Position numbers and translations under genes: made by a program | Notes under the pieces: generated by a model | What the model was told of the DNA's origin: nothing | Seen by the model: only the letters and a program-made list of their open reading frames with translations | The model's database searches: none | In this document: positions 1 through 64,000 of the stretch, one piece after another | Layout: the number at the start of each line of letters is the position of its first letter | How positions within the stretch are numbered: the first letter of the stretch is position 1 | Assembly: GCA_037576195.1 (NCBI GenBank) | Contig: CM075102.1 | Coordinates: forward strand, 5,766,001 to 5,830,000 | DNA: 64,000 bases | Direction of reading: 5' to 3' | Origin: Phytoseiulus persimilis | Taxonomy: Eukaryota > Arthropoda > Arachnida > Mesostigmata > Phytoseiidae

Positions 1-358
1 TGAATGTGCCGTCCATGAGGATCGTATCTGTGTTGAACAAGTGAGTCAGGAGCTCTCGAGTGCTGAATCCCGAAATTCTATCCTCGACCCCGTCATTGAA
101 GAGGAGGAAGGGCTCGCCTTCCGAATTCAGAGCGCAATCGCCTTCGAGCACGATTTCCGCTCTGGATTCTGGGAGGGGCGGACGGATTGTCGCACGTGCG
201 CGCTGTTGTACACAATGAACTGCATCAAAGCTTGGTACGACCGCGCCAATCTGCTCCGTCTCATGACATGCTTGCAGCTCAGCGATAGCGGTCGCTCTTT
301 CGCCAAGGTAGACTTCTTTGAGAGTCTTTTCGGGCTGGGCCACGACTGCGGCCTCCAT
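1..358 (-). pseudogene. MULE transposase, N-terminal part, cut by window edge
   Basis: This is the same sequence as 11,787-12,144, where it forms the N-terminal part of a Mutator-like (MULE) transposase on the minus strand. It carries the reading frame upstream of the first catalytic Asp motif, MDGTFKS. The catalytic core itself would lie left of the window. In copy 2 the gene is frameshifted and has lost its second catalytic Asp, so this copy is presumably dead as well. That is inferred from the identity of the copies, not seen here. Confidence 0.7.
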
Positions 359-960
359 CGAGTTGGACGTTGATCTATAGATGACTTCGGCCTCGTCCGG
401 CCCGTGGTTGTGAGTTCCGGATGTTTTCGAGATCGTGGGATGGGCATCTGCAGGAATCAGTATGACGCTCTGTTAAAAAAAAATCACGGCGGTGTGGCAA
501 GGACTGCGGAGTGGAACGTTCGGATGGGGTGACACCATTCATCTGAGTTTCAACGAACGAAATGGTTCACGCCCATCGAGTATCACGGTGTCATCCACCC
601 ACGGGAGCTTGAGTCTGTTCTGCTTCAAGAAGAAGCTGAACGGCGTAAATTTCTCCTACCTTATAGCATGGCGATTGAACCCGACTCATCTTTATGTAAG
701 AAAGAACCGAACCTGTCTGATGGTACTTCCGTGGACGGATGATTGTAACTGAGCAAATGAAGTCACAGAACGAGGGAGAACCTGAACGATTCCTTTCGAT
801 TGAAACACAGGAGAGATGATCTCACAATCGTTCGAGATCCTTCCCAGAATTCCAGCGAAAACTCCACACCGGGGAGAGAGAACACTTTCTGGCTCCCAGG
901 AAGCTCCTCTCCTCCGAAGAATTTCTATGACGTGCTTGAATGGCTCGTTCATGGAAATAT

Positions 961-1446
961 TGTAACGAGGTTTCCGCTATCTGCTAAAGCTCGTTCACTG
1001 GGCGTCCTAGCGACCTGGGGGATGGATAGGCCGTCGCTCCTAGAGTAAGTAGGCGAACTTACTCGGACACAATTCGGAAGCGTGGAAGGGCGAGGTCGGA
1101 CGGGTCTTGGGACGCTGGCTAGGGCAAGGACGGGACGCTGGGTCAGGGCACAATTACTCTTAGAGCGGAGCGGGGGCGCTTCAACTCTAAAGCTAGGGCT
1201 GTTGGGTTGGAAGAAAGGGACGGGCGTGAGGGTCCACAATTCGACTCCACTGTCTTCGTCTCGTCGTCTCTTTTTTATTCAGTCTCTTCTCTCTCGCCTT
1301 ACTCTCGCTCCCTACACGTCTTGCGCACAGAATCGCTTGCATGTGACGTACATGTGGTCTCCGCTGACTGCTCTCTGGCTACCTGTCCAGATACGATCGT
1401 CTTTGGAGTACCTCGACTGAATGTGGCTTCCTTGAGCTTCATGACA
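961..1446 (-). repeat. 3' LTR of the Gypsy derivative
   Basis: 486 bp, begins TGTAACGAGG and ends TTCATGACA on the plus strand, so it has TG/CA ends on both strands. It carries AATAAA on the minus strand at 1,279-1,274. Short open frames inside it, for example 1,082-1,420, are artefacts of non-coding LTR sequence: they recur unchanged in the other LTR. Confidence 0.9.
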
Positions 1447-1449
1447 CTG

Positions 1450-1765
1450 CCTCCCTCCTCGAGAAGAGCCGGCCCGGCTCTTGGGCTTTCAACTTTGAGA
1501 CTCCGACAACCATTGCGGGGTCCTGCGTTATTGCCTGTTCTTTCGCGTGCGGCTTCGCTGTCGTTCTCCGATGCTCTAGCTGGTAGACCGCGTTCACCTC
1601 TCGTAACAAGTGAGACGTGCACGCGGGGTATCGGTTGCTGATGAAGGCCTCGGGACGCGATGTTGCGAGAACAGCTTGCTTACTGGAAAAATCGGCAACT
1701 TTTTGGGTTGTTCCGTAGGGCAGTGTTTCGACGATCAAGAATTTCGGTCCGAGATCGATAGCCAT
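1450..1765 (-). pseudogene. Gypsy integrase core fragment
   Basis: The minus-strand frame contains a run recognisable as the middle of a Ty3/Gypsy integrase core. It includes PYGTTQKVADF, then an ISNR stretch where the family has the catalytic ISDRG, then LREVNAVYQLEHRRTTA before the expected catalytic-Glu region. The second catalytic Asp is Asn and the residues after it are scrambled. The fragment runs into the 3' LTR. It supports a Gypsy origin; it cannot encode a working enzyme. A further minus-strand frame at 1,942-2,187 may be a gag remnant, but I see no diagnostic motif in it. Confidence 0.75.
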
Positions 1766-2276
1766 TTTCTTGACTGGGTTTTTGCGTTGCGACTGGTCGG
1801 AGGCGATGAGGTTTGTTCCAGCGGGTCCTGGACGTTGCGCCGTTGAGTGGTTGACTCAAGAATCCAATTCGTATCGTTCAGGATCGGACGTCAGGGACTG
1901 GGTCGTTGTGAGGCGGGTCGGAACGGATGATTGTTCTGCTTCTAATTTCTGATCGTTCGGGGCTCGTTGCACATTCCCTCTTCCGTCAAGTATTTTTGAA
2001 TGAAATTATTCGACATCTCTCTTAATTTTGACAAATATTCTTCATTTTTCGGTTCATAAGCATTAATTGTGCTGTGGACACTGGGTTGGGTAAGATTAGT
2101 GAACTGCGCTCGCGCTCTATTGCGTTCCTCCCCGAGGGGTGACGCGGCACTTTCAACTCTTCGTAAAGAAGTCTTGTCTTCTGGCACGAAAGACCACGGG
2201 TATTGGGCTGCTGTCCTACGATTGCTTATCCTAGCACTGGTTTACACGTTAATTCGATCGACCGTAGGGCGGATCG

Positions 2277-2293
2277 ATCGCATCTCCACCAAC
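2277..2293 (-). promoter_or_regulatory. Candidate primer-binding site, Gypsy derivative
   Basis: On the minus strand, directly after the 5' LTR, the sequence reads GT then TGGTGGAGATGC. The TGG start two bases from the LTR is usual for a site pairing with the CCA end of a tRNA. I could not assign the tRNA. Confidence 0.45.
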
Positions 2294-2779
2294 TGTAACG
2301 AGGTTTCCGCTATCTGCTAAAGCTCGTTCACTGGGCGTCCTAGCGACCTGGGGGATGGATAGGCCGTCGCTCTTAGAGTAAGTAGGCGAACTTACTCGGA
2401 CACAATTCGGAAGCGTGGAAGGGCGAGGTCGGACGGGTCTTGGGACGCTGGCTAGGGCAAGGACGGGACGCTGGGTCAGGGCACAATTACTCTTAGAGCG
2501 GAGCGGGGGCGCTTCAACTCTAAAGCTAGGGCTGTTGGGTTGGAAGAAAGGGACGGGCGTGAGGGTCCACAATTCGACTCCACTGTCTTCGTCTCGTCGT
2601 CTCTTTTTTATTCAGTCTCTTCTCTCTCGCCTTACTCTCGCTCCCTACACGTCTTGCGCACAGAATCGCTTGCATGTGACGTACATGTGGTCTCCGCTGA
2701 CTGCTCTCTGGCTACCTGTCCAGATACGATCGTCTTTGGAGTACCTCGACTGAATGTGGCTTCCTTGAGCTTCATGACA
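2294..2779 (-). repeat. 5' LTR of the Gypsy derivative
   Basis: Direct repeat of 961-1,446, offset 1,333 bp, with one base difference noticed (CTCTTAGAG here, CTCCTAGAG in the other). Near-identity means a young insertion. Confidence 0.9.
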
Positions 2780-3110
2780 ATATCAAGAGACCGCAGGTGG
2801 AGGGTGAGACTTCGAGTTAAAATCACTGGTCGGGTCCTCGTTTCCGATGCGTTTACGAACTTCGTTTGACGGGAGCCATCACACACGATTTCACTAGTTT
2901 CACGAGTAAACCAAATATGCCGACCCGAGTCTATCGTCTCACGGTTACCAACGATCCAGCTCAAATATCATCCGATCACATTTCGACTGAACATTGCCTC
3001 TGCACATTCGCGGTGCCGAGCTGAATGCTGAAAGCAACTTCCATGTCTCTCAGCTCGTTTATCTTCAATGCTTAGCGCCGAATTCTAGATCTCAGTCCTC
3101 CTGAGTGATC
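2780..3110 (-). repeat. Dispersed repeat R1, right part (host of the Gypsy insertion)
   Basis: The sequence from the Gypsy derivative's right edge to about 3,110 matches, inverted and imperfectly, 7,928-8,185. Shared blocks include AACCAAATATGCCGA and GCCGAGCTGAATGCTGA. The match also crosses the insertion point to the bases left of 961, so the Gypsy derivative landed inside this older repeat. No coding motif was recognised. Confidence 0.8.
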
Positions 3111-4609
3111 ACCGCCCGACGGTTGAATGCGGTTACGAGCGCAATCTCCCTGCGGTAAATGTGCGCAGAAGAGGCCTATTGGAGACTAACCAGCGCGGAT
3201 TCTCGAGTACCTCGATGTTTCTTCTGACCGGCCCTCGTGATTTCCCGAAAAAACGACGATCATGAAAAACGATCTCAAATCTATTCTCTCTAGAGTCTAC
3301 TGTGGAATCTATTCGGAGTCATCCTGTGAGTCCCGGAATGCTAACCGTTTCCATGGTAGATCTCCGGAAGGATAGATTCGTATGTGACGCTTCGTTCACT
3401 CGAATTTCTGGAACAGGCTTCAACCCTCCAAACGTTATCACAAAAGTGTGCCTCAGAGCAAAACGGTCTGTCATTGAATGGAAATTCAGAACACGCCACT
3501 GGACTCTCATCGTGGGATAGATTGAACAGAGGTGATTAACGCGGTCGGTACGAGATTTACTTATGAGTCTCCTCAGTGACGACATCTCCGGAAATAATTT
3601 TCCGCAATTCCCTAATGTTCGAAACTGCGCGGTGGTCGCGCAGGACTTCACCTTCTGGATCACTGCTCGTGCGGGACATCCGCTGTGTCTTAGCCGAATA
3701 CAACGGCAGTAGAGCCTTTGTGCTTCTCAGTCTCGAAAGGGTAATTCAAGGACGAACATGGGTTTATTATTTGTGGATGGGATCTCCTTCACTTCCATAT
3801 TGCCTTCCTGAGTCTACCACACATGTCTGTGCTGCTCGAGGGACTCGAGAGTTCGATTTCGAAACAATAACAACCGCCTTATAATCATCCCCATGCATGC
3901 TCTAACAATCCGTTTCGCCGAAAAGCTGTTTTGACGCAGGCTCACGTTCTACCGGCGAGGTTTCGCGTGTTGTGCAAGGAAAATGAAACCACCCAGAGTT
4001 GTGCTTTGCGGCTTTCTCGCGTACCCCTCAGCGGCTGGCTCCTACGATACTGGTCGTCAGCGAGTTCGGTGTGGAACGTAGGCCTACGGAACGACTAGTT
4101 CAACTACTGAACTCGACCTGCCTTGATCTTCTCTCCTTCAGTGGCGGTGTTGGTTCGCAAGCGACGAGTACGAAAACGGGAGTTTCTTCCCTAGCCTGCA
4201 TGCCTTGAGAGAGGAGCCGCCGGGCTAGCGCCTCGAGAGCCAAGCTGAGGCTGAGCGAGTTTACGGCGAACAAGGGCTGAGACCGCTCGGGATTCAGGGG
4301 GTGTCGTTATTCGATTTCCCCTCGGCTTGAGCCCCCGAACATCCACGCTGATCGAGGTTGGAGACATTCATCAAGTGCTCTATTCATTCCTCACAATTCA
4401 TCCATTCCCATCATCAGAAACTCATCAATGAATCGAGTGCGACCGCAGGAGCTGCGGGTCAGGGTATATGCACGGTAGATGCACGACTCGCGCTTGTTGC
4501 AGACGTCGGAGACGGTTTGCTCCTAAATCCGCTTAGTTGGCGGGGACCCATCAAGGATCGGGAGAGAGTTTCTTTCTGGCATCTGAGTTATATAGAAGCT
4601 ATTAGTCAT
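3111..4609. other. No recognisable gene
   Basis: Short open frames occur on both strands (longest about 114 codons, 3,319-3,663 minus), but none has a known motif, a start context or splice support. The stretch is repeated unchanged at 14,897-16,395. Probably decayed transposon or intergenic sequence. Confidence 0.6.
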
Positions 4610-4612
4610 CTA

Positions 4613-5769
4613 ATTATTGCAGATATCATGGGTCGCTGAGTCGACTAAGCATACCAAGGAATCAAGATGATTATGCGCAGCAGAGGCAATAGGAACCTTG
4701 ACATCAGATCCGGATGGATCCACTGTCTCAGCATTGTAGGCTGTTGGGCGAGAATTGCGCCTCCGATTCAGAGGTGGCTGGCGTGAGCGTGGGGTTGGAA
4801 TCGAAACACGAGGTCGAGAAGGCTGGCTTGATTTCCAAGTACTAGCGGGCGGAGCTTGAGTTGGGATGGGGGCAGCTCTTCGATTTTGATTTGAGTTCTT
4901 GGGGCGAGCATTGGAGTTTGAGTTGAACGGGTCAGAATTGAAGCGGGAAGTGCGTTGGAAAGTGTTCAAAGGACGTGATTGAGGTTGGTAAGATGAGTTC
5001 TGTTTACGACGGTTGTCGTATTGAGGACGATTGTTGAAGTTGGGTCGTCTATTTGAGCAAATAGAGAGACGAGAAAACAAGGCGGTCGGATCCGCCTGAG
5101 AGGAGTTTTTACGTCGCATTGCCTCTCCACGGAGAAGAACGTAAAGGTTGGGAAGAGTCTGATCGGTTCCGACTCTAACACTCCAGAACGAACGAAGACC
5201 TTCCCAGGACGATGGCAAGCTCTGCAAGAGACGCTGGCATGCCTGTTTCTCGTCAACCTTTGTACCAGCAAGCGCGATCCACTGCATAATTTGTTTGAAA
5301 TCATCGATATTCTTCGAGGTAGCGGAAGTTATAGAACGAGCTATGAGCTATGTCTTGAGCAATACCGCTTGTTTGAGCAAAACGCTCCTTCAGTGCCTGA
5401 TAGAGATCTTTCGCATTGAGATCTTGGGTAGAAATGCTGAAGTACGCAGCTATCAGAACGGGGAGATTGAGTTAAGAATGACTCTGTTGGCCATAGCGTT
5501 CGCAGCTTGATCGCCGGTCGCTGTTATGATAAGTTCGCCAGACACAACTTAGTAGGCGTACCGCTGTTTTGCAGGACCTCGGTGACCAGTGAATACCACG
5601 CGAGCCGGTCCCCGCCATCATCAGCCAATGTGATGCTGCGTGCATGATTGGATTTTGAACCAGATCCGCTCGCGGAAGAGGAGTCAGCCATCACTCTCTC
5701 CTCAGGATACTCTAGGAGCTCGTGATCGTCAAGATTGAACGGAGCTTCGATATCTGGAGCACTTTGCAT
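4613..5769 (-). pseudogene. Copia gag relic
   Basis: Minus-strand remains of a Copia/Ty1 gag. The N-terminal piece starts near 5,769 and includes DDGGDRLAWYSLVTEVLQ, the usual opening of these gags. A stop and frame change follow. The second piece (5,287-4,613) has LLQSLPSSWEGLRSFW and LLRGEAMRRK, which match the UBN2-type gag core. A long Asn/Arg/Pro-rich stretch comes next, and the frame ends just after CLVDSATHD, the start of the aspartic protease motif. The CCHC zinc knuckle is absent, and nothing of integrase or reverse transcriptase follows. The homologous part of the intact Copia at 42.4-43.5 kb has the same order, which supports the call. Confidence 0.8.
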
Positions 5770-5972
5770 GGGCCGAATAAATATACCTGATTGCAACTTT
5801 ATTAGCTGAGATACTATTTAAGTGAATAGGAAGAGGTCAGCTTACCCGACAATAGTCGATCGCGAAGTCACGCTGTGTCGTCACGTAGCGAATACGTGGC
5901 TGATAACGTGATAGGACTAGAACTCGTAGGGTTCGAAGGTAGAGGATCGAAGGTGTGGAACACGAGCTCAGT

Positions 5973-6110
5973 ATTCTGCATATCCCGCATATTCGGCTCA
6001 TGTTCTGCGCATATTTACTGCATATTCTGTGCATATTTCGTGCATATTCTGTGCATATTTCGTGCATATTCTGTGCATATTTCTTGCATATTTTCGTGCA
6101 TAGAGTTTCG
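5973..6110. repeat. 11-bp minisatellite
   Basis: About ten imperfect copies of an 11-bp unit, GCATATTCTGT alternating with GCATATTTCGT, giving a 22-bp higher period. It begins exactly where identity between the two large duplicates ends, so it may mark the breakpoint. Confidence 0.85.
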
Positions 6111-6353
6111 GGCCCTACTCATAACCCTACAAATAGGTGAGGGTGAGAGTGGGACGCGTCTCAGGAAGCGCGAGCAAAAATGTCCAACTGGAAATACTGA
6201 GCAGATCGAACGGCCCGACCAGTTACAGTGACCTCACGCACACTCTCAGAACTGCAGTGACCGGGAACAGTACACTCGTAAACCGCTCCCCGATCCGGGC
6301 TATCTTCTCGCCCGACCTGTCACAACTGACAAAACTCAGACGAGAATGAAATC

Positions 6354-7735
6354 GTGTCCGGAGGTAGAGCCAGACAAACCGGGATCGGAATAAAAGAGGC
6401 GATCCAACAATACAGACAAGCTCAAGAAGCAGTCCGAGTAATGGATGAAAACGGAACTGATATTCCGGACCGGAACGTGACCGTTCATCTGACGAAAATA
6501 GCAAAAACTTTACTGGATGCGACGAGCAGTCTCGAATCGATACCCCACTCGACCTCCTCAAGACGACCGGTGGGCCTCAGGATAACGAGCACGGAGGTCA
6601 AGTCAATCTTGACGAACATACCTCGAAACTCAGCCCAGGGGCCAGATGAGATACCGGCAAGTATACTCAGAGAATTGGAGTACATCAGATATGGATACAT
6701 ATCCAATGAATTTGATCAAATTCTGGAGGGTGTCCACACGATACCGACAGAATGGAAGAGGGGCAGATTCTCACTTCTTGAGAAACCGAACTCAAAGGAG
6801 GGGAACTTGGTCACCTAAAGGCCCATTACGGTTTCGGATGTACTGTATAGAGTATTCACCAAGATATTGGCAAGGCAATTATCGGAGATGCGAAATGGAT
6901 TCAGAAGAGACCGCAGGGGCGAGGATAATATCTCTATCCTGTCCTGCGCGATAGACACCGTGAGGGCCACACAGACTGACCTCATATGCGTGTTTCTTGC
7001 TGCTACCAAAGCATACGACTGAATCGATCGGCCCAAGCTCTGGCAAACATTAGAGGAAAGAGGAATGAGTATAGCATGGATTGAATTCATTGAAAACCTA
7101 TACGAAGACACCCGTATATTCATAAAATACGGAGTCCACACGTCAGACGAGGTGCCCATCCGAAATGGACTTCGTCAGGGGTGCCCTCTATCTCCGATCT
7201 TCTACAGCCTATGCGTCGCAGATCTAGAAAAACAGCTCCTGACAATGGAGATTGGATTCACGTTTGCGGAGGAAGGGAATTTTCGGGATGTGAGAGGAAA
7301 AAAAATGTTTCACGATACCAGGGCTCCTGTTCGTAGACGACCTGGTTCTGATTGCGAAAAAATCCAAGGATATGGAATATCTATTGGAGGTAACGTCGGC
7401 TTTTGGGGACGAAAGGTCCACTGAGTTCGATCCTCTGAAGAGCGGTGTGGTGTTGTTCCAGCCGTCCAACAAACCTTATCCACTTTCAAACTTCATGATA
7501 CAAGGTCTAAACATTCCAGTAGTAGACTCGTCCAAGTATCTTGGAATCGAGCTATCCGTCGACGATGACTATCTGAGCCACCACTGGGCGAAATTGATAG
7601 AGAAAGCAAACCAAGCAATCCAGAGACTCAACGCGAGAACACTTTGAGGTTTCGATCGATTTGAAATATCCAAAGTTCTATGGAAAGCAACAGCAGTTCC
7701 GCAACTCACATACTGCAATGCAGTGATTCAAATGC
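6354..7735 (+). pseudogene. Non-LTR retrotransposon reverse transcriptase relic
   Basis: In order, across several frames: GPDEIPASILRELE (RT block 1-2) near 6,640; PITVSDVLYRVFTK near 6,820; GFRRDRRGEDNI near 6,895; an FLAATKAYD motif with an in-frame stop near 7,000; NGLRQGCPLSPIFYSL near 7,165; the catalytic FVDD at 7,331-7,342; and SSKYLGIELS near 7,530. This is the usual order of LINE-type reverse transcriptases. At least three frame changes and a stop break it, and no endonuclease or 3' tail is evident. The clade is not assigned. Confidence 0.85.
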
Positions 7736-7739
7736 CATA

Positions 7740-9075
7740 ACGACTGAGAACTAGTATTTGCAGCGGTTATTTAACCACGGTTGATAACCGTCATAACCGA
7801 AATCACCGCAACTGAATTGCGGTTATAACCGCTTCTAACCGCGATCTTCAACCGAACTCAAAATTGGGGGTGTATCTTGTCTGACAAGCATATGATTTCC
7901 TAGGGGAGCATATTATCTGATGAGCATACTCAGGAGGACTGATATCTGAAATTCGGCGCTGAGAATAGAACAGAAACGACCTGATAGACGTGAAAGTTGC
8001 TCTCAGCATTCAGCTCGGCACAGCGGATGTGTAGGGATAATGTTTCGCGGAAATGTGATCTAATGATATCTGGCCTGAACCGTCGGAAATCATGAGACGA
8101 TCGACTCCGCTCGGCATATTTGGTTTTCCTGGAGATCTTACACATCACCTGCAGCCTTTTGATGTTTCCATTACTTCATGAGTCCAAGTATTTCGTGAGA
8201 GAGCACTATACGCGGCGGACTCAATCTTCCAGGCGGAAGGTGCGCATCCGGTGAGATCAAGAAACCAAGCGCAGTAAAAGTAGCTATTGTGTGCGCCGCA
8301 CCCGCATGTTGAGGCACCTATTGAGGAATCGTGACGCAGTCCTTCAAGAAAACGGGGAATTCTATTGCCCTGGCACGGCAACGATGATCTCGGAGCCGAA
8401 AACAGCGACTTGGAGTCAGAGGAAGCTGGAAGCTGCTCGAGGGAAGCATCGACAGTTTGAGACTGGTCTCTAACGAAGAACAAGAGCATCAGGTTTTCGA
8501 GAAATCTGAGAGCATCGCGGAAGGTTGGACAGAGTGAAGACTACGACGGACGGCAACTGCTCGTTGAAATCGACTGTAAAATCAGATGGATTCCGACTTT
8601 GATGATGATCGAGCGAGCCCTAGAAATCTTCCCAGCGATGAGCCATGTGCTTTATCGCTAGGGGATACCATAAACACGGATGATTCTCGTGCTTTGAGGA
8701 GCATCGCGAAAAGTTGTCCTACAGAAAACCAGTCTCCCCACCATGTGCCGCGCTCGTTGTGTACATGTATTGTCCAGTTACTCTCACAAGCTGATGCTCT
8801 CTTGACGTAAATCATCAAATTCCCTGGGGGCTTCATCGATGCCGAAGATATGGGGTGGGTCTTCGAGAATCTGAGTTGTCACTTCTATGACCATAGAATC
8901 ATCTGGTTCCCGACGTTATCGCTATGAAAAATATCGCTACTCATTGGAAAATATCCCAGCGATGCCCAATATTACTCTCTGAATGACTTGCGGTTATAAC
9001 CGCAGTTATGAGGTTGCGGTTATCGGTTAGCCGTAACCGCGGTTATTTGAAAATGCGGTTATTCGCGAAGCCTAC
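7740..9075. mobile_element. GGTTAT-rich element, probably non-autonomous, contains repeat R1
   Basis: Both ends (about 7,765-7,860 and 8,985-9,060) are dense in GCGGTTATAACCGC-type palindromes in opposite orientation, as in subterminal repeats of some DNA transposons. The interior (7,928-8,185) is repeat R1, also found inverted at 2,780-3,110. Exact ends and a target duplication were not resolved. No transposase motif was seen inside. A similar CCGCGGTT cluster sits at 37,810-37,890 beside a hAT relic, which hints at hAT but does not show it. Confidence 0.55.
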
Positions 9076-9477
9076 TGAGAGCCCACATCGAGGTCAGGCA
9101 GAGAGACGCGGGTAGATGGGCTCTGGGAATCCCACACTCCACAGTAGCGAAGGAGTTCATCGAAAGAGAACTCGGGTGGAGCTCCTTCGAAGCCAGAGAG
9201 GCCAATAGCAAAATCATGTAGTCTGAGAGGAGAACGCAAATGGGCCAAAACAGTTGGCGTAAACTTGTACTCACGGCTATAGAAATCACAAAAACCAAAG
9301 TGAGAGCAAACGAGAGACTCAAAACATTGAGAATCATGTTCAACCTTGAAAATCCCAAAATAGCCAGACATCCATCAGGTAAACTCACGTGGAACACCTT
9401 TCACTTCACCCAAACACCACACCGAGGGACCTTAGGAGGACAAAGGATATCCTAAGACGATAGAGTATCGACAACCG

Positions 9478-9850
9478 GAGATGATCTGTGGATACTGTGA
9501 TTGAATTCTGGGCCTTGATCACAGAAGAGTTGCTTGACCTGAGTGCCGGTTTGAGTGCAAATGAGTAATGGCTAGATGAGAGCGGGAGCATGATCTTTGG
9601 TCTTGAGCAAGAAGATTCGATTGAAACGAGACATCGTGTCTCCCATGTTCATGAGAAAACGTTCTCCTTTGAGACCACGAGTTGACATGGAACCACACAG
9701 ATCGGTGGAAATGTATCCCAGGGACCGTGCAGCTGAATCGGGTTTCGTGCGATACGTCGCCCGATCCAGTTTCCCTTCAATACAGGCAGTGCGGCGAAGC
9801 CTCTGATGCCAGAAACTCAGATGCCAGAATGAGTCCCCGCTGATTTAGCG
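9478..9850 (-). pseudogene. Copia integrase relic
   Basis: The minus-strand frame reads YISTDLCGSMST, followed by GERFLMNMGDTMSRFNRIF and then LKTKD. This matches the first catalytic Asp region of a Copia integrase. A stop follows, and a second frame gives TQVKQLFCDQGPEFN, the second catalytic Asp region (usually SDNGTEF). The catalytic Glu region was not found. It is a different Copia lineage from the intact element at 42 kb, judged by the motif differences. Confidence 0.75.
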
Positions 9851-9859
9851 GGTTATTGG

Positions 9860-10960
9860 AGGCGGTGTATGCAGTAATGCAGTTTGGCGCCCAACGGCAC
9901 GGGAGAATAGATTTGGTTTGTTCCGTTGAGGCCACATCGGACAAGAGTTCCGCTCGGTTGACGACTAAGCATCGGTTGCCTGGATCTGGTATAATTTGGA
10001 ATGCTGTCAGCGCGCTCTCTCCTGATTCGGTATAGATCCAATGCTGACATTCTCCAATAGCTTCAAATAAACTCGGGAGAAAGAGAACAATCTAGCTAGT
10101 ATCAGTGCACCCCCGTTCGGAGTTTCCCTTATCGGTCGGCTGTGTATCGCTTGGTTTCTCAGTGTGAGTAATATTCTGGCCTCGTCCGTGTCAAAAGGAC
10201 CGAATTCAGTCCGGGAAAGCTGTTCCTTTTGAGCTCGTGTGGACGATTCGGAGAACAGTAGAGAGTCGTCCCGATAATGGAGGTACTTGAAGAACTCCCC
10301 GCACTGCGAGCAGCACGGAACTCGGCGGTGCAACGTTTCGAAACTTGTGTCTTCCATCGGTAGTGTGGGAGGCGATCGAATGCGTCTCACTTCGATAGCG
10401 TTGGCTCCGCAAGGCACGTATTTCGTCGAGAAGTTGCTCAGTTCTTGCCTGTGCCGATATCATAGCTCAACAACGAAGTGAGAGAAATGAGACAAGGTAG
10501 AGCCGGGGAAGGAGGCGTGCGAAATGCTTATTTCATTCCACCGGCTGTCACAATTTAGACTTATAGGTTTCACTTCTGGACTATAGAAACATCGACTGAA
10601 AAATGAATCAGCGTCGCGAACCGAGAGGGGAGAATCTTATCATGGACAATGCCCGAGACGATTCACTTGATTGAGCGTCACTAGCGCTGGTTACGCTGAT
10701 GTTCGGAACTAGGAAATCCCACCAGAAGATATAATATCGAGCCCATATGCAAAGGATCACAAACTAGACCGAACGCACTCGAACAAATTGACTGCGATCG
10801 GGAGTGAGCCGTAGCACTCGAATATAATGAATTTGGACGAATGAATGCAATCTGCCGTCTGGATGACTGCTCTGAGAGTGAAGCGGCGGCACCAGGTTGT
10901 ACGGGAGTGAGGATGATGAATCGAACCGTGAAATGATCTGCTGCCTGCACCATGTTGAGA
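9860..10960. other. No recognisable gene
   Basis: Several short frames occur on the minus strand (for example 10,007-10,417 and 10,206-10,463), none with a motif I can name. The stretch lies downstream of the MULE-A transposase on its coding strand and may include that element's 3' end, but I could not find a terminal inverted repeat. Confidence 0.5.
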
Positions 10961-10963
10961 TTG

Positions 10964-12144
10964 CTACCGTGTCTCGAACGATGGGAGGTTAAACGCAACG
11001 TGTCGAATGAACCTCAGGAGGGTGAGCTGGTCGGTTTGAAGGCGAGCCACTAGACCTCCATACTTCTCATTGAGGAGCTCGTAAGTCAGGTTCATCCTCG
11101 GGGGGCGCCCTCCTGCCTCGAGCAGTATCATGTCATGGGGGAATCTCTGTTCCTGCAGTTTCAAATATGAGATCATTTCGAACAAGTTCGCGTGCCGTTT
11201 CTTAGCCGTGGAATTGACCGACTGATGCCAACCTTCCACATGATTTGTTGTCCTGGGTCCAGAATTAGCGTAATGGTTCCAAAACGCACGAGGGAACACA
11301 GTCTCATTTTCTAGCCAAGTATCGATGAAGTACATCTTGTACTTCTCAAGGGACTCGTAGGCTTCATGGTCTGATTCCGCATTAATCTCCATCCAGGCGT
11401 CCTCCACAAGATGCAATGGTACCAGAGCCAGCGCACCCGAGCACCGAATGAATCGTCTCACCGCCTGATCGTCATAAAATCTTGCCAATCCGAGACTCTG
11501 GACTTTCCGCCAAAGACTCTGACAGAAGTGGAAAGGGCATCCTTTGATTTCTGAGTGAGGAAACGCTTCTTCAATAGCTCGTAGGGTGCCTTGTTTGAAG
11601 ACGAGTTGGAACCGGGCTGGCGCGAAGACTGCTCCCGTCGACGTTGCGTGATTTTTCAAGAGGTTGAACATACGGATGTAAGTTTCTTTGCGCTTGTCAG
11701 GGAGCAAGAAATACACGAAGGGTATCATCTCGGCAGCAACAAACCCATGGAGACGGTACAGTTGGCTAAAAAGAGTCGGTGCGACTTGAATGTGCCGTCC
11801 ATGAGGATCGTATCTGTGTTGAACAAGTGAGTCAGGAGCTCTCGAGTGCTGAATCCCGAAATTCTATCCTCGACCCCGTCATTGAAGAGGAGGAAGGGCT
11901 CGCCTTCCGAATTCAGAGCGCAATCGCCTTCGAGCACGATTTCCGCTCTGGATTCTGGGAGGGGCGGACGGATTGTCGCACGTGCGCGCTGTTGTACACA
12001 ATGAACTGCATCAAAGCTTGGTACGACCGCGCCAATCTGCTCCGTCTCATGACATGCTTGCAGCTCAGCGATAGCGGTCGCTCTTTCGCCAAGGTAGACT
12101 TCTTTGAGAGTCTTTTCGGGCTGGGCCACGACTGCGGCCTCCAT
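10964..12144 (-). pseudogene. MULE transposase (MULE-A), frameshifted
   Basis: Mutator-like DDE transposase on the minus strand in two overlapping frames joined at about 11,725. The first frame contains LMDGTFKSHR, with the first catalytic Asp. The second continues with FVYFLLPDKRKETYIRMF, then KGCPFHFCQSLW (the C/H motif), and TTNHVEGWHQ with the catalytic Glu. The expected second Asp (family motif DFE before the CPFH block) reads VFK, with Val at 11,600-11,602, so the enzyme is inactive even apart from the frame break. The C-terminus at 10,964 matches the copy at the right end of this window. The upstream FLYWCH-like domain seen in the MULE at 27 kb was not found. Confidence 0.85.
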
Positions 12145-12746
12145 CGAGTTGGACGTTGATCTATAGATGACTTCGGCCTCGTCCGGCCCGTGGTTGTGAG
12201 TTCCGGATGTTTTCGAGATCGTGGGATGGGCATCTGCAGGAATCAGTATGACGCTCTGTTAAAAAAAAATCACGGCGGTGTGGCAAGGACTGCGGAGTGG
12301 AACGTTCGGATGGGGTGACACCATTCATCTGAGTTTCAACGAACGAAATGGTTCACGCCCATCGAGTATCACGGTGTCATCCACCCACGGGAGCTTGAGT
12401 CTGTTCTGCTTCAAGAAGAAGCTGAACGGCGTAAATTTCTCCTACCTTATAGCATGGCGATTGAACCCGACTCATCTTTATGTAAGAAAGAACCGAACCT
12501 GTCTGATGGTACTTCCGTGGACGGATGATTGTAACTGAGCAAATGAAGTCACAGAACGAGGGAGAACCTGAACGATTCCTTTCGATTGAAACACAGGAGA
12601 GATGATCTCACAATCGTTCGAGATCCTTCCCAGAATTCCAGCGAAAACTCCACACCGGGGAGAGAGAACACTTTCTGGCTCCCAGGAAGCTCCTCTCCTC
12701 CGAAGAATTTCTATGACGTGCTTGAATGGCTCGTTCATGGAAATAT

Positions 12747-13232
12747 TGTAACGAGGTTTCCGCTATCTGCTAAAGCTCGTTCACTGGGCGTCCTAGCGAC
12801 CTGGGGGATGGATAGGCCGTCGCTCCTAGAGTAAGTAGGCGAACTTACTCGGACACAATTCGGAAGCGTGGAAGGGCGAGGTCGGACGGGTCTTGGGACG
12901 CTGGCTAGGGCAAGGACGGGACGCTGGGTCAGGGCACAATTACTCTTAGAGCGGAGCGGGGGCGCTTCAACTCTAAAGCTAGGGCTGTTGGGTTGGAAGA
13001 AAGGGACGGGCGTGAGGGTCCACAATTCGACTCCACTGTCTTCGTCTCGTCGTCTCTTTTTTATTCAGTCTCTTCTCTCTCGCCTTACTCTCGCTCCCTA
13101 CACGTCTTGCGCACAGAATCGCTTGCATGTGACGTACATGTGGTCTCCGCTGACTGCTCTCTGGCTACCTGTCCAGATACGATCGTCTTTGGAGTACCTC
13201 GACTGAATGTGGCTTCCTTGAGCTTCATGACA
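12747..13232 (-). repeat. 3' LTR, duplicate Gypsy derivative
   Basis: Equivalent of 961-1,446 in the second copy of the large duplication. Confidence 0.9.
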
Positions 13233-13235
13233 CTG

Positions 13236-13551
13236 CCTCCCTCCTCGAGAAGAGCCGGCCCGGCTCTTGGGCTTTCAACTTTGAGACTCCGACAACCATT
13301 GCGGGGTCCTGCGTTATTGCCTGTTCTTTCGCGTGCGGCTTCGCTGTCGTTCTCCGATGCTCTAGCTGGTAGACCGCGTTCACCTCTCGTAACAAGTGAG
13401 ACGTGCACGCGGGGTATCGGTTGCTGATGAAGGCCTCGGGACGCGATGTTGCGAGAACAGCTTGCTTACTGGAAAAATCGGCAACTTTTTGGGTTGTTCC
13501 GTAGGGCAGTGTTTCGACGATCAAGAATTTCGGTCCGAGATCGATAGCCAT
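13236..13551 (-). pseudogene. Gypsy integrase core fragment, duplicate
   Basis: Copy of 1,450-1,765 with the same lost catalytic Asp. Confidence 0.75.
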
Positions 13552-14079
13552 TTTCTTGACTGGGTTTTTGCGTTGCGACTGGTCGGAGGCGATGAGGTTT
13601 GTTCCAGCGGGTCCTGGACGTTGCGCCGTTGAGTGGTTGACTCAAGAATCCAATTCGTATCGTTCAGGATCGGACGTCAGGGACTGGGTCGTTGTGAGGC
13701 GGGTCGGAACGGATGATTGTTCTGCTTCTAATTTCTGATCGTTCGGGGCTCGTTGCACATTCCCTCTTCCGTCAAGTATTTTTGAATGAAATTATTCGAC
13801 ATCTCTCTTAATTTTGACAAATATTCTTCATTTTTCGGTTCATAAGCATTAATTGTGCTGTGGACACTGGGTTGGGTAAGATTAGTGAACTGCGCTCGCG
13901 CTCTATTGCGTTCCTCCCCGAGGGGTGACGCGGCACTTTCAACTCTTCGTAAAGAAGTCTTGTCTTCTGGCACGAAAGACCACGGGTATTGGGCTGCTGT
14001 CCTACGATTGCTTATCCTAGCACTGGTTTACACGTTAATTCGATCGACCGTAGGGCGGATCGATCGCATCTCCACCAAC

Positions 14080-14565
14080 TGTAACGAGGTTTCCGCTATC
14101 TGCTAAAGCTCGTTCACTGGGCGTCCTAGCGACCTGGGGGATGGATAGGCCGTCGCTCTTAGAGTAAGTAGGCGAACTTACTCGGACACAATTCGGAAGC
14201 GTGGAAGGGCGAGGTCGGACGGGTCTTGGGACGCTGGCTAGGGCAAGGACGGGACGCTGGGTCAGGGCACAATTACTCTTAGAGCGGAGCGGGGGCGCTT
14301 CAACTCTAAAGCTAGGGCTGTTGGGTTGGAAGAAAGGGACGGGCGTGAGGGTCCACAATTCGACTCCACTGTCTTCGTCTCGTCGTCTCTTTTTTATTCA
14401 GTCTCTTCTCTCTCGCCTTACTCTCGCTCCCTACACGTCTTGCGCACAGAATCGCTTGCATGTGACGTACATGTGGTCTCCGCTGACTGCTCTCTGGCTA
14501 CCTGTCCAGATACGATCGTCTTTGGAGTACCTCGACTGAATGTGGCTTCCTTGAGCTTCATGACA
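14080..14565 (-). repeat. 5' LTR, duplicate Gypsy derivative
   Basis: Equivalent of 2,294-2,779. It keeps the same T/C difference from its partner LTR, so the duplication happened after retrotransposition. Confidence 0.9.
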
Positions 14566-14896
14566 ATATCAAGAGACCGCAGGTGGAGGGTGAGACTTCG
14601 AGTTAAAATCACTGGTCGGGTCCTCGTTTCCGATGCGTTTACGAACTTCGTTTGACGGGAGCCATCACACACGATTTCACTAGTTTCACGAGTAAACCAA
14701 ATATGCCGACCCGAGTCTATCGTCTCACGGTTACCAACGATCCAGCTCAAATATCATCCGATCACATTTCGACTGAACATTGCCTCTGCACATTCGCGGT
14801 GCCGAGCTGAATGCTGAAAGCAACTTCCATGTCTCTCAGCTCGTTTATCTTCAATGCTTAGCGCCGAATTCTAGATCTCAGTCCTCCTGAGTGATC
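14566..14896 (-). repeat. Dispersed repeat R1, duplicate
   Basis: Copy of 2,780-3,110 inside the second large duplicate. Confidence 0.8.
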
Positions 14897-16395
14897 ACCG
14901 CCCGACGGTTGAATGCGGTTACGAGCGCAATCTCCCTGCGGTAAATGTGCGCAGAAGAGGCCTATTGGAGACTAACCAGCGCGGATTCTCGAGTACCTCG
15001 ATGTTTCTTCTGACCGGCCCTCGTGATTTCCCGAAAAAACGACGATCATGAAAAACGATCTCAAATCTATTCTCTCTAGAGTCTACTGTGGAATCTATTC
15101 GGAGTCATCCTGTGAGTCCCGGAATGCTAACCGTTTCCATGGTAGATCTCCGGAAGGATAGATTCGTATGTGACGCTTCGTTCACTCGAATTTCTGGAAC
15201 AGGCTTCAACCCTCCAAACGTTATCACAAAAGTGTGCCTCAGAGCAAAACGGTCTGTCATTGAATGGAAATTCAGAACACGCCACTGGACTCTCATCGTG
15301 GGATAGATTGAACAGAGGTGATTAACGCGGTCGGTACGAGATTTACTTATGAGTCTCCTCAGTGACGACATCTCCGGAAATAATTTTCCGCAATTCCCTA
15401 ATGTTCGAAACTGCGCGGTGGTCGCGCAGGACTTCACCTTCTGGATCACTGCTCGTGCGGGACATCCGCTGTGTCTTAGCCGAATACAACGGCAGTAGAG
15501 CCTTTGTGCTTCTCAGTCTCGAAAGGGTAATTCAAGGACGAACATGGGTTTATTATTTGTGGATGGGATCTCCTTCACTTCCATATTGCCTTCCTGAGTC
15601 TACCACACATGTCTGTGCTGCTCGAGGGACTCGAGAGTTCGATTTCGAAACAATAACAACCGCCTTATAATCATCCCCATGCATGCTCTAACAATCCGTT
15701 TCGCCGAAAAGCTGTTTTGACGCAGGCTCACGTTCTACCGGCGAGGTTTCGCGTGTTGTGCAAGGAAAATGAAACCACCCAGAGTTGTGCTTTGCGGCTT
15801 TCTCGCGTACCCCTCAGCGGCTGGCTCCTACGATACTGGTCGTCAGCGAGTTCGGTGTGGAACGTAGGCCTACGGAACGACTAGTTCAACTACTGAACTC
15901 GACCTGCCTTGATCTTCTCTCCTTCAGTGGCGGTGTTGGTTCGCAAGCGACGAGTACGAAAACGGGAGTTTCTTCCCTAGCCTGCATGCCTTGAGAGAGG
16001 AGCCGCCGGGCTAGCGCCTCGAGAGCCAAGCTGAGGCTGAGCGAGTTTACGGCGAACAAGGGCTGAGACCGCTCGGGATTCAGGGGGTGTCGTTATTCGA
16101 TTTCCCCTCGGCTTGAGCCCCCGAACATCCACGCTGATCGAGGTTGGAGACATTCATCAAGTGCTCTATTCATTCCTCACAATTCATCCATTCCCATCAT
16201 CAGAAACTCATCAATGAATCGAGTGCGACCGCAGGAGCTGCGGGTCAGGGTATATGCACGGTAGATGCACGACTCGCGCTTGTTGCAGACGTCGGAGACG
16301 GTTTGCTCCTAAATCCGCTTAGTTGGCGGGGACCCATCAAGGATCGGGAGAGAGTTTCTTTCTGGCATCTGAGTTATATAGAAGCTATTAGTCAT
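14897..16395. other. No recognisable gene (duplicate of 3,111-4,609)
   Basis: Same sequence as the corresponding part of copy 1, with only short frames lacking motifs. Confidence 0.6.
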
Positions 16396-16398
16396 CTA

Positions 16399-17555
16399 AT
16401 TATTGCAGATATCATGGGTCGCTGAGTCGACTAAGCATACCAAGGAATCAAGATGATTATGCGCAGCAGAGGCAATAGGAACCTTGACATCAGATCCGGA
16501 TGGATCCACTGTCTCAGCATTGTAGGCTGTTGGGCGAGAATTGCGCCTCCGATTCAGAGGTGGCTGGCGTGAGCGTGGGGTTGGAATCGAAACACGAGGT
16601 CGAGAAGGCTGGCTTGATTTCCAAGTACTAGCGGGCGGAGCTTGAGTTGGGATGGGGGCAGCTCTTCGATTTTGATTTGAGTTCTTGGGGCGAGCATTGG
16701 AGTTTGAGTTGAACGGGTCAGAATTGAAGCGGGAAGTGCGTTGGAAAGTGTTCAAAGGACGTGATTGAGGTTGGTAAGATGAGTTCTGTTTACGACGGTT
16801 GTCGTATTGAGGACGATTGTTGAAGTTGGGTCGTCTATTTGAGCAAATAGAGAGACGAGAAAACAAGGCGGTCGGATCCGCCTGAGAGGAGTTTTTACGT
16901 CGCATTGCCTCTCCACGGAGAAGAACGTAAAGGTTGGGAAGAGTCTGATCGGTTCCGACTCTAACACTCCAGAACGAACGAAGACCTTCCCAGGACGATG
17001 GCAAGCTCTGCAAGAGACGCTGGCATGCCTGTTTCTCGTCAACCTTTGTACCAGCAAGCGCGATCCACTGCATAATTTGTTTGAAATCATCGATATTCTT
17101 CGAGGTAGCGGAAGTTATAGAACGAGCTATGAGCTATGTCTTGAGCAATACCGCTTGTTTGAGCAAAACGCTCCTTCAGTGCCTGATAGAGATCTTTCGC
17201 ATTGAGATCTTGGGTAGAAATGCTGAAGTACGCAGCTATCAGAACGGGGAGATTGAGTTAAGAATGACTCTGTTGGCCATAGCGTTCGCAGCTTGATCGC
17301 CGGTCGCTGTTATGATAAGTTCGCCAGACACAACTTAGTAGGCGTACCGCTGTTTTGCAGGACCTCGGTGACCAGTGAATACCACGCGAGCCGGTCCCCG
17401 CCATCATCAGCCAATGTGATGCTGCGTGCATGATTGGATTTTGAACCAGATCCGCTCGCGGAAGAGGAGTCAGCCATCACTCTCTCCTCAGGATACTCTA
17501 GGAGCTCGTGATCGTCAAGATTGAACGGAGCTTCGATATCTGGAGCACTTTGCAT
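16399..17555 (-). pseudogene. Copia gag relic, duplicate
   Basis: Copy of 4,613-5,769 with the same stops, frame changes and missing zinc knuckle. Confidence 0.8.
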
Positions 17556-17758
17556 GGGCCGAATAAATATACCTGATTGCAACTTTATTAGCTGAGATAC
17601 TATTTAAGTGAATAGGAAGAGGTCAGCTTACCCGACAATAGTCGATCGCGAAGTCACGCTGTGTCGTCACGTAGCGAATACGTGGCTGATAACGTGATAG
17701 GACTAGAACTCGTAGGGTTCGAAGGTAGAGGATCGAAGGTGTGGAACACGAGCTCAGT

Positions 17759-18350
17759 TGACAACAAGAGTGACAACGCAAGAGACGTGTAGAGTGGAAG
17801 GCTCTGTACCAAAGTAGAGTTTATTCGACATGATGGTCCTCATCTTCCTAGAAGAGGAGCGTAGCTCTTTCACGATTTGTCCAGCGTACAGACACCAGAT
17901 GAAACACATATTAACATAGGTTGACAGATGGTCTAGTATAGAGGTCGGAGGGGTTGTAGACCCGACTCCGTACTCTCTGTTTCATGTGGACTGTCTGTAT
18001 CAGTCCCTCACGCCTGCTGTCGGGGTGGAACCCCGATTGCGATGCATTTCCCAGACGTCGTGACCTGGGAGTACTGTGAGTCATCTGAATGTGTCATGCT
18101 CTCAGACCCGTACGAGATCTGAGCCCGACAGGTTTCAGATATCCAACATCTGTTCTTGCTTCAAAACATAACTCGGTCATCCATTATCTCCGATGCCCTC
18201 TTTTAAACCAAACAGCAGAAGTTTGCCATATCTTGTTCGTAAAGCAACACAAATGAAATTCAAATCAGATTCAAATTTCCCCCGCTTTGTCCGACATCTT
18301 CAAAGCGTGGGGTAGGAGCAGAGGCTCTCAATCCCGTTGACTTGGCGGTC
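17759..18350. other. No gene; possible LTR remnant next to the Copia gag relic
   Basis: This unique flank begins at the duplication breakpoint, on the 5' side of the minus-strand Copia gag relic where its LTR would be expected. It starts TGACAACAAG, compatible with an LTR edge. No second copy exists in the window, so LTR identity cannot be tested here. Confidence 0.3.
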
Positions 18351-18351
18351 G

Positions 18352-19032
18352 CCCGCCATCTTGCATCCGAACTGATGACCTAGACCTGTCTAGGACGGTG
18401 CACGGCGATGAGGTCGGATTCAAAATGGCGATCCTCCGCTAGGTTAGCGGGACACGGGACAGGGTAACTCATGCAATGCGATTCCCTCGGGTCAATGAAC
18501 TCTTTGAAAGCTTCGCTGAAATCAATGCCGACAGACTATGCGAACATGGTTCTGCGAGCCAAGAATGTTTCAGAGAAACTAGGGTCCTCAGATCTCACGC
18601 AGTTCAGTGCTCGAAGTTTCTCCCATCTGCGCGATTCTGTCAATCTCGCTGCCTAATTTCGAAGAAGCAATGACCTATTCTGTCAATCGATCGCCGATTC
18701 GAACATCCCCTGCAGTCGTGCCACCGCAGTGTCTAGTATGGACAGTCGGACTCAACTCAGAACGCGATTGCGCTGTTGTGCAATCTACCATTCATAGTCC
18801 ACCATTCATCCCATTCGCATACAGCTCTTCCGAGCCTTGTTCTCCTGAGTATTTCATTCAGAGATCTCCGCGAGATTCCTCCATTACTGAGACTCGGGTT
18901 AAGAGCACTTGGCCGCGTTCCTGCGCGATAGGTTTCCAGAACCCTCAATATTTGTGAATTCGCGCCCTTCTAAGGTCTGCTCGCCGTCCGGATCGTCGGC
19001 AAACCGCCATTTTGAATCCGGTCCTATTACCT
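18352..19032. mobile_element. Hairpin (foldback-like) element
   Basis: 18,352-18,437 can fold on itself: CGCCATCTTGCATCCGA on one side and TCGGATTCAAAATGGCGA on the other. The same block returns inverted at about 19,005-19,030 as CCGCCATTTTGAATCCGG. Three related blocks within 700 bp suggest a foldback element or MITE pieces. No coding motif was seen between them. Confidence 0.5.
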
Positions 19033-19158
19033 AGAGACTCTAGGACATTCGGTATTTTCGCTTTAGGCGGGTAGCGCGAAAAAACAACAAAGTCAGAACA
19101 CGCCGAAATGGAGAATTGGCGGTTGGGAGAGGAGAACTGAGATCGAAACATACCTGCG

Positions 19159-20160
19159 TCAGACCTCCCGCAAAGTATAGGAATGGTCTAGGAGTGCTGA
19201 GGGTTGAGAGCAGCAGAAACGCGGGATATGGCATTCCGCGATTGCTGCCAAAAGGGCCCCAAAGGTCGAGGCTCCATCCAGATTGTGGCGCCACATGAAC
19301 TCCACTAAATACGACTGTAACTGGGAACGAGCAGTTCCGCGCTGCCTCTTGTCCCTCCATTTGGCTGATCCCCACAATCGTTCGATGCTTTGCGTGTGAA
19401 CCCCAGTCACAGGGTTTACGAAATTGTATTTGTGGTTCACTGTAAGATGGAAGTAACCGGCCTCTTGAAGGGCAGCACTCGGATAACCCTTCCAACAGTC
19501 TGAGTAGATGATTGAGCCGGGCTCGATGAACTCCTGGATGGCACTGAGGAGGACAGGCGCCGATCGGTTGGGAACTGCCTTGATGAAACACTTTTTGGTC
19601 TCTCGGCAAGTACCCCCAAACACCCACTGATACGGTAGGACCCGGCCAGCGTTGTTCTTCCTCTTCGTGAGCAGACTCTCGTCGACGTCGACGATGAGCC
19701 CCGGAGCTCCGATTCTTCCTTGTGGCCGACGTTGAAGGGAGCGGAAGCAAGTTTCACGGAGATTTTCATTCCATGAATGAACAGCTTTAGGACTCATCCC
19801 CAACTGGGCTTCACACCACGAGATCGATGCAGTCTCAGTTGCCCAGGCGTATAAAAACCGTATAACTTTCACCAATGGCAAGCGAGTTTGGTCCAAGAAA
19901 GTATTGCAACGCAGTCCAATTTTTTTTTACACTGAGCACACCACCAAAAAGTCCGATCACTGTTGAACTTCAGAGTCAGTTCATGTTTCAGACTGCATGT
20001 GAGGCTACTCGCAAGAATGACTTTCTCTTGAAGGAACAACACAGCGTCATCTTCGTTCATTGGCAAATCGAAAATTGTGAGCGCCATGAAGAACAAGTGA
20101 ACGAGTTCATCCGGAAGTGAAAGTTTACTGCGCACTAATTTGCTCATTTCAAAACCGGAC
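19159..20160 (-). pseudogene. Merlin (IS1016-type) transposase, frameshifted
   Basis: The main frame (19,896-19,159) has the order of the ISXO2/Merlin DDE transposase: IVDVDESLLTKRK with the first catalytic Asp, QWVFGGTCRETKKCFI, IIYSDCWKGY with the second Asp, then YHLTVNHKYNFVNP, GVHTQSIERLWGSAK with the catalytic Glu, and LVEFMWRHN. The N-terminus lies in another frame (20,162-19,869) and contains a zinc-ribbon trace, FWWCAQCKKK. At least one frame change separates the two near 19,880. The DDE triad is intact, so decay is recent. Terminal repeats were not found. Confidence 0.88.
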
Positions 20161-20164
20161 AACG

Positions 20165-22845
20165 GACTCAGACTCAGTACATACAGCGCCCCCGTAATGC
20201 GCAGTTGGTGGTTTTCCCAAGATGCTATCTTCCAAGCCTCTGCGGGATCGGGTCCCTCGCTACGCTCGGGGCCATCAGAATAAATCGACTCGGGGAGGCC
20301 TTAGAATACAGAAGATCTGTGAAATACGCAGGCGCTACCTGTCATTTCGTCATAATCATCCAATTCCATGGACCCGGGATGCTATCTTACAAGCCTCTGC
20401 AAGATCAGGTTATGCCCTTACAATGACTCAAGAGGGGCGTGCTCCCTCGCTTCGCTCGCTCGCCAGCGACCTAACCTAACCTCAACCAATCCCCCCGCAC
20501 TGCTGTAGGGCCGCTTGCTGTCAGTCAGCCCGCATCGCTTCGCTCGCTCGCCCGTCCGAATCGCGCAATGCCCGACTCGACAGCGGCGCATTTCGGTCTG
20601 CCCTGGCCTGCCCTAACTCGTCACTCGCCTAAGATGAAAGAACCGGACATTCTTTCTAAAAACATGGCCGCCCATGGCTGTAAGCAAAGCGTCATTGGGA
20701 GGTCATTAACGGAGCGACTGTGTATCATGAGGAGAGGGCAGCCAAGCTGAATGACAGGAAATATTGACGGCTCTTGGGAGTTGGTGTCTCCGGCTCCTCC
20801 GCACTCATTGGATGAGGATTTTCAGCCAGGGGCGAACTTCACAAACTCATACGGAGCAATCGGAGAATTATTGGGTCCCAATTCCAACACGAGAATTTCA
20901 ACTCGTTTGAGACTGGATTCTCTGAGAGCGCTATCGGTGGCGAGCTCGCTTCCGAACACGGATTAATCGCGATATTCGGTCAGCGTGGCTGACACTTCTT
21001 GGTGCGACGTTTCCGGTGAGTTCACGAGTGGGGTCGACGCGGTCAAAAGGTTGGAAGGTTTCGCTGGCTACAGTGGCGATACTCCGACCCAGATCGAAGC
21101 ATATGAAGCTTTTCAGTTGACCTAGTCCCGTCCAACCGATCCGATGGCGAAGATTTTCGGGCTTCGAATTGATACGTTTTCTAGATTTTGCGGTGAAACC
21201 CCAACAGGTCGAGAAAGTCGTTTCGAAATACACATCCCGACCGAGTTCCGACTCCATCTACGTGATTTATTCGTCTCGCTAGCTTCTTCCTGTTCGAGGC
21301 CGCGCGAGAGAGTGAGAGGTGCCCGTGTTTCTTGCCAATTTCAGGATGCAGTCTGTATGGAGCGATCCTGTCTGAATCTGATCCGGAGAGAAGGAGGCGA
21401 AGGATGTCGAGCGCAGGATAGCGACCCTGGCAACTTGCGGCCATCTGCTGGCTGCGGACAGCGATGGGCTGACCGCGTTCAAACTAGTTTTCTGATGATT
21501 CCGCATTACCAGGAGCTGCGTGGCAGAGCCAAACTCTCCATGGAACATAATGTAGACAGGGAAATATTCACGAAGAATGATTCTAGTTACCCGCTCTCCG
21601 ACGTAGTAGCGTACCGCAAGCGGGCGGTCCATGCCGTTCACCAAGGCGACGGAGGAAACAAGTGGAGCCTGCCGCTTTCAAGCAGAGATGAGCAGGAATC
21701 GGCCTCGACGATCCGGGTCCGGATCCGGCTAGGTCAGAAATTCTGAATGTGGATACGAATCCGAGCATGACTCGAGTCCGGATTCGGTTCCAGATTCGGA
21801 TGTGGATCTCTATGCGGATTCGAATCTATCACCGAGTCGCGTTCGGACTCAACGAGCAGAGCCGAGACTGAATTCCCAGAGAAATCCATGAGTCCGGATT
21901 AGATTTGGGATAGTCGAATCCGGAACATCGCTATCTTTGCTCCGTAGTGCCTCTGAGAGAAAAGCGCTCGTGAACTCTGTAAGATATTTTGTCCGTTCGC
22001 GACTGCATTCTGAGACAGTTTTCGAAGAATTCAACGTCTGGAATGAAATCTGCGCTGCCAAATAACTTGGATCGTCTCGTGATAAGTCTGCATGGGGATG
22101 GATGCTCGAGAGCTATTTTCTCTTCCCCGTGAACTCGCGGTCCCAGAATGTCAGAGCGCAGGCGCACGCCAGATCACGGCTTTCTAAACGCAATATCGGA
22201 GGACTCATCATTTCTCAGAAGCCGTTCGAGTACCCGTTGAAGGAATTCACCCTCGCTATTCGAGGAAACTCTTTTGAGGACGCTATTCGAGGCAACCAAA
22301 ACCCAATAGCGGACAGTGAGACATCGTCAGCTTCGGCTGGTCCCTTAATGGAATCCCGAATCGTTGGGCAACGATCCGGTTGCATAGCGCAAGCTTCCGC
22401 TGTTGGCTGTCTCATCAGACCATTTTACTGGCAAATATTCAGAGAAGTGCACCCCAGCGACGCGTATCCGTTTTTCGAGAGGTTTGAGAATCTTCTTGGC
22501 GTCGAACTCGATTCTGCAGCTACATCCGGATCAAGGTATCGCCGGGAAGGACGTGAATTAAACCTTTCCGCAGCTGTTTGTTCGGCGGAGAGACTGATAC
22601 ACTAGAGAAACCTCTGGAAGACCTGCGTGACGTCCAACAGAAAATGAAGAATTCCATGCAGCGACAGACGCGATTGGGACTCATCTAGTCATTCACGTTT
22701 CAATGATGATATGTACAATATATCTCGTGATATATATCTCACAAACATTGATCAGCAGCTGTCGCGGGCTATTGGAATCGAAGGAGAATGGATGAGTAGA
22801 TGTATAGATGCGCGCATGTTTTCCTCCGGTGTCGATACAAATGCT
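20165..22845. other. No recognisable gene; composition repeats
   Basis: Many short frames, none with motifs; the longest, 21,144-21,746 plus, overlaps equally open frames on the other strand. 20,440-20,590 has repeated CTTCGCTCGCTCG blocks and a short CCTAACCTAACC. 21,700-21,920 is a degenerate run of TCCGGATTCG-like words. Confidence 0.6.
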
Positions 22846-22850
22846 GGGAG

Positions 22851-23982
22851 TCAACAGTGTCGGATGAAAGCAAAATCATAGAGCTCCCTGCAGGTTTGCA
22901 GAATCATCTGGCGCCGCAGACGAGGTATGTCGCTCCGCGTGAAATTCATTGGAGCGTACTGAGCAGCACAATCCGCATATCTCAGTGCAAAGACTCCGCA
23001 GTCAAAATTGTTTTCTTGTCGAGGAACGCTTTCAATGTGTAACAAAAGGCATTCCTCGTCAACGCATTGAGCTTTCCTCTTGCTGACCATTTCATACTTC
23101 AAGTATTCTCGGAAGATTTCTAGATATTTTTCGTAACGGTGACCCAAGGAGCCCATGCTTTTGATCGATTGCTCCCGCGAATCGATGACCACCATGGACC
23201 AATGAAGCTCGTGACGTAAGGGAATCAGGATCATATCGTAAGCGAAGATGTCGACGTTTTTCGTCCAACGACGAGCTCCCTCGAAGCCATGACTGATGTT
23301 GCAGGGAAAGAAGGCCGAAACAGGGCCGTTACGATAAGGTGTTGAAGACATGCACCCTCGGAAGGAGCGCACATCCCTCGCTCCGTTTCGCGATTTGGTT
23401 CAAGTGAATGTTGATTATCGTATCTGTGAGCCAGTTCCGGCCGGAAAAGGTTTCTAGGTCTCTCCGGCTGACTACCTGGTTGGAGACCTCCACAAGAGCT
23501 CGATTTGGGTCGAAGTCAAACGCCTCATCAATCGTCTCGAGAATCGAATCAGCGGTCGGCAGATCACTCTGTGCGAAGTGTTGGGAAGGACCTGCTGAGT
23601 TTATCGGGGTCGCCTTGAGAAAGACGTTTTCGGTGATGCTAAGGATGCTCATTCCATCTTCTTCGTCTCCGTCGAAGGGACGCGCGGCGTACGCATGATC
23701 GCCTGTGTGCGGCAGGGCTCCCTCGAAGCCTGTTGCGTAGTTGTGGTCTCCGGAGAATGCTCTATTGGTGATGTATTCGTGATCTTTCTGCACCGCTGAG
23801 ATCCACGCCTTCAATCCGGAGACTGTCGAATTATTCGCTCCCTCTTGGTGAAAAGCGTTGTGTTTCAACGCGGCTGGAAACGTCAATAGTGAGCTCCGCA
23901 ATCGGGACGCACGGGATGGACATGGAGGCTCATATTCAGCAGCTTTGAGGGAGAAAAATGCTTTGTAGACGAACCAGCCCAA
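22851..23982 (-). pseudogene. Ulp1-type (C48) cysteine protease domain, MULE-associated, inactive
   Basis: The minus-strand frame 23,982-23,329 ends in a region typical of the N-terminal part of Ulp1 domains: RDLETFSGRNWLTDTIINIH. A frame change near 23,340 leads to 23,372-22,851, which has the family core: ILIPLRHELHWSMVVID with the catalytic His, then PRQENNFDCGVFALRYAD with the oxyanion Gln and nucleophile Cys. The catalytic Asp, expected in a Y-D-S-L-G-like motif, is Gly here (codon at 23,153-23,151). The protein family removes SUMO or similar tags. The gene follows a MULE transposase relic on the same strand, as in Ulp1-carrying MULEs known from plants. Start is uncertain. Confidence 0.85.
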
Positions 23983-23989
23983 CGCGATA

Positions 23990-25358
23990 CTTCATACGAT
24001 CGCAGAACATCTTGGGGCTTATGAGACCCATATCCAGTCTGTCCCAGTTGTTGTGAAGGAAGCCTTTGTTGAGTCTCGTCGCTTAATTCGGCCTTGAACG
24101 GACATTAATTTGGAAGCGAAGTCGGATCTTGCAGTTCACGACTTCATGCTGGCTCTGCTTGCAGATATGAGCTAGTAAGGTCGAATAGAATAGGCGAGCT
24201 TCCCGCGGGATTCTACACGCTCATTGCCCACGTTCAAGTTTCGGAATGATCTCAACGCTAAAGGAACATGCCGACAAGATCCCAGAATCGCCCATGTGCG
24301 TTGAGTTTCTTGCTGAGGAACGCGTTGTTCGACTCAACCGCATTGTCGGTACGGCACTTCACACGGAAGAGAGACAGTCGCTCCACTCGCATGATCTCGA
24401 GCCACTGTAGCCTCCACTAGTCGATGAATGGCTGGAACTGATGAATTGGGCGGGAAGAATCTTGGTGCTGTCGACAAATGTTGCGCGAGGGTCCGAACAG
24501 GTTTCGTTCATATCCGCGTTAATCAAGACATCGAGAATGCCGTGTTCGCTGCTCACCGAATCGTCGACCGCGGGGAAGCCCTCGCGAGGAGCTCAAAAGT
24601 TGGTCCGATATCGATAGCTGGAAGGAGGGGTAGGGCTCCGAAGGCCAGGAATCCGGAGAGATGCGGGCCGGGGCACCTGATTTCCCGGGAGAGCCCAACT
24701 GTGCGTGAACTAGCGTACTTGACCAGGCATTGAGCATAGTGGAACAGGCATCCGTGTACACGGACACCCGCGAACTCAACGCTCATTGCTGCTCTCATCG
24801 CTGCGTCGAAGTCTCCCATGTATCGAGGGATGGCCAGTCCTGGCTGGGCTCCTTTCAAGGAAAGGAAAGACCTCAGCATAAGCTTCTTTGGTTTGTTTCG
24901 TCATCAAGGCGCTGGCGATCATACCGAGCTTCGGAAGAAGTTGAAATTTTTGAGCTGGGTTATCGGTCCGACGATTGTGTGTACCACCAGATCGTGCCAG
25001 GGAACGATGGTATTTGACAGGGCAACGAAACTGCGCTTACATGATCCCCATACCAATTAACATGAATGGTAAAGAGCTGTGTGAACAAGCCCCTCGGAAC
25101 CACTTTGTACGTTGCATCTGCATGAAGCATGTACAATGAGGGCTCACGGAGTAGTTCGAGCTTGCGCCTACTGATCAGCACGACGCTATTGTGTTGCGGG
25201 CAAGTGAGGCTGATGAGCCGCTCGCCATCATTCGTGGATGTGTATCTACGGAGTTCGGGACCAGTTATCGCCTGGTGTAGGGCTTCCAAAGTCTTCACTT
25301 TTCTGGGCCTGACTTTTTCCGCTTGGCGACGGGCGGTCCGGTCATGTTCCATAGGCAC
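23990..25358 (-). pseudogene. MULE transposase relic (MULE-U) upstream of Ulp1
   Basis: Minus-strand pieces in order. 25,358-24,960 contains LHADATYKVVPRGLFTQLF, the first catalytic Asp region. 24,879-24,553 contains GDFDAAMRAA, the second Asp region, and GCLFHYAQCLVKYA, the C/H motif. Further frames near 24,360-24,280 hold an NAVESNNAFLSKKLNAH-like trace of the catalytic Glu region. Several frame breaks make it inactive. It differs clearly from MULE-A and MULE-C. The Ulp1 gene begins right after it in the same direction, suggesting one element. Confidence 0.75.
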
Positions 25359-25907
25359 GATCTCCAGTTGTCAATCCCGGGCCGACAACAAAAATTTCTT
25401 ATGTGGTGAAGAGAGGATTTAATTTATATCAGAATTAAATCTGAACCATCTTAAGACCCAAGCCCACCGCTCGCAATGGGATTTGCGAGGCCATAGGGAG
25501 TGTTACTGAAGCAATACCGAAAGGTGATCCCGGGACACTTCTGAGGGCTGGCTGAGAGGTTCAGCCGGAGAACAAAGAAAGATCCCCAGTTGTACTCCCC
25601 TCGGGAGCCTTGAATCCCGAGTGACCACCAGAACGTGTCTACTAGACCATCCCTGAATTTATTCGAATCCTAAGCGCTCCTCCATAATAGCCACCATCGG
25701 TGCAACTTCGGGGTTGTCGCGCAATGCCCGCAGCCAGTTTCAAATATTCACCTTGACAATCTTGATGCTCATCGGACCATTACTCTCGTGAGGCTTTCTT
25801 AACACCGTATGTACAGATAGAGTCCATCCGGAGATTTCTCGTTGCCATAGAAGAACAACTGTGAAATTCCTCCTAGCTCTCCCACACGAAGGTGACCTCC
25901 AGTGTCC

Positions 25908-26030
25908 GGTACATGACATTTCGGCCCAAGACTTTTCGGCCCGGACTTTTCGGTCCCTGGACATTTCGGCTCTGAGACATTTCGGCTCCAAGACACTTCG
26001 GCTTCGGAACTTCTCGGCCCCGAACGGTGA
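25908..26030 (+). repeat. MULE-C left terminal inverted repeat
   Basis: About seven imperfect copies of CATTTCGGCTCCGAGA-like units in one orientation. The right end carries the reverse complement. Confidence 0.8.
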
Positions 26031-27004
26031 CGCTACCTTTGTGCGGAGGTCCGATTCGAACGGGCTACCGAATTGAGCGGACAGGTGCGGCGCGCGAGAC
26101 GCTAGGGTGGCTCGAACTTATGTCACTTCGTTCCTTTCGAATGTGCCGGCTTCCTGCTGAGCGCGAGATTCCAGAGTTGGGCGGAGGTAAGAGGCGAAGA
26201 GCGACCTGGTTTCGAGTCGGACACGATGGCAACCGCACAGATTGCTCTTGCAGCCGCCACCAGTATTCCGGAGAATAAAACTGAGGCAGAGATGAAAGAC
26301 GGAATCTTGTTTTTGTTGAGAACAACCTCGAAATCGGAGTTCATCAAGTTTCTTTCCAAATACATTCTGGGTGAAGATGAAACCATTCTCCAAGCAAACA
26401 AACGAGAAAAACTGGCCGCACCTGATAGGGGTACGATGGTGCCAGAAAGACGTGTAGGCAAGCTGTAGGCGAGAGTGCACTGGTAGGCGCTACAAGGCTA
26501 CTGTGAAGGACACGTTCGGACCCTTTTCCATCGAAGAATTCACCGTGAAACAATATGTCGCGTTTACAGCTCAGCTGCGGTGTTCCGCAGATTTCGAATC
26601 AACGGCTGCCAGATTCGGTTATCGACGCATTCCCAGATGAAATCCCACATAAAATGCTCATCTGTATTTAACACTCGATCGGATTTGCTCTGGCGCGGAA
26701 GAAGATGGTGGTAGGATGGCTATCGATTTCTGAGCCTTTTCGGTGACAGATGAGGGCTTGAGGGTTTCACATTGGTCTCAAGGTTTTCCGGTTCGTTCGT
26801 TCCCAAATTCCTCCGATGCCTACCGCAACGTCCCCGCCTCGAGAAGCCCTAACCTCTCCCATATGCCGTTTGAACACAGTTGGAAAGGAAAAAAAAACAG
26901 TCAGAGCCGTTATATCCAAGAACTCATCAAACGACTGACTGTGCTATTCGTTCAGATACCAAGTAAGTTAATCCCATAGATCCAATACAGGGTCCGCCCT
27001 TCAG

Positions 27005-27227
27005 GTGAGTTGCTGCTTACATCTCCCATCCGCTGGAGGTCGAAAGTGTGCCAAATTGCTGGCATGACTCGGTGAGGTCTTTCGTGTATGAAGGAAAACA
27101 AGGATGCGGACAGACGAGTACTGAACTCCGCGAGAATCTCGCGCTTTCACTCCAATCCCGATCCTATAACTTCTCTGCCCATCGGCTCTCAGAGCCTTTG
27201 TTAAGCAATCGAGTCACGTCGTTTCAG
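27005..27227 (+). other. Candidate intron in the MULE-C transposase
   Basis: Donor CAG|GTGAGT and acceptor GTTTCAG|GAC. The exon after it is in phase 0 with the long transposase frame. No upstream coding exon was identified. Confidence 0.45.
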
Positions 27228-28680
27228 GACGTCTCAGCACATTCTCAAGTGAATCCCCATGTCCTGCCTGATACAGACCACCCGCGGAAGCCGAAGAAGG
27301 CTTTCGAGGGCTTCATGTATACCCAAGCAAGAAAAAGCACGGACGGCAGGCTGCAGTTTCGGAGGTGTCAATATAAAGACACGCGCAAGGCACGACTCCG
27401 CACTAGCGTTGAAACCGGCGGAGTGGTCGAAACGGTCGGGAACCATTCACACGCTCCAGATCCCACAGCCGTAGAGATCACCATAGCTACCGAGGATTTG
27501 AAAGAGAGAATACTCGAAACACAGGAATCCCCAGCCATACTCATGACAAGATTCAACAACGGACTCTCCGGCGCGGCCAAGGGCTGTATGCCTGCTCCCC
27601 GATCCATGAAACGCATGATTGCCCGAGTGCGCAAGGAACACTCACATGCCCCCGCAGTTCCGTTGAACAGGGAATCCATCGTTATTCCTGATAACTACTC
27701 CATGTATCGCACTGACCCCGCGAGACCCGAAACCTCAGAGAACTTCCTACTCGCTGATTCCGGATATGGAGATAGGAACCGAATTCTCATCTTCGGGCGC
27801 GGAAACGTGAAACAGTGGATCCGATACGTCGACAAGATCTTTGTTGACGGAACCTTTTCCCTCGCACCGCAGCAATTCTCGCAGCTCTCCGTAATCCTGG
27901 CAGACCGCGGCGGCTTTGCTGTTCCAATGTGCTACGCGTTGCTGCCAGATAAGCATGAGGCGACGTATGTCAGAATGCTGGACTTACTCAGAGCGAATTT
28001 ACGCGATTTCCGCGCGATCACGATCTCCCTGGATTTCGAGCTTGCTGTGTTGAAGGCTCTCAGGCACCACTACCCAATGGCCGACCGAAATGGGTGCTTG
28101 TTCCATTTGGTGAAGAACGTGAAGCATCACGTTTGTGCGGCAGGCCTGCATGGGCGTTACAAAAACGATTCGGAGTTCGCCTTATGCACCAGAACGATTC
28201 CCGCGGTTGCCTTCGTGCGCCCTGACTTCATCGAGGAGGCCCTAAGCGTACTACTTGAGGTTCTCCCCCAGGAACTCCGTCCGATTTATGATTATTTCGA
28301 GCAGAATTATGTCGGTCGCATCCTCGGCATCAGGTTGGACGGAGCGATCATGAGAGAGGCCTCCCTTCGACATTGATATCTGGTCTGTCTATGATCGAAC
28401 TCTGAATGGAGATGGCCGCACAAACAACTTGCCGAGGCGGCTCAGTGCCGCCTCCAGGCAGAGTTCGCTTGCGATCACCCGTCAATCTGGAAGCTCATTG
28501 ACGGTTTGAGAAACGTACAGCGAAGTCGGGATGGCGACTTGGAACGCTTCGATGCCGGGCGCCTTCCGCCAAAAAAGAGGCGAAAATACATGGACTGCGA
28601 TGCCAACCTTCTCCGCTTGGTCCAAACCATCGACAGGAGGAACCTTGCCGGTTCCCTGAGAGGGGTGGCACAGAACTTCT
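27048..28680 (+). pseudogene. FLYWCH-MULE transposase of MULE-C
   Basis: A long open frame to 28,376 has a degenerate FLYWCH zinc finger at about residues 85-145 (FEGFMYTQ, FRRCQYKD, NHSHAP; the second Cys is lost). The MULE core follows: IFVDGTFSLAP with the first Asp, YALLPDKHEATYVRML, ISLDFELAVLKAL with the second Asp, and NGCLFHLVKNVKHH. The frame then breaks near 28,370. The C-terminal region resumes in other frames, with GRTNN near 28,415 and CDHPSIWKLIDGLRNVQR near 28,475-28,530, up to about 28,680. There is no in-frame ATG near 27,048. A strong donor CAG|GTGAGT at 27,005 and acceptor TTTCAG at 27,227 suggest that a first exon lies upstream and that the listed start is intronic. Confidence 0.82.
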
Positions 28681-29574
28681 AGATTGACTGAAGGGCGGAG
28701 GCTGATTAAAATATCACCCAGTAAGGCATCTTCGCTCTATGATTGATATTATTATTCATCTTGCCTGTATCTCACCTCAAAGTCATAACAAAAACTTTGT
28801 GCGATTCGATCGTATACTCCATCCCTCATTACGGATCATGAGAATGACCGGGAATCGCTACACAAGAGCAGGCTCCGCCTAACGGACATTGTTGAGGACG
28901 GGGATCCCAAGGAGCGAGGTTGTGGCGAAGCGACGCCAGAGCAAGCTTCAGCGTTCAAGGCAGGGACGAATATTCCCGGGAGTACCAGAAGGACGAGGAC
29001 CCAAAACTCCAGTGGGAAGGGATTGATATTCTTATTCCGCATCCATTCTGGTGGTGCGCAGGGGGCCGCCGGGATAGAAATCGAGGTTGAACCCGTGCCC
29101 CAGCGACCGTCACTCTCTTGCTGATGGAGGTAGTGGTCCCCACAAGACAGAAGTCGCGATCTTCGGATTCAAGCTGATGTTCATCAAGATCATAATTGAT
29201 CCACCATTCGCCTATCGCCCGCAACTGGATCTCTTCATTTCGCGGAGGGCCTCTGTCAGCCGTTTTGGTTCGTTAATACCATCAAATCTATTTCAACTGG
29301 AGCAACTGGACCTCGTTCATCTAACGCATCGGCTGCCTGGGAGAGACCTAGGCTCCAGTTGACACAAACGGGTCCTGTGTGGGTCTACGGTTGCAAAGAG
29401 CCTTACGTTCGGGGGGTCGCCTACCGAGGATCTTTCAGATAGCCGGTTGAAGCTTGAAATTTGTGCATGAAATCCAAAGAACAACGAAGAATCTCGATAC
29501 ACATGAGCACCATGCACGGTCTCCTGCACCCGATGACCGCCACCGTTAGGTGCCGTAATGCCCGGGGGCGGTAT

Positions 29575-29694
29575 GCTAGAACCGGGAAGTGTTGGGGCCG
29601 AGGTGTCTTGGGGCCGAAAAGTCCCGGAGCCGAGATGTCTCGGAGCCGGAAAGTCTGGGAGCCGAAATGTCCGGGGCCGAAATGTCGTGATCCC
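29575..29694 (-). repeat. MULE-C right terminal inverted repeat
   Basis: About eight imperfect units of GGAGCCGAAATGTC type, the inverted counterpart of the left end. Frames such as 29,461-29,850 only reflect this repeat. Confidence 0.8.
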
Positions 29695-29703
29695 CCAGTG
29701 TCA

Positions 29704-31011
29704 CACCAACTCAATTTGCCGAACTGCCTGGCATCGCACTGCACCAGAAATCCCTCTGTGCGCTCCATCATTGCACATGCACTCCGAGCCTCTCAGCGAG
29801 AAGTCCCGCACAAATTTCCTCTAAGCGCTAAAAAAACGCTGCACGGATGAGCTCAGTTCAAACGCAGAGCCCAACGGTCGTTCGGTCTCGGGAAGGCGGG
29901 AGGAACTTTATGGAATCATTTGGCTCGCTTCATCGTAATTTCCTCTCAGAAGTATTTTGTAGCAGCGCACCGTTTCCGGTGATAAATAAGGATTAAACTC
30001 TGCGGAAGTTTACAGTTAACGATTCAGCGAGATGAGTTTTCCCCTTTCTTCTTCTTCTCTCCTTCATTTCGTCCCTTGTGTGAACACGTGACCGCTTCAG
30101 TTATGTGGGTGGATCGGTCTGCATCCACATGACATTCGTAATAGTTTCCCCAATATCGCGCAATTACCTCGTCCTTCTAAGTTCCTTCGATTTGGAGGCG
30201 GGGTGAAGTCCAGGTCGTTATGAGAACACTCACGGGCGTACTTCCTCTCCTCGCACTCTCTGAGGACGTATTCGTCGGTTCCCGGTCTTCCGCATCTATG
30301 GCCGCTAACATCGACGAAAGGATTGCGGGCATCTCGTCGAATCTTGGCATTGAGCATTCCACTGGATGCCTCGCGACTCATGCTCCGCAACCGATTTGTG
30401 AAGTCGGGTCTTTCCGAGTTGTCGGTTCACCCACAGTCTGGCCTTAGCTCCCATGTTCTGTTTCCGTGAATGATCCAATCTATTGTGTACACTTGCTTGA
30501 GTTCTTAGCGAAGTGAAAGCCCCTGCGCCTAATGCGCGTCTCGATCCAAGATTCCCCAGGTCCAGATCGCAATCTCAATTCCGTGAGTCTCTCTGTTGCT
30601 GTCATTTCCCTTCCCGTTGGTTATTGCTGTTTATTGACCCTCCAATATGTTATTTACATTTCTTTCATTTACATGTCACATGGGACCCAGTTCCTATAGC
30701 GAGTGGGTTCAACCGATCTCTCGTTTTTTTTCCCAGATTCCAGGGTCAATCTCCAATCCCCCCTTGTCAGGCTCAATTTTGTGGCGAGCTCTTCCTCCCC
30801 GGCTTGATCGGTGACGCTTTTCATTGTTATGTTGGGCACGGTCCCGGGCTTCCGTCCGCAGCTCGCACATCGGGAGTCGATTTCCTGTTATTTTGCACGA
30901 TGCAATCTGTTCGGGGGTATTCCTGCCCAGGCTGGAGCCATGAGTGCGCTTCCTCGGTCGTCTGTAAACGGCTCAAGGGAGGTGACATGGGCTCGGTTTC
31001 CCTGAGGAACT
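29704..31011. other. No recognisable gene
   Basis: Only short motif-free frames. The frame 30,513-31,049 plus (178 codons) has an unbiased, low-quality composition and runs into the inverted repeat at 31,012; I do not accept it as a gene. Confidence 0.6.
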
Positions 31012-31455
31012 ATTGGGTGCGTGCGAAAGTTCTGAGCGCCAAACTTTGACAGCTCATAACTCCGCTTCCAGGGGGCGCAGGAAAATGATAAAATTCTCAA
31101 GATACGTGGAATTCACTCAGCTTTCAGATGCTGTCAATTTTCAATCCAACGAACGGCCAGCCAACACCGACGGTTCTACTGAAATGGTCGAAAATCGAAA
31201 AATCGAGATGTTTCGATTCCGGTAAAGCTGAGATTATGACCCCCCATTTCCTCGTCAGAATCATGAAGCTCGTCGAGCCGGGTTCAAGGCTTCAAAAACA
31301 TGTCAGATGATCCAATTCTTGGCGTTTCACCTTTAGCTTCAAATTGCGAGTCGGAATCACAAACTTCAGTTTCGCTGGTTGAGCCCTCCCATGGCTGGCA
31401 TTGGCACGATCTTCCCTTGAAACACTTGGAAGGCTCTCGGAAACGTCTGCTGGAG
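31012..31455 (+). repeat. Left arm of the palindrome
   Basis: Inverted counterpart of about 32,768-33,417, with scattered differences. Non-coding. Confidence 0.8.
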
Positions 31456-31510
31456 TCACAGAACAAGGCTTGTACGGAAAAGATGACGGGAAAGAAGTTT
31501 TATTCATCCA

Positions 31511-32509
31511 TCAATCGAGGATATAATCTCCGCCTCTTACAATGACTTCTCTCCAGCGTTCCGGAAGCTTTCCGATCCCTCTCCCGTAGAATTCCGGGGT
31601 CCTCTCTCTTCCGAAGAAGTTCTCCAGGTGTTCTCGAACCTCGTGAACGTTCCTAAAAGCCCGGCTGTTGAGCAAATTCTGGAGGCAACGGAACAGGTGG
31701 TAGTCCGAGGGCGCGAGGTCCGGGGAATACGGGGGGTGCTCCAAGACGTCCCATTGGAAACCGGACAGCAACTCTCGCGTTGCCCTGGCCGTGTGCGGCC
31801 GAGCATTGTCGTGCTGGAAGACGACGCCCGTTCGGTTGGGCAAACGAGGACGTTTGCTAGCTAGAGCGGTTCTGAGTTGCTCCAACTGTCGGCAGTATCT
31901 CGAAGCCGTGATTTTTGTCCCTGATTCGAGGAGCTCGAGATAGACGACTCCCTCATGATCCGACACGACCGACAGGAGGACTTTCTGGGGATGGAGTGTT
32001 GGCTTCGCACAAGCAGCGGCTTCGGTGCCTCTCTGTCTCCAGGACCTTCTTCGGCTTACATCCTGGTACACAACCCATTTTTCGTCACCTGTAACAATGC
32101 GATGCAGGAAGGGTTCTGTTTCTTGCCTGGCCAGATGAGCTGTGGCGATACTGATCCGATCACTCTTGTGCTTTTCGCTCAATTGATGCGGCACCCTGGC
32201 ATCGAGTTTTGGGGCGAAACCGAGCCTGGTGAGATTCCGTCGGATCGCTGAAGCGTCAACGTCGAAATGTTCCGCGCTATCGTCGGTGCCGACCGACGGA
32301 TGGTCAGCGAGATAGGCCATCAACGCATTGTCATCCACTGCTTGGGGCCTGCCCGATCGCGTTGCATCAATCAAGCTCATATCGCCACTTCCAAATTTGG
32401 AGAACCATCTCCTAAATGTTGCTTCAGTTGGAGTCGCTTCCTTGAACACCTGTTCCATTTCACGCCGAGTCTCCGCTGCTGCCTTAACCTTCTTGAACTC
32501 GTACAGCAT
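31511..32509 (-). CDS. Mariner transposase, intact reading frame
   Basis: A 332-codon uninterrupted frame starting with MLYEFKKVKAAAETRREM, the typical N-terminal helix-turn-helix of mariner. The linker-region WVVYQD is followed by the DD34D triad: VTGDEKW, QHDNARPHTA, and YSPDLAPSDYHLF, with exactly 34 residues between the second and third Asp. Length is slightly under the usual 340-355. An AATAAA lies just after the stop (31,504-31,499 on the minus strand). All catalytic residues are present, so it could be functional. Terminal repeats and TA duplications could not be found, so mobility is doubtful. It cuts and pastes DNA at TA sites in the nucleus. Confidence 0.93.
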   Translation of the reverse strand: MLYEFKKVKAAAETRREMEQVFKEATPTEATFRRWFSKFGSGDMSLIDATRSGRPQAVDDNALMAYLADHPSVGTDDSAEHFDVDASAIRRNLTRLGFAPKLDARVPHQLSEKHKSDRISIATAHLARQETEPFLHRIVTGDEKWVVYQDVSRRRSWRQRGTEAAACAKPTLHPQKVLLSVVSDHEGVVYLELLESGTKITASRYCRQLEQLRTALASKRPRLPNRTGVVFQHDNARPHTARATRELLSGFQWDVLEHPPYSPDLAPSDYHLFRCLQNLLNSRAFRNVHEVREHLENFFGRERTPEFYGRGIGKLPERWREVIVRGGDYILD

Positions 32510-32767
32510 CGCGTAACGGATTTCAAGATCACGGCTCGCAATTTCCGGATAATGTTCAGAGCGTTTGGGGAACCTTCAAAATCTGCCAATGACTCCGACG
32601 TGGGACCTAGCGTCGACTGACGGTACTGATGGTGGCGCGTGGAGAACTCTTAGTAAGACATCTCACTGTCCTCAAACGTCCACGTCGCTCCGCGTAGACT
32701 CAACATTGGAAAACAGAACAAGCAGATTCTTCCAACTGGAGCTGCAGGGAGCATTTCTCATGAGATG

Positions 32768-33417
32768 GAATTTCAGCAGACGTTCTCGACAGCCTTCCAA
32801 GAGCTTCAAGGGAAGATCTGCCAGGGCGAGCCATGGGACGGCTAAACCAGCGGAACTGGAGTTTGTGATTCCGACTCGCAATTTGAGGCTATAGGTGAAA
32901 CGCCAAGAATTGGATCATATGACATGTTCTTGAAGCCTTGGACCCGACTATGAGATGTGCTATGCGGCATCTCAAACTGGCTCGTTTTTCTGGGGGAGAT
33001 GAAGCATTTTTTGAGAAGGCCCATTTCTTTCCTATCAACTCAACATGGGGGTCGAGAGGGCTGAAAATCGAAACTCCCGAGGCCGATATCTCCGCTTTGA
33101 AGCGGCCGAATCGCTAGAAAAATATTCAAAACAGGTTGATATTTGACGAACTTCATGATCCTGACGAGAGAAAATGAGGGGTCATAATCTTAGATTCGCC
33201 GGAATCGAAGAATCGCGATTTTTCGATTTTCTATCATTTCAGTAAAACCGTTGGTGATGGCTTGCCGCTCGTTGGATCAATACGAATAATTGACAGCATC
33301 TTGAAGCTGACTGAATTCCGCGTATTTTGAGCATTTCATCATTTTTCTGCGCCTCCTGTAAGCGGAGTTATGAGCTGTCAAAGTTTGGCGCTCAGAACTT
33401 TTGCACGCACCCAATAT
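32768..33417 (-). repeat. Right arm of the palindrome
   Basis: Inverted counterpart of the left arm plus about 180 bp not present there. Confidence 0.8.
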
Positions 33418-33419
33418 TT

Positions 33420-34478
33420 AGTATCTCCACTGAGGTGCTCAGCGAGCTCGACTCCCGCCGGACTCTCAAGTCGAGGGTTTGCCACGGTTTCTGACGGGCG
33501 ATGCGGTGGTAAGCTTCAATACCTTCCAATAATACGAGAATCGGGCCCGTTCGTTGGTAACCCTGATGTCTCCCTCCTCAAAGAAACATCCCATGCTCAA
33601 TCCTGACTTCTGCAATAAACTACTCGTTTGTTCGCATTCGTTCGGATGACCGTAACTTCGAGAGGTTCTCCTCCTGTTCTGTGGATGCAAGAATCCCGCC
33701 TCGATATCCAGTGACTTGATCAGGTCAAGTGCCGTAAATGCTGCCGATATCGTTTTGGCGCTTCTCGCCTGTATGTGATGGGGACTCTACCGCCTGGGCA
33801 CCGGCACCACCGAGTTCAAGGAACCTCCAAGAGTTCCTATATTCCATCTGAGCTACCCTTTTCAAAGAGTGAGCAGTCGCCTCACTAAGGACCTCCCGGT
33901 GATGGTCTGTTTAGAACTCTGCGTCGCCGTGTTTTTAGGAAGAATGTTCGCGCCCCAAACCCCAAATCAGTCGGGGGCGGAGCAGAGGCACAGAGTCGAA
34001 CGGCGGGCGGTTTTGAATGTTGAGGGCTCTCGAAAGCGACTACAGCCAAGTCTCGCTAACTTAAGAAGTTTGGGAGTCCAGGTCGGAGAAAAAGATATAA
34101 GGAGATCGAAATTTGAAAGGAATTTAAATACCCTCCAAACGAGTGATCTGTTCGGCGCTCGTGGGGAAGAGATCGAGGAAAGAACCAATTAGCGATTATG
34201 CAGATTATTGTGCAAGGCTGCATTTTTCAGACAGCATGCACTTCGGTCCCATTCTTCCCGGCTCGGAATGTATCAGGCATCGACAGGCAGTGGGCCAAAC
34301 ACTCACAAGTAACACAACGCTACGCATGGAGCTCATAGATTCTCACAGATACGAGCGATCCGAGCCCGGTCTGGTCTTGCCCGAACGGAGGGACCTGAAT
34401 GGCTTCGGAGAAGTATGACCGTTTGCCCGCCTGTTTCGTCTCGTCGTCTGTCACATGAGGGTCAGTCTCGTCTCGTCG
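33420..34478. other. No recognisable gene
   Basis: Short frames without motifs on both strands. Confidence 0.55.
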
Positions 34479-34479
34479 T

Positions 34480-36019
34480 CTGTCACATGAAGCTCAGTCT
34501 CGTCGTCGAATTCAACACCCAAGTTGTTGAGCTCTGGGCCCCTTGCTGGATCTGCATCCTTTTCGGTGTCGTAATCTTCCCTGACCACAAGATTCTGATC
34601 GGCCTAGCCGGAGTCCGCGAAGTTCAGACCATTTGGAAAACTTTCGTGGATGATGACAATGGGACGGTAGCCTCGGTCGCTCGGAAGACACGTTCGAAAC
34701 CAACTGAAGACCGTGCTCGCTTCTACGCCATCCCAGGCATCCCTCAGAAACCGGATTCCTCGGAGAAGGCTCATCCCCTCGAAACAGCCGCCGCGAACCT
34801 GGGACCAGTAGTCTTCTTCTCATACTTCTGCAGCTAACATCTTCTCATACTTCTGCTTCACGTTGTTTATGATACCCTGATCCATGGGCTGAGATTTTAA
34901 GGTGGTTCTTGGCGGAAGGATTAGAACTTCGATGAACTCCAGCTCAAGATCGACCACATGGCACTCGAAGTTGTCTAGCAGTTAAAAGGATGTGGCGGTT
35001 CTTTTCCTTCGAGCGTCTTCGAGCTGCAGGAGCCATCCAGTGAGAATCGTAGTGTTCATCCAAGCTTTCCCCTGGGAACAGTGATGGCAACCAAGCTGCT
35101 CGACTGGGTGATGGATCTCGTTCTTGGATTCTTCCGGAAAGCATCGCGGGGTTTTACTACGTCCGATCACAAAAGGCGTCAGTTTCTCGGTCTCATCATA
35201 TATCGCCCGAAAGAGGACCGTGAATCAATCCTTGCTCTGCTCTCCTCCATGGCACGCTCCACCTTTGAAATGAACCGTTCTATTGGGAAACATTTTGTAG
35301 AAGAAACCTGTCTCGTCGGCGTTGAAGATGTTTCGGAGAGGATATTGCTCCAGAGTTCCGCGATGCTCATCTAGCCATTCGTCTATGTCTCTCTGGTCAA
35401 CTTCCAATGCTTCTCCGCATTTAAATTTAGCTGAAAGTTTGAACCGGTTCTTGAGGCCTTCCAGCCAAGCATTGGAGCCCTTGAAATCAGAAGACCCATT
35501 TCGCTCAGCGATGGACTTCGCTTCTCCTTTCAACAAGGCGCCGGAAAGGACCAAGGACGGGTTGGATCTTCGAGCCGCGGCGGAAGCCTTGTAAAGGTTC
35601 TTTCCCAAGTCTTCGAACTTGCGCTGTCTCACCCGTTTCCGCTGTGTATCCGGTTTTCGCGCTCGCTGTTGTCTGATCTTCTCCGCGTCTCGCCTTATGT
35701 TGTAGGTCGTTCCTCAAAAAATCTCTCATTTCTTTGTGATTTCGCTGATCTCCATCTCGGAGTTGAGATCGTCAAGAACTTCGATTTTCTTCCTGAGGCT
35801 GAGGTTCGTAGGCTTCATTCTTCTTGAACCGAACCGACCGCACATCAGACAAAACTCCGTTACGTCAATACGAAATCTCGCTGAACCGTTGGCGTAGAAA
35901 GTTCTGAACGGCGGTGCAGCAGGACCCTCTCCAACAGAGGAAGACGAAGCGGTCCAGCGGATCGCATTGCTCTCACAATCAGTGAAAAATTCAGCCGCTC
36001 TGATGGAGACCCTATCCAC
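34480..36019 (-). pseudogene. Tigger/pogo-type transposase relic
   Basis: Minus-strand pieces in family order. SLRKKIEVLDDLNSEMEISE near 35,740-35,800 is the N-terminal psq-like helix-turn-helix. NAWLEGLKNRFKLS near 35,460 is the CENP-B-type DNA-binding domain. NIFNADETGFFYKMFPNRT near 35,300 carries the first catalytic Asp of the DDE_1 domain. TPRCF, TGWLLQLEDARR and a LLDNFECH-like second Asp region follow towards 34,970, then PPRTTLKSQPMDQG near 34,900, and a C-terminal DAWDGVEAST trace near 34,710. Multiple frame changes; inactive. Confidence 0.85.
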
Positions 36020-36140
36020 CTAAGAAGGAGTGAGATATAGCTCCAAGTTGTAAGATATTGGAGGTTTTACAAGTTATAAACAAACACTGACATTAGATCT
36101 ACGGACGAAGTTACGAAAAAATGTCTGGATCCCTCATAAG

Positions 36141-37682
36141 TAGAGACGCCATATGAGCGGACATGTCCTCGTCCGTCCGCTTAGTCCGCTTTCTAGCTTT
36201 TCAGGGCAAATGTCCGTTTTCTTCGCGAACGACAGTAATCGTTGAGTTCGCAGGCACTTCATGTGAAAGAGAGCGCTGTTCCGAATCCCGAGGGGTGTTG
36301 ATTCAGCCAAAGAGACAGTTTAGCCGTTCGTCAACTGCGCTTCATAATATAAAGATAATATAATATTTCCGTAGTCAGGGACAAACTCTTATTCTTCCCT
36401 CCGGGACCTCGGATCAAATGGAGGGGTGTCGAGTTGACGGGTTGGATGCATCGATAAGTAAATGTGAATGACCAGGACTCGATTAAGATACTATGGGTTC
36501 TGGAAAGGGAGGCTTCATACATCTTCGACTTTGTGCTTCCTGTTGGGGAGCGAAATCATATGCCGTCGGGAGCTCTCGATCTCGAGAAGATCTGGTAATG
36601 AAATGATGATTCCGCGGAAACGAGGAGAAGAACGCTCACTCGAAAATCGATGCGGAATCAAATCTCTATGTTTGGAAACTCATTGCTTGGCTCGCCAGGT
36701 TCTCACCTCTGATAATTGCTCTCCCCTGAGCTGGAAAGAATCGACTCCAACTGTAATTCGCCTGAATTCACATGCTCTACACACGTGTTCCGCCTGCTCT
36801 GCGAGACGGTTCGTGAGCATTAGTAGATTTTGCCGAGCATTCATCGGGCACGGGCTGCTGCCCCACGCGCCACCAACTGCGCGTCTGGGAATCCCTCAAT
36901 GCGGCCTCCCTTCATTTCAAGAATCTCGAGAGAGTCAAGATCTTCGTGTCTCGTTTCGAAGGCATAGCGGCCGAAATATTGGCCTTATGGACTCTTGCTC
37001 AAGATGCAGAGCTGCAAAATCGATCCGAAGCAGTTTCGGTAATTTTTGAGCTCCTGGAATTCATCGTGGCTTGATTCACGGTCGAAATCCATGGATGAGC
37101 GGCTATCCATCTTACTTTCGATCAAGAGCCAAATGAGGGCAGACCTCCCCGCCTGATTGGAGCAAATTTTCTCGAATAGCCCCGATTCCACTTGACTCTC
37201 GACTCTTCCGTCATGCACTCTCTCGCAATGCCGGAATCGAGTGATTTTTTTCTCCGTTGAAAAACATCCCCTCGGATAATCTGACCTCCTCGTCAGATCA
37301 GCATGATGCGAGGTGACATTTACTGATCGAAATCAGGGAAAGAACATCGTCCGTGAAGAGATTCTCGCTTCACGGTGTCTCTGTCGCCTGGACGGGAGTC
37401 AAGCATGCTTCGCTGTCTCCCTGTCGACAACTTGGAACAATGGAGAATATTCATCGATCGCTCCATCAGCAGCTCTGTCTGTATGACAACGGAATCGCCC
37501 TGCTTCGATACATATATGACTGCCCGAAATCCCAGCTAATAAAACTCATCGTGTACTGAAAGGGCATGCTCAAATCGCGAAAATAACGGATGTCCGCTTC
37601 CACTGTCCGTTAGTGCCTCGGATGTCCGCCGGACACGTGTCCGCTTTTTGCGGAAAAAATGTCCGCTCATATGGCGTCCCTA
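36141..37682. mobile_element. Non-autonomous hAT element with 8-bp target duplication
   Basis: Ends are inverted: TAGAGACGCCATATGAGCGG at the left and, reading the other strand, TAGGGACGCCATATGAGCGG at the right. The flanking 8-bp duplication is CTCATAAG (36,133-36,140 and 37,683-37,690), which fits the hAT preference nTnnnnAn. Subterminal GCGGACAT words recur at both ends. No transposase motif lies inside. The frame 36,468-37,049 has none either. Confidence 0.9.
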
Positions 37683-37803
37683 CTCATAAGTTATGAATTA
37701 TTGAAGGTTTACAATTTGTAAGAGTGTCAAGTTAGAGAGACTTGACTGTAGCTTCCTCCTGGTAGCGATGTGTCCTCGTGACAATTGAGTGAGGCGTACA
37801 GAT

Positions 37804-37895
37804 AGGCCTTGCAAAAAACCGCAATCTGAGAAACCGCGGTTTGCGGTTAACTGAAAACCGCGAATCGGAAAACCGCGGTCAATCGCAAAAAAAAC
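37804..37895. repeat. CCGCGGTT palindrome cluster
   Basis: Repeated AACCGCGGTT and AAACCGC words, possibly the subterminal region of the adjacent hAT relic. Similar to the clusters at 7,765-7,860 and 8,985-9,060. Confidence 0.5.
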
Positions 37896-38082
37896 GCAAT
37901 CAGTTTCATGAGTGATCAGCGCCTCGACGAATGATTTTGACAGTGGTCTCAAGGGAAGTGAAAATTGCTGGACTCGAAATTCCAAGTACATATCGCATTC
38001 CGACGGTGGTTTAAATGCACATTCGTAGAATGCTCAACAGCCTGCGGATTTCTTCAAGAGAACATCTGATATTTATTGAGCC

Positions 38083-40587
38083 TTAGGTAAGAAGTGAGGA
38101 AAACTGGGGTATGAGAGCAAATCGCATACCGAGGAATCTCTCGAGCCAAGCGATCTCATACTGAAAAGCTTTGCACAAAGTGAATATATTGTCAACAGTG
38201 GCCGGATTAAGGCTCCCGCGATTCTCACCGATGAGAATCTTCAGTATGCTAAAGTCCCGTTCTGGCTGCACAGATGTCGTTGGAACCGCCACAAGCACCT
38301 CGTGACACTGTTTCAGAAGGCGGCCGAGACCACCGCCGGCTCGGTGAAGGGCCAGCTCCTGCTTCCGCTCCCCTTCCTTTGAAGTCTCTCCTCTGCTGAC
38401 AGAGGCTGTGGGCCTATCGAAGACCGACTCCCATGTAAGCGACAGCTGAATGGGAGGAGAAGATTTTGAGAGGTGGCATTCGTGGAACGATTGTGAGCTT
38501 TTGATATGAACAATCGCGTCAGCTCACCGATGATCTCGCATTCTCGAAAGACACAAATGAGAGGTCAGCTTCTATCACTATTCCCGATAGAATTTCGAGC
38601 ATTTCAGCATCACTGGGCCGCTCCTGGCTGATGCTGGACTCGGCCGTGAACTCGTAACAAGGCTCCCCCAGAACCGCGAGGACAGATGAGAGTATTGTTC
38701 TCCGTTTGCGGATCTCATCCTTCAGATTTTCGGAGAGAACGTTGGCCAACTGAGTACCGGTCTCGTTGAGGTCGCTCAGGATCACACTCAGAACCCTATC
38801 CGCATGGATCAGTGTTGCCTCGTTCCTACAAAGGAGCATAATGCCCCGTTTGAAAGGTTCGAGGACTTCAGCGATCTTCTTCAGGGCTGCGACATCTTTC
38901 GCGCTCTCCGGCGTCCCGTGCCTCGAGAGTACATTGTTCAACGCCGGCAATATACGCAGGGCTCGATTAATCATGTCCAGGATCGGTACCACCTAGTATG
39001 GCATTCAGGGCTTTTGCGCTGAACTCGGTTTTTGCGGTTGTCATCCATGAGTTGTGTCCATGAGGTTAAAACGCTTCTTGAAGTCACGAACCACTTTGCG
39101 GAGTCGCTGTACGGCTTCGCCAAGAGTGACCGTTCCTCTCACTTCTTCTTCGATACTCTGGCGATCGCTGCTCTCTTCAGTCGCATGTCGCATGCGAGTC
39201 ATACATTTCTTCCTCTTCATTCAGAGCTTCATCAAGTCTCTCCTACGTCGAAGGCCTGCAAAGCACCTCTGTTTATGAATACCGAGTGTCGCCACAGCCC
39301 TCAGGACATTGCTTGCGCCGTCTGTCGTGGCAACGATGAAGTCTCTCCTGGAAAGGCCGAAATCGTCCAGCTGGGCACGAATGACTTCTTCTGAATATTC
39401 ACCGGTTGGCCGCTCCTCAACTCTCATGAGGCCGAGCGGTGCGATTCTCGACGTACCGAAAATTCTTTCAGAGTGATGTAGGTCCACTGTCGGATAACGG
39501 CCCGTTCCTATCACTGTAGCCTCATCGAAAGACATTGCAAACTTTGCGCCTGGAAGACAGCGAAGCGAATCATTAGGGAAATGCGAAATGACCAACGATC
39601 GCAATCACAGGATCATCTTGATACATGAGGAGCTCCAACCATTAGCGCGCATCGCATCGAGTATGCCCCTCAGCTCATTCCTGATTCTGGTTGTGTCCTC
39701 GTCAGGGTGTTTCCTCAGAGTTGCTGCTGACCGCGGTGGTGGTGGTTCGCCGGGATATGCTCGAATAAGTAATCTCCTAATGGCTTCTGGAGTTGTTATG
39801 CTATTGAAGCTCATATTGGATTGACATGTAAGACGCTGAGTGTCGCTTCTGATCGAGTTTCTCGGAGCAAGGAATAAATCCAGAGCTAGCTGTTTTCTTT
39901 TCTTGCGAGGAATCTCCGTTTCAAACGGAGGATCTCCTTCTTCGCTGTTGCGGATCGCGGCAGTTCTTGATGACTCCACGTTGAGCTGCAATTTGGTTCT
40001 GGAGTTCTGCCCTGAGGATTGCGGCGGCGGGGTATTTTCAGCGATACCATGCTTTATTCCGAGGTGGTTCGCCAACGAGCTCGTTGACCGATCGGATTCC
40101 AGTACCTTGGTTAAGGGAGAGGAGAATAAAGGTGACCATTGGGATTTTTTTTCCGGAGAATATTCTGTGCCCGCTCCGAAGCTAGGCGGCATCTCCATCC
40201 TGCGAAGCGGGACCAGTATCGATTTCGGAAGATATCATCGCGGAGTTCATTCGAATGACCGTTACGCTCGTTTGGACATGACGCCGGAACGACCCCCTCG
40301 GAACTTTTCTCAAAGTCGACCGGGAGTAGCCGAAGAGGAACAAAGTGAGCGTGAGGAGATCCCGGGATTAGATTTATTGCCGGTTTCAAGCTCGGAATCG
40401 TTAGATGCAAATATCCTCTTCTGATGATTTCTACCAATTTATTGAAATAGATATTAGGATTGTGGTTTTGATTAAGCCGCTGTCCCGATCCCGCTTTGCA
40501 TGAAAAACATTGGGCTCCCGAGGTTCCTTCTAGATACGAATACCACACCCAACTTTTCGGTTTGGTCCTTGCTCTGAATGGACTCAT
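38083..40587 (-). pseudogene. hAT transposase relic with BED finger
   Basis: Minus-strand pieces in order. BED zinc finger, with its Cys pair in 40,587-40,111 (SWVWYSYLEGTSGAQCFSCK) and its His part in another frame near 40,080 (STSSLANHLGIKHG). Then the catalytic region 39,604-39,221 with AMSFDEATVIG and ATTDGASNVLRAV, both Asp regions. Then 38,992-38,519, helical, including EVLEPFKRGIMLLC. Finally the C-terminal dimerisation motif near 38,250, AVPTTSVQPERDFSI. About 200 bp between the two halves of the finger looks like an insertion. Several frame breaks; inactive. Confidence 0.85.
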
Positions 40588-40589
40588 GC

Positions 40590-41905
40590 TCCTTCGATCG
40601 GCCCGAAATTGGGATACATCGGCTCGTCGGATTTCGGGTTTGATTCCTCCGAAAGTACGTCGCTATGAGTGTAGGCCATTGTCTCGAAGAAACATGGCCG
40701 CCCAGCAGTCAAATCAGCCAGAGAGACGGGGGAAAGCTGACAGCCGATCGGCGGGCGGTTTGATATGCTGAGGGCTCTCGACAGTGACCAGCTTCCTTCG
40801 CGCAGCGATGTATTCTCGTGAGCCCAGACTGGGGACGATTACAAGAGCGGAACGAGCATCCTTTCTGTAGACCATGGAAACCACACGGAAGCGTTCCCGG
40901 AGAATAGAAGATATGGGAGTCTCAGCCAGAGGAGTTCTTTTCCCTCCTCTCAAATCAAGCTCTTCGAGATCATGGTTGAGAACGAGGTTCTCGAACTCCA
41001 AGATCGAGGCAAGGTCTCCAATATCTGATTCCTAGTTTCGCTCTGGTTCCTGGAGGCTTCCCATCATCGTCCCAGACATGTGATTGCGGAAGATCGTTCA
41101 CAATGCTGTCGTCGAGCTCCGACCTGCTCCCCCTGGATATGAGACCAATGCGGAGAGTTCTCTCGGAATATTTTTCTGAGAATATTAGTTTCGATGTTTG
41201 GCAGAAATTATCGTTAGATGCGGATCCAGCACACGAGCAACATTCATTCAGAGGCAGCATCACAGGCCGGCGCTCGCTGATGGCCAGGAAGACTGTTAGT
41301 CTTGCAGTATGTGGGGAACTGTATGTTTGATCGAAAGCTCAGGGAGGGAGCAGGGACCCGATCGGGTACGCTGAGGGAACTGACTTAGTCAGACCGGAGA
41401 TCGAGGAAGATTCATGCGACTGCAACTTTGAGCCCCGGGAGATTTTGGCTCTCAGCGCTGATCGGCAGCGCAACAGCTGCCATGCAGCGAAAATTTCCGA
41501 CCGAATGCAACCGTCGAAGCCGAGTTCAAAACGACGAAACCCCATTCATTCTTTCTTGTGACGGGTAACAGTTCGGTAAATCAATATGAAGTGACCGTGA
41601 GGGCCTTCACCAAACAGAGAAAGAGAGCGGTATCAGCGCCCTGTCTTCATCGTGCCAAAGCCGTAGGATAGTTCCTTCACCTACAGTGTAGGAAGAAAAG
41701 CAAATGCGTCAAGTTTGACGCTCCCGTTAAGATTGCATAGAAATTTATCGCCCTCAGGAATGCGTCTCCTGACTGGCATCACGGAGAGTGGGTAACCCTC
41801 CGACCATTCCCTTGGGGGCACGTTCTGGAAGAATTTCTGGTGATATAGGAGCGCTTGAGGCGGAGCACAGAGGTAACGCAACTCCCGGGCCACTCAACTG
41901 CGGGG
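40590..41905. other. No recognisable gene
   Basis: Left flank of the intact Copia. Several short frames on both strands (for example 40,970-41,263 minus), none with motifs. Confidence 0.55.
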
Positions 41906-41910
41906 TAATG
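41906..41910. repeat. Copia target-site duplication, left
   Basis: TAATG; identical copy at 49,762-49,766. Confidence 0.95.
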
Positions 41911-42070
41911 TGTTGAGTACTTGGTGTTTTACCCAGAGCAGTCGTCGGCACAGTTTTGGTAATCAGGGAAGACGCCATTCGAGCAAGCGGAGCGGTAGTG
42001 AACTTTGAGCATGATCAACCGCGCACAGGCGATACTGTAGATTACTGAGATAGAAATCGGACGCCTGTAG

Positions 42071-42089
42071 ACTGACGTCTAACGTCAGT
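42071..42089. promoter_or_regulatory. Palindromic CRE/ATF-like site in the LTR
   Basis: ACTGACGT, three bases, ACGTCAGT: a perfect 8-bp inverted repeat with two TGACGT half sites, about 32 bp upstream of the TATA box. bZIP proteins of the CREB/ATF class bind such half sites; binding here is inferred. Repeated in the 3' LTR. Confidence 0.5.
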
Positions 42090-42120
42090 GTTCGCCGTGT
42101 AACTCTCCCCTGTCAGTGAC

Positions 42121-42128
42121 TATAAAAG
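42121..42128 (+). promoter_or_regulatory. LTR TATA box
   Basis: TATAAAAG, followed about 23 bp on by TTCAGT. Probable start of the genomic RNA. The copy in the 3' LTR is at 49,595-49,602. Confidence 0.75.
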
Positions 42129-42287
42129 CCGGAATAAAACTTCAGTGTGTTAGGGGAGCCAAGCATTCTGTCCACTAGAATTGTCGTCTTTATTCAGTAG
42201 CCGTCATCTCTAGGCAAGTCTTGTACTCGCCACCGATCATCTCATCCAGCCGCAGAGGAGCTAGAGCCAGGCCCAAAAGGCTTATCA

Positions 42288-42303
42288 GCGTTATCAGCAC
42301 GAC
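42288..42303 (+). promoter_or_regulatory. Primer-binding site matching the tRNA-Ile anticodon arm
   Basis: GCGTTATCAGCACGAC starts at the first base after the LTR. Its complement, GTCGTGCTGATAACGC, fits positions 26-41 of insect tRNA-Ile(AAU) as I recall it, with G where the gene has A34. A34 is inosine in the mature tRNA and is copied as G. Copia of Drosophila is primed by a 5' half of initiator tRNA-Met cut in the same region, so a half-tRNA primer is expected for the group. Confidence 0.65.
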
Positions 42304-42375
42304 ACACTCAGGTTGAGCTGGTCGGTGGCGTAAGTATACATTGGTGAATCAAGGGAGTCACAGTTCAGCATCACG

Positions 42376-45300
42376 ATGTCAAGACAGCAATCCGCCAGAG
42401 ATGCCCAAGGCCCCCACGGCTTCGTTCACTACGGACTGGACGGTCTCGAAGTTGATCCAGAACCCAGCTCCAGCACATCCGGAGATCCCATCGTGTGTGG
42501 ACCAAGACCACGAGTCGCAACCAACATCATCCTAGCACTCGACGGCAAGAACTACATACCATGGCGCACAGTCATGCCATCCGTACTAGATGGAGAACCG
42601 TATGCCTGGCCTGTAACCATCGGGAAACTCAACCCACCAGCTCCAGATCAAGCAAACACACCAGAGGGCAAAACGCAAATGAAGAACTACACCATCGGAA
42701 ACAGAGCTGCGAGGTACGTGCTAATCAACTCGATACACCCGAATCTCGCCACATCATTATTCCTCGACAGCGCAGATAACATAGCAGCACAGGAGATATG
42801 GCGCCGAATCAAGAACAAGTTCACGCGCGCAACAGGCACAAGGAAAGGCCTGGCACTGTCGAAGTTCATGACGTTCGAATACCAGCCAGGACTATCCGTT
42901 GGCGATAACCTCCTCGCTTACAAGAAAGTCATCTTCGAGCTCAACACAGTTGGAATCAACTTACCAGACGATGTCCAGTGCTCCAAACTTCTAGAGGCGC
43001 TGCCAAGTTCATGGGAACCGTTCCGACAGGGATGGAGCACCCGACTGGACTCGGACAAACATCTGGACACACTGACGGATCTAATCGAAGGAGAAGCCAC
43101 TCGAAGGAACCAAAGTGACGTCAACGAGATCACAGCGATGTTCTTCCGATTCAACCCCTCAAGGAATCAACACTTCAGGAGAAGAAACTTCGCCAGAAGA
43201 TCCAACTACCGAAGAACATCTGTGCAGTCATCCGAAGTGATATGCTACAACTGCAATCAACGAGGACACATGCAATCAGCCTGCAGACTTCCCCGACAAG
43301 GCGCGAATCAACGCAGAGGCGGGTTTCGAGGCAGAGGAAGAGGCAGAGGACAATCGAGAACACTACCGCCGCAAGCCAACATTGCTGAAGCCCTGATCGT
43401 GGAATGCCAGCAAGCCGAAATAAATCAAGCAAGTGCTGAAGAGATATTCGCTGTTGACAGCGGCTCGACCCACCACATGCTAACCAGCCTGAAATGGATG
43501 ACGGACTACAAGCCGTTCGAAGACAACCAAGTGGTCGCACTCGGCGGATCCAACACCCTAAGTGCACAGGGGTCAGGAACCGCAATTGTGCCAGTGAACA
43601 ACGACAACAAGACCGCAACGCTATGTCTAAAGGACGCTCTGTACGTACCCAGGCTTCGCAGAAATCTAATTTCAGTTTCAAAGCTACTAAACGAGAAGTT
43701 TCGTATTTTGGTAACTGAGGAGGCCATCACCATACTCCGAGACAACGATGAAGTTCGAGCTGAGCAACAAAATGGATTGTTCGTGTTCCATGCAAGTGAA
43801 CCAGTGGAGGGAAACGTTGCGAGACTGAAGAAGAAAGTAAGTCTGAAAGCGGTACACGAGATGTTCGCTCACATCAACGTTAAGACCCTCAGGAAAATGC
43901 TGAACCGCGAAGGATACGAGATAATCAATGACTTCGTGAAATGTGACGTATGTACCCAAGGCAAGATGCATCGTTCGAGCAACAGGCCGAAACCCGGGAA
44001 AGTGGTAGCTCCAAGACCAGGGTACATACACGCGGATACCTGCGCTATGCGTAAGAGATCTCTTGGAGGAGCGAATCTGTTTCTCACGCTGACTGACGAC
44101 ATGACTCGGTTTCGAAAAGTGTACTTCTTGAAATCAAAGGATCAAGTGCCTGACCACATCGCGGAGTTCGTCAAATGGTTCCAGAATCAAAGCGGTTTCA
44201 CTGTGTATCATCTCCATTCTGAGGAAGGAACTGAGTTCAAGAATCAGAGAGTGAAGGAGATCATGAGTGCCATCGGAGCTGATGTAAGTTACTCCCCTCC
44301 TTTTACGCCTCAACTTAACGGTATAAGTGAGCGTTTAAATCGATCGTTACTTGACCTGGCAAGGACCATGCTCATCGACAGTGGCCTTCCCAAGTACCTT
44401 TGGGCGGAAGCCGTGAGCTTTTCCGCCCACACGACGAATTGCGTAAAGTTTGTCGAATCAGCCGGGAAGACGCCGTACGAGATGATCATGAGGAGAAAAC
44501 CATACATCGGTCTCATCAGAGCATTTGGCACCGAGTGCAAGTTTTACAACCGCACCCCGCAGAAGGACAAGTTGGACACCAGAGGATTCCCAGGCTACAT
44601 TGTCGGGATCGATGAAGATGGACTCAGCTATCGTGTGTGGTATCCCGAGACCAGACAGATCGTCAGGACAAAGGACGTGAAAGTGAGCACTCCCAGTCCA
44701 CTGGATGGAGGAGTCACCTCAGAGAATGCCGCCGAAGCAGAAGCGCCAGAAGGCAACGGCGAAGAGCAGATCGAAGAAGCCAATCCATCAGCAGATACCA
44801 GAGAGAACGCATCAGCAAGAGAAGAAGCAGCATCCGCGGGCCCCGTGCCGGAAAGAGAATCCTCGAATGAAGGACATGGCGCCGCAGGAGCGGCTGCCCC
44901 AAGTGAAAAACGCAACGAACGGCGCGGGAGATACGAGCTACGAGATCGATCCAAGTTGCGTCCTCCGGAGAGGTACCAGGCCGGCAGCGCACACGTCGCA
45001 GTGTGTGTCAACGAAACTGTAAGCACCGGTGTAAATAATTTGGTTGACGAACCAACATGTTTAGAAGATGTTCACAAGTCCAATTACAGCCAACAGTGGC
45101 TTAGTGCAATGGCAGAGGAGATGGCGTCGCTCGATTTCCACAAGGTTTGGGAGCTCACCGAACTTCCAAAAGGCAAACGCACGGTTGGGAATCGATGGAT
45201 CTTCAAAGCAAAGAAAGACGCCCGAGGTAACATCGAGAGGTTCCGTGCAAGATGGGTCATTCAAGGATTCAGCCAACGTCCAGGTATAGATTTCACAGAG

Positions 45301-46599
45301 CTCTACTCGCCTGTAGCTAGGTTCGATACCATCAAAACAATTCTATCAATAGCTGCCAGGGAGAGATTGATACTATACCAATTCGACGTTAAGACGGCGT
45401 TTCTGCACTCGGAACTGTCGGAGGAAATCTACACGAACCAACCAAAAGGGTTCGAAGATGGAACGAATCGAGTCTGCAAACTCTTGAAGGCAGTCTACGG
45501 CCTTTGTCAGGCATCAAGGGCTTGGAACCTGAAGATCGACCAGGTTCTGACAGGACTTGGACTCACACAGGGCCAAGCTGATCCTTGCGTGTACTTCACA
45601 ATTGGCCCAAAACGAATTTTGGTAGCCTTGTACGTTGACGATGGATTGACAGCGGGATCAGACCAAAAGGTCGTGCAGGAGTTTCTCGGGAACCTCGGTA
45701 AGGAATTCGAAATCACTTCCAGGAAGTTAGAGTTCTTTCTCGGTCTACATGTCGAATCATCAGATGACAACTCCGTCATTCGTGTCCATCAATCAAAGTA
45801 TATCCAAGAACTGCTAGACAGATTCCAGATGTCGAAATGCAAGGAAACAGCAGTCCCAATGGACAACAGCTACAAGTCGAATCCCAGTGACGAAATCGAG
45901 CCAGAACTGCCGTATCGTTCAATTGTTGGTGGTTTGATGTACCTCACGATTGCGACGCGTTTTGACGTCGGTTACGTGGTAGGATACCTGTCAAGGTTCC
46001 TGGATCGTCCCACCAGACGTCTTTGGGATCTCGCATTGAAAGTGCTGCGCTACCTCCAAGGTACCAAGACTTTCGGTCTCCGGTACACGGGGAGCGGTCC
46101 AGAGCTGCTCGAGTGTTTCAGCGATGCAGATTTCGCTGGCGACGAGCAAACGAGACGGAGCACCACTGGATCATTGATTCGGTTCGGAGGTGGAGTCATT
46201 TCTTGGGCGAGCAACCGCCAAGCGTCCGTGACGCTCTCTTCAATGGAGGCGGAGCTTGTGGCCCTCTCTGAGACACTCAAGACCGCGATTTGGACAGCGC
46301 GCTTACTCGCAGAGCTTGGACATCCAGTCGTACCAAAGTTGCTCGTTGACAACCAGTCGACGATCGCTCTTGCTGAGAATCCTTCTTTCCACAAGCGCTC
46401 AAAGCACATCGAGGTGAGACATTTCTACTGTCGAGAGAAACCACAGCGCGGAGAAGTCACAATCCACTATTGCCCGACAGCACAGAACGTTGCTGATATT
46501 CTGACGAAGTGCCTGCCTAGAGAAACGTTCCAAAGACTTAGATCACTTGCAGATGGAAACCCTCAAGATGATGATCGCAGTGTGCGTGATGGCCAGTAG
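42376..46599 (+). CDS. Copia gag-pol polyprotein
   Basis: One uninterrupted frame of 1,407 codons from the first ATG after the primer site. Order: UBN2-type gag (about residues 50-250, LLEALPSSWEPFRQGW); CCHC knuckle from residue 290 (CYNCNQRGHMQSAC); Arg/Gly-rich stretch; aspartic protease, Asp361 in VDSGSTHHM; integrase HHCC from His494 with CDVC; integrase core with Asp554 and Glu652; reverse transcriptase with Asp1004 (FDVKTAFL) and YVDD (Asp1088-1089); RNase H with CFSDADFAGD and SSMEAELVALSE. The order PR-IN-RT-RH defines Copia. Odd point: the second integrase catalytic Asp is Glu616 (HSEEGTEF instead of the usual SDNGTEF), although the 35-residue spacing to Glu652 is kept. Integration by this copy is therefore doubtful, while all other active sites look sound. 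Confidence 0.97.
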   Translation: MSRQQSARDAQGPHGFVHYGLDGLEVDPEPSSSTSGDPIVCGPRPRVATNIILALDGKNYIPWRTVMPSVLDGEPYAWPVTIGKLNPPAPDQANTPEGKTQMKNYTIGNRAARYVLINSIHPNLATSLFLDSADNIAAQEIWRRIKNKFTRATGTRKGLALSKFMTFEYQPGLSVGDNLLAYKKVIFELNTVGINLPDDVQCSKLLEALPSSWEPFRQGWSTRLDSDKHLDTLTDLIEGEATRRNQSDVNEITAMFFRFNPSRNQHFRRRNFARRSNYRRTSVQSSEVICYNCNQRGHMQSACRLPRQGANQRRGGFRGRGRGRGQSRTLPPQANIAEALIVECQQAEINQASAEEIFAVDSGSTHHMLTSLKWMTDYKPFEDNQVVALGGSNTLSAQGSGTAIVPVNNDNKTATLCLKDALYVPRLRRNLISVSKLLNEKFRILVTEEAITILRDNDEVRAEQQNGLFVFHASEPVEGNVARLKKKVSLKAVHEMFAHINVKTLRKMLNREGYEIINDFVKCDVCTQGKMHRSSNRPKPGKVVAPRPGYIHADTCAMRKRSLGGANLFLTLTDDMTRFRKVYFLKSKDQVPDHIAEFVKWFQNQSGFTVYHLHSEEGTEFKNQRVKEIMSAIGADVSYSPPFTPQLNGISERLNRSLLDLARTMLIDSGLPKYLWAEAVSFSAHTTNCVKFVESAGKTPYEMIMRRKPYIGLIRAFGTECKFYNRTPQKDKLDTRGFPGYIVGIDEDGLSYRVWYPETRQIVRTKDVKVSTPSPLDGGVTSENAAEAEAPEGNGEEQIEEANPSADTRENASAREEAASAGPVPERESSNEGHGAAGAAAPSEKRNERRGRYELRDRSKLRPPERYQAGSAHVAVCVNETVSTGVNNLVDEPTCLEDVHKSNYSQQWLSAMAEEMASLDFHKVWELTELPKGKRTVGNRWIFKAKKDARGNIERFRARWVIQGFSQRPGIDFTELYSPVARFDTIKTILSIAARERLILYQFDVKTAFLHSELSEEIYTNQPKGFEDGTNRVCKLLKAVYGLCQASRAWNLKIDQVLTGLGLTQGQADPCVYFTIGPKRILVALYVDDGLTAGSDQKVVQEFLGNLGKEFEITSRKLEFFLGLHVESSDDNSVIRVHQSKYIQELLDRFQMSKCKETAVPMDNSYKSNPSDEIEPELPYRSIVGGLMYLTIATRFDVGYVVGYLSRFLDRPTRRLWDLALKVLRYLQGTKTFGLRYTGSGPELLECFSDADFAGDEQTRRSTTGSLIRFGGGVISWASNRQASVTLSSMEAELVALSETLKTAIWTARLLAELGHPVVPKLLVDNQSTIALAENPSFHKRSKHIEVRHFYCREKPQRGEVTIHYCPTAQNVADILTKCLPRETFQRLRSLADGNPQDDDRSVRDGQ

Positions 46600-47049
46600 C
46601 GCGTCAGAGTACTTCACTTACTCCGACTGCGACACTGATTGCCAGAAGATGAACTGGCCATGTACAATTTCCCAAACGAATGAGAACAACTTTCCATGCG
46701 ACTGCGTAGAGCTCGAGGCGAGCTGTCTCAGATTGGCATCTAGAGATTCGTATGCCTGATCAAGAACAGGACTGCCGTAGGAGGAGAAAACATTTGGATT
46801 CCATACTTCAACCATACGCACCCGTCAACACCATCACCCCCAGTGCCCGATCCTGATCGGAGAAATGGATATTGGTTCAAATTTTTATCAATATATTTCG
46901 TGGTCACAAATGTGATTTCGGTGCTCGCCGGTCTGGTCGTCCTCATAAGATGGATCAGAGGGATTCGAGCGCGTTCATACGCTCGCATGCCTGATCCACC
47001 TCTTGAACAAGAGGATGGACCATACCGACCGACATCCGAAGAGATTTGA
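46553..47049 (+). CDS. Sense-strand small membrane glycoprotein (env-like position), two overlapping frames
   Basis: ATG at 46,553, overlapping the last 47 bases of pol in another frame. The first frame (to 46,759) has a signal peptide (METLKMMIAVCVMASSAS) and eight Cys in about 50 residues. A second frame is open from 46,744 to 47,049 and overlaps it by 16 bases. It holds two N-glycosylation sites (NRT, NHT), a Pro-rich stretch, a membrane segment (LSIYFVVTNVISVLAGLVVL) and a charged tail of about 35 residues. Together they look like one type I membrane protein. How the frames connect is unresolved: an indel in this copy, a ribosomal shift, or splicing (weak donor 46,725, good acceptor 46,843). 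AATAAA follows at 47,088. Its place after pol is that of an envelope gene; no similarity to a known envelope is seen, and I infer no function. Confidence 0.7.
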
Positions 47050-47087
47050 GATGCAACTCTTTCTTGTGAATCTCGTTTTTCCCAAAT

Positions 47088-47093
47088 AATAAA
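47088..47093 (+). terminator. Poly(A) signal, sense
   Basis: AATAAA 39 bases after the glycoprotein stop. It faces the antisense poly(A) signal at 47,135-47,130, so the two transcription units converge here. Confidence 0.7.
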
Positions 47094-47129
47094 ACGCACG
47101 TCTCACTATTTACAAAAGAGATTTGAACC

Positions 47130-47135
47130 TTTATT
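47130..47135 (-). terminator. Poly(A) signal, antisense gene B
   Basis: AATAAA on the minus strand 8 bases after the stop at 47,143. Confidence 0.75.
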
Positions 47136-47142
47136 CGATAAG

Positions 47143-48278
47143 TCAGGCGGAGAAGATCGAGTAATTGGAACAAAGTTTTTGTATCTCGGATACATCTTGT
47201 GCATATGCAGCAAAGTTACGTGGATCATAGTCTCGAACTGACAAATGATCCGGAGTCGGAATGTGCAGAGGGATGACGACACAGCGTCGATCCCTGCGAT
47301 AGATACAGGTCCGCACATACGACATCTGGTAACAGTGATATCTGCGGATATCCAATTGGAATCGCCTGGGTGGTAAAGTCGATGAAATCGGATCGGTGTT
47401 CATTTCGGAACTCGAGAGAGTCGAAATCGGAGCGGCGTCAGTTGTCACCGAATGCGTTGTTGACTTTGGAGAAGTCAAACGCGCGGTTGTGGAAGAAGAA
47501 GGTAGAATCCGAATTGTTGTTGTGGAAACCGGCAGATCCGAAGTAACAACACCCTCGGCAGTAGTCAAAGATGACTGAGTGGTGGTTGTAGTCGGTACCA
47601 TGGGAACCGGAGTCGTCGGACGCCGTGTCGTCACCGACGAAGATGTTGTTGAAGGAGAAGGTGATCGAGTCTGTCCAAAGTACAATCTTTGGATGACAGT
47701 TGTGCGCTCAACGTACCAATGATGAGTCGTCGTCGAAGAACGGAGAGGCCTTGGAGTTGTTGAACTCGGCATCCAACGACGAGTCGTCGTGTGGCGACGC
47801 TCATCATATCTGGTAGCGTGAGTGGTCGTGGCTGGAGAATGACCCTTAGCGGTCTGTTCGGTAACGAACCGATAAGTTGGTGTCGTGAGAATCGTTTTCA
47901 CTGTCGTAGTCGGGTTTGGCGTTGCAGCCGGCGTCGGAAGTCCGACCGTCTGCAGACTCGTGAAATTTCGAGAGCGCACGGTCTCGCGAACCATGCGCTC
48001 CCCCCTCGTGGAGGTTGAGCTCAAGAGGAAAACTGTAGGAGAGTAACGGAAACATTGGAATGCAGCTCACACGGAAACGTAGCCAGGAAATGTAACGAAG
48101 TCTGATACGCACCCGAGTAGACTAGGATTCCGAGAACGACCGTCAATGCAGAAATCACGAACAACAAATATCTTGCCACTCCACGAGTCGCGCGCAGATT
48201 GAAAGCCATCGATCGAACACTCGATTCACTGGTTTGATTCAAAGTGGAATACTCAAGATCAAGTCCTTGGAGTTCCAT
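47143..48278 (-). CDS. Antisense gene B: spliced mucin-like type II membrane protein
   Basis: Exon 1 runs 48,278-48,113 and exon 2 48,032-47,143, giving about 351 codons. Exon 1 encodes a cytoplasmic tail of about 35 residues ending in basic residues, then a membrane segment (YLLFVISALTVVLGILVYS). Exon 2 encodes about 200 residues dominated by Thr, Ser and Pro, a mucin-like stalk expected to be O-glycosylated, and a C-terminal domain with four Cys (C-x8-C-x5-RRC-x7-PxP, then QKLC). The intron follows the membrane segment in phase 1, exactly as in gene A. A shorter 38-bp intron (48,070-48,033, donor GTGAGC) is also in frame but unusually short. It lies wholly inside the Copia, opposite to gag-pol. 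Family unknown. A surface protein is inferred from topology only. Confidence 0.8.
48033..48112 (-). other. Intron of antisense gene B
   Basis: Minus-strand donor GTGCGT and acceptor CTCTCCTACAG; 80 bp, phase 1. Without removal the frame stops at 48,021. Confidence 0.65.
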
Positions 48279-48398
48279 CGTGGAGAGCACGGATCAAGAG
48301 AAGGTAGCTCTCGAGGCGGGGGAAGTTTTTGGAAGTGGCACTCGATGCATCAACACTCATCAAGCAATGTTTAGTGTCAAGACTCCCACTCCCCTTCC

Positions 48399-48412
48399 AA
48401 TTTTTTTTATGC
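48399..48412 (-). promoter_or_regulatory. TATA-like site before antisense gene B
   Basis: GCATAAAAAAAATT on the minus strand about 120 bases before the start codon. Weak match; gene B might instead be spliced from the gene A promoter. Confidence 0.35.
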
Positions 48413-48486
48413 TCCAAGAAAACACTCGAATCTTGGTCACAGAAAGAAAAAAATTCTAAACCGAGCTCATCAGAATACATACTCTA

Positions 48487-48492
48487 TTTATT
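48487..48492 (-). terminator. Poly(A) signal overlapping the stop of antisense gene A
   Basis: On the minus strand AATAAA contains the TAA stop codon of gene A (48,490-48,488). Confidence 0.7.
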
Positions 48493-49030
48493 CGTAACAA
48501 AGGTAGACTTCGAGGTCTCCACAGACGTTGACAAACATCCTCAAAGCGCGCCTCTGGACGCGGCAAACCGCATAGGTTGGGACCGGGACTTCTGCCCGCA
48601 TGAGGAGGCAGCGCCTTGTTGCCGAAGAGAGGCAAACCCAATTCTGGGCCAGACGCTCGCACATGAATTGACGCAAGTCAATTTGCTCCCGGATGACTTC
48701 CTCCAGATGCACAACGCTGGGGAGCGCGGGCATATCTGAATGGGGAACGATTGAGATGATGAGATCGAGAAACAGCAACAGCACATGTCAACAATAAAGT
48801 TCGTTAGTTTTTTTTTGGCCTCACTCACCGACGATGATCCAGACGACGAGGACCAATCCTAACACGACGATCGCAAGGAAGGGACGGTGCCTACCTAATC
48901 TGCGGAATGCCCTCAGGGCTTGCACCAGTCTCCTCGGAATGACGATGACAACTTCATCATCCAAAACAGTCGTGCCGATCACAATTTGACGGTTTTCCTC
49001 GGAAGGGTTGTTGCTGTTGCCTGTGGGCAT
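48488..49030 (-). CDS. Antisense gene A: spliced type II membrane protein
   Basis: Exon 1 runs 49,030-48,829 and exon 2 48,735-48,488; 450 coding bases, 149 residues plus stop. Exon 1 encodes an N-terminal tail of about 50 residues ending in basic residues (RRLGRHR), then a membrane segment (FLAIVVLGLVLVVWIIV). This orientation is type II, with the C-terminus outside. Exon 2 encodes a short ectodomain with six Cys and the signature C-x8-C-x5-RRC-x7-PxP that gene B also has. The start is the ATG at 49,030; a TATA box lies 50 bases upstream. The splice sites are near consensus. Family unknown. Gene B appears to be a paralogue with an inserted mucin-like stalk. Confidence 0.85.
48736..48828 (-). 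other. Intron of antisense gene A
   Basis: Donor G|GTGAGT and acceptor CCCCATTCAG on the minus strand; 93 bp, phase 1, directly after the membrane segment. Removing it joins two open frames. Confidence 0.85.
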
Positions 49031-49080
49031 CTTGATTCTCACTCCGCGAGATTCGGTGATTGAGTGCTCAGAACCACCCC

Positions 49081-49088
49081 CTTTTATA
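49081..49088 (-). promoter_or_regulatory. TATA box of antisense gene A
   Basis: TATAAAAG on the minus strand in CGTATAAAAGGGGG, about 50 bases before the ATG. This gives the antisense unit its own promoter inside the element. Confidence 0.75.
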
Positions 49089-49373
49089 CGATTTTGGCGA
49101 GAGTTTGTCTCGAGATTCGGTCGTATGTCAGTTCAATTGCAAAGCAAATTTCGCGACAAAGATGTCTAGACAGACATCAGCTTGAGGTTTCTCTATAGAA
49201 TTCGAACCATTGAACTGATAAAGTATCTAGTGAAGTCTCTACACATTGCATGTTCGATAGATGCTTCCGCTGAAGAGATCTGTAATCGCGGAATCGCGCA
49301 TCCGAGTAATGTCACATGCAATGTTCCCCACATCAGAAGGTTCCGGCTATGATCTGCGAGCGACTGTTCTGTG

Positions 49374-49383
49374 TAGGAGGGAG
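49374..49383 (+). promoter_or_regulatory. Copia polypurine tract
   Basis: TAGGAGGGAG-like purine run ending one base before the 3' LTR, primer for plus-strand DNA. Confidence 0.75.
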
Positions 49384-49384
49384 C

Positions 49385-49761
49385 TGTTGAGTACTTGGTG
49401 TTTTACCCAGAGCAGTCGTCGGCACAGTTTTGGTAATCAGGGAAGACGCCATTCGAGCAAGCGGAGCGGTAGTGAACTTTGAGCATGATCAACCGCGCAC
49501 AGGCGATACTGTAGATTACTGAGATAGAAATCGGACGCCTGTAGACTGACGTCTAACGTCAGTGTTCGCCGTGTAACTCTCCCCTGTCAGTGACTATAAA
49601 AGCCGGAATAAAACTTCAGTGTGTTGGGGGAGCCAAACATTCTGTCCACCAGAATTGTCGTCTTTATTCAGTAGCCGTCATCTCTAGGCAAGTCTTGTAC
49701 TCGCCACCGATCATCTCATCCAGCCGCAAAGGAGCTAGAGCCAGGCCCAAAAGGCTTATCA
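49385..49761 (+). repeat. Copia 3' LTR
   Basis: Matches the 5' LTR with four transitions clustered in its right 170 bases. Supplies the AATAAA for the genomic RNA at 49,607-49,612. Confidence 0.97.
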
Positions 49762-49766
49762 TAATG
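49762..49766. repeat. Copia target-site duplication, right
   Basis: TAATG; identical copy at 41,906-41,910. Confidence 0.95.
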
Positions 49767-49996
49767 ACTTCGTTGAGCTCACTGTGAGCTGTCAGAGTCA
49801 CTGCGGTGGACGTCCACCATTGTGCGAGCAACATGGCGATGGTGAAAAGTTCTCAAGTTTTTCTAAAGAGGCCTCAAAGATACCAACCGCTCGCTCTCCA
49901 CTGTTTTCCGCTCCTCCTCTCCCCTACCAAGCCGACGGCAGAACGGCCATGTTTTTTCGAGACAATGTCCGACCCCCCGTCGCTAGGGTGAACGTC

Positions 49997-51330
49997 TTTT
50001 GACCCGTTCGCTTATAGGAATGGATGCATTCTGTTGCGCCCTCTGAGCGCGAGCGGTGGAAGAACCAAGCGGAATCCCGTAGATTCTGGAGGGATACGCC
50101 GCTGTGTCAGCGGGGAGGAGCCGATGGGTTGAGCGGCAACCACAGCCATCGAGCACGGAATTAATTTTGCGGTGCTCGAGAGTCAGGAAAGAAAGTATGT
50201 CAAGTCAGAGCTGAAAATTGAGCCCGCAACAGGCGGGAAGGGTGTGAGCAAGATCTCGAGATAACGGGTCATCAAATCTCGACATGGACAGCTCCGCTCC
50301 TTCATGCCGTTGAGCTGGACGGAATCCGGTGCCCCTATTTCGAGTGCAGCAGCGGACATCGAACTGTAGGCTGCAGTTCACAGCACTCGCGTAGGAAGAG
50401 GATGGGGAGGGGCGGACGAGGCGGTCCGCCCCGGGCATCAAGGGGGCAGCGTATCGCCCAGCCCAGGCATCGCGACCCGGTTTTGGAATCCGATCACGGT
50501 ATTCGCAACCATGCTCGCCGCGGTGCTGTGGTCCAGTGAGAACCCGAGCTTGAACGCGAGAGGGAAGATAAGACGCGAACGACGCAGAGAGACCTTTGCG
50601 GGGCTTCTCTGCGTCATCCATTTTTAGAGCTCTCATATTCTGCAGGGTCTCCATCGGGTACTCCCCAAAGTAACCATCAGTCAGAAGCTCAAATGCAGGT
50701 ATTGAATGGTAGAGATGCAGAAATCTTCGGAATATGGGGTCAGATGGTCTGCTGGTCTGAGTATCCTGAATAGCGCGCCTGGGACTGATTGTAAATCACG
50801 GCCGCGACCTGTGAACTAGTAGCGTAGCGACCTCGGGGATGCCCGGGGCGGAACGTCAATCTGGTGCCCCTAATGGCGCAAATATTCTCGGGCTGATGCC
50901 CCTAATAGCGCAAATATTCTCGAGCTGATGCCCCTCATGGCTGCACTCGGATTAAAGGCACCGGATTCCGCCCAAAAATCAGGTCCAGTTCAACGGCACG
51001 GAGGAGCGGAGCCGTCCAAATCGAGATTTGATGACCCGTCATCTCGACCTCTTGCCCACACCCTTTCCGCCTGTCGCGGGCTTGATTATCAGCTCCGACT
51101 TGACATCCGTTTTCTCTGGATTCTCGAGCACCCCAGAATCAATTTTGTGCTCGGTGGCTGTGGCTGTCGCGCAGAGCTGCTCAAGGGCTCAAGCCGTCGG
51201 CTCCCCCCCGCTGACACGGCGGCGTATCCCTCTAGAACCCACGGGATCCCGGTTGGTCCTTCAACCGCCCGCGCTCAGAGGGCGCAACAGAATGCATTCA
51301 ATTCTATAAACAAACGGGCCAAAAAACGGG
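49997..51330. mobile_element. 1.3-kb palindromic foldback element
   Basis: Inverted arms of about 350-400 bp: 49,997-50,365 and about 50,935-51,330. Shared outer block: GCATTCTGTTGCGCC at the left, GGCGCAACAGAATGC at the right. Frames 50,205-50,654 minus and 50,928-51,404 plus are the same non-coding arm read twice. The loop contains three tandem copies of a 30-bp unit (CTGATGCCCCTAATAGCGCA...) at about 50,860-50,945. No transposase. Confidence 0.8.
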
Positions 51331-54300
51331 ATGTGCGTCAAGTGTTCCGGACTATCTCACGGATGGATGCATCCGGGCGGTCGACGAGGTCTGGGTCGAT
51401 GTAAACATGAGTAGGGTGCTGCACTGAAACCGTGCTTCTGGGGGCTATAAACTGGTAGCCATGGGAATGGGGTATGAAATGGCTTCTTATGCGAGTGAAG
51501 ATGACGAAATTCGGTGATCAGCTTCGGTTTCGTTCTTTGGAACTGTTGAGTTACGACTCGACCACGACTGAGGCCGACCCTGAGAGATGTATATTTTCCT
51601 CCAGAATGTGATATAACGTGGTGGGTCAGGCCAGCGTAAGGAGACTGCTCCGCCTCATCACAAAATATGAGCTTCTCCGGTGATCCTGGGAACGATCGAT
51701 TCGTGTCGTCTTCCGGCTTCGTCGTTGAGGACGAATGAAGGATTGGTTGCGACTGGAACATAAGGTCCACAACCACACGTTGAATGAACCGAATTGAGCA
51801 GTCAAGCATTCATTTTAATGCGTTCGTCCTGCTGTTTTGTTCCCATTGGCGACTTCTAGACTCTGACTCCTGACTCAAAGACTCTCGCTTCCGACTCCAT
51901 GGATAGGACTATAGGGCTTCCACGTTCGTCGTGGACTTTCGTTCTTATTCCGACAGTGTCCAGTTCAGATACTTGTGCATAGTGAATGAGGTACAGAGCT
52001 TCTCCTAATTACCCATCAACGTCATGAAATTTTCGTTCCGTATACGCCCGTACGAGATCCGATCGAGAGGGAAGAAACAAACTGTGCCTTTTAATTTATC
52101 CGGTGGTGCTCACAGCTACTGGGGCGCATGGCTCAACTGTTCAGTCATTGACAGGATTTCCGAGCAAGAAGGCGTCAAAAACTCTGGCGAGCCGTTCAAG
52201 GTTGCTTTGAACCAGATAGTAGATGGAGGTCAAGGAGCGATTCTGTCAAGGTTATCAGCTCGAACGTTCAGGAAACCATCGATATGCTCAGCAAAATGTT
52301 TGAAGACGCCAAGGACTCGGTGAACGGTAGAATCTAAGCTCAACAACCGTTCATTCCCCATCGAAACGGCATGTGCATTCAGAAAGTCTGATGTAGCGTT
52401 CCTGGAGAGTCGACCATGGTTCGAGCCAGTTCGAGAGTAATTACTTAAGAGTTGAGGAAGATGTGAAACATGACCTTTTCTTTGCAATTCGACCTGCGAA
52501 TCATGATCCATGTGTCCCAGAATGTGCCCCACTTCCTCCTCTCACAAAGAAGTGATGATTTCTCTCAACTAAGATGAAAATCCGGGAGTTTTCGATGTCT
52601 TCAGTCAGTGGTTGGGGTCTCGTAAATGGTTGATCCGAGTGACGAGAATGAGGGGAAAATCGGTAGATTTTGCCCTACAGAGATAGGATGAACGGCGTGC
52701 CGAATTGGTGCAGAGTACAGTTCGCTGCGAGCTTCGTCTGAGAAAGAAACGACCTGTATCATGTGATGCTGCTACGTTCCGGTGGCGCTGCCCAGCCCTC
52801 GGCGCGCGAGATAGAGTGTCCCGTAGGACCACGGATGCAAGAATGGGTGAGTTCCCAAGGAAGTCGACTCGGAAGCCTCCTCGGCCTCAGCGGCGACTCG
52901 ATGGCTGAGGACCGCTGGAGAGGTGAGTCTTCCAGGCCCAGGGTCATCGTCTTTGTCATCATCAACAAGCCCGTCGTGGCTGCCGCTGGTCAAGTAGTAT
53001 CGATCTAGCAGTTCATGTTCCCCGTGCTTTGTCATCAGGGTCAGATGAACATTGTAGTGGAATAGGTAGTTTAAAACCCCCTATTTTCTTCTCTGCAGGT
53101 CGGAGCCGCCGGGCGACCGAGCATTGGCCGTGAAAGGGTCGGGCCCGCACGAGGCCTCGACAAGGTTCTCCACGTTAGTCGAGAGGGTCACCTTTAGTTC
53201 AGTCAGGAAGAGCGACCTAAGACGTCTAGCGATTCAATATCCGATTCTGCGTTCAGTGGAAGTTTCCGAGATTTTCATCGTCGTATGATACCAAATCCTG
53301 GGGTTTCCCACGTAAGGGACATACGTATCCCATATCAGGAACACTTTTCCTCTTTCGGCATCCTCTGAAAATCCGAACATGGAGCGCGCCACCTCGGAGA
53401 ATATGAAAAGCATCGGGATGCCGCTTGTGCCAACTCCTTCCTTCCGGAACAGGGATAATATCCTACGAGCGTTCTGTAGGGAACATGGCATATCGTGTGT
53501 ACGAAGTCCTCCGGTCAGAGATCCTACCAAATGGCTTTGGCGAAGGCTGAGAGCACGTTGATTGATTCAGAAACTCAAATTCCAGATAAATTTAGAGGCG
53601 GGATGAGGTGGGGAAGCCATGGGATAGCGTAGCAAATCGTTCGTCGATCATCATGTTAATAAATAATCTACACCTTAACACAGCGTCATGACTCCGTGCG
53701 AAGGCTCAGCGAGAGTTCCCATTGCCTTTCTGAACGCCCAATGCGGCTTTCGCAACATATTCTTGCGAAGAAAGAAGCAATCCCGGCGCCGCGTTATAGA
53801 GTGCTGATTGGACTGAGGCGACACAGACGATTACTGAAAAGTATCATCGAAATGCATCAAAAGCGTCGCATTAAGGTGCGGCGGAACACTGTCAGTCCCT
53901 CAAAATCGTCTTCGGTTTAATCGATGCCAATGAGAAGTTTTGATGGAACCTTTCACCATGCATCATTTGGAGGAATGTTGCTCGTCAGAGAATCCACTGA
54001 TAGTCATTCCTTGTCAGTGACCCGCATGAACAGCGAAAATGGGTACGCGTGCTTTCAACCCGTCCTACGGTTCTTCACAACTTCACCAGCTGCCTTCGTG
54101 ATGGCAAACTTCACGCCTTCAAGGGAGCGGATTCTACTTTTGCCGAACTCAGTCCCTCCTAACACAGTGCCGCTGCTGCCGTCGTCGCTCAAACTTTTTC
54201 ACTCCACCGCCGTACGAAAGGCAGACGGCCCAAATAGTCATTCAAACGGTCGCTGATCGGCACCCTAGAGATATTGAATTTGGCGCGCCTCTTGGACCCA

Positions 54301-54618
54301 CCGTCGACCGCCCGAATGCATTCATCCAAAACAGAGTTCGGAACATCTGACGTTCATCGAAAAGACGTACACCCCCGTCGCTATATAAGGCAGAACCATA
54401 TGTTATCTCATTCGCGTGTGAGTGACATCAGTGAAAAGTCAGGTATTAGTGTGGAAATGAATAATAGAGCAAGTTAAGGCAGAGACCTAATGAAATCAGT
54501 GCGCAATGTTGTATCACGGTACATGTCTTTGAAGAAAGACTTGAGCTTCGTATAATGACGAATTGAGAAATCCGTTTCTTTGATTAACAGATACTGAAAA
54601 GCTTCTTCATGTGAAGTA
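51331..54618. other. No recognisable gene
   Basis: Short frames only. Two minus-strand frames, 52,532-52,230 and 53,530-53,234, have fairly protein-like composition, but no motif or supporting splice sites were found. Confidence 0.5.
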
Positions 54619-54620
54619 TA

Positions 54621-55471
54621 CAGGGTGTGTCCTCTAAGCTGCAACATTTTCGTGGCCTTCCTGTTTTGGGCTGTATTTCGGTCAAATTTTATCCGATGTG
54701 GGAATTTTTTTGTTGATCGAAAGCTCTTGAAGAGACGCATCTTTTCGCTCCATTATTTTTGATCATCAGATCAGTGTTGAGTTTTCCAGAGGATGTCGAA
54801 GTTTTCCTCAATTCAATCCATGGTCCCTGAAAGAACTAACCAGGAAATCGCCGATTCTCAACCGATTTCGGAAATTAAAATACGGAAAGATTCCCCTCGA
54901 ACCCAGCTACAAAACGCTCGCAAGAACGCGCGGATCGGTTGCGAACCGGAGGAACGGTATTCAATACGAGATACCCCAAAATTGAGCCTCCCGGACCCCT
55001 CCAGTAAAGAACTGCCTGTAACTCCTCAGGGAAGCCGATTTCGGAAATTTCACTGATGGCGAAAGTTTCTTATTTTGAGCCAAACTACCCGGAAACGAAG
55101 TCACCGAGTCGATCCGATAACTTTTTTTTTCCACCTCAAAAGTCACTGGGCGCTCATCTCATTGACGCGCGTTCTTGCGAGCGTTTTGTAGCTGGGTTCG
55201 AGGGGAATCTTTCCGTTTTTCAATTTCCGAAATCGGTTGAGAATCGGCGATTTCCTGGTTAGTTCTTTCAGGGACCATGGATTGAATTGAGGAAAACTTC
55301 GACAGGCTCTGGAAAACTCAACACTGATCCGATGATCAAAAACTCCTCCGATACGTCTCTTCAAGAGCTTCCGATCAAAAAAAGAAATTCCCACATCGGA
55401 TAAAATTTGACCGAAATACAGCCTAAAACAGAAAGGCCACGAAAATGTTGCAGCTTAGAGGACACACCCTG
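54621..55471. mobile_element. Palindromic Tc1/mariner-like MITE
   Basis: 851 bp between TA dinucleotides (54,619-54,620 and 55,472-55,473), with ends CAGGGTGTGTCCTCTAAGCT and its inverse. Arms of about 300 bp are nearly perfect inverted copies. CAGGGTGT ends and TA target fit the IS630-Tc1-mariner group. No transposase. Confidence 0.85.
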
Positions 55472-55473
55472 TA

Positions 55474-55793
55474 TAGGAGAGGGGTTGGGGAAGGATATCC
55501 GATGACGATGGGATGAGGCCTTAGAGTCTGGCTGGCGTCATAACGGGGCGGTGCACCTTATCGTCAGAATTTGGATGCGAGTGACAGTATGGAGGGGGTC
55601 AAAGTTGGGGTAAATCGCGAGGGGGGAGGAGGGGAGGGGGGAGGGGTGTGTGGCCTATGTCCTTCCCGGAGAGCCGCCCTACAAAACGCAGTTTGTTCCA
55701 AGTCGATCCGATCAATACCGGAGGAGCCTATTGAGGACAAACAAACATACATACATACAAACAAACAGACCCTGGATTTTTATATATATAGAC
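55474..55793 (+). repeat. S unit 1
   Basis: About 320 bp. Shared landmarks: TATAGGAGAGG start, GATATCCGATGACGATGGGA, GGCGGTGCACCTTATCGTCA, a G-rich tract, GTTCCAAGTCGATCCGATCA, an (ACAA)n tract, and a GGATTTTTATATATATAGA end. Three more copies lie at 62.2-63.2 kb. Confidence 0.9.
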
Positions 55794-55975
55794 TAGCCGG
55801 CCTTCGGCCGACTACGCTGGCCGACCCGCCCCTTGCTTCGGGAGTCTACTGCTGACAGACACACATTGCCTTACATGTAGTGTCATGAGACCTTCGGGAG
55901 TGGCCACCGATTCTTGATAGGATTCTGACCTGGAATCCAGGCACTTTCCTCTCTTTTCACTTAGTCAGCATCATG
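55794..55975 (+). repeat. E unit 1 header
   Basis: Starts CTAGCCGGCCTTCGGCCGAC and ends at GTTTCGAGAAGTA. The same header occurs at about 60,566-60,755, in both cases just before a 45-bp array. Confidence 0.9.
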
Positions 55976-58900
55976 GTTTCGAGAAGTATGCTCAAATTGG
56001 TCTCAGAATCACCCCTCCAAAGTTGGAAAGTAATGGCCAGATTGGTCTCAGAATCATTCCTCCAAAGTTGGAAAGTTATGGCCGGATTGGTCCCGGAATC
56101 ACCCCTCCAGAGTTGGAAAGTAATGGCCAGATTGGTCTCGGAATCACCCCTCCAGAGTTGGAAAGTAATGGCCAGATTGGTCCCAGAATCACCCCTCCAG
56201 AGTTGGAAAGTAATGGCCGGATTGGTCTCGGAATCACCCCTCCAGAGTTGGAAAGTAATGGCCGGATTGGTCTCGGAATCACCCCTCCAGAGTTGGGAAG
56301 TAATGGCCAGATTGGTCTCAGAATCACCCCTCCAAAGTTGGAAAGTAATGGCCGGATAGGTCCCGGAATCACCCCTCCAGAGTTGGAAAGCAATGGCCGG
56401 ATTGGTCTCGGAATCACCCCTCCAGAGTTGGAAAGTAATGGCCGGATTGGTCTCGGAATCACCCCTCCAGGGTTGGAAAGTAATGGCCAGATTGGTCTCG
56501 GAATCACCCCTCCAGAGTTGGAAAGTAATGGGCTTATTGGTCTCGGAATCACCCCTCCAGGATTGGAAAGTAATGGCCAGATTGGTCTCGGAATCACTCC
56601 TCCAGAGTTGGAAAGTAATGGCCGGATTGGTCTCGGAATCACCCCTCCAGGGTTGGAAAGTAATGGCCAGATTGGTCTCGGAATCACCCCTCCAGAGTTG
56701 GGAAGTGATGGGCTTATTGGTCTTGGAATCACCCCTCCAGAGTTGAAAAGTAATGGCCAGGTTCGCCTCGTAATCATCCCTCCAGAGTTGGAAAGTAATG
56801 GCCAGATTGGTCTCGGAATCACCCCTCTAAAGTTGGAAAGTAATGGCCAGATTGGTCTTGGAATCACCCCTCCAGAGTTGGAAAGTAATGGCCAGGTTCG
56901 TCTCGTAATCATCCCTCCAGAGTTGGAAAGTAATGGCCAGATTGGTCTCGGAATCACCCCTCTGAAGTTGGAAAGTAATGGCCAGATTGGTCTTGGAATC
57001 ACCCCTCCAGAGTTGGAAAGTAATGGCCAGATTGGTCTCGCGATCCCCCCCCCCCCCCCAGAGTTGGAAAGTAATGCTCAGATTGCTCCCGGAATCACCC
57101 CTCCAGGTTTGGGAAGTAATGCTCAGATTGCTCCCGGTATCATCCCTCCAGAGTTGGAAAGTAATATCCAGATTGGTCTCGCAATCACCCCTCCAGAGTT
57201 GGAAAGTAATGGCCACATTGGTCTCGGAATCACCCCTCCAGAGTTGGGAAGTGATGGCCAGATTGGTCTCGGAATCACCCCTCCAGAGTTGGAAAGTAAT
57301 GGCCAGATTGGTCTCGGAATCACCCCTCCAAAGTTGGAAAGTAATGGCCAGATTGGTCTCGGAATCACCCCTCCAGAGTTGGAAAGTAATGGCCAGATTG
57401 GTCTCGGAATCACCCCTCCAGAGTTGGAAAGTAATGGCCAGATTGGTCTCGGAATCACCCCTCCAGAGTTGGAAAGTAATGGCCAGATTGGTCTCAGAAT
57501 CAACCCTCCAGAGTTCGAAAGTAATGGCCAGATTGGTCTCGGAATCACCCCTCCAGAGTAGGAAAGTAATGGCCAGATTGGTCTCTGAATCACCCCTCCA
57601 GAGCTGGAAAGTAATGGTCGGATTGGTCTCGGAATCACCCCTCCAAAGTTGGAAAGTAATGTCCAGATTGGTCTCGCAATCACCCCTCCAGAGTTAGAAA
57701 CTAAAGGCCAGATTGGTCTCGTAATCACCCCTCCAGAGTTGGAAACTAATGGCCAGATTGGTCTCGGAATCACCCCTCCAGAGCTGGGAAGTAATGGCCT
57801 TATTGGTCTCGGAATCACCCCTCCAGAGTTGGAAAGTAATGGCCGGATTGGTCTCGGAATCACCCCTCCAGGGTTGGAAAGTAAGGGCCACATTGGTCTC
57901 GGAATCACCCCTCCAGAGTTGGGAAGTGATGGGCTTATTGGTCTTGGAATCACCCCTCCAGAGTTGAAAAGTAATGGCCAGGTTCGTCTCGTAATCATCC
58001 CTCCAGAGTTGGAAAGTAATGGCCAGATTGGTCTCGGAATCACCCCTCTAAAGTTGGAAAGTAATGGCCAGATTGGTCTTGGAATCACCCCTCCAGAGTT
58101 GGAAAGTAATGGCCAGGTTCGTCTCGTAATCATCCCTCCAGAGTTGGAAAGTAATGGCCAGATTGGTCTCGGAATCACCCCTCTAAAGTTGGAAAGTAAT
58201 GGCCAGATTGGTCTTGGAATCACCCCTCCAGAGTTGGAAAGTAATGGCCAGATTGGTCTCGCGATCCCCCCCCCCCCCCCAGAGTTGGAAAGTAATGCTC
58301 AGATTGCTCCCGGAATCACCCCTCCAGGTTTGGGAAGTAATGCTCAGATTGCTCCCGGTATCATCCCTCCAGAGTTGGAAAGTAATATCCAGATTGGTCT
58401 CGCAATCACCCCTCCAGAGTTGGAAAGTAATGGCCACATTGGTCTCGGAATCACCCCTCCAGAGTTGGGAAGTGATGGCCAGATTGGTCTCGGAATCACC
58501 CCTCCAGAGTTGGAAAGTAATGGCCAGATTGGTCTCGCAATCACCCCTCCAGAGTTAGAAACTAAAGGCCAGATTGGTCTCGTAATCACCCCTCCAGAGT
58601 TGGAAACTAATGGCCAGATTGGTCTCGGAATCACCCCTCCAGAGCTGGGAAGTAATGGCCTTATTGGTCTCGGAATCACCCCTCCAGAGTTGGAAAGTAA
58701 TGGCCAGATTGGTCTCGGAATCACCCCTCCAAAGTTGGAAAGTAATGGCCAGATTGGTCTCGGAATCACCCCTCCAGAGTTGGAAAGTAATGGCCAGATT
58801 GGTCTCGGAATCACCCCTCCAGAGTTGGAAAGTAATGGCCAGATTGGTCTCGGAATCACCCCTCCAGAGTTGGAAAGTAATGGCCAGATTGGTCTCAGAA

Positions 58901-60536
58901 TCAACCCTCCAGAGTTCGAAAGTAATGGCCAGATTGGTCTCGGAATCACCCCTCCAGAGTAGGAAAGTAATGGCCAGATTGGTCTCTGAATCACCCCTCC
59001 AGAGCTGGAAAGTAATGGTCGGATTGGTCTCGGAATCACCCCTCCAAAGTTGGAAAGTAATGTCCAGATTGGTCTCGCAATCACCCCTCCAGAGTTCGAA
59101 ACTAAAGGCCAGATTGGTCTCGTAATCACCCCTCCAGAGTTGGAAACTAATGGCCAGATTGGTCTCGGAATCACCCCTCCAGAGCTGGGAAGTAATGGCC
59201 TTATTGGTCTCGGAATCACCCCTCCAGAGTTGGAAAGTAATGGCCGGATTGGTCTCGGAATCACCCCTCCAGGGTTGGAAAGTAATGGCCACATTGGTCT
59301 CGGAATCACCCCTCCAGAGTTGGGAAGTGATGGGCTTATTGGTCTTGGAATCACCCCTCCAGAGTTGAAAAGTAATGGCCAGGTTCGTCTCGTAATCATC
59401 CCTCCAGAGTTGGAAAGTAATGGCCAGATTGGTCTCGGAATCACCCCTCTAAAGTTGGAAAGTAATGGCCAGATTGGTCTTGGAATCACCCCTCCAGAGT
59501 TGGAAAGTAATGGCCAGGTTCGTCTCGTAATCATCCCTCCAGAGTTGGAAAGTAATGGCCAGATTGGTCTCGGAATCACCCCTCTAAAGTTGGAAAGTAA
59601 TGGCCAGATTGGTCTTGGAATCACCCCTCCAGAGTTGGAAAGTAATGGCCAGATTGGTCTCGCGATCCCCCCCCCCCCCAGAGTTGGAAAGTAATGCTCA
59701 GATTGCTCCCGGAATCACCCCTCCAGGTTTGGGAAGTAATGCTCAGATTGCTCCCGGTATCATCCCTCCAGAGTTGGAAAGTAATATCCAGATTGGTCTC
59801 GCAATCACCCCTCCAGAGTTGGAAAGTAATGGCCACATTGGTCTCGGAATCACCCCTCCAGAGTTGGGAAGTGATGGCCAGATTGGTCTCGGAATCACCC
59901 CTCCAGAGTTGGAAAGTAATGGCCAGATTGGTCTCGGAATCACCCCTCCAAAGTTGGAAAGTAATGGCCAGATTGGTCTCGGAATCACCCCTCCAGAGTT
60001 GGAAAGTAATGGCCAGATTGGTCTCGGAATCACCCCTCCAGAGTTGGAAAGTAATGGCCAGATTGGTCTCGGAATCACCCCTCCAGAGTTGGAAAGTAAT
60101 GGCCAGATTGGTCTCAGAATCAACCCTCCAGAGTTCGAAAGTAATGGCCAGATTGGTCTCAGAATCAACCCTCCAGAGTTCGAAAGTAATGGCCAGATTG
60201 GTCTCGGAATCACCCCTCCAGAGTAGGAAAGCAATGGCCAGATTGGTCTCTGAATCACCCCTCCAGAGCTGGAAAGTTATGGCCAGATTAGTCAAGAAAT
60301 CACCCCTCCAGAGTTGGAAAGTAATGGTCGGATTGGTCTCGGAATCACCCCTCCAAAGTTGGAAAGTAATGTCCAGATTGGTCTCGCAATCACCCCTCCA
60401 GAGTTAGAAACTAAAGGCCAGATTGGTCTCGTAATCACCCCTCCAGAGTTGGAAACTAATGGCCAGATTGGTCTCGGAATCACCCCTCCAGAGCTGGGAA
60501 GTAATGGCCTTATTGGTCTCGGAATCACCCCTCCAG
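55976..60536 (+). repeat. 45-bp satellite array 1
   Basis: About 100 copies of a 45-bp unit (GGCCAGATTGGTCTCGGAAT, CACCCCTCCAGAGTTGGAAA, GTAAT). Higher-order copies are visible: a poly-C variant followed by an ATTGCTCCCGG variant recurs near 57,049, 58,264 and 59,665. Because 45 is a multiple of three, long frames stay open in several frames on both strands (for example 56,023-57,561); I regard them as non-coding. Confidence 0.97.
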
Positions 60537-60565
60537 GTATTTCTATGATCGATTTTTATGATGAA

Positions 60566-60755
60566 CTAGCCGGCCTTCGGCCGACTACGCTGGCTGGCCC
60601 GTCCCTTGCTTTGGGAGTCTACTGCTGACAGACACACCTTGCCTAACATGCGGTGTCATCGGGACACCTTCGGGGGTGGCCACCGATTCTCGATAGGATT
60701 CTGACCTGGGATCGAGGCACTTTTCCTTCTCTTCACTGGGTCAGCATTAAGGTTT
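60566..60755 (+). repeat. E unit 2 header
   Basis: Second copy of the header at 55,794-55,975 with scattered differences. It directly follows the short tail ATTTCTATGATCGATTTTTA of E unit 1. Confidence 0.9.
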
Positions 60756-62190
60756 CGAGAAGTAATGCTCAGATCGGTCCCGGAATCACCCCTCCAGAGT
60801 TGGGAAGTAATGCTCAGATTGGCCCCGGAATCACCCCTCCAGAGTTGAAAAGTAATGCTCAGATCGGTCTCGGAATCACCCCTCCAGAGTTGGGGAGTAA
60901 TGCTCAGATCGGTCTCGGAATCACCCCTCCAGAGTTGGGGAGTAATGCTCAGATTGGTCTCGGAATCACCCCTCCAGAGTTGAAAAGTAATGCTCAGATC
61001 GGTCTCGGAATCACTCCTCCAGAGTTGGGAAGTAATGCTCAGATTGGCCCCGGAATCACCCCTCCAGAGTTGAAAAGTAATGCTCAGATCGGTCTCGGAA
61101 TCACCCCTCCAGAGTTGGGGAGTAATGCTCAGATTGGTCTCGGAATCACCCCTCCAGAGTTGAAAAGTAATGCTCAGATCGGTCTCGGAATCACCCCTCC
61201 AGAGTTGGGAAGTGATGCTCAGATCGGTCTCGGAATCACTCCTCCAGAGTTGGGAAGTAATGCTCAGATTGGTCTCGGAATCACCCCTCCAGAGTTGGGA
61301 AGTAATGCTCAGATCGGTCTCGGAATCACTCCTCCAGAGTTGGGAAGTAATGCTCAGATTGGCCCCGGAATCACCCCTCTAGAGTTGGGAAGTAATGCTC
61401 AGATTGGTCTCGGAATCACCCCTCCAGATTTGGGAAGTAATGCTCAGATTGGTCTCGGAATCACCCCTCCAGAGTTGGGAAGTAATGTCAGATTGGTCTC
61501 GGAATCACCCCTCCAGAGTTGAAAACTAATGGTCAAATTGGCACCGGAATCACCCCTCCAGAGTTGGAAAGTAATGGCCAGATTGGTCTCGGAATCACCC
61601 CTCCAGAGTTGGGAAGTAATGCTCAGATTGGCCCCGGGATCACCCCTCCAGAGTTGGAAAGTAATGGCCAGATTGGTCTCGGAATCACCCCTCCAGAGTT
61701 GAAAACTAATGGTCAAATTGGCACCGGAATCACCCCTCCAGAGTTGGAAAGTAATGGCCAGATTGATACCGGAATCACCCCTCCAGAGTTGAGAACTAAT
61801 GGTCAAATTGGCACCGGAATCACCCCTCCAGAGTTGGAAAGTAATGGCCAGATTGATACCGGAATCACCCCTCCAGAGTTGAAAACTAATGGTCGAATTG
61901 GCACCGGAATCATCCCTCCAGAGTTGGAAAGTAATGGCCAGATTGGTCCCGGAATCACCCCTCCAGAGTTGGAAAGTAATGGCCAGATTGGTCTCGGAAT
62001 CACCCCTCCAAAGTTGGAAAGTAATGTCCAGATTGGTCTCGCAATCAGCCCTCCAGAGTTAGAAACTAAAGGCCAGATTGGTCTCGTAATCACCCCTCCA
62101 GAGTTGGAAACTAATGGCCAGATTGGTCTCGGAATCACCCCTCCAGAGTTGGGAAGTAATGGCCTTATTGGTCTCTAAATCACCCCTCCA
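60756..62190 (+). repeat. 45-bp satellite array 2
   Basis: About 32 copies of the same 45-bp family. Most of it uses a TGCTCAGAT variant in place of TGGCCAGAT, and the right part uses AACTAATGGTCAAATTGGCA variants. Array 1 and array 2 have therefore diverged as blocks. Confidence 0.95.
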
Positions 62191-62204
62191 GGAATTTTTA
62201 TGAT

Positions 62205-62538
62205 AGATGTATAGGAGAGGAGGTGGGGAAGGATATCCGATGACGATGGGATGAATCTGGCTGGCGTCATAACGGGGCGGTGCACCTTATCGTCAGAATT
62301 TGGATGCGGGTGACAGTATGGAGGGGGTCAAAGTTGGGGTAAATCGCGAGGGGGGAAGGAGGGGAGGGGGGGAGGGGTGGGTGGCCTATGTCCTTCCCGG
62401 TGAGTCGCCCTACATTATGCAGTTTGTTCCAAGTAGATCCGATCAATACCGGAGGAGCCTATTGAGGACAAACAAACAAACAGACAAACAAACAAACAAA
62501 CAAACAAACAAACAGACCCTGGATTTTTATATATATAG
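62205..62538 (+). repeat. S unit 2
   Basis: Second copy of the S unit, following the tail of E unit 2, with a longer (ACAA)n tract. Confidence 0.9.
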
Positions 62539-62877
62539 ATGTATAGGGGAGGTAGTGGGGAAGGATATCCGATGACGATGGGATGAGGCCCAAGAGTCTG
62601 GCTGGCGTCATAACGGGGCGGTGCACCTTATCGTCAGAATTTGGATGCGGATGACAGTCTGGAGGGGGTCAAAGTTGGGGTAAATCGCGAGGGGGAGAGG
62701 AGGGGAGGGGAAAGGGGGAAGGGGTGGGTGGCCTTTGTCCTTCCCGGTGAGCCACCCTACATTATGCAGTTTGTTCGAAGTCGATCCGATCAATACCAGA
62801 GGAGCCTATTGAGGACATACAAACAAACAAACAAACAAACAAACAAACAGACCCTGGATTTTTATATATATAGAGAT
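62539..62877 (+). repeat. S unit 3
   Basis: Third copy, head to tail with S unit 2; it begins in the TATATATAGAT tail of its neighbour. Confidence 0.9.
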
Positions 62878-63190
62878 GTATAGGAGAGGGGGTGAAGAAG
62901 GATATCCGATGACGATGGGATGAGGCCTAAGAGTCTGGCTGGCGTCATAACGGGGCGGTGCACCTTATCGTCAGAATTTGGATGCGGGTGACAGTATGGA
63001 GGGGGTCAAAGTTGGGGTAAATCGCGAGGGGGGAGGGGGGAGGGGGTGGGTGGCCTATGTCCTTCCCGGTGAGCCGCCCTACAAAACGCAGTTTGTTCCA
63101 AGTCGATCCGATCAATACCGGAGGAGCCTATTGAGGACAAACAAACATACATACAAACAAACAGACCCTGGATTTTTATATATATAGATA
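62878..63190 (+). repeat. S unit 4
   Basis: Fourth copy, ending in TTTTTATATATATAGATA at 63,190. Confidence 0.9.
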
Positions 63191-63394
63191 GTCAGCGACT
63201 ACATCACATTATCACAAATCACATACGGAGACTCCATGAACATTAACTGGAAGCATGCGATAAGCGCAACCGCGGAAAATAGAACTCTTAATCCGAGCCA
63301 TGGTCGACTCCTTGGCTAAACAGGAGCTGAAATCATTCGCTGACCGTACCGCTTCGAGATAACTCCCGGGGCTTTGGGGTACAGGCTTGTCTAC

Positions 63395-64000
63395 TGCGAC
63401 TCGAAGAACGGCAGGTTGTACGCGACATGACGTACGTATCTCAGAAGGGTTATCTGGTTTGAATGTAACCGATTCACCAGGCCCCGATATCTTTTGATTT
63501 AGCGCTTCATAGGTGCTGTTAGCCCTTGGAGGGCGCTGGCCACTATCGAGGAGAAGCGCGTCATGCCGGAATCTCTCTCCTTGGAGTTTAAGATGGGCGA
63601 TCATCTCGAATAGGTTCACGTGGAATTTCTTGACAGTTGCGTTGAGGGCCTCGTGCCAGCCCCCGACGTGATTCGTTGTTCGCGGCCCGAAATTGCCGTA
63701 ATGATTCCATGAAGCGCGAGGGAAAACTGTGTCGTTTTCGAGCCAGGTGTCTATGAAGTACATCTTGAAATCTTCGAGCTTCTCGAAAGCCTCGTGCTCG
63801 GGGCTTCGCCATTTATTTCGATCCAAGCATCGTCGAGCAGATCAAGAGGCACGAGGGCCAAGGCTCCGGCGCACCGTATGAATCGTTTTATCGCCTGGTC
63901 TCCATAGAACCTCGCGAGACCGAACCTTTGTACCGCGCGCCAGAGGCACTGACAAAAATGGAAATGAGAGCCTTTGACCTGTGCAATAAGGAAAACTTCC
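63395..64000 (-). pseudogene. MULE-A related transposase, cut by window end
   Basis: Minus-strand relative of the transposase at 10,964-12,144. From the right edge inward: HFHFCQCLWRAVQRFGLARF, then RFIRCAGALALVPLDLLDDA in one frame. After a frame change near 63,800 comes MYFIDTWLENDTVFPRASWN, then TTNHVGGWHEALNATVKK, in which the catalytic Glu of the usual VEGWH is Gly. A second frame change near 63,490 leads to a C-terminus like that of MULE-A. The N-terminal part lies outside the window. Inactive. Confidence 0.85.

What the first reader, a model, noticed from the sequence alone, without database searches (positions are those of the whole stretch)
46553..49088. Copia element carrying a block of antisense, intron-containing membrane-protein genes plus a sense glycoprotein frame
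Seen: between pol and the 3' LTR lie 2.8 kb that a normal Copia lacks. On the opposite strand are two genes with TATA or TATA-like sites, GT-AG introns joining open frames, and AATAAA at or just after each stop. A sense gene ends in a converging AATAAA. All lie inside perfect LTR/TSD bounds, so they belong to the element. Known: some LTR elements carry env-like genes after pol, and a few retroviruses have antisense genes. I know of no Copia with two spliced antisense membrane proteins. Inference: a surface-protein cassette acquired by the element.
Basis: partly seen in the sequence, partly recalled or inferred. Interest (0 to 1): 0.93.

Follow-up and report, generated by a model that had tools for sequence, protein, structure and literature searches.

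The report
Retrotransposon with antisense surface-protein genes
An arthropod jumping gene carries, besides its copying machinery, one forward and two backward-written, spliced genes for probable cell-surface proteins that selection has kept and that copies swap among themselves, which hints at a transposon able to move between cells.

Summary
[quoted passage not shown] Sequence of the block follows the pol tail in 34 of 38 genome stretches examined. The antisense frames stay open (0.03-0.21 stops per 100 codons against 1.9-5.2 in other frames); B keeps six cysteines and a phase-1 intron although synonymous sites are saturated; TATA box, splice sites and AATAAA signals recur. Distant Copia families in this genome (S 29-43% identical) often keep the convergent layout (44 of 108 rows). 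A and B share a C-x8-C-x7-C domain; I found no named relatives. Copies with 99% identical pol carry B genes alignable only as protein: the cassette is exchanged by recombination. The window's own S is frameshifted; intact copies exist. Best reading: an ambisense surface-protein module, probably for cell-to-cell spread. Protein coding is firm, function is inferred, transcripts are untested. Seven full-text searches listed no such animal Copia element.

The parts
41911..42287 (+). 5' LTR
   Evidence: 377 nt, 4 differences to the 3' LTR; TSD TAATG
42330..42335 (+). candidate 5' splice site GTAAGT in the leader, before the gag ATG (42376)
   Evidence: also present in the leader pieces of 5 of 5 other copies fetched
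42334..46599 (+). gag-pol (stop-to-stop frame), Copia order
46543..46552 (+). candidate 3' splice site directly before the S ATG
   Evidence: CTTGCAG directly before the S start in 27 of 31 copies reported there; window sequence
46553..47049 (+). S, sense gene: signal-peptide-like start, Cys-rich ectodomain, TM, basic tail; frameshifted in this copy
47088..47093 (+). sense AATAAA behind the S stop
   Evidence: found within 110 nt in 23 of 28 copies reported; window sequence
47130..47135 (-). antisense AATAAA behind the A stop
   Evidence: found within 60 nt in 25 of 28 copies reported
47143..48278 (-). A, antisense gene, 351 aa: N-terminal TM, S/T-rich stalk (40% S+T in residues 55-280), C-terminal Cys domain; intron 48112-48033
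48488..49030 (-). B, antisense gene, 149 aa: N-terminal tail, TM, Cys domain; intron 48828-48736; stop overlaps AATAAA
   Evidence: (AATAAA at the stop in 20 of 22 copies reported)
49082..49088 (-). TATA box of the antisense unit
   Evidence: a TATA[AT]AA word upstream of B in 20 of 22 copies reported
49385..49761 (+). 3' LTR

Best explanation
The block is an old, selected, ambisense accessory module of an arthropod Copia lineage. Shown by sequence: three protein genes, one sense (S, probable type I membrane protein) and two antisense paralogues (A and B, probable type II membrane proteins, each with one phase-1 intron at the end of the TM and the same C-x8-C-x7-C domain; A adds a mucin-like stalk), under purifying selection and exchanged between copies by recombination. 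Inferred: S is made from an LTR-driven mRNA spliced from the leader donor (42330) to the acceptor before its ATG, as retroviral env is; A and B are made only from integrated DNA, by Pol II from an internal antisense promoter, so their introns survive retrotransposition because the sense genomic RNA does not present them as introns. Also inferred: the three proteins form a surface complex (A/B binding a partner on the other cell, S bringing membranes together) that lets element particles pass from cell to cell, for instance soma to germ line; swapping of A/B stalks and B genes on one backbone reflects selection for changing partners or for escaping host or rival elements.
For: Block sequence behind the pol tail in 34 of 38 stretches. 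Intact spliced A in 14 of 28, B in 17 of 28, S in 15 of 35 copies by the rules. Stops 0.03-0.25 per 100 codons in the gene frames of S, A and B against 0.8-6.4 in the other frames. Codon-position differences B exon 2 0.347/0.211/0.620, A exon 2 0.107/0.089/0.164. Median NG86 dN/dS by dS bin: B exon 2 0.11-0.38, A exon 2 0.37-0.52, A exon 1 0.28-0.46, S 0.13-0.42, pol 0.20-0.32. Signals kept. A on the opposite strand within 311 nt of S in 71 of 141 S rows, on the same strand in 0. B intron phase 1 in 17 of 17 intact near copies; a phase-1 join at the TM is possible in 5 of 5 distant loci tried, which are three families. A and B domains homologous (hhalign E 3.3e-6). Mosaic copies with pol 99% identical; AU tests reject shared histories of pol and of B and A. 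B domain model pLDDT 82.4, pTM 0.69; S model blocks 21-90 at 86-97 and 111-140 at 85-93.
Against: No transcript, protein or particle data. No furin site or fusion peptide was looked for or shown. The sense AATAAA behind S would shorten genomic RNA unless read through. Of 108 distant S rows 64 have no A detected beside them, and 62 of 150 listed Copia RT hits have no listed S within 3.5 kb. A exon 2 is only moderately constrained, and B exon 1 is fast (dN/dS 0.53, two pairs). The frame controls favour copies without frameshifts, since only single full-length tblastn stretches entered (13 partial A exon 2 and 8 partial B exon 2 matches left out).
Confidence: 0.55

Rival explanations
1. A and B are real proteins but not entry proteins: they act on the producing cell, as superinfection-exclusion, copy-number or immune-decoy surface proteins of the element, which would also favour changing variants.
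For: Strong variation and exchange of A/B on one backbone; expression possible only from integrated copies (inference); no fusion motif shown.
Against: S, with a signal-peptide-like start, TM and an env-like splice acceptor, sits beside them in the same lineage, which fits a surface complex better.
Confidence: 0.25
2. The antisense unit works as RNA (double strand, small-RNA trigger or promoter interference); the frames are by-products.
For: Convergent units with closely spaced ends; antisense RNA regulation is discussed for plant elements (PMC7264820, passages read).
Against: Protein-level constraint, fixed cysteines and intron phase despite saturated synonymous change.
Confidence: 0.08
3. 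Recently captured host genes riding in the element.
For: Introns and own promoter look like genomic genes. Some A matches have no listed S beside them (for example C2:7455236 and C4:261257); I did not examine those.
Against: 71 of 141 S rows have A beside them, in near and distant families, so the association is old; no relative outside this genome was found for A or B.
Confidence: 0.06
4. Chance open frames in a fast-evolving spacer.
For: A's stalk is low-complexity.
Against: The controls.
Confidence: 0.01

Closest known systems
[quoted passage not shown] PMC7264820, passages read)
   Same: [quoted passage not shown] own promoter upstream of Grande gene23.
   Different: Copia pol here; arthropod host; two paralogous spliced genes with TM and Cys domain plus a sense gene. 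The plant products are described there as without clear relatives, some of them nuclear.
sORF2/FAST-like proteins of insect LTR elements (412 and kin; PMC11952523, passages read)
   Same: Short TM protein with basic tail encoded by an LTR element lacking a classical Env; transfer between cells is argued there.
   Different: S has a signal-peptide-like start and a Cys-rich ectodomain; none of the 19 S rows of alignment A5 begins MGxxxS/T; the sORF2 candidates there are all forward, and no antisense partners appear in the passages read.
Insect errantivirus env (Env-F; PMC12992720, passages read)
   Same: Downstream of pol, membrane protein; template-switch recombination between variants is reported there, also exchange of env-F mutations within rover.
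   Different: No sequence relation found to a known Env; small S; antisense A/B. Between lineages the Env-F tree mirrors pol there, whereas here cassettes of close copies differ deeply.
Bdelloid rotifer LTR elements with ORF3 (PMC5408684, passages read)
   Same: Small TM ORFs after pol of uncertain env-like role.
   Different: Retrovirus-like LTR families; no antisense spliced genes in the passages read.
Antisense genes of retroviruses (HTLV HBZ, HIV ASP; recalled, with titles and abstracts in the listing)
   Same: Antisense protein from a provirus.
   Different: Transcription from the 3' LTR there (abstracts); here separate genes with an internal TATA box. Sequence relation not tested.

Membership tests
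Ty1/Copia (Pseudoviridae) | Copia-type gag, CCHC, integrase region before RVT_2, TG..CA LTRs, 5-nt TSD | tested here: met
   (rve itself below Pfam's cut-off, E 5.9e-5)
Enveloped retrovirus (env gene) | sequence relation to a known envelope protein | tested here: not met
   no Pfam model over its cut-off for S; weak chance-like matches (best E 0.0023, one of 19 members); best PDB sequence E 0.17
Enveloped retrovirus (env gene) | splice signals for a subgenomic mRNA | tested here: inconclusive
   donor in 5 of 5 leader pieces, acceptor in 27 of 31 copies; no RNA data
Enveloped retrovirus (env gene) | membrane fusion activity, particles with envelope | not testable with these tools
   -
sORF2/FAST-like proteins | short TM protein with polybasic juxtamembrane patch | tested here: met
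   S of L010: hydrophobic windows starting at 111-124, basic residues behind it in most rows by eye
sORF2/FAST-like proteins | N-myristoylation motif (the paper's search criterion) | tested here: not met
   0 of 19 S rows (by eye)
Plant aORF-3R elements | conserved antisense ORF between pol and 3' LTR | tested here: met
Plant aORF-3R elements | Ty3/gypsy element with homologous aORF | tested here: not met
   Copia pol; sequence relation of the aORFs not tested, their sequences were not at hand

The most novel reading that the evidence does not exclude
An ambisense, virus-like Copia lineage of arthropods: a candidate infectious member of Pseudoviridae, whose two antisense receptor-type glycoproteins are expressed only from the integrated form and are reshuffled between co-packaged genomes like interchangeable heads.
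Probability: 0.4. Interest if true: 0.95.

Novelty: new variant of a known kind. Interest (0 to 1): 0.86.

Why it matters
Copia elements are generally thought of as intracellular (recalled). A Copia lineage with a conserved set of three surface-type proteins would mean that an env-like module arose there too, with a coding plan (two spliced antisense paralogues) that I did not find described for animals in the searches named in the report. It suggests how a retroelement can keep introns, makes soma-to-germ or horizontal spread of Copia directly testable, and shows cassette exchange on nearly identical backbones, a pattern that recalls antigen or receptor-binding genes of viruses.

Tried and rejected
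An intron in S (rejected: one frame in other copies). Chance frames, RNA-only function, recent host capture: see rivals. Relatives of B and of A's end in the protein collection: none. Viral contigs for S: 35 stretches matched a pattern, none confirmed. Pfam, PHROGs and PDB sequences: nothing convincing. Nematode host: PF01060 gave no match, but no control rang either, so this decides nothing. Arthropod host favoured by 95 cuticle-domain (PF00379) matches; the 14 control genomes rang in 0 there too. GC near 51%, 181 Mb and four large contigs among those seen recall phytoseiid mites to me (recalled, untested).
Full report
WHAT IS THERE. The element runs from 41911 to 49761: LTRs of 377 nt with 4 differences, TSD TAATG, one gag-pol frame with Copia domains in Copia order (RVT_2, gag_2, Pol_BBD and CCHC over Pfam's cut-offs, rve and gag_pre-integrs below). 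After pol come S on the sense strand, then A and B on the other strand. B has a TATAAAAGG box upstream; its stop overlaps AATAAA. A's AATAAA begins 10 nt, and S's 41 nt, from the first base of the stop codon. S and A converge; their stop codons end at 47049 and 47143.

THE SENSE GENE. In other copies S is one frame of about 168 aa: a hydrophobic start, a Cys-rich outer part, a TM (best window starting at residue 117) and a basic tail. By a length rule (starts with M, 160-175 aa) it is intact in 15 of the 35 copies with a match; one of these, L015, is in fact frameshifted near the TM. The window copy is frameshifted. A 3' splice site (CTTGCAG) stands directly before the start in 27 of the 31 copies reported, and GTAAGT lies in the leader of the window copy and of 5 of 5 other copies fetched. 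This is the layout of a spliced env mRNA; it is a prediction.

THE BLOCK BELONGS TO THE ELEMENT. A DNA search with the block gave 49 rows in the own genome, several of them pieces of one copy. I took 38 stretches (L001, L009-L045); neighbouring pairs such as L045/L035 and L042/L040 look like parts of one interrupted element. In 34 of the 38 the pol tail is present and block sequence follows it, complete or truncated; L035, L039, L040 and L041 lack the pol tail in the stretch, and L036 lacks most of S. I saw no separate ends of the block.

THE ANTISENSE GENES ARE PROTEIN GENES. Intact spliced A: 14 of 28 copies in which exon 1 was found; intact spliced B: 17 of 28 in which exon 2 was found; the rest are truncated, decayed or fail the script's rule. 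Stops per 100 codons in the gene frame are 0.03 (A exon 2, 21 copies), 0.07 (A exon 1, 25), 0.21 (B exon 2, 24) and 0.25 (S, 26), against 0.8-6.4 in the other five frames of the same DNA. These sets hold only copies with one tblastn stretch over at least 90% of the gene, so frameshifted copies are left out (13 partial A exon 2, 8 partial B exon 2, 9 partial S). Differences at codon positions 1/2/3: B exon 2 0.347/0.211/0.620; A exon 2 0.107/0.089/0.164; A exon 1 0.094/0.120/0.178; S 0.053/0.043/0.113; pol 0.052/0.038/0.103; B exon 1, two pairs only, 0.537/0.299/0.545. Median dN/dS (Nei-Gojobori, by dS bin, stop-bearing copies included): B exon 2 0.11-0.38 (0.17 in the largest bin, 46 pairs, median dS 2.3), A exon 2 0.37-0.52, A exon 1 0.28-0.46, S 0.13-0.42, pol tail 0.20-0.32, B exon 1 0.53 (two pairs). 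A's higher ratio may be partly decay after insertion and partly a loose stalk. For B exon 2 the window copy's dS was beyond correction in 8 of the 9 comparisons printed. The B intron is phase 1 in all 17 intact copies, though in L019, L020 and L040 the rule picked another GT than the GTAAGT; alternative joins exist. The A intron is 79-80 nt with GTATGT or GTGCGT and CTACAG in all 14. Signals: S AATAAA in 23 of 28, A AATAAA in 25 of 28, B AATAAA at the stop in 20 of 22, TATA word upstream of B in 20 of 22 copies reported.

A AND B ARE PARALOGUES. Both have a short inner tail, one TM, a phase-1 intron at its end and a domain with C-x8-C-x7-C. Profile comparison gives E 3.3e-6 over 43 columns (probability 88%), and B exon 2 finds the A end by tblastn. 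Six cysteines are invariant in nine spliced B proteins. A adds a stalk with 40% Ser+Thr. The B domain is predicted with fair confidence (pLDDT 82.4, pTM 0.69, mostly strands). S gives pLDDT 80.4, pTM 0.49: a confident ectodomain (residues 21-90) and a long TM helix, with residues 91-110 under 60. No named family was found: Pfam and PHROGs (best chance-like E 0.0023 for one S member and 0.008 for B), PDB sequences (best E 0.17 for S, none for the domain), the 5.8-billion-protein search (B: none; A end: none; S: 13 relatives without a name).

THE LAYOUT IS OLD. Of 141 rows that I carried over (nine short fragments or second pieces left out), 71 have an A match on the opposite strand 87-311 nt downstream (27 of 33 near rows, 44 of 108 distant rows) and 0 have one on the same strand. 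So 64 distant rows have no A detected. Among the loci fetched, L049 and L052 still have antisense frames with the Cys motif, L050 has an antisense frame without it, and L051 carries gypsy-like sequence in the block. Of 14 distant loci, the A end is readable in 10 and a B-like domain in 8 by eye, 9 with a hit in L057. The near-family B exon finds distant B exons at the expected places only weakly (E 0.003-0.05). In several distant loci (L054-L057, L059) A is one frame of 472-555 aa, and B has a long first exon, coiled-coil-like by eye. In 5 of 5 loci tried, which are three families, a phase-1 GT-AG join at the TM is possible; joins in other phases are also possible in three of them. 88 of the 150 listed Copia RT hits have a listed S downstream within 3.5 kb; so Copia elements without S may also exist here.

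THE CASSETTE MOVES. Against the window copy in 150-nt windows: L013 and L023 are 98-100% identical over the pol tail; L013 97-100% and L023 94-97% from 49150 to the end; both 83-89% in S and A's end, 69-83% in A's stalk and first exon, and 37-59% (not really alignable) in B. Their pol is 99% identical over 2.2 kb. Within the cassette L011 shares only A's end with the window copy (96-99%). L009 shares the whole cassette (96-100%) but has a different pol tail (93-96%) and 3' end (86-93%). Trees of 16 copies agree: pol rejects L001+L009 (p-AU 0.0014) and L014+L029 (0.003); B and A reject L009+L014, the pol pair (p-AU below 1e-60). The groups were chosen after seeing the trees, the pol bootstrap had not settled, and the B tree has long branches, which weakens the formal p values; the identity profiles show the same. 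Template switching between co-packaged RNAs is the likely route (reported for rover in Drosophila, PMC12992720, passages read).

HOW IT MAY WORK. Sense RNA gives Gag-Pol and, spliced, S; the antisense promoter gives B and A from integrated DNA. Introns on the antisense strand are not removed from sense genomic RNA, so a retroelement can keep them; this may be why the spliced genes are antisense (inference). The recurrent sense AATAAA behind S could make short mRNAs beside full-length genomic RNA; short and long isoforms by poly(A) site are described for 412 (PMC11952523, legend read). Type II stalked A/B beside a type I S recalls attachment plus entry partners of enveloped viruses (recalled resemblance, not a test).

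NOVELTY. Antisense ORFs at this place are known in plant gypsy elements (PMC7264820, passages read), and small TM ORFs, all forward, in insect gypsy elements (PMC11952523, passages read). In the listings (open-access library only; one search listed nothing) I saw no animal Copia element with antisense spliced membrane proteins; a crustacean Copia paper holds the word antisense 0 times (PMC3587641), as does a broad LTR survey (PMC2774666). The host is probably an arthropod by its cuticle domains; its species is not known to me.

Noticed in passing
31514-32575 (-): Mos1-type mariner transposase frame (HTH_48, Transposase_1), 354 aa.
   Followed up: no
27009-28373 (+) and 10967-11863 (-): MULE transposase domain, the second just below Pfam's cut-off.
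   Followed up: no
19162-19926 (-): ISXO2-like transposase domain.
   Followed up: no
16399-17133 (-): A second Copia gag fragment, below Pfam's cut-off.
   Followed up: no
55921-62175: Long open frames on both strands (up to 546 aa); four sent to Pfam gave nothing but a sub-threshold Hexapep.
   Followed up: no
54617-55475: Two nested inverted repeats, arms 96-97% complementary.
   Followed up: no
L052 1596-976 and L050 1686-1036 (oriented coordinates, antisense): Similar-looking antisense frames of 207 and 217 aa in two distant Copia loci: perhaps a third kind of antisense gene (by eye).
   Followed up: no
L049 1112-2095 (sense): 328-aa sense frame, coiled-coil-like by eye, between S and an antisense Cys-motif frame of another family.
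   Followed up: no
P0001-P0013: S relatives in public assemblies; P0001 is nearly identical to the S of L052, the others are more distant and may come from other species.
   Followed up: partly
G000:C2:7455236, C1:18142996, C4:261257, C2:5894646: A-like matches without a listed S beside them; truncated elements or something else.
   Followed up: no
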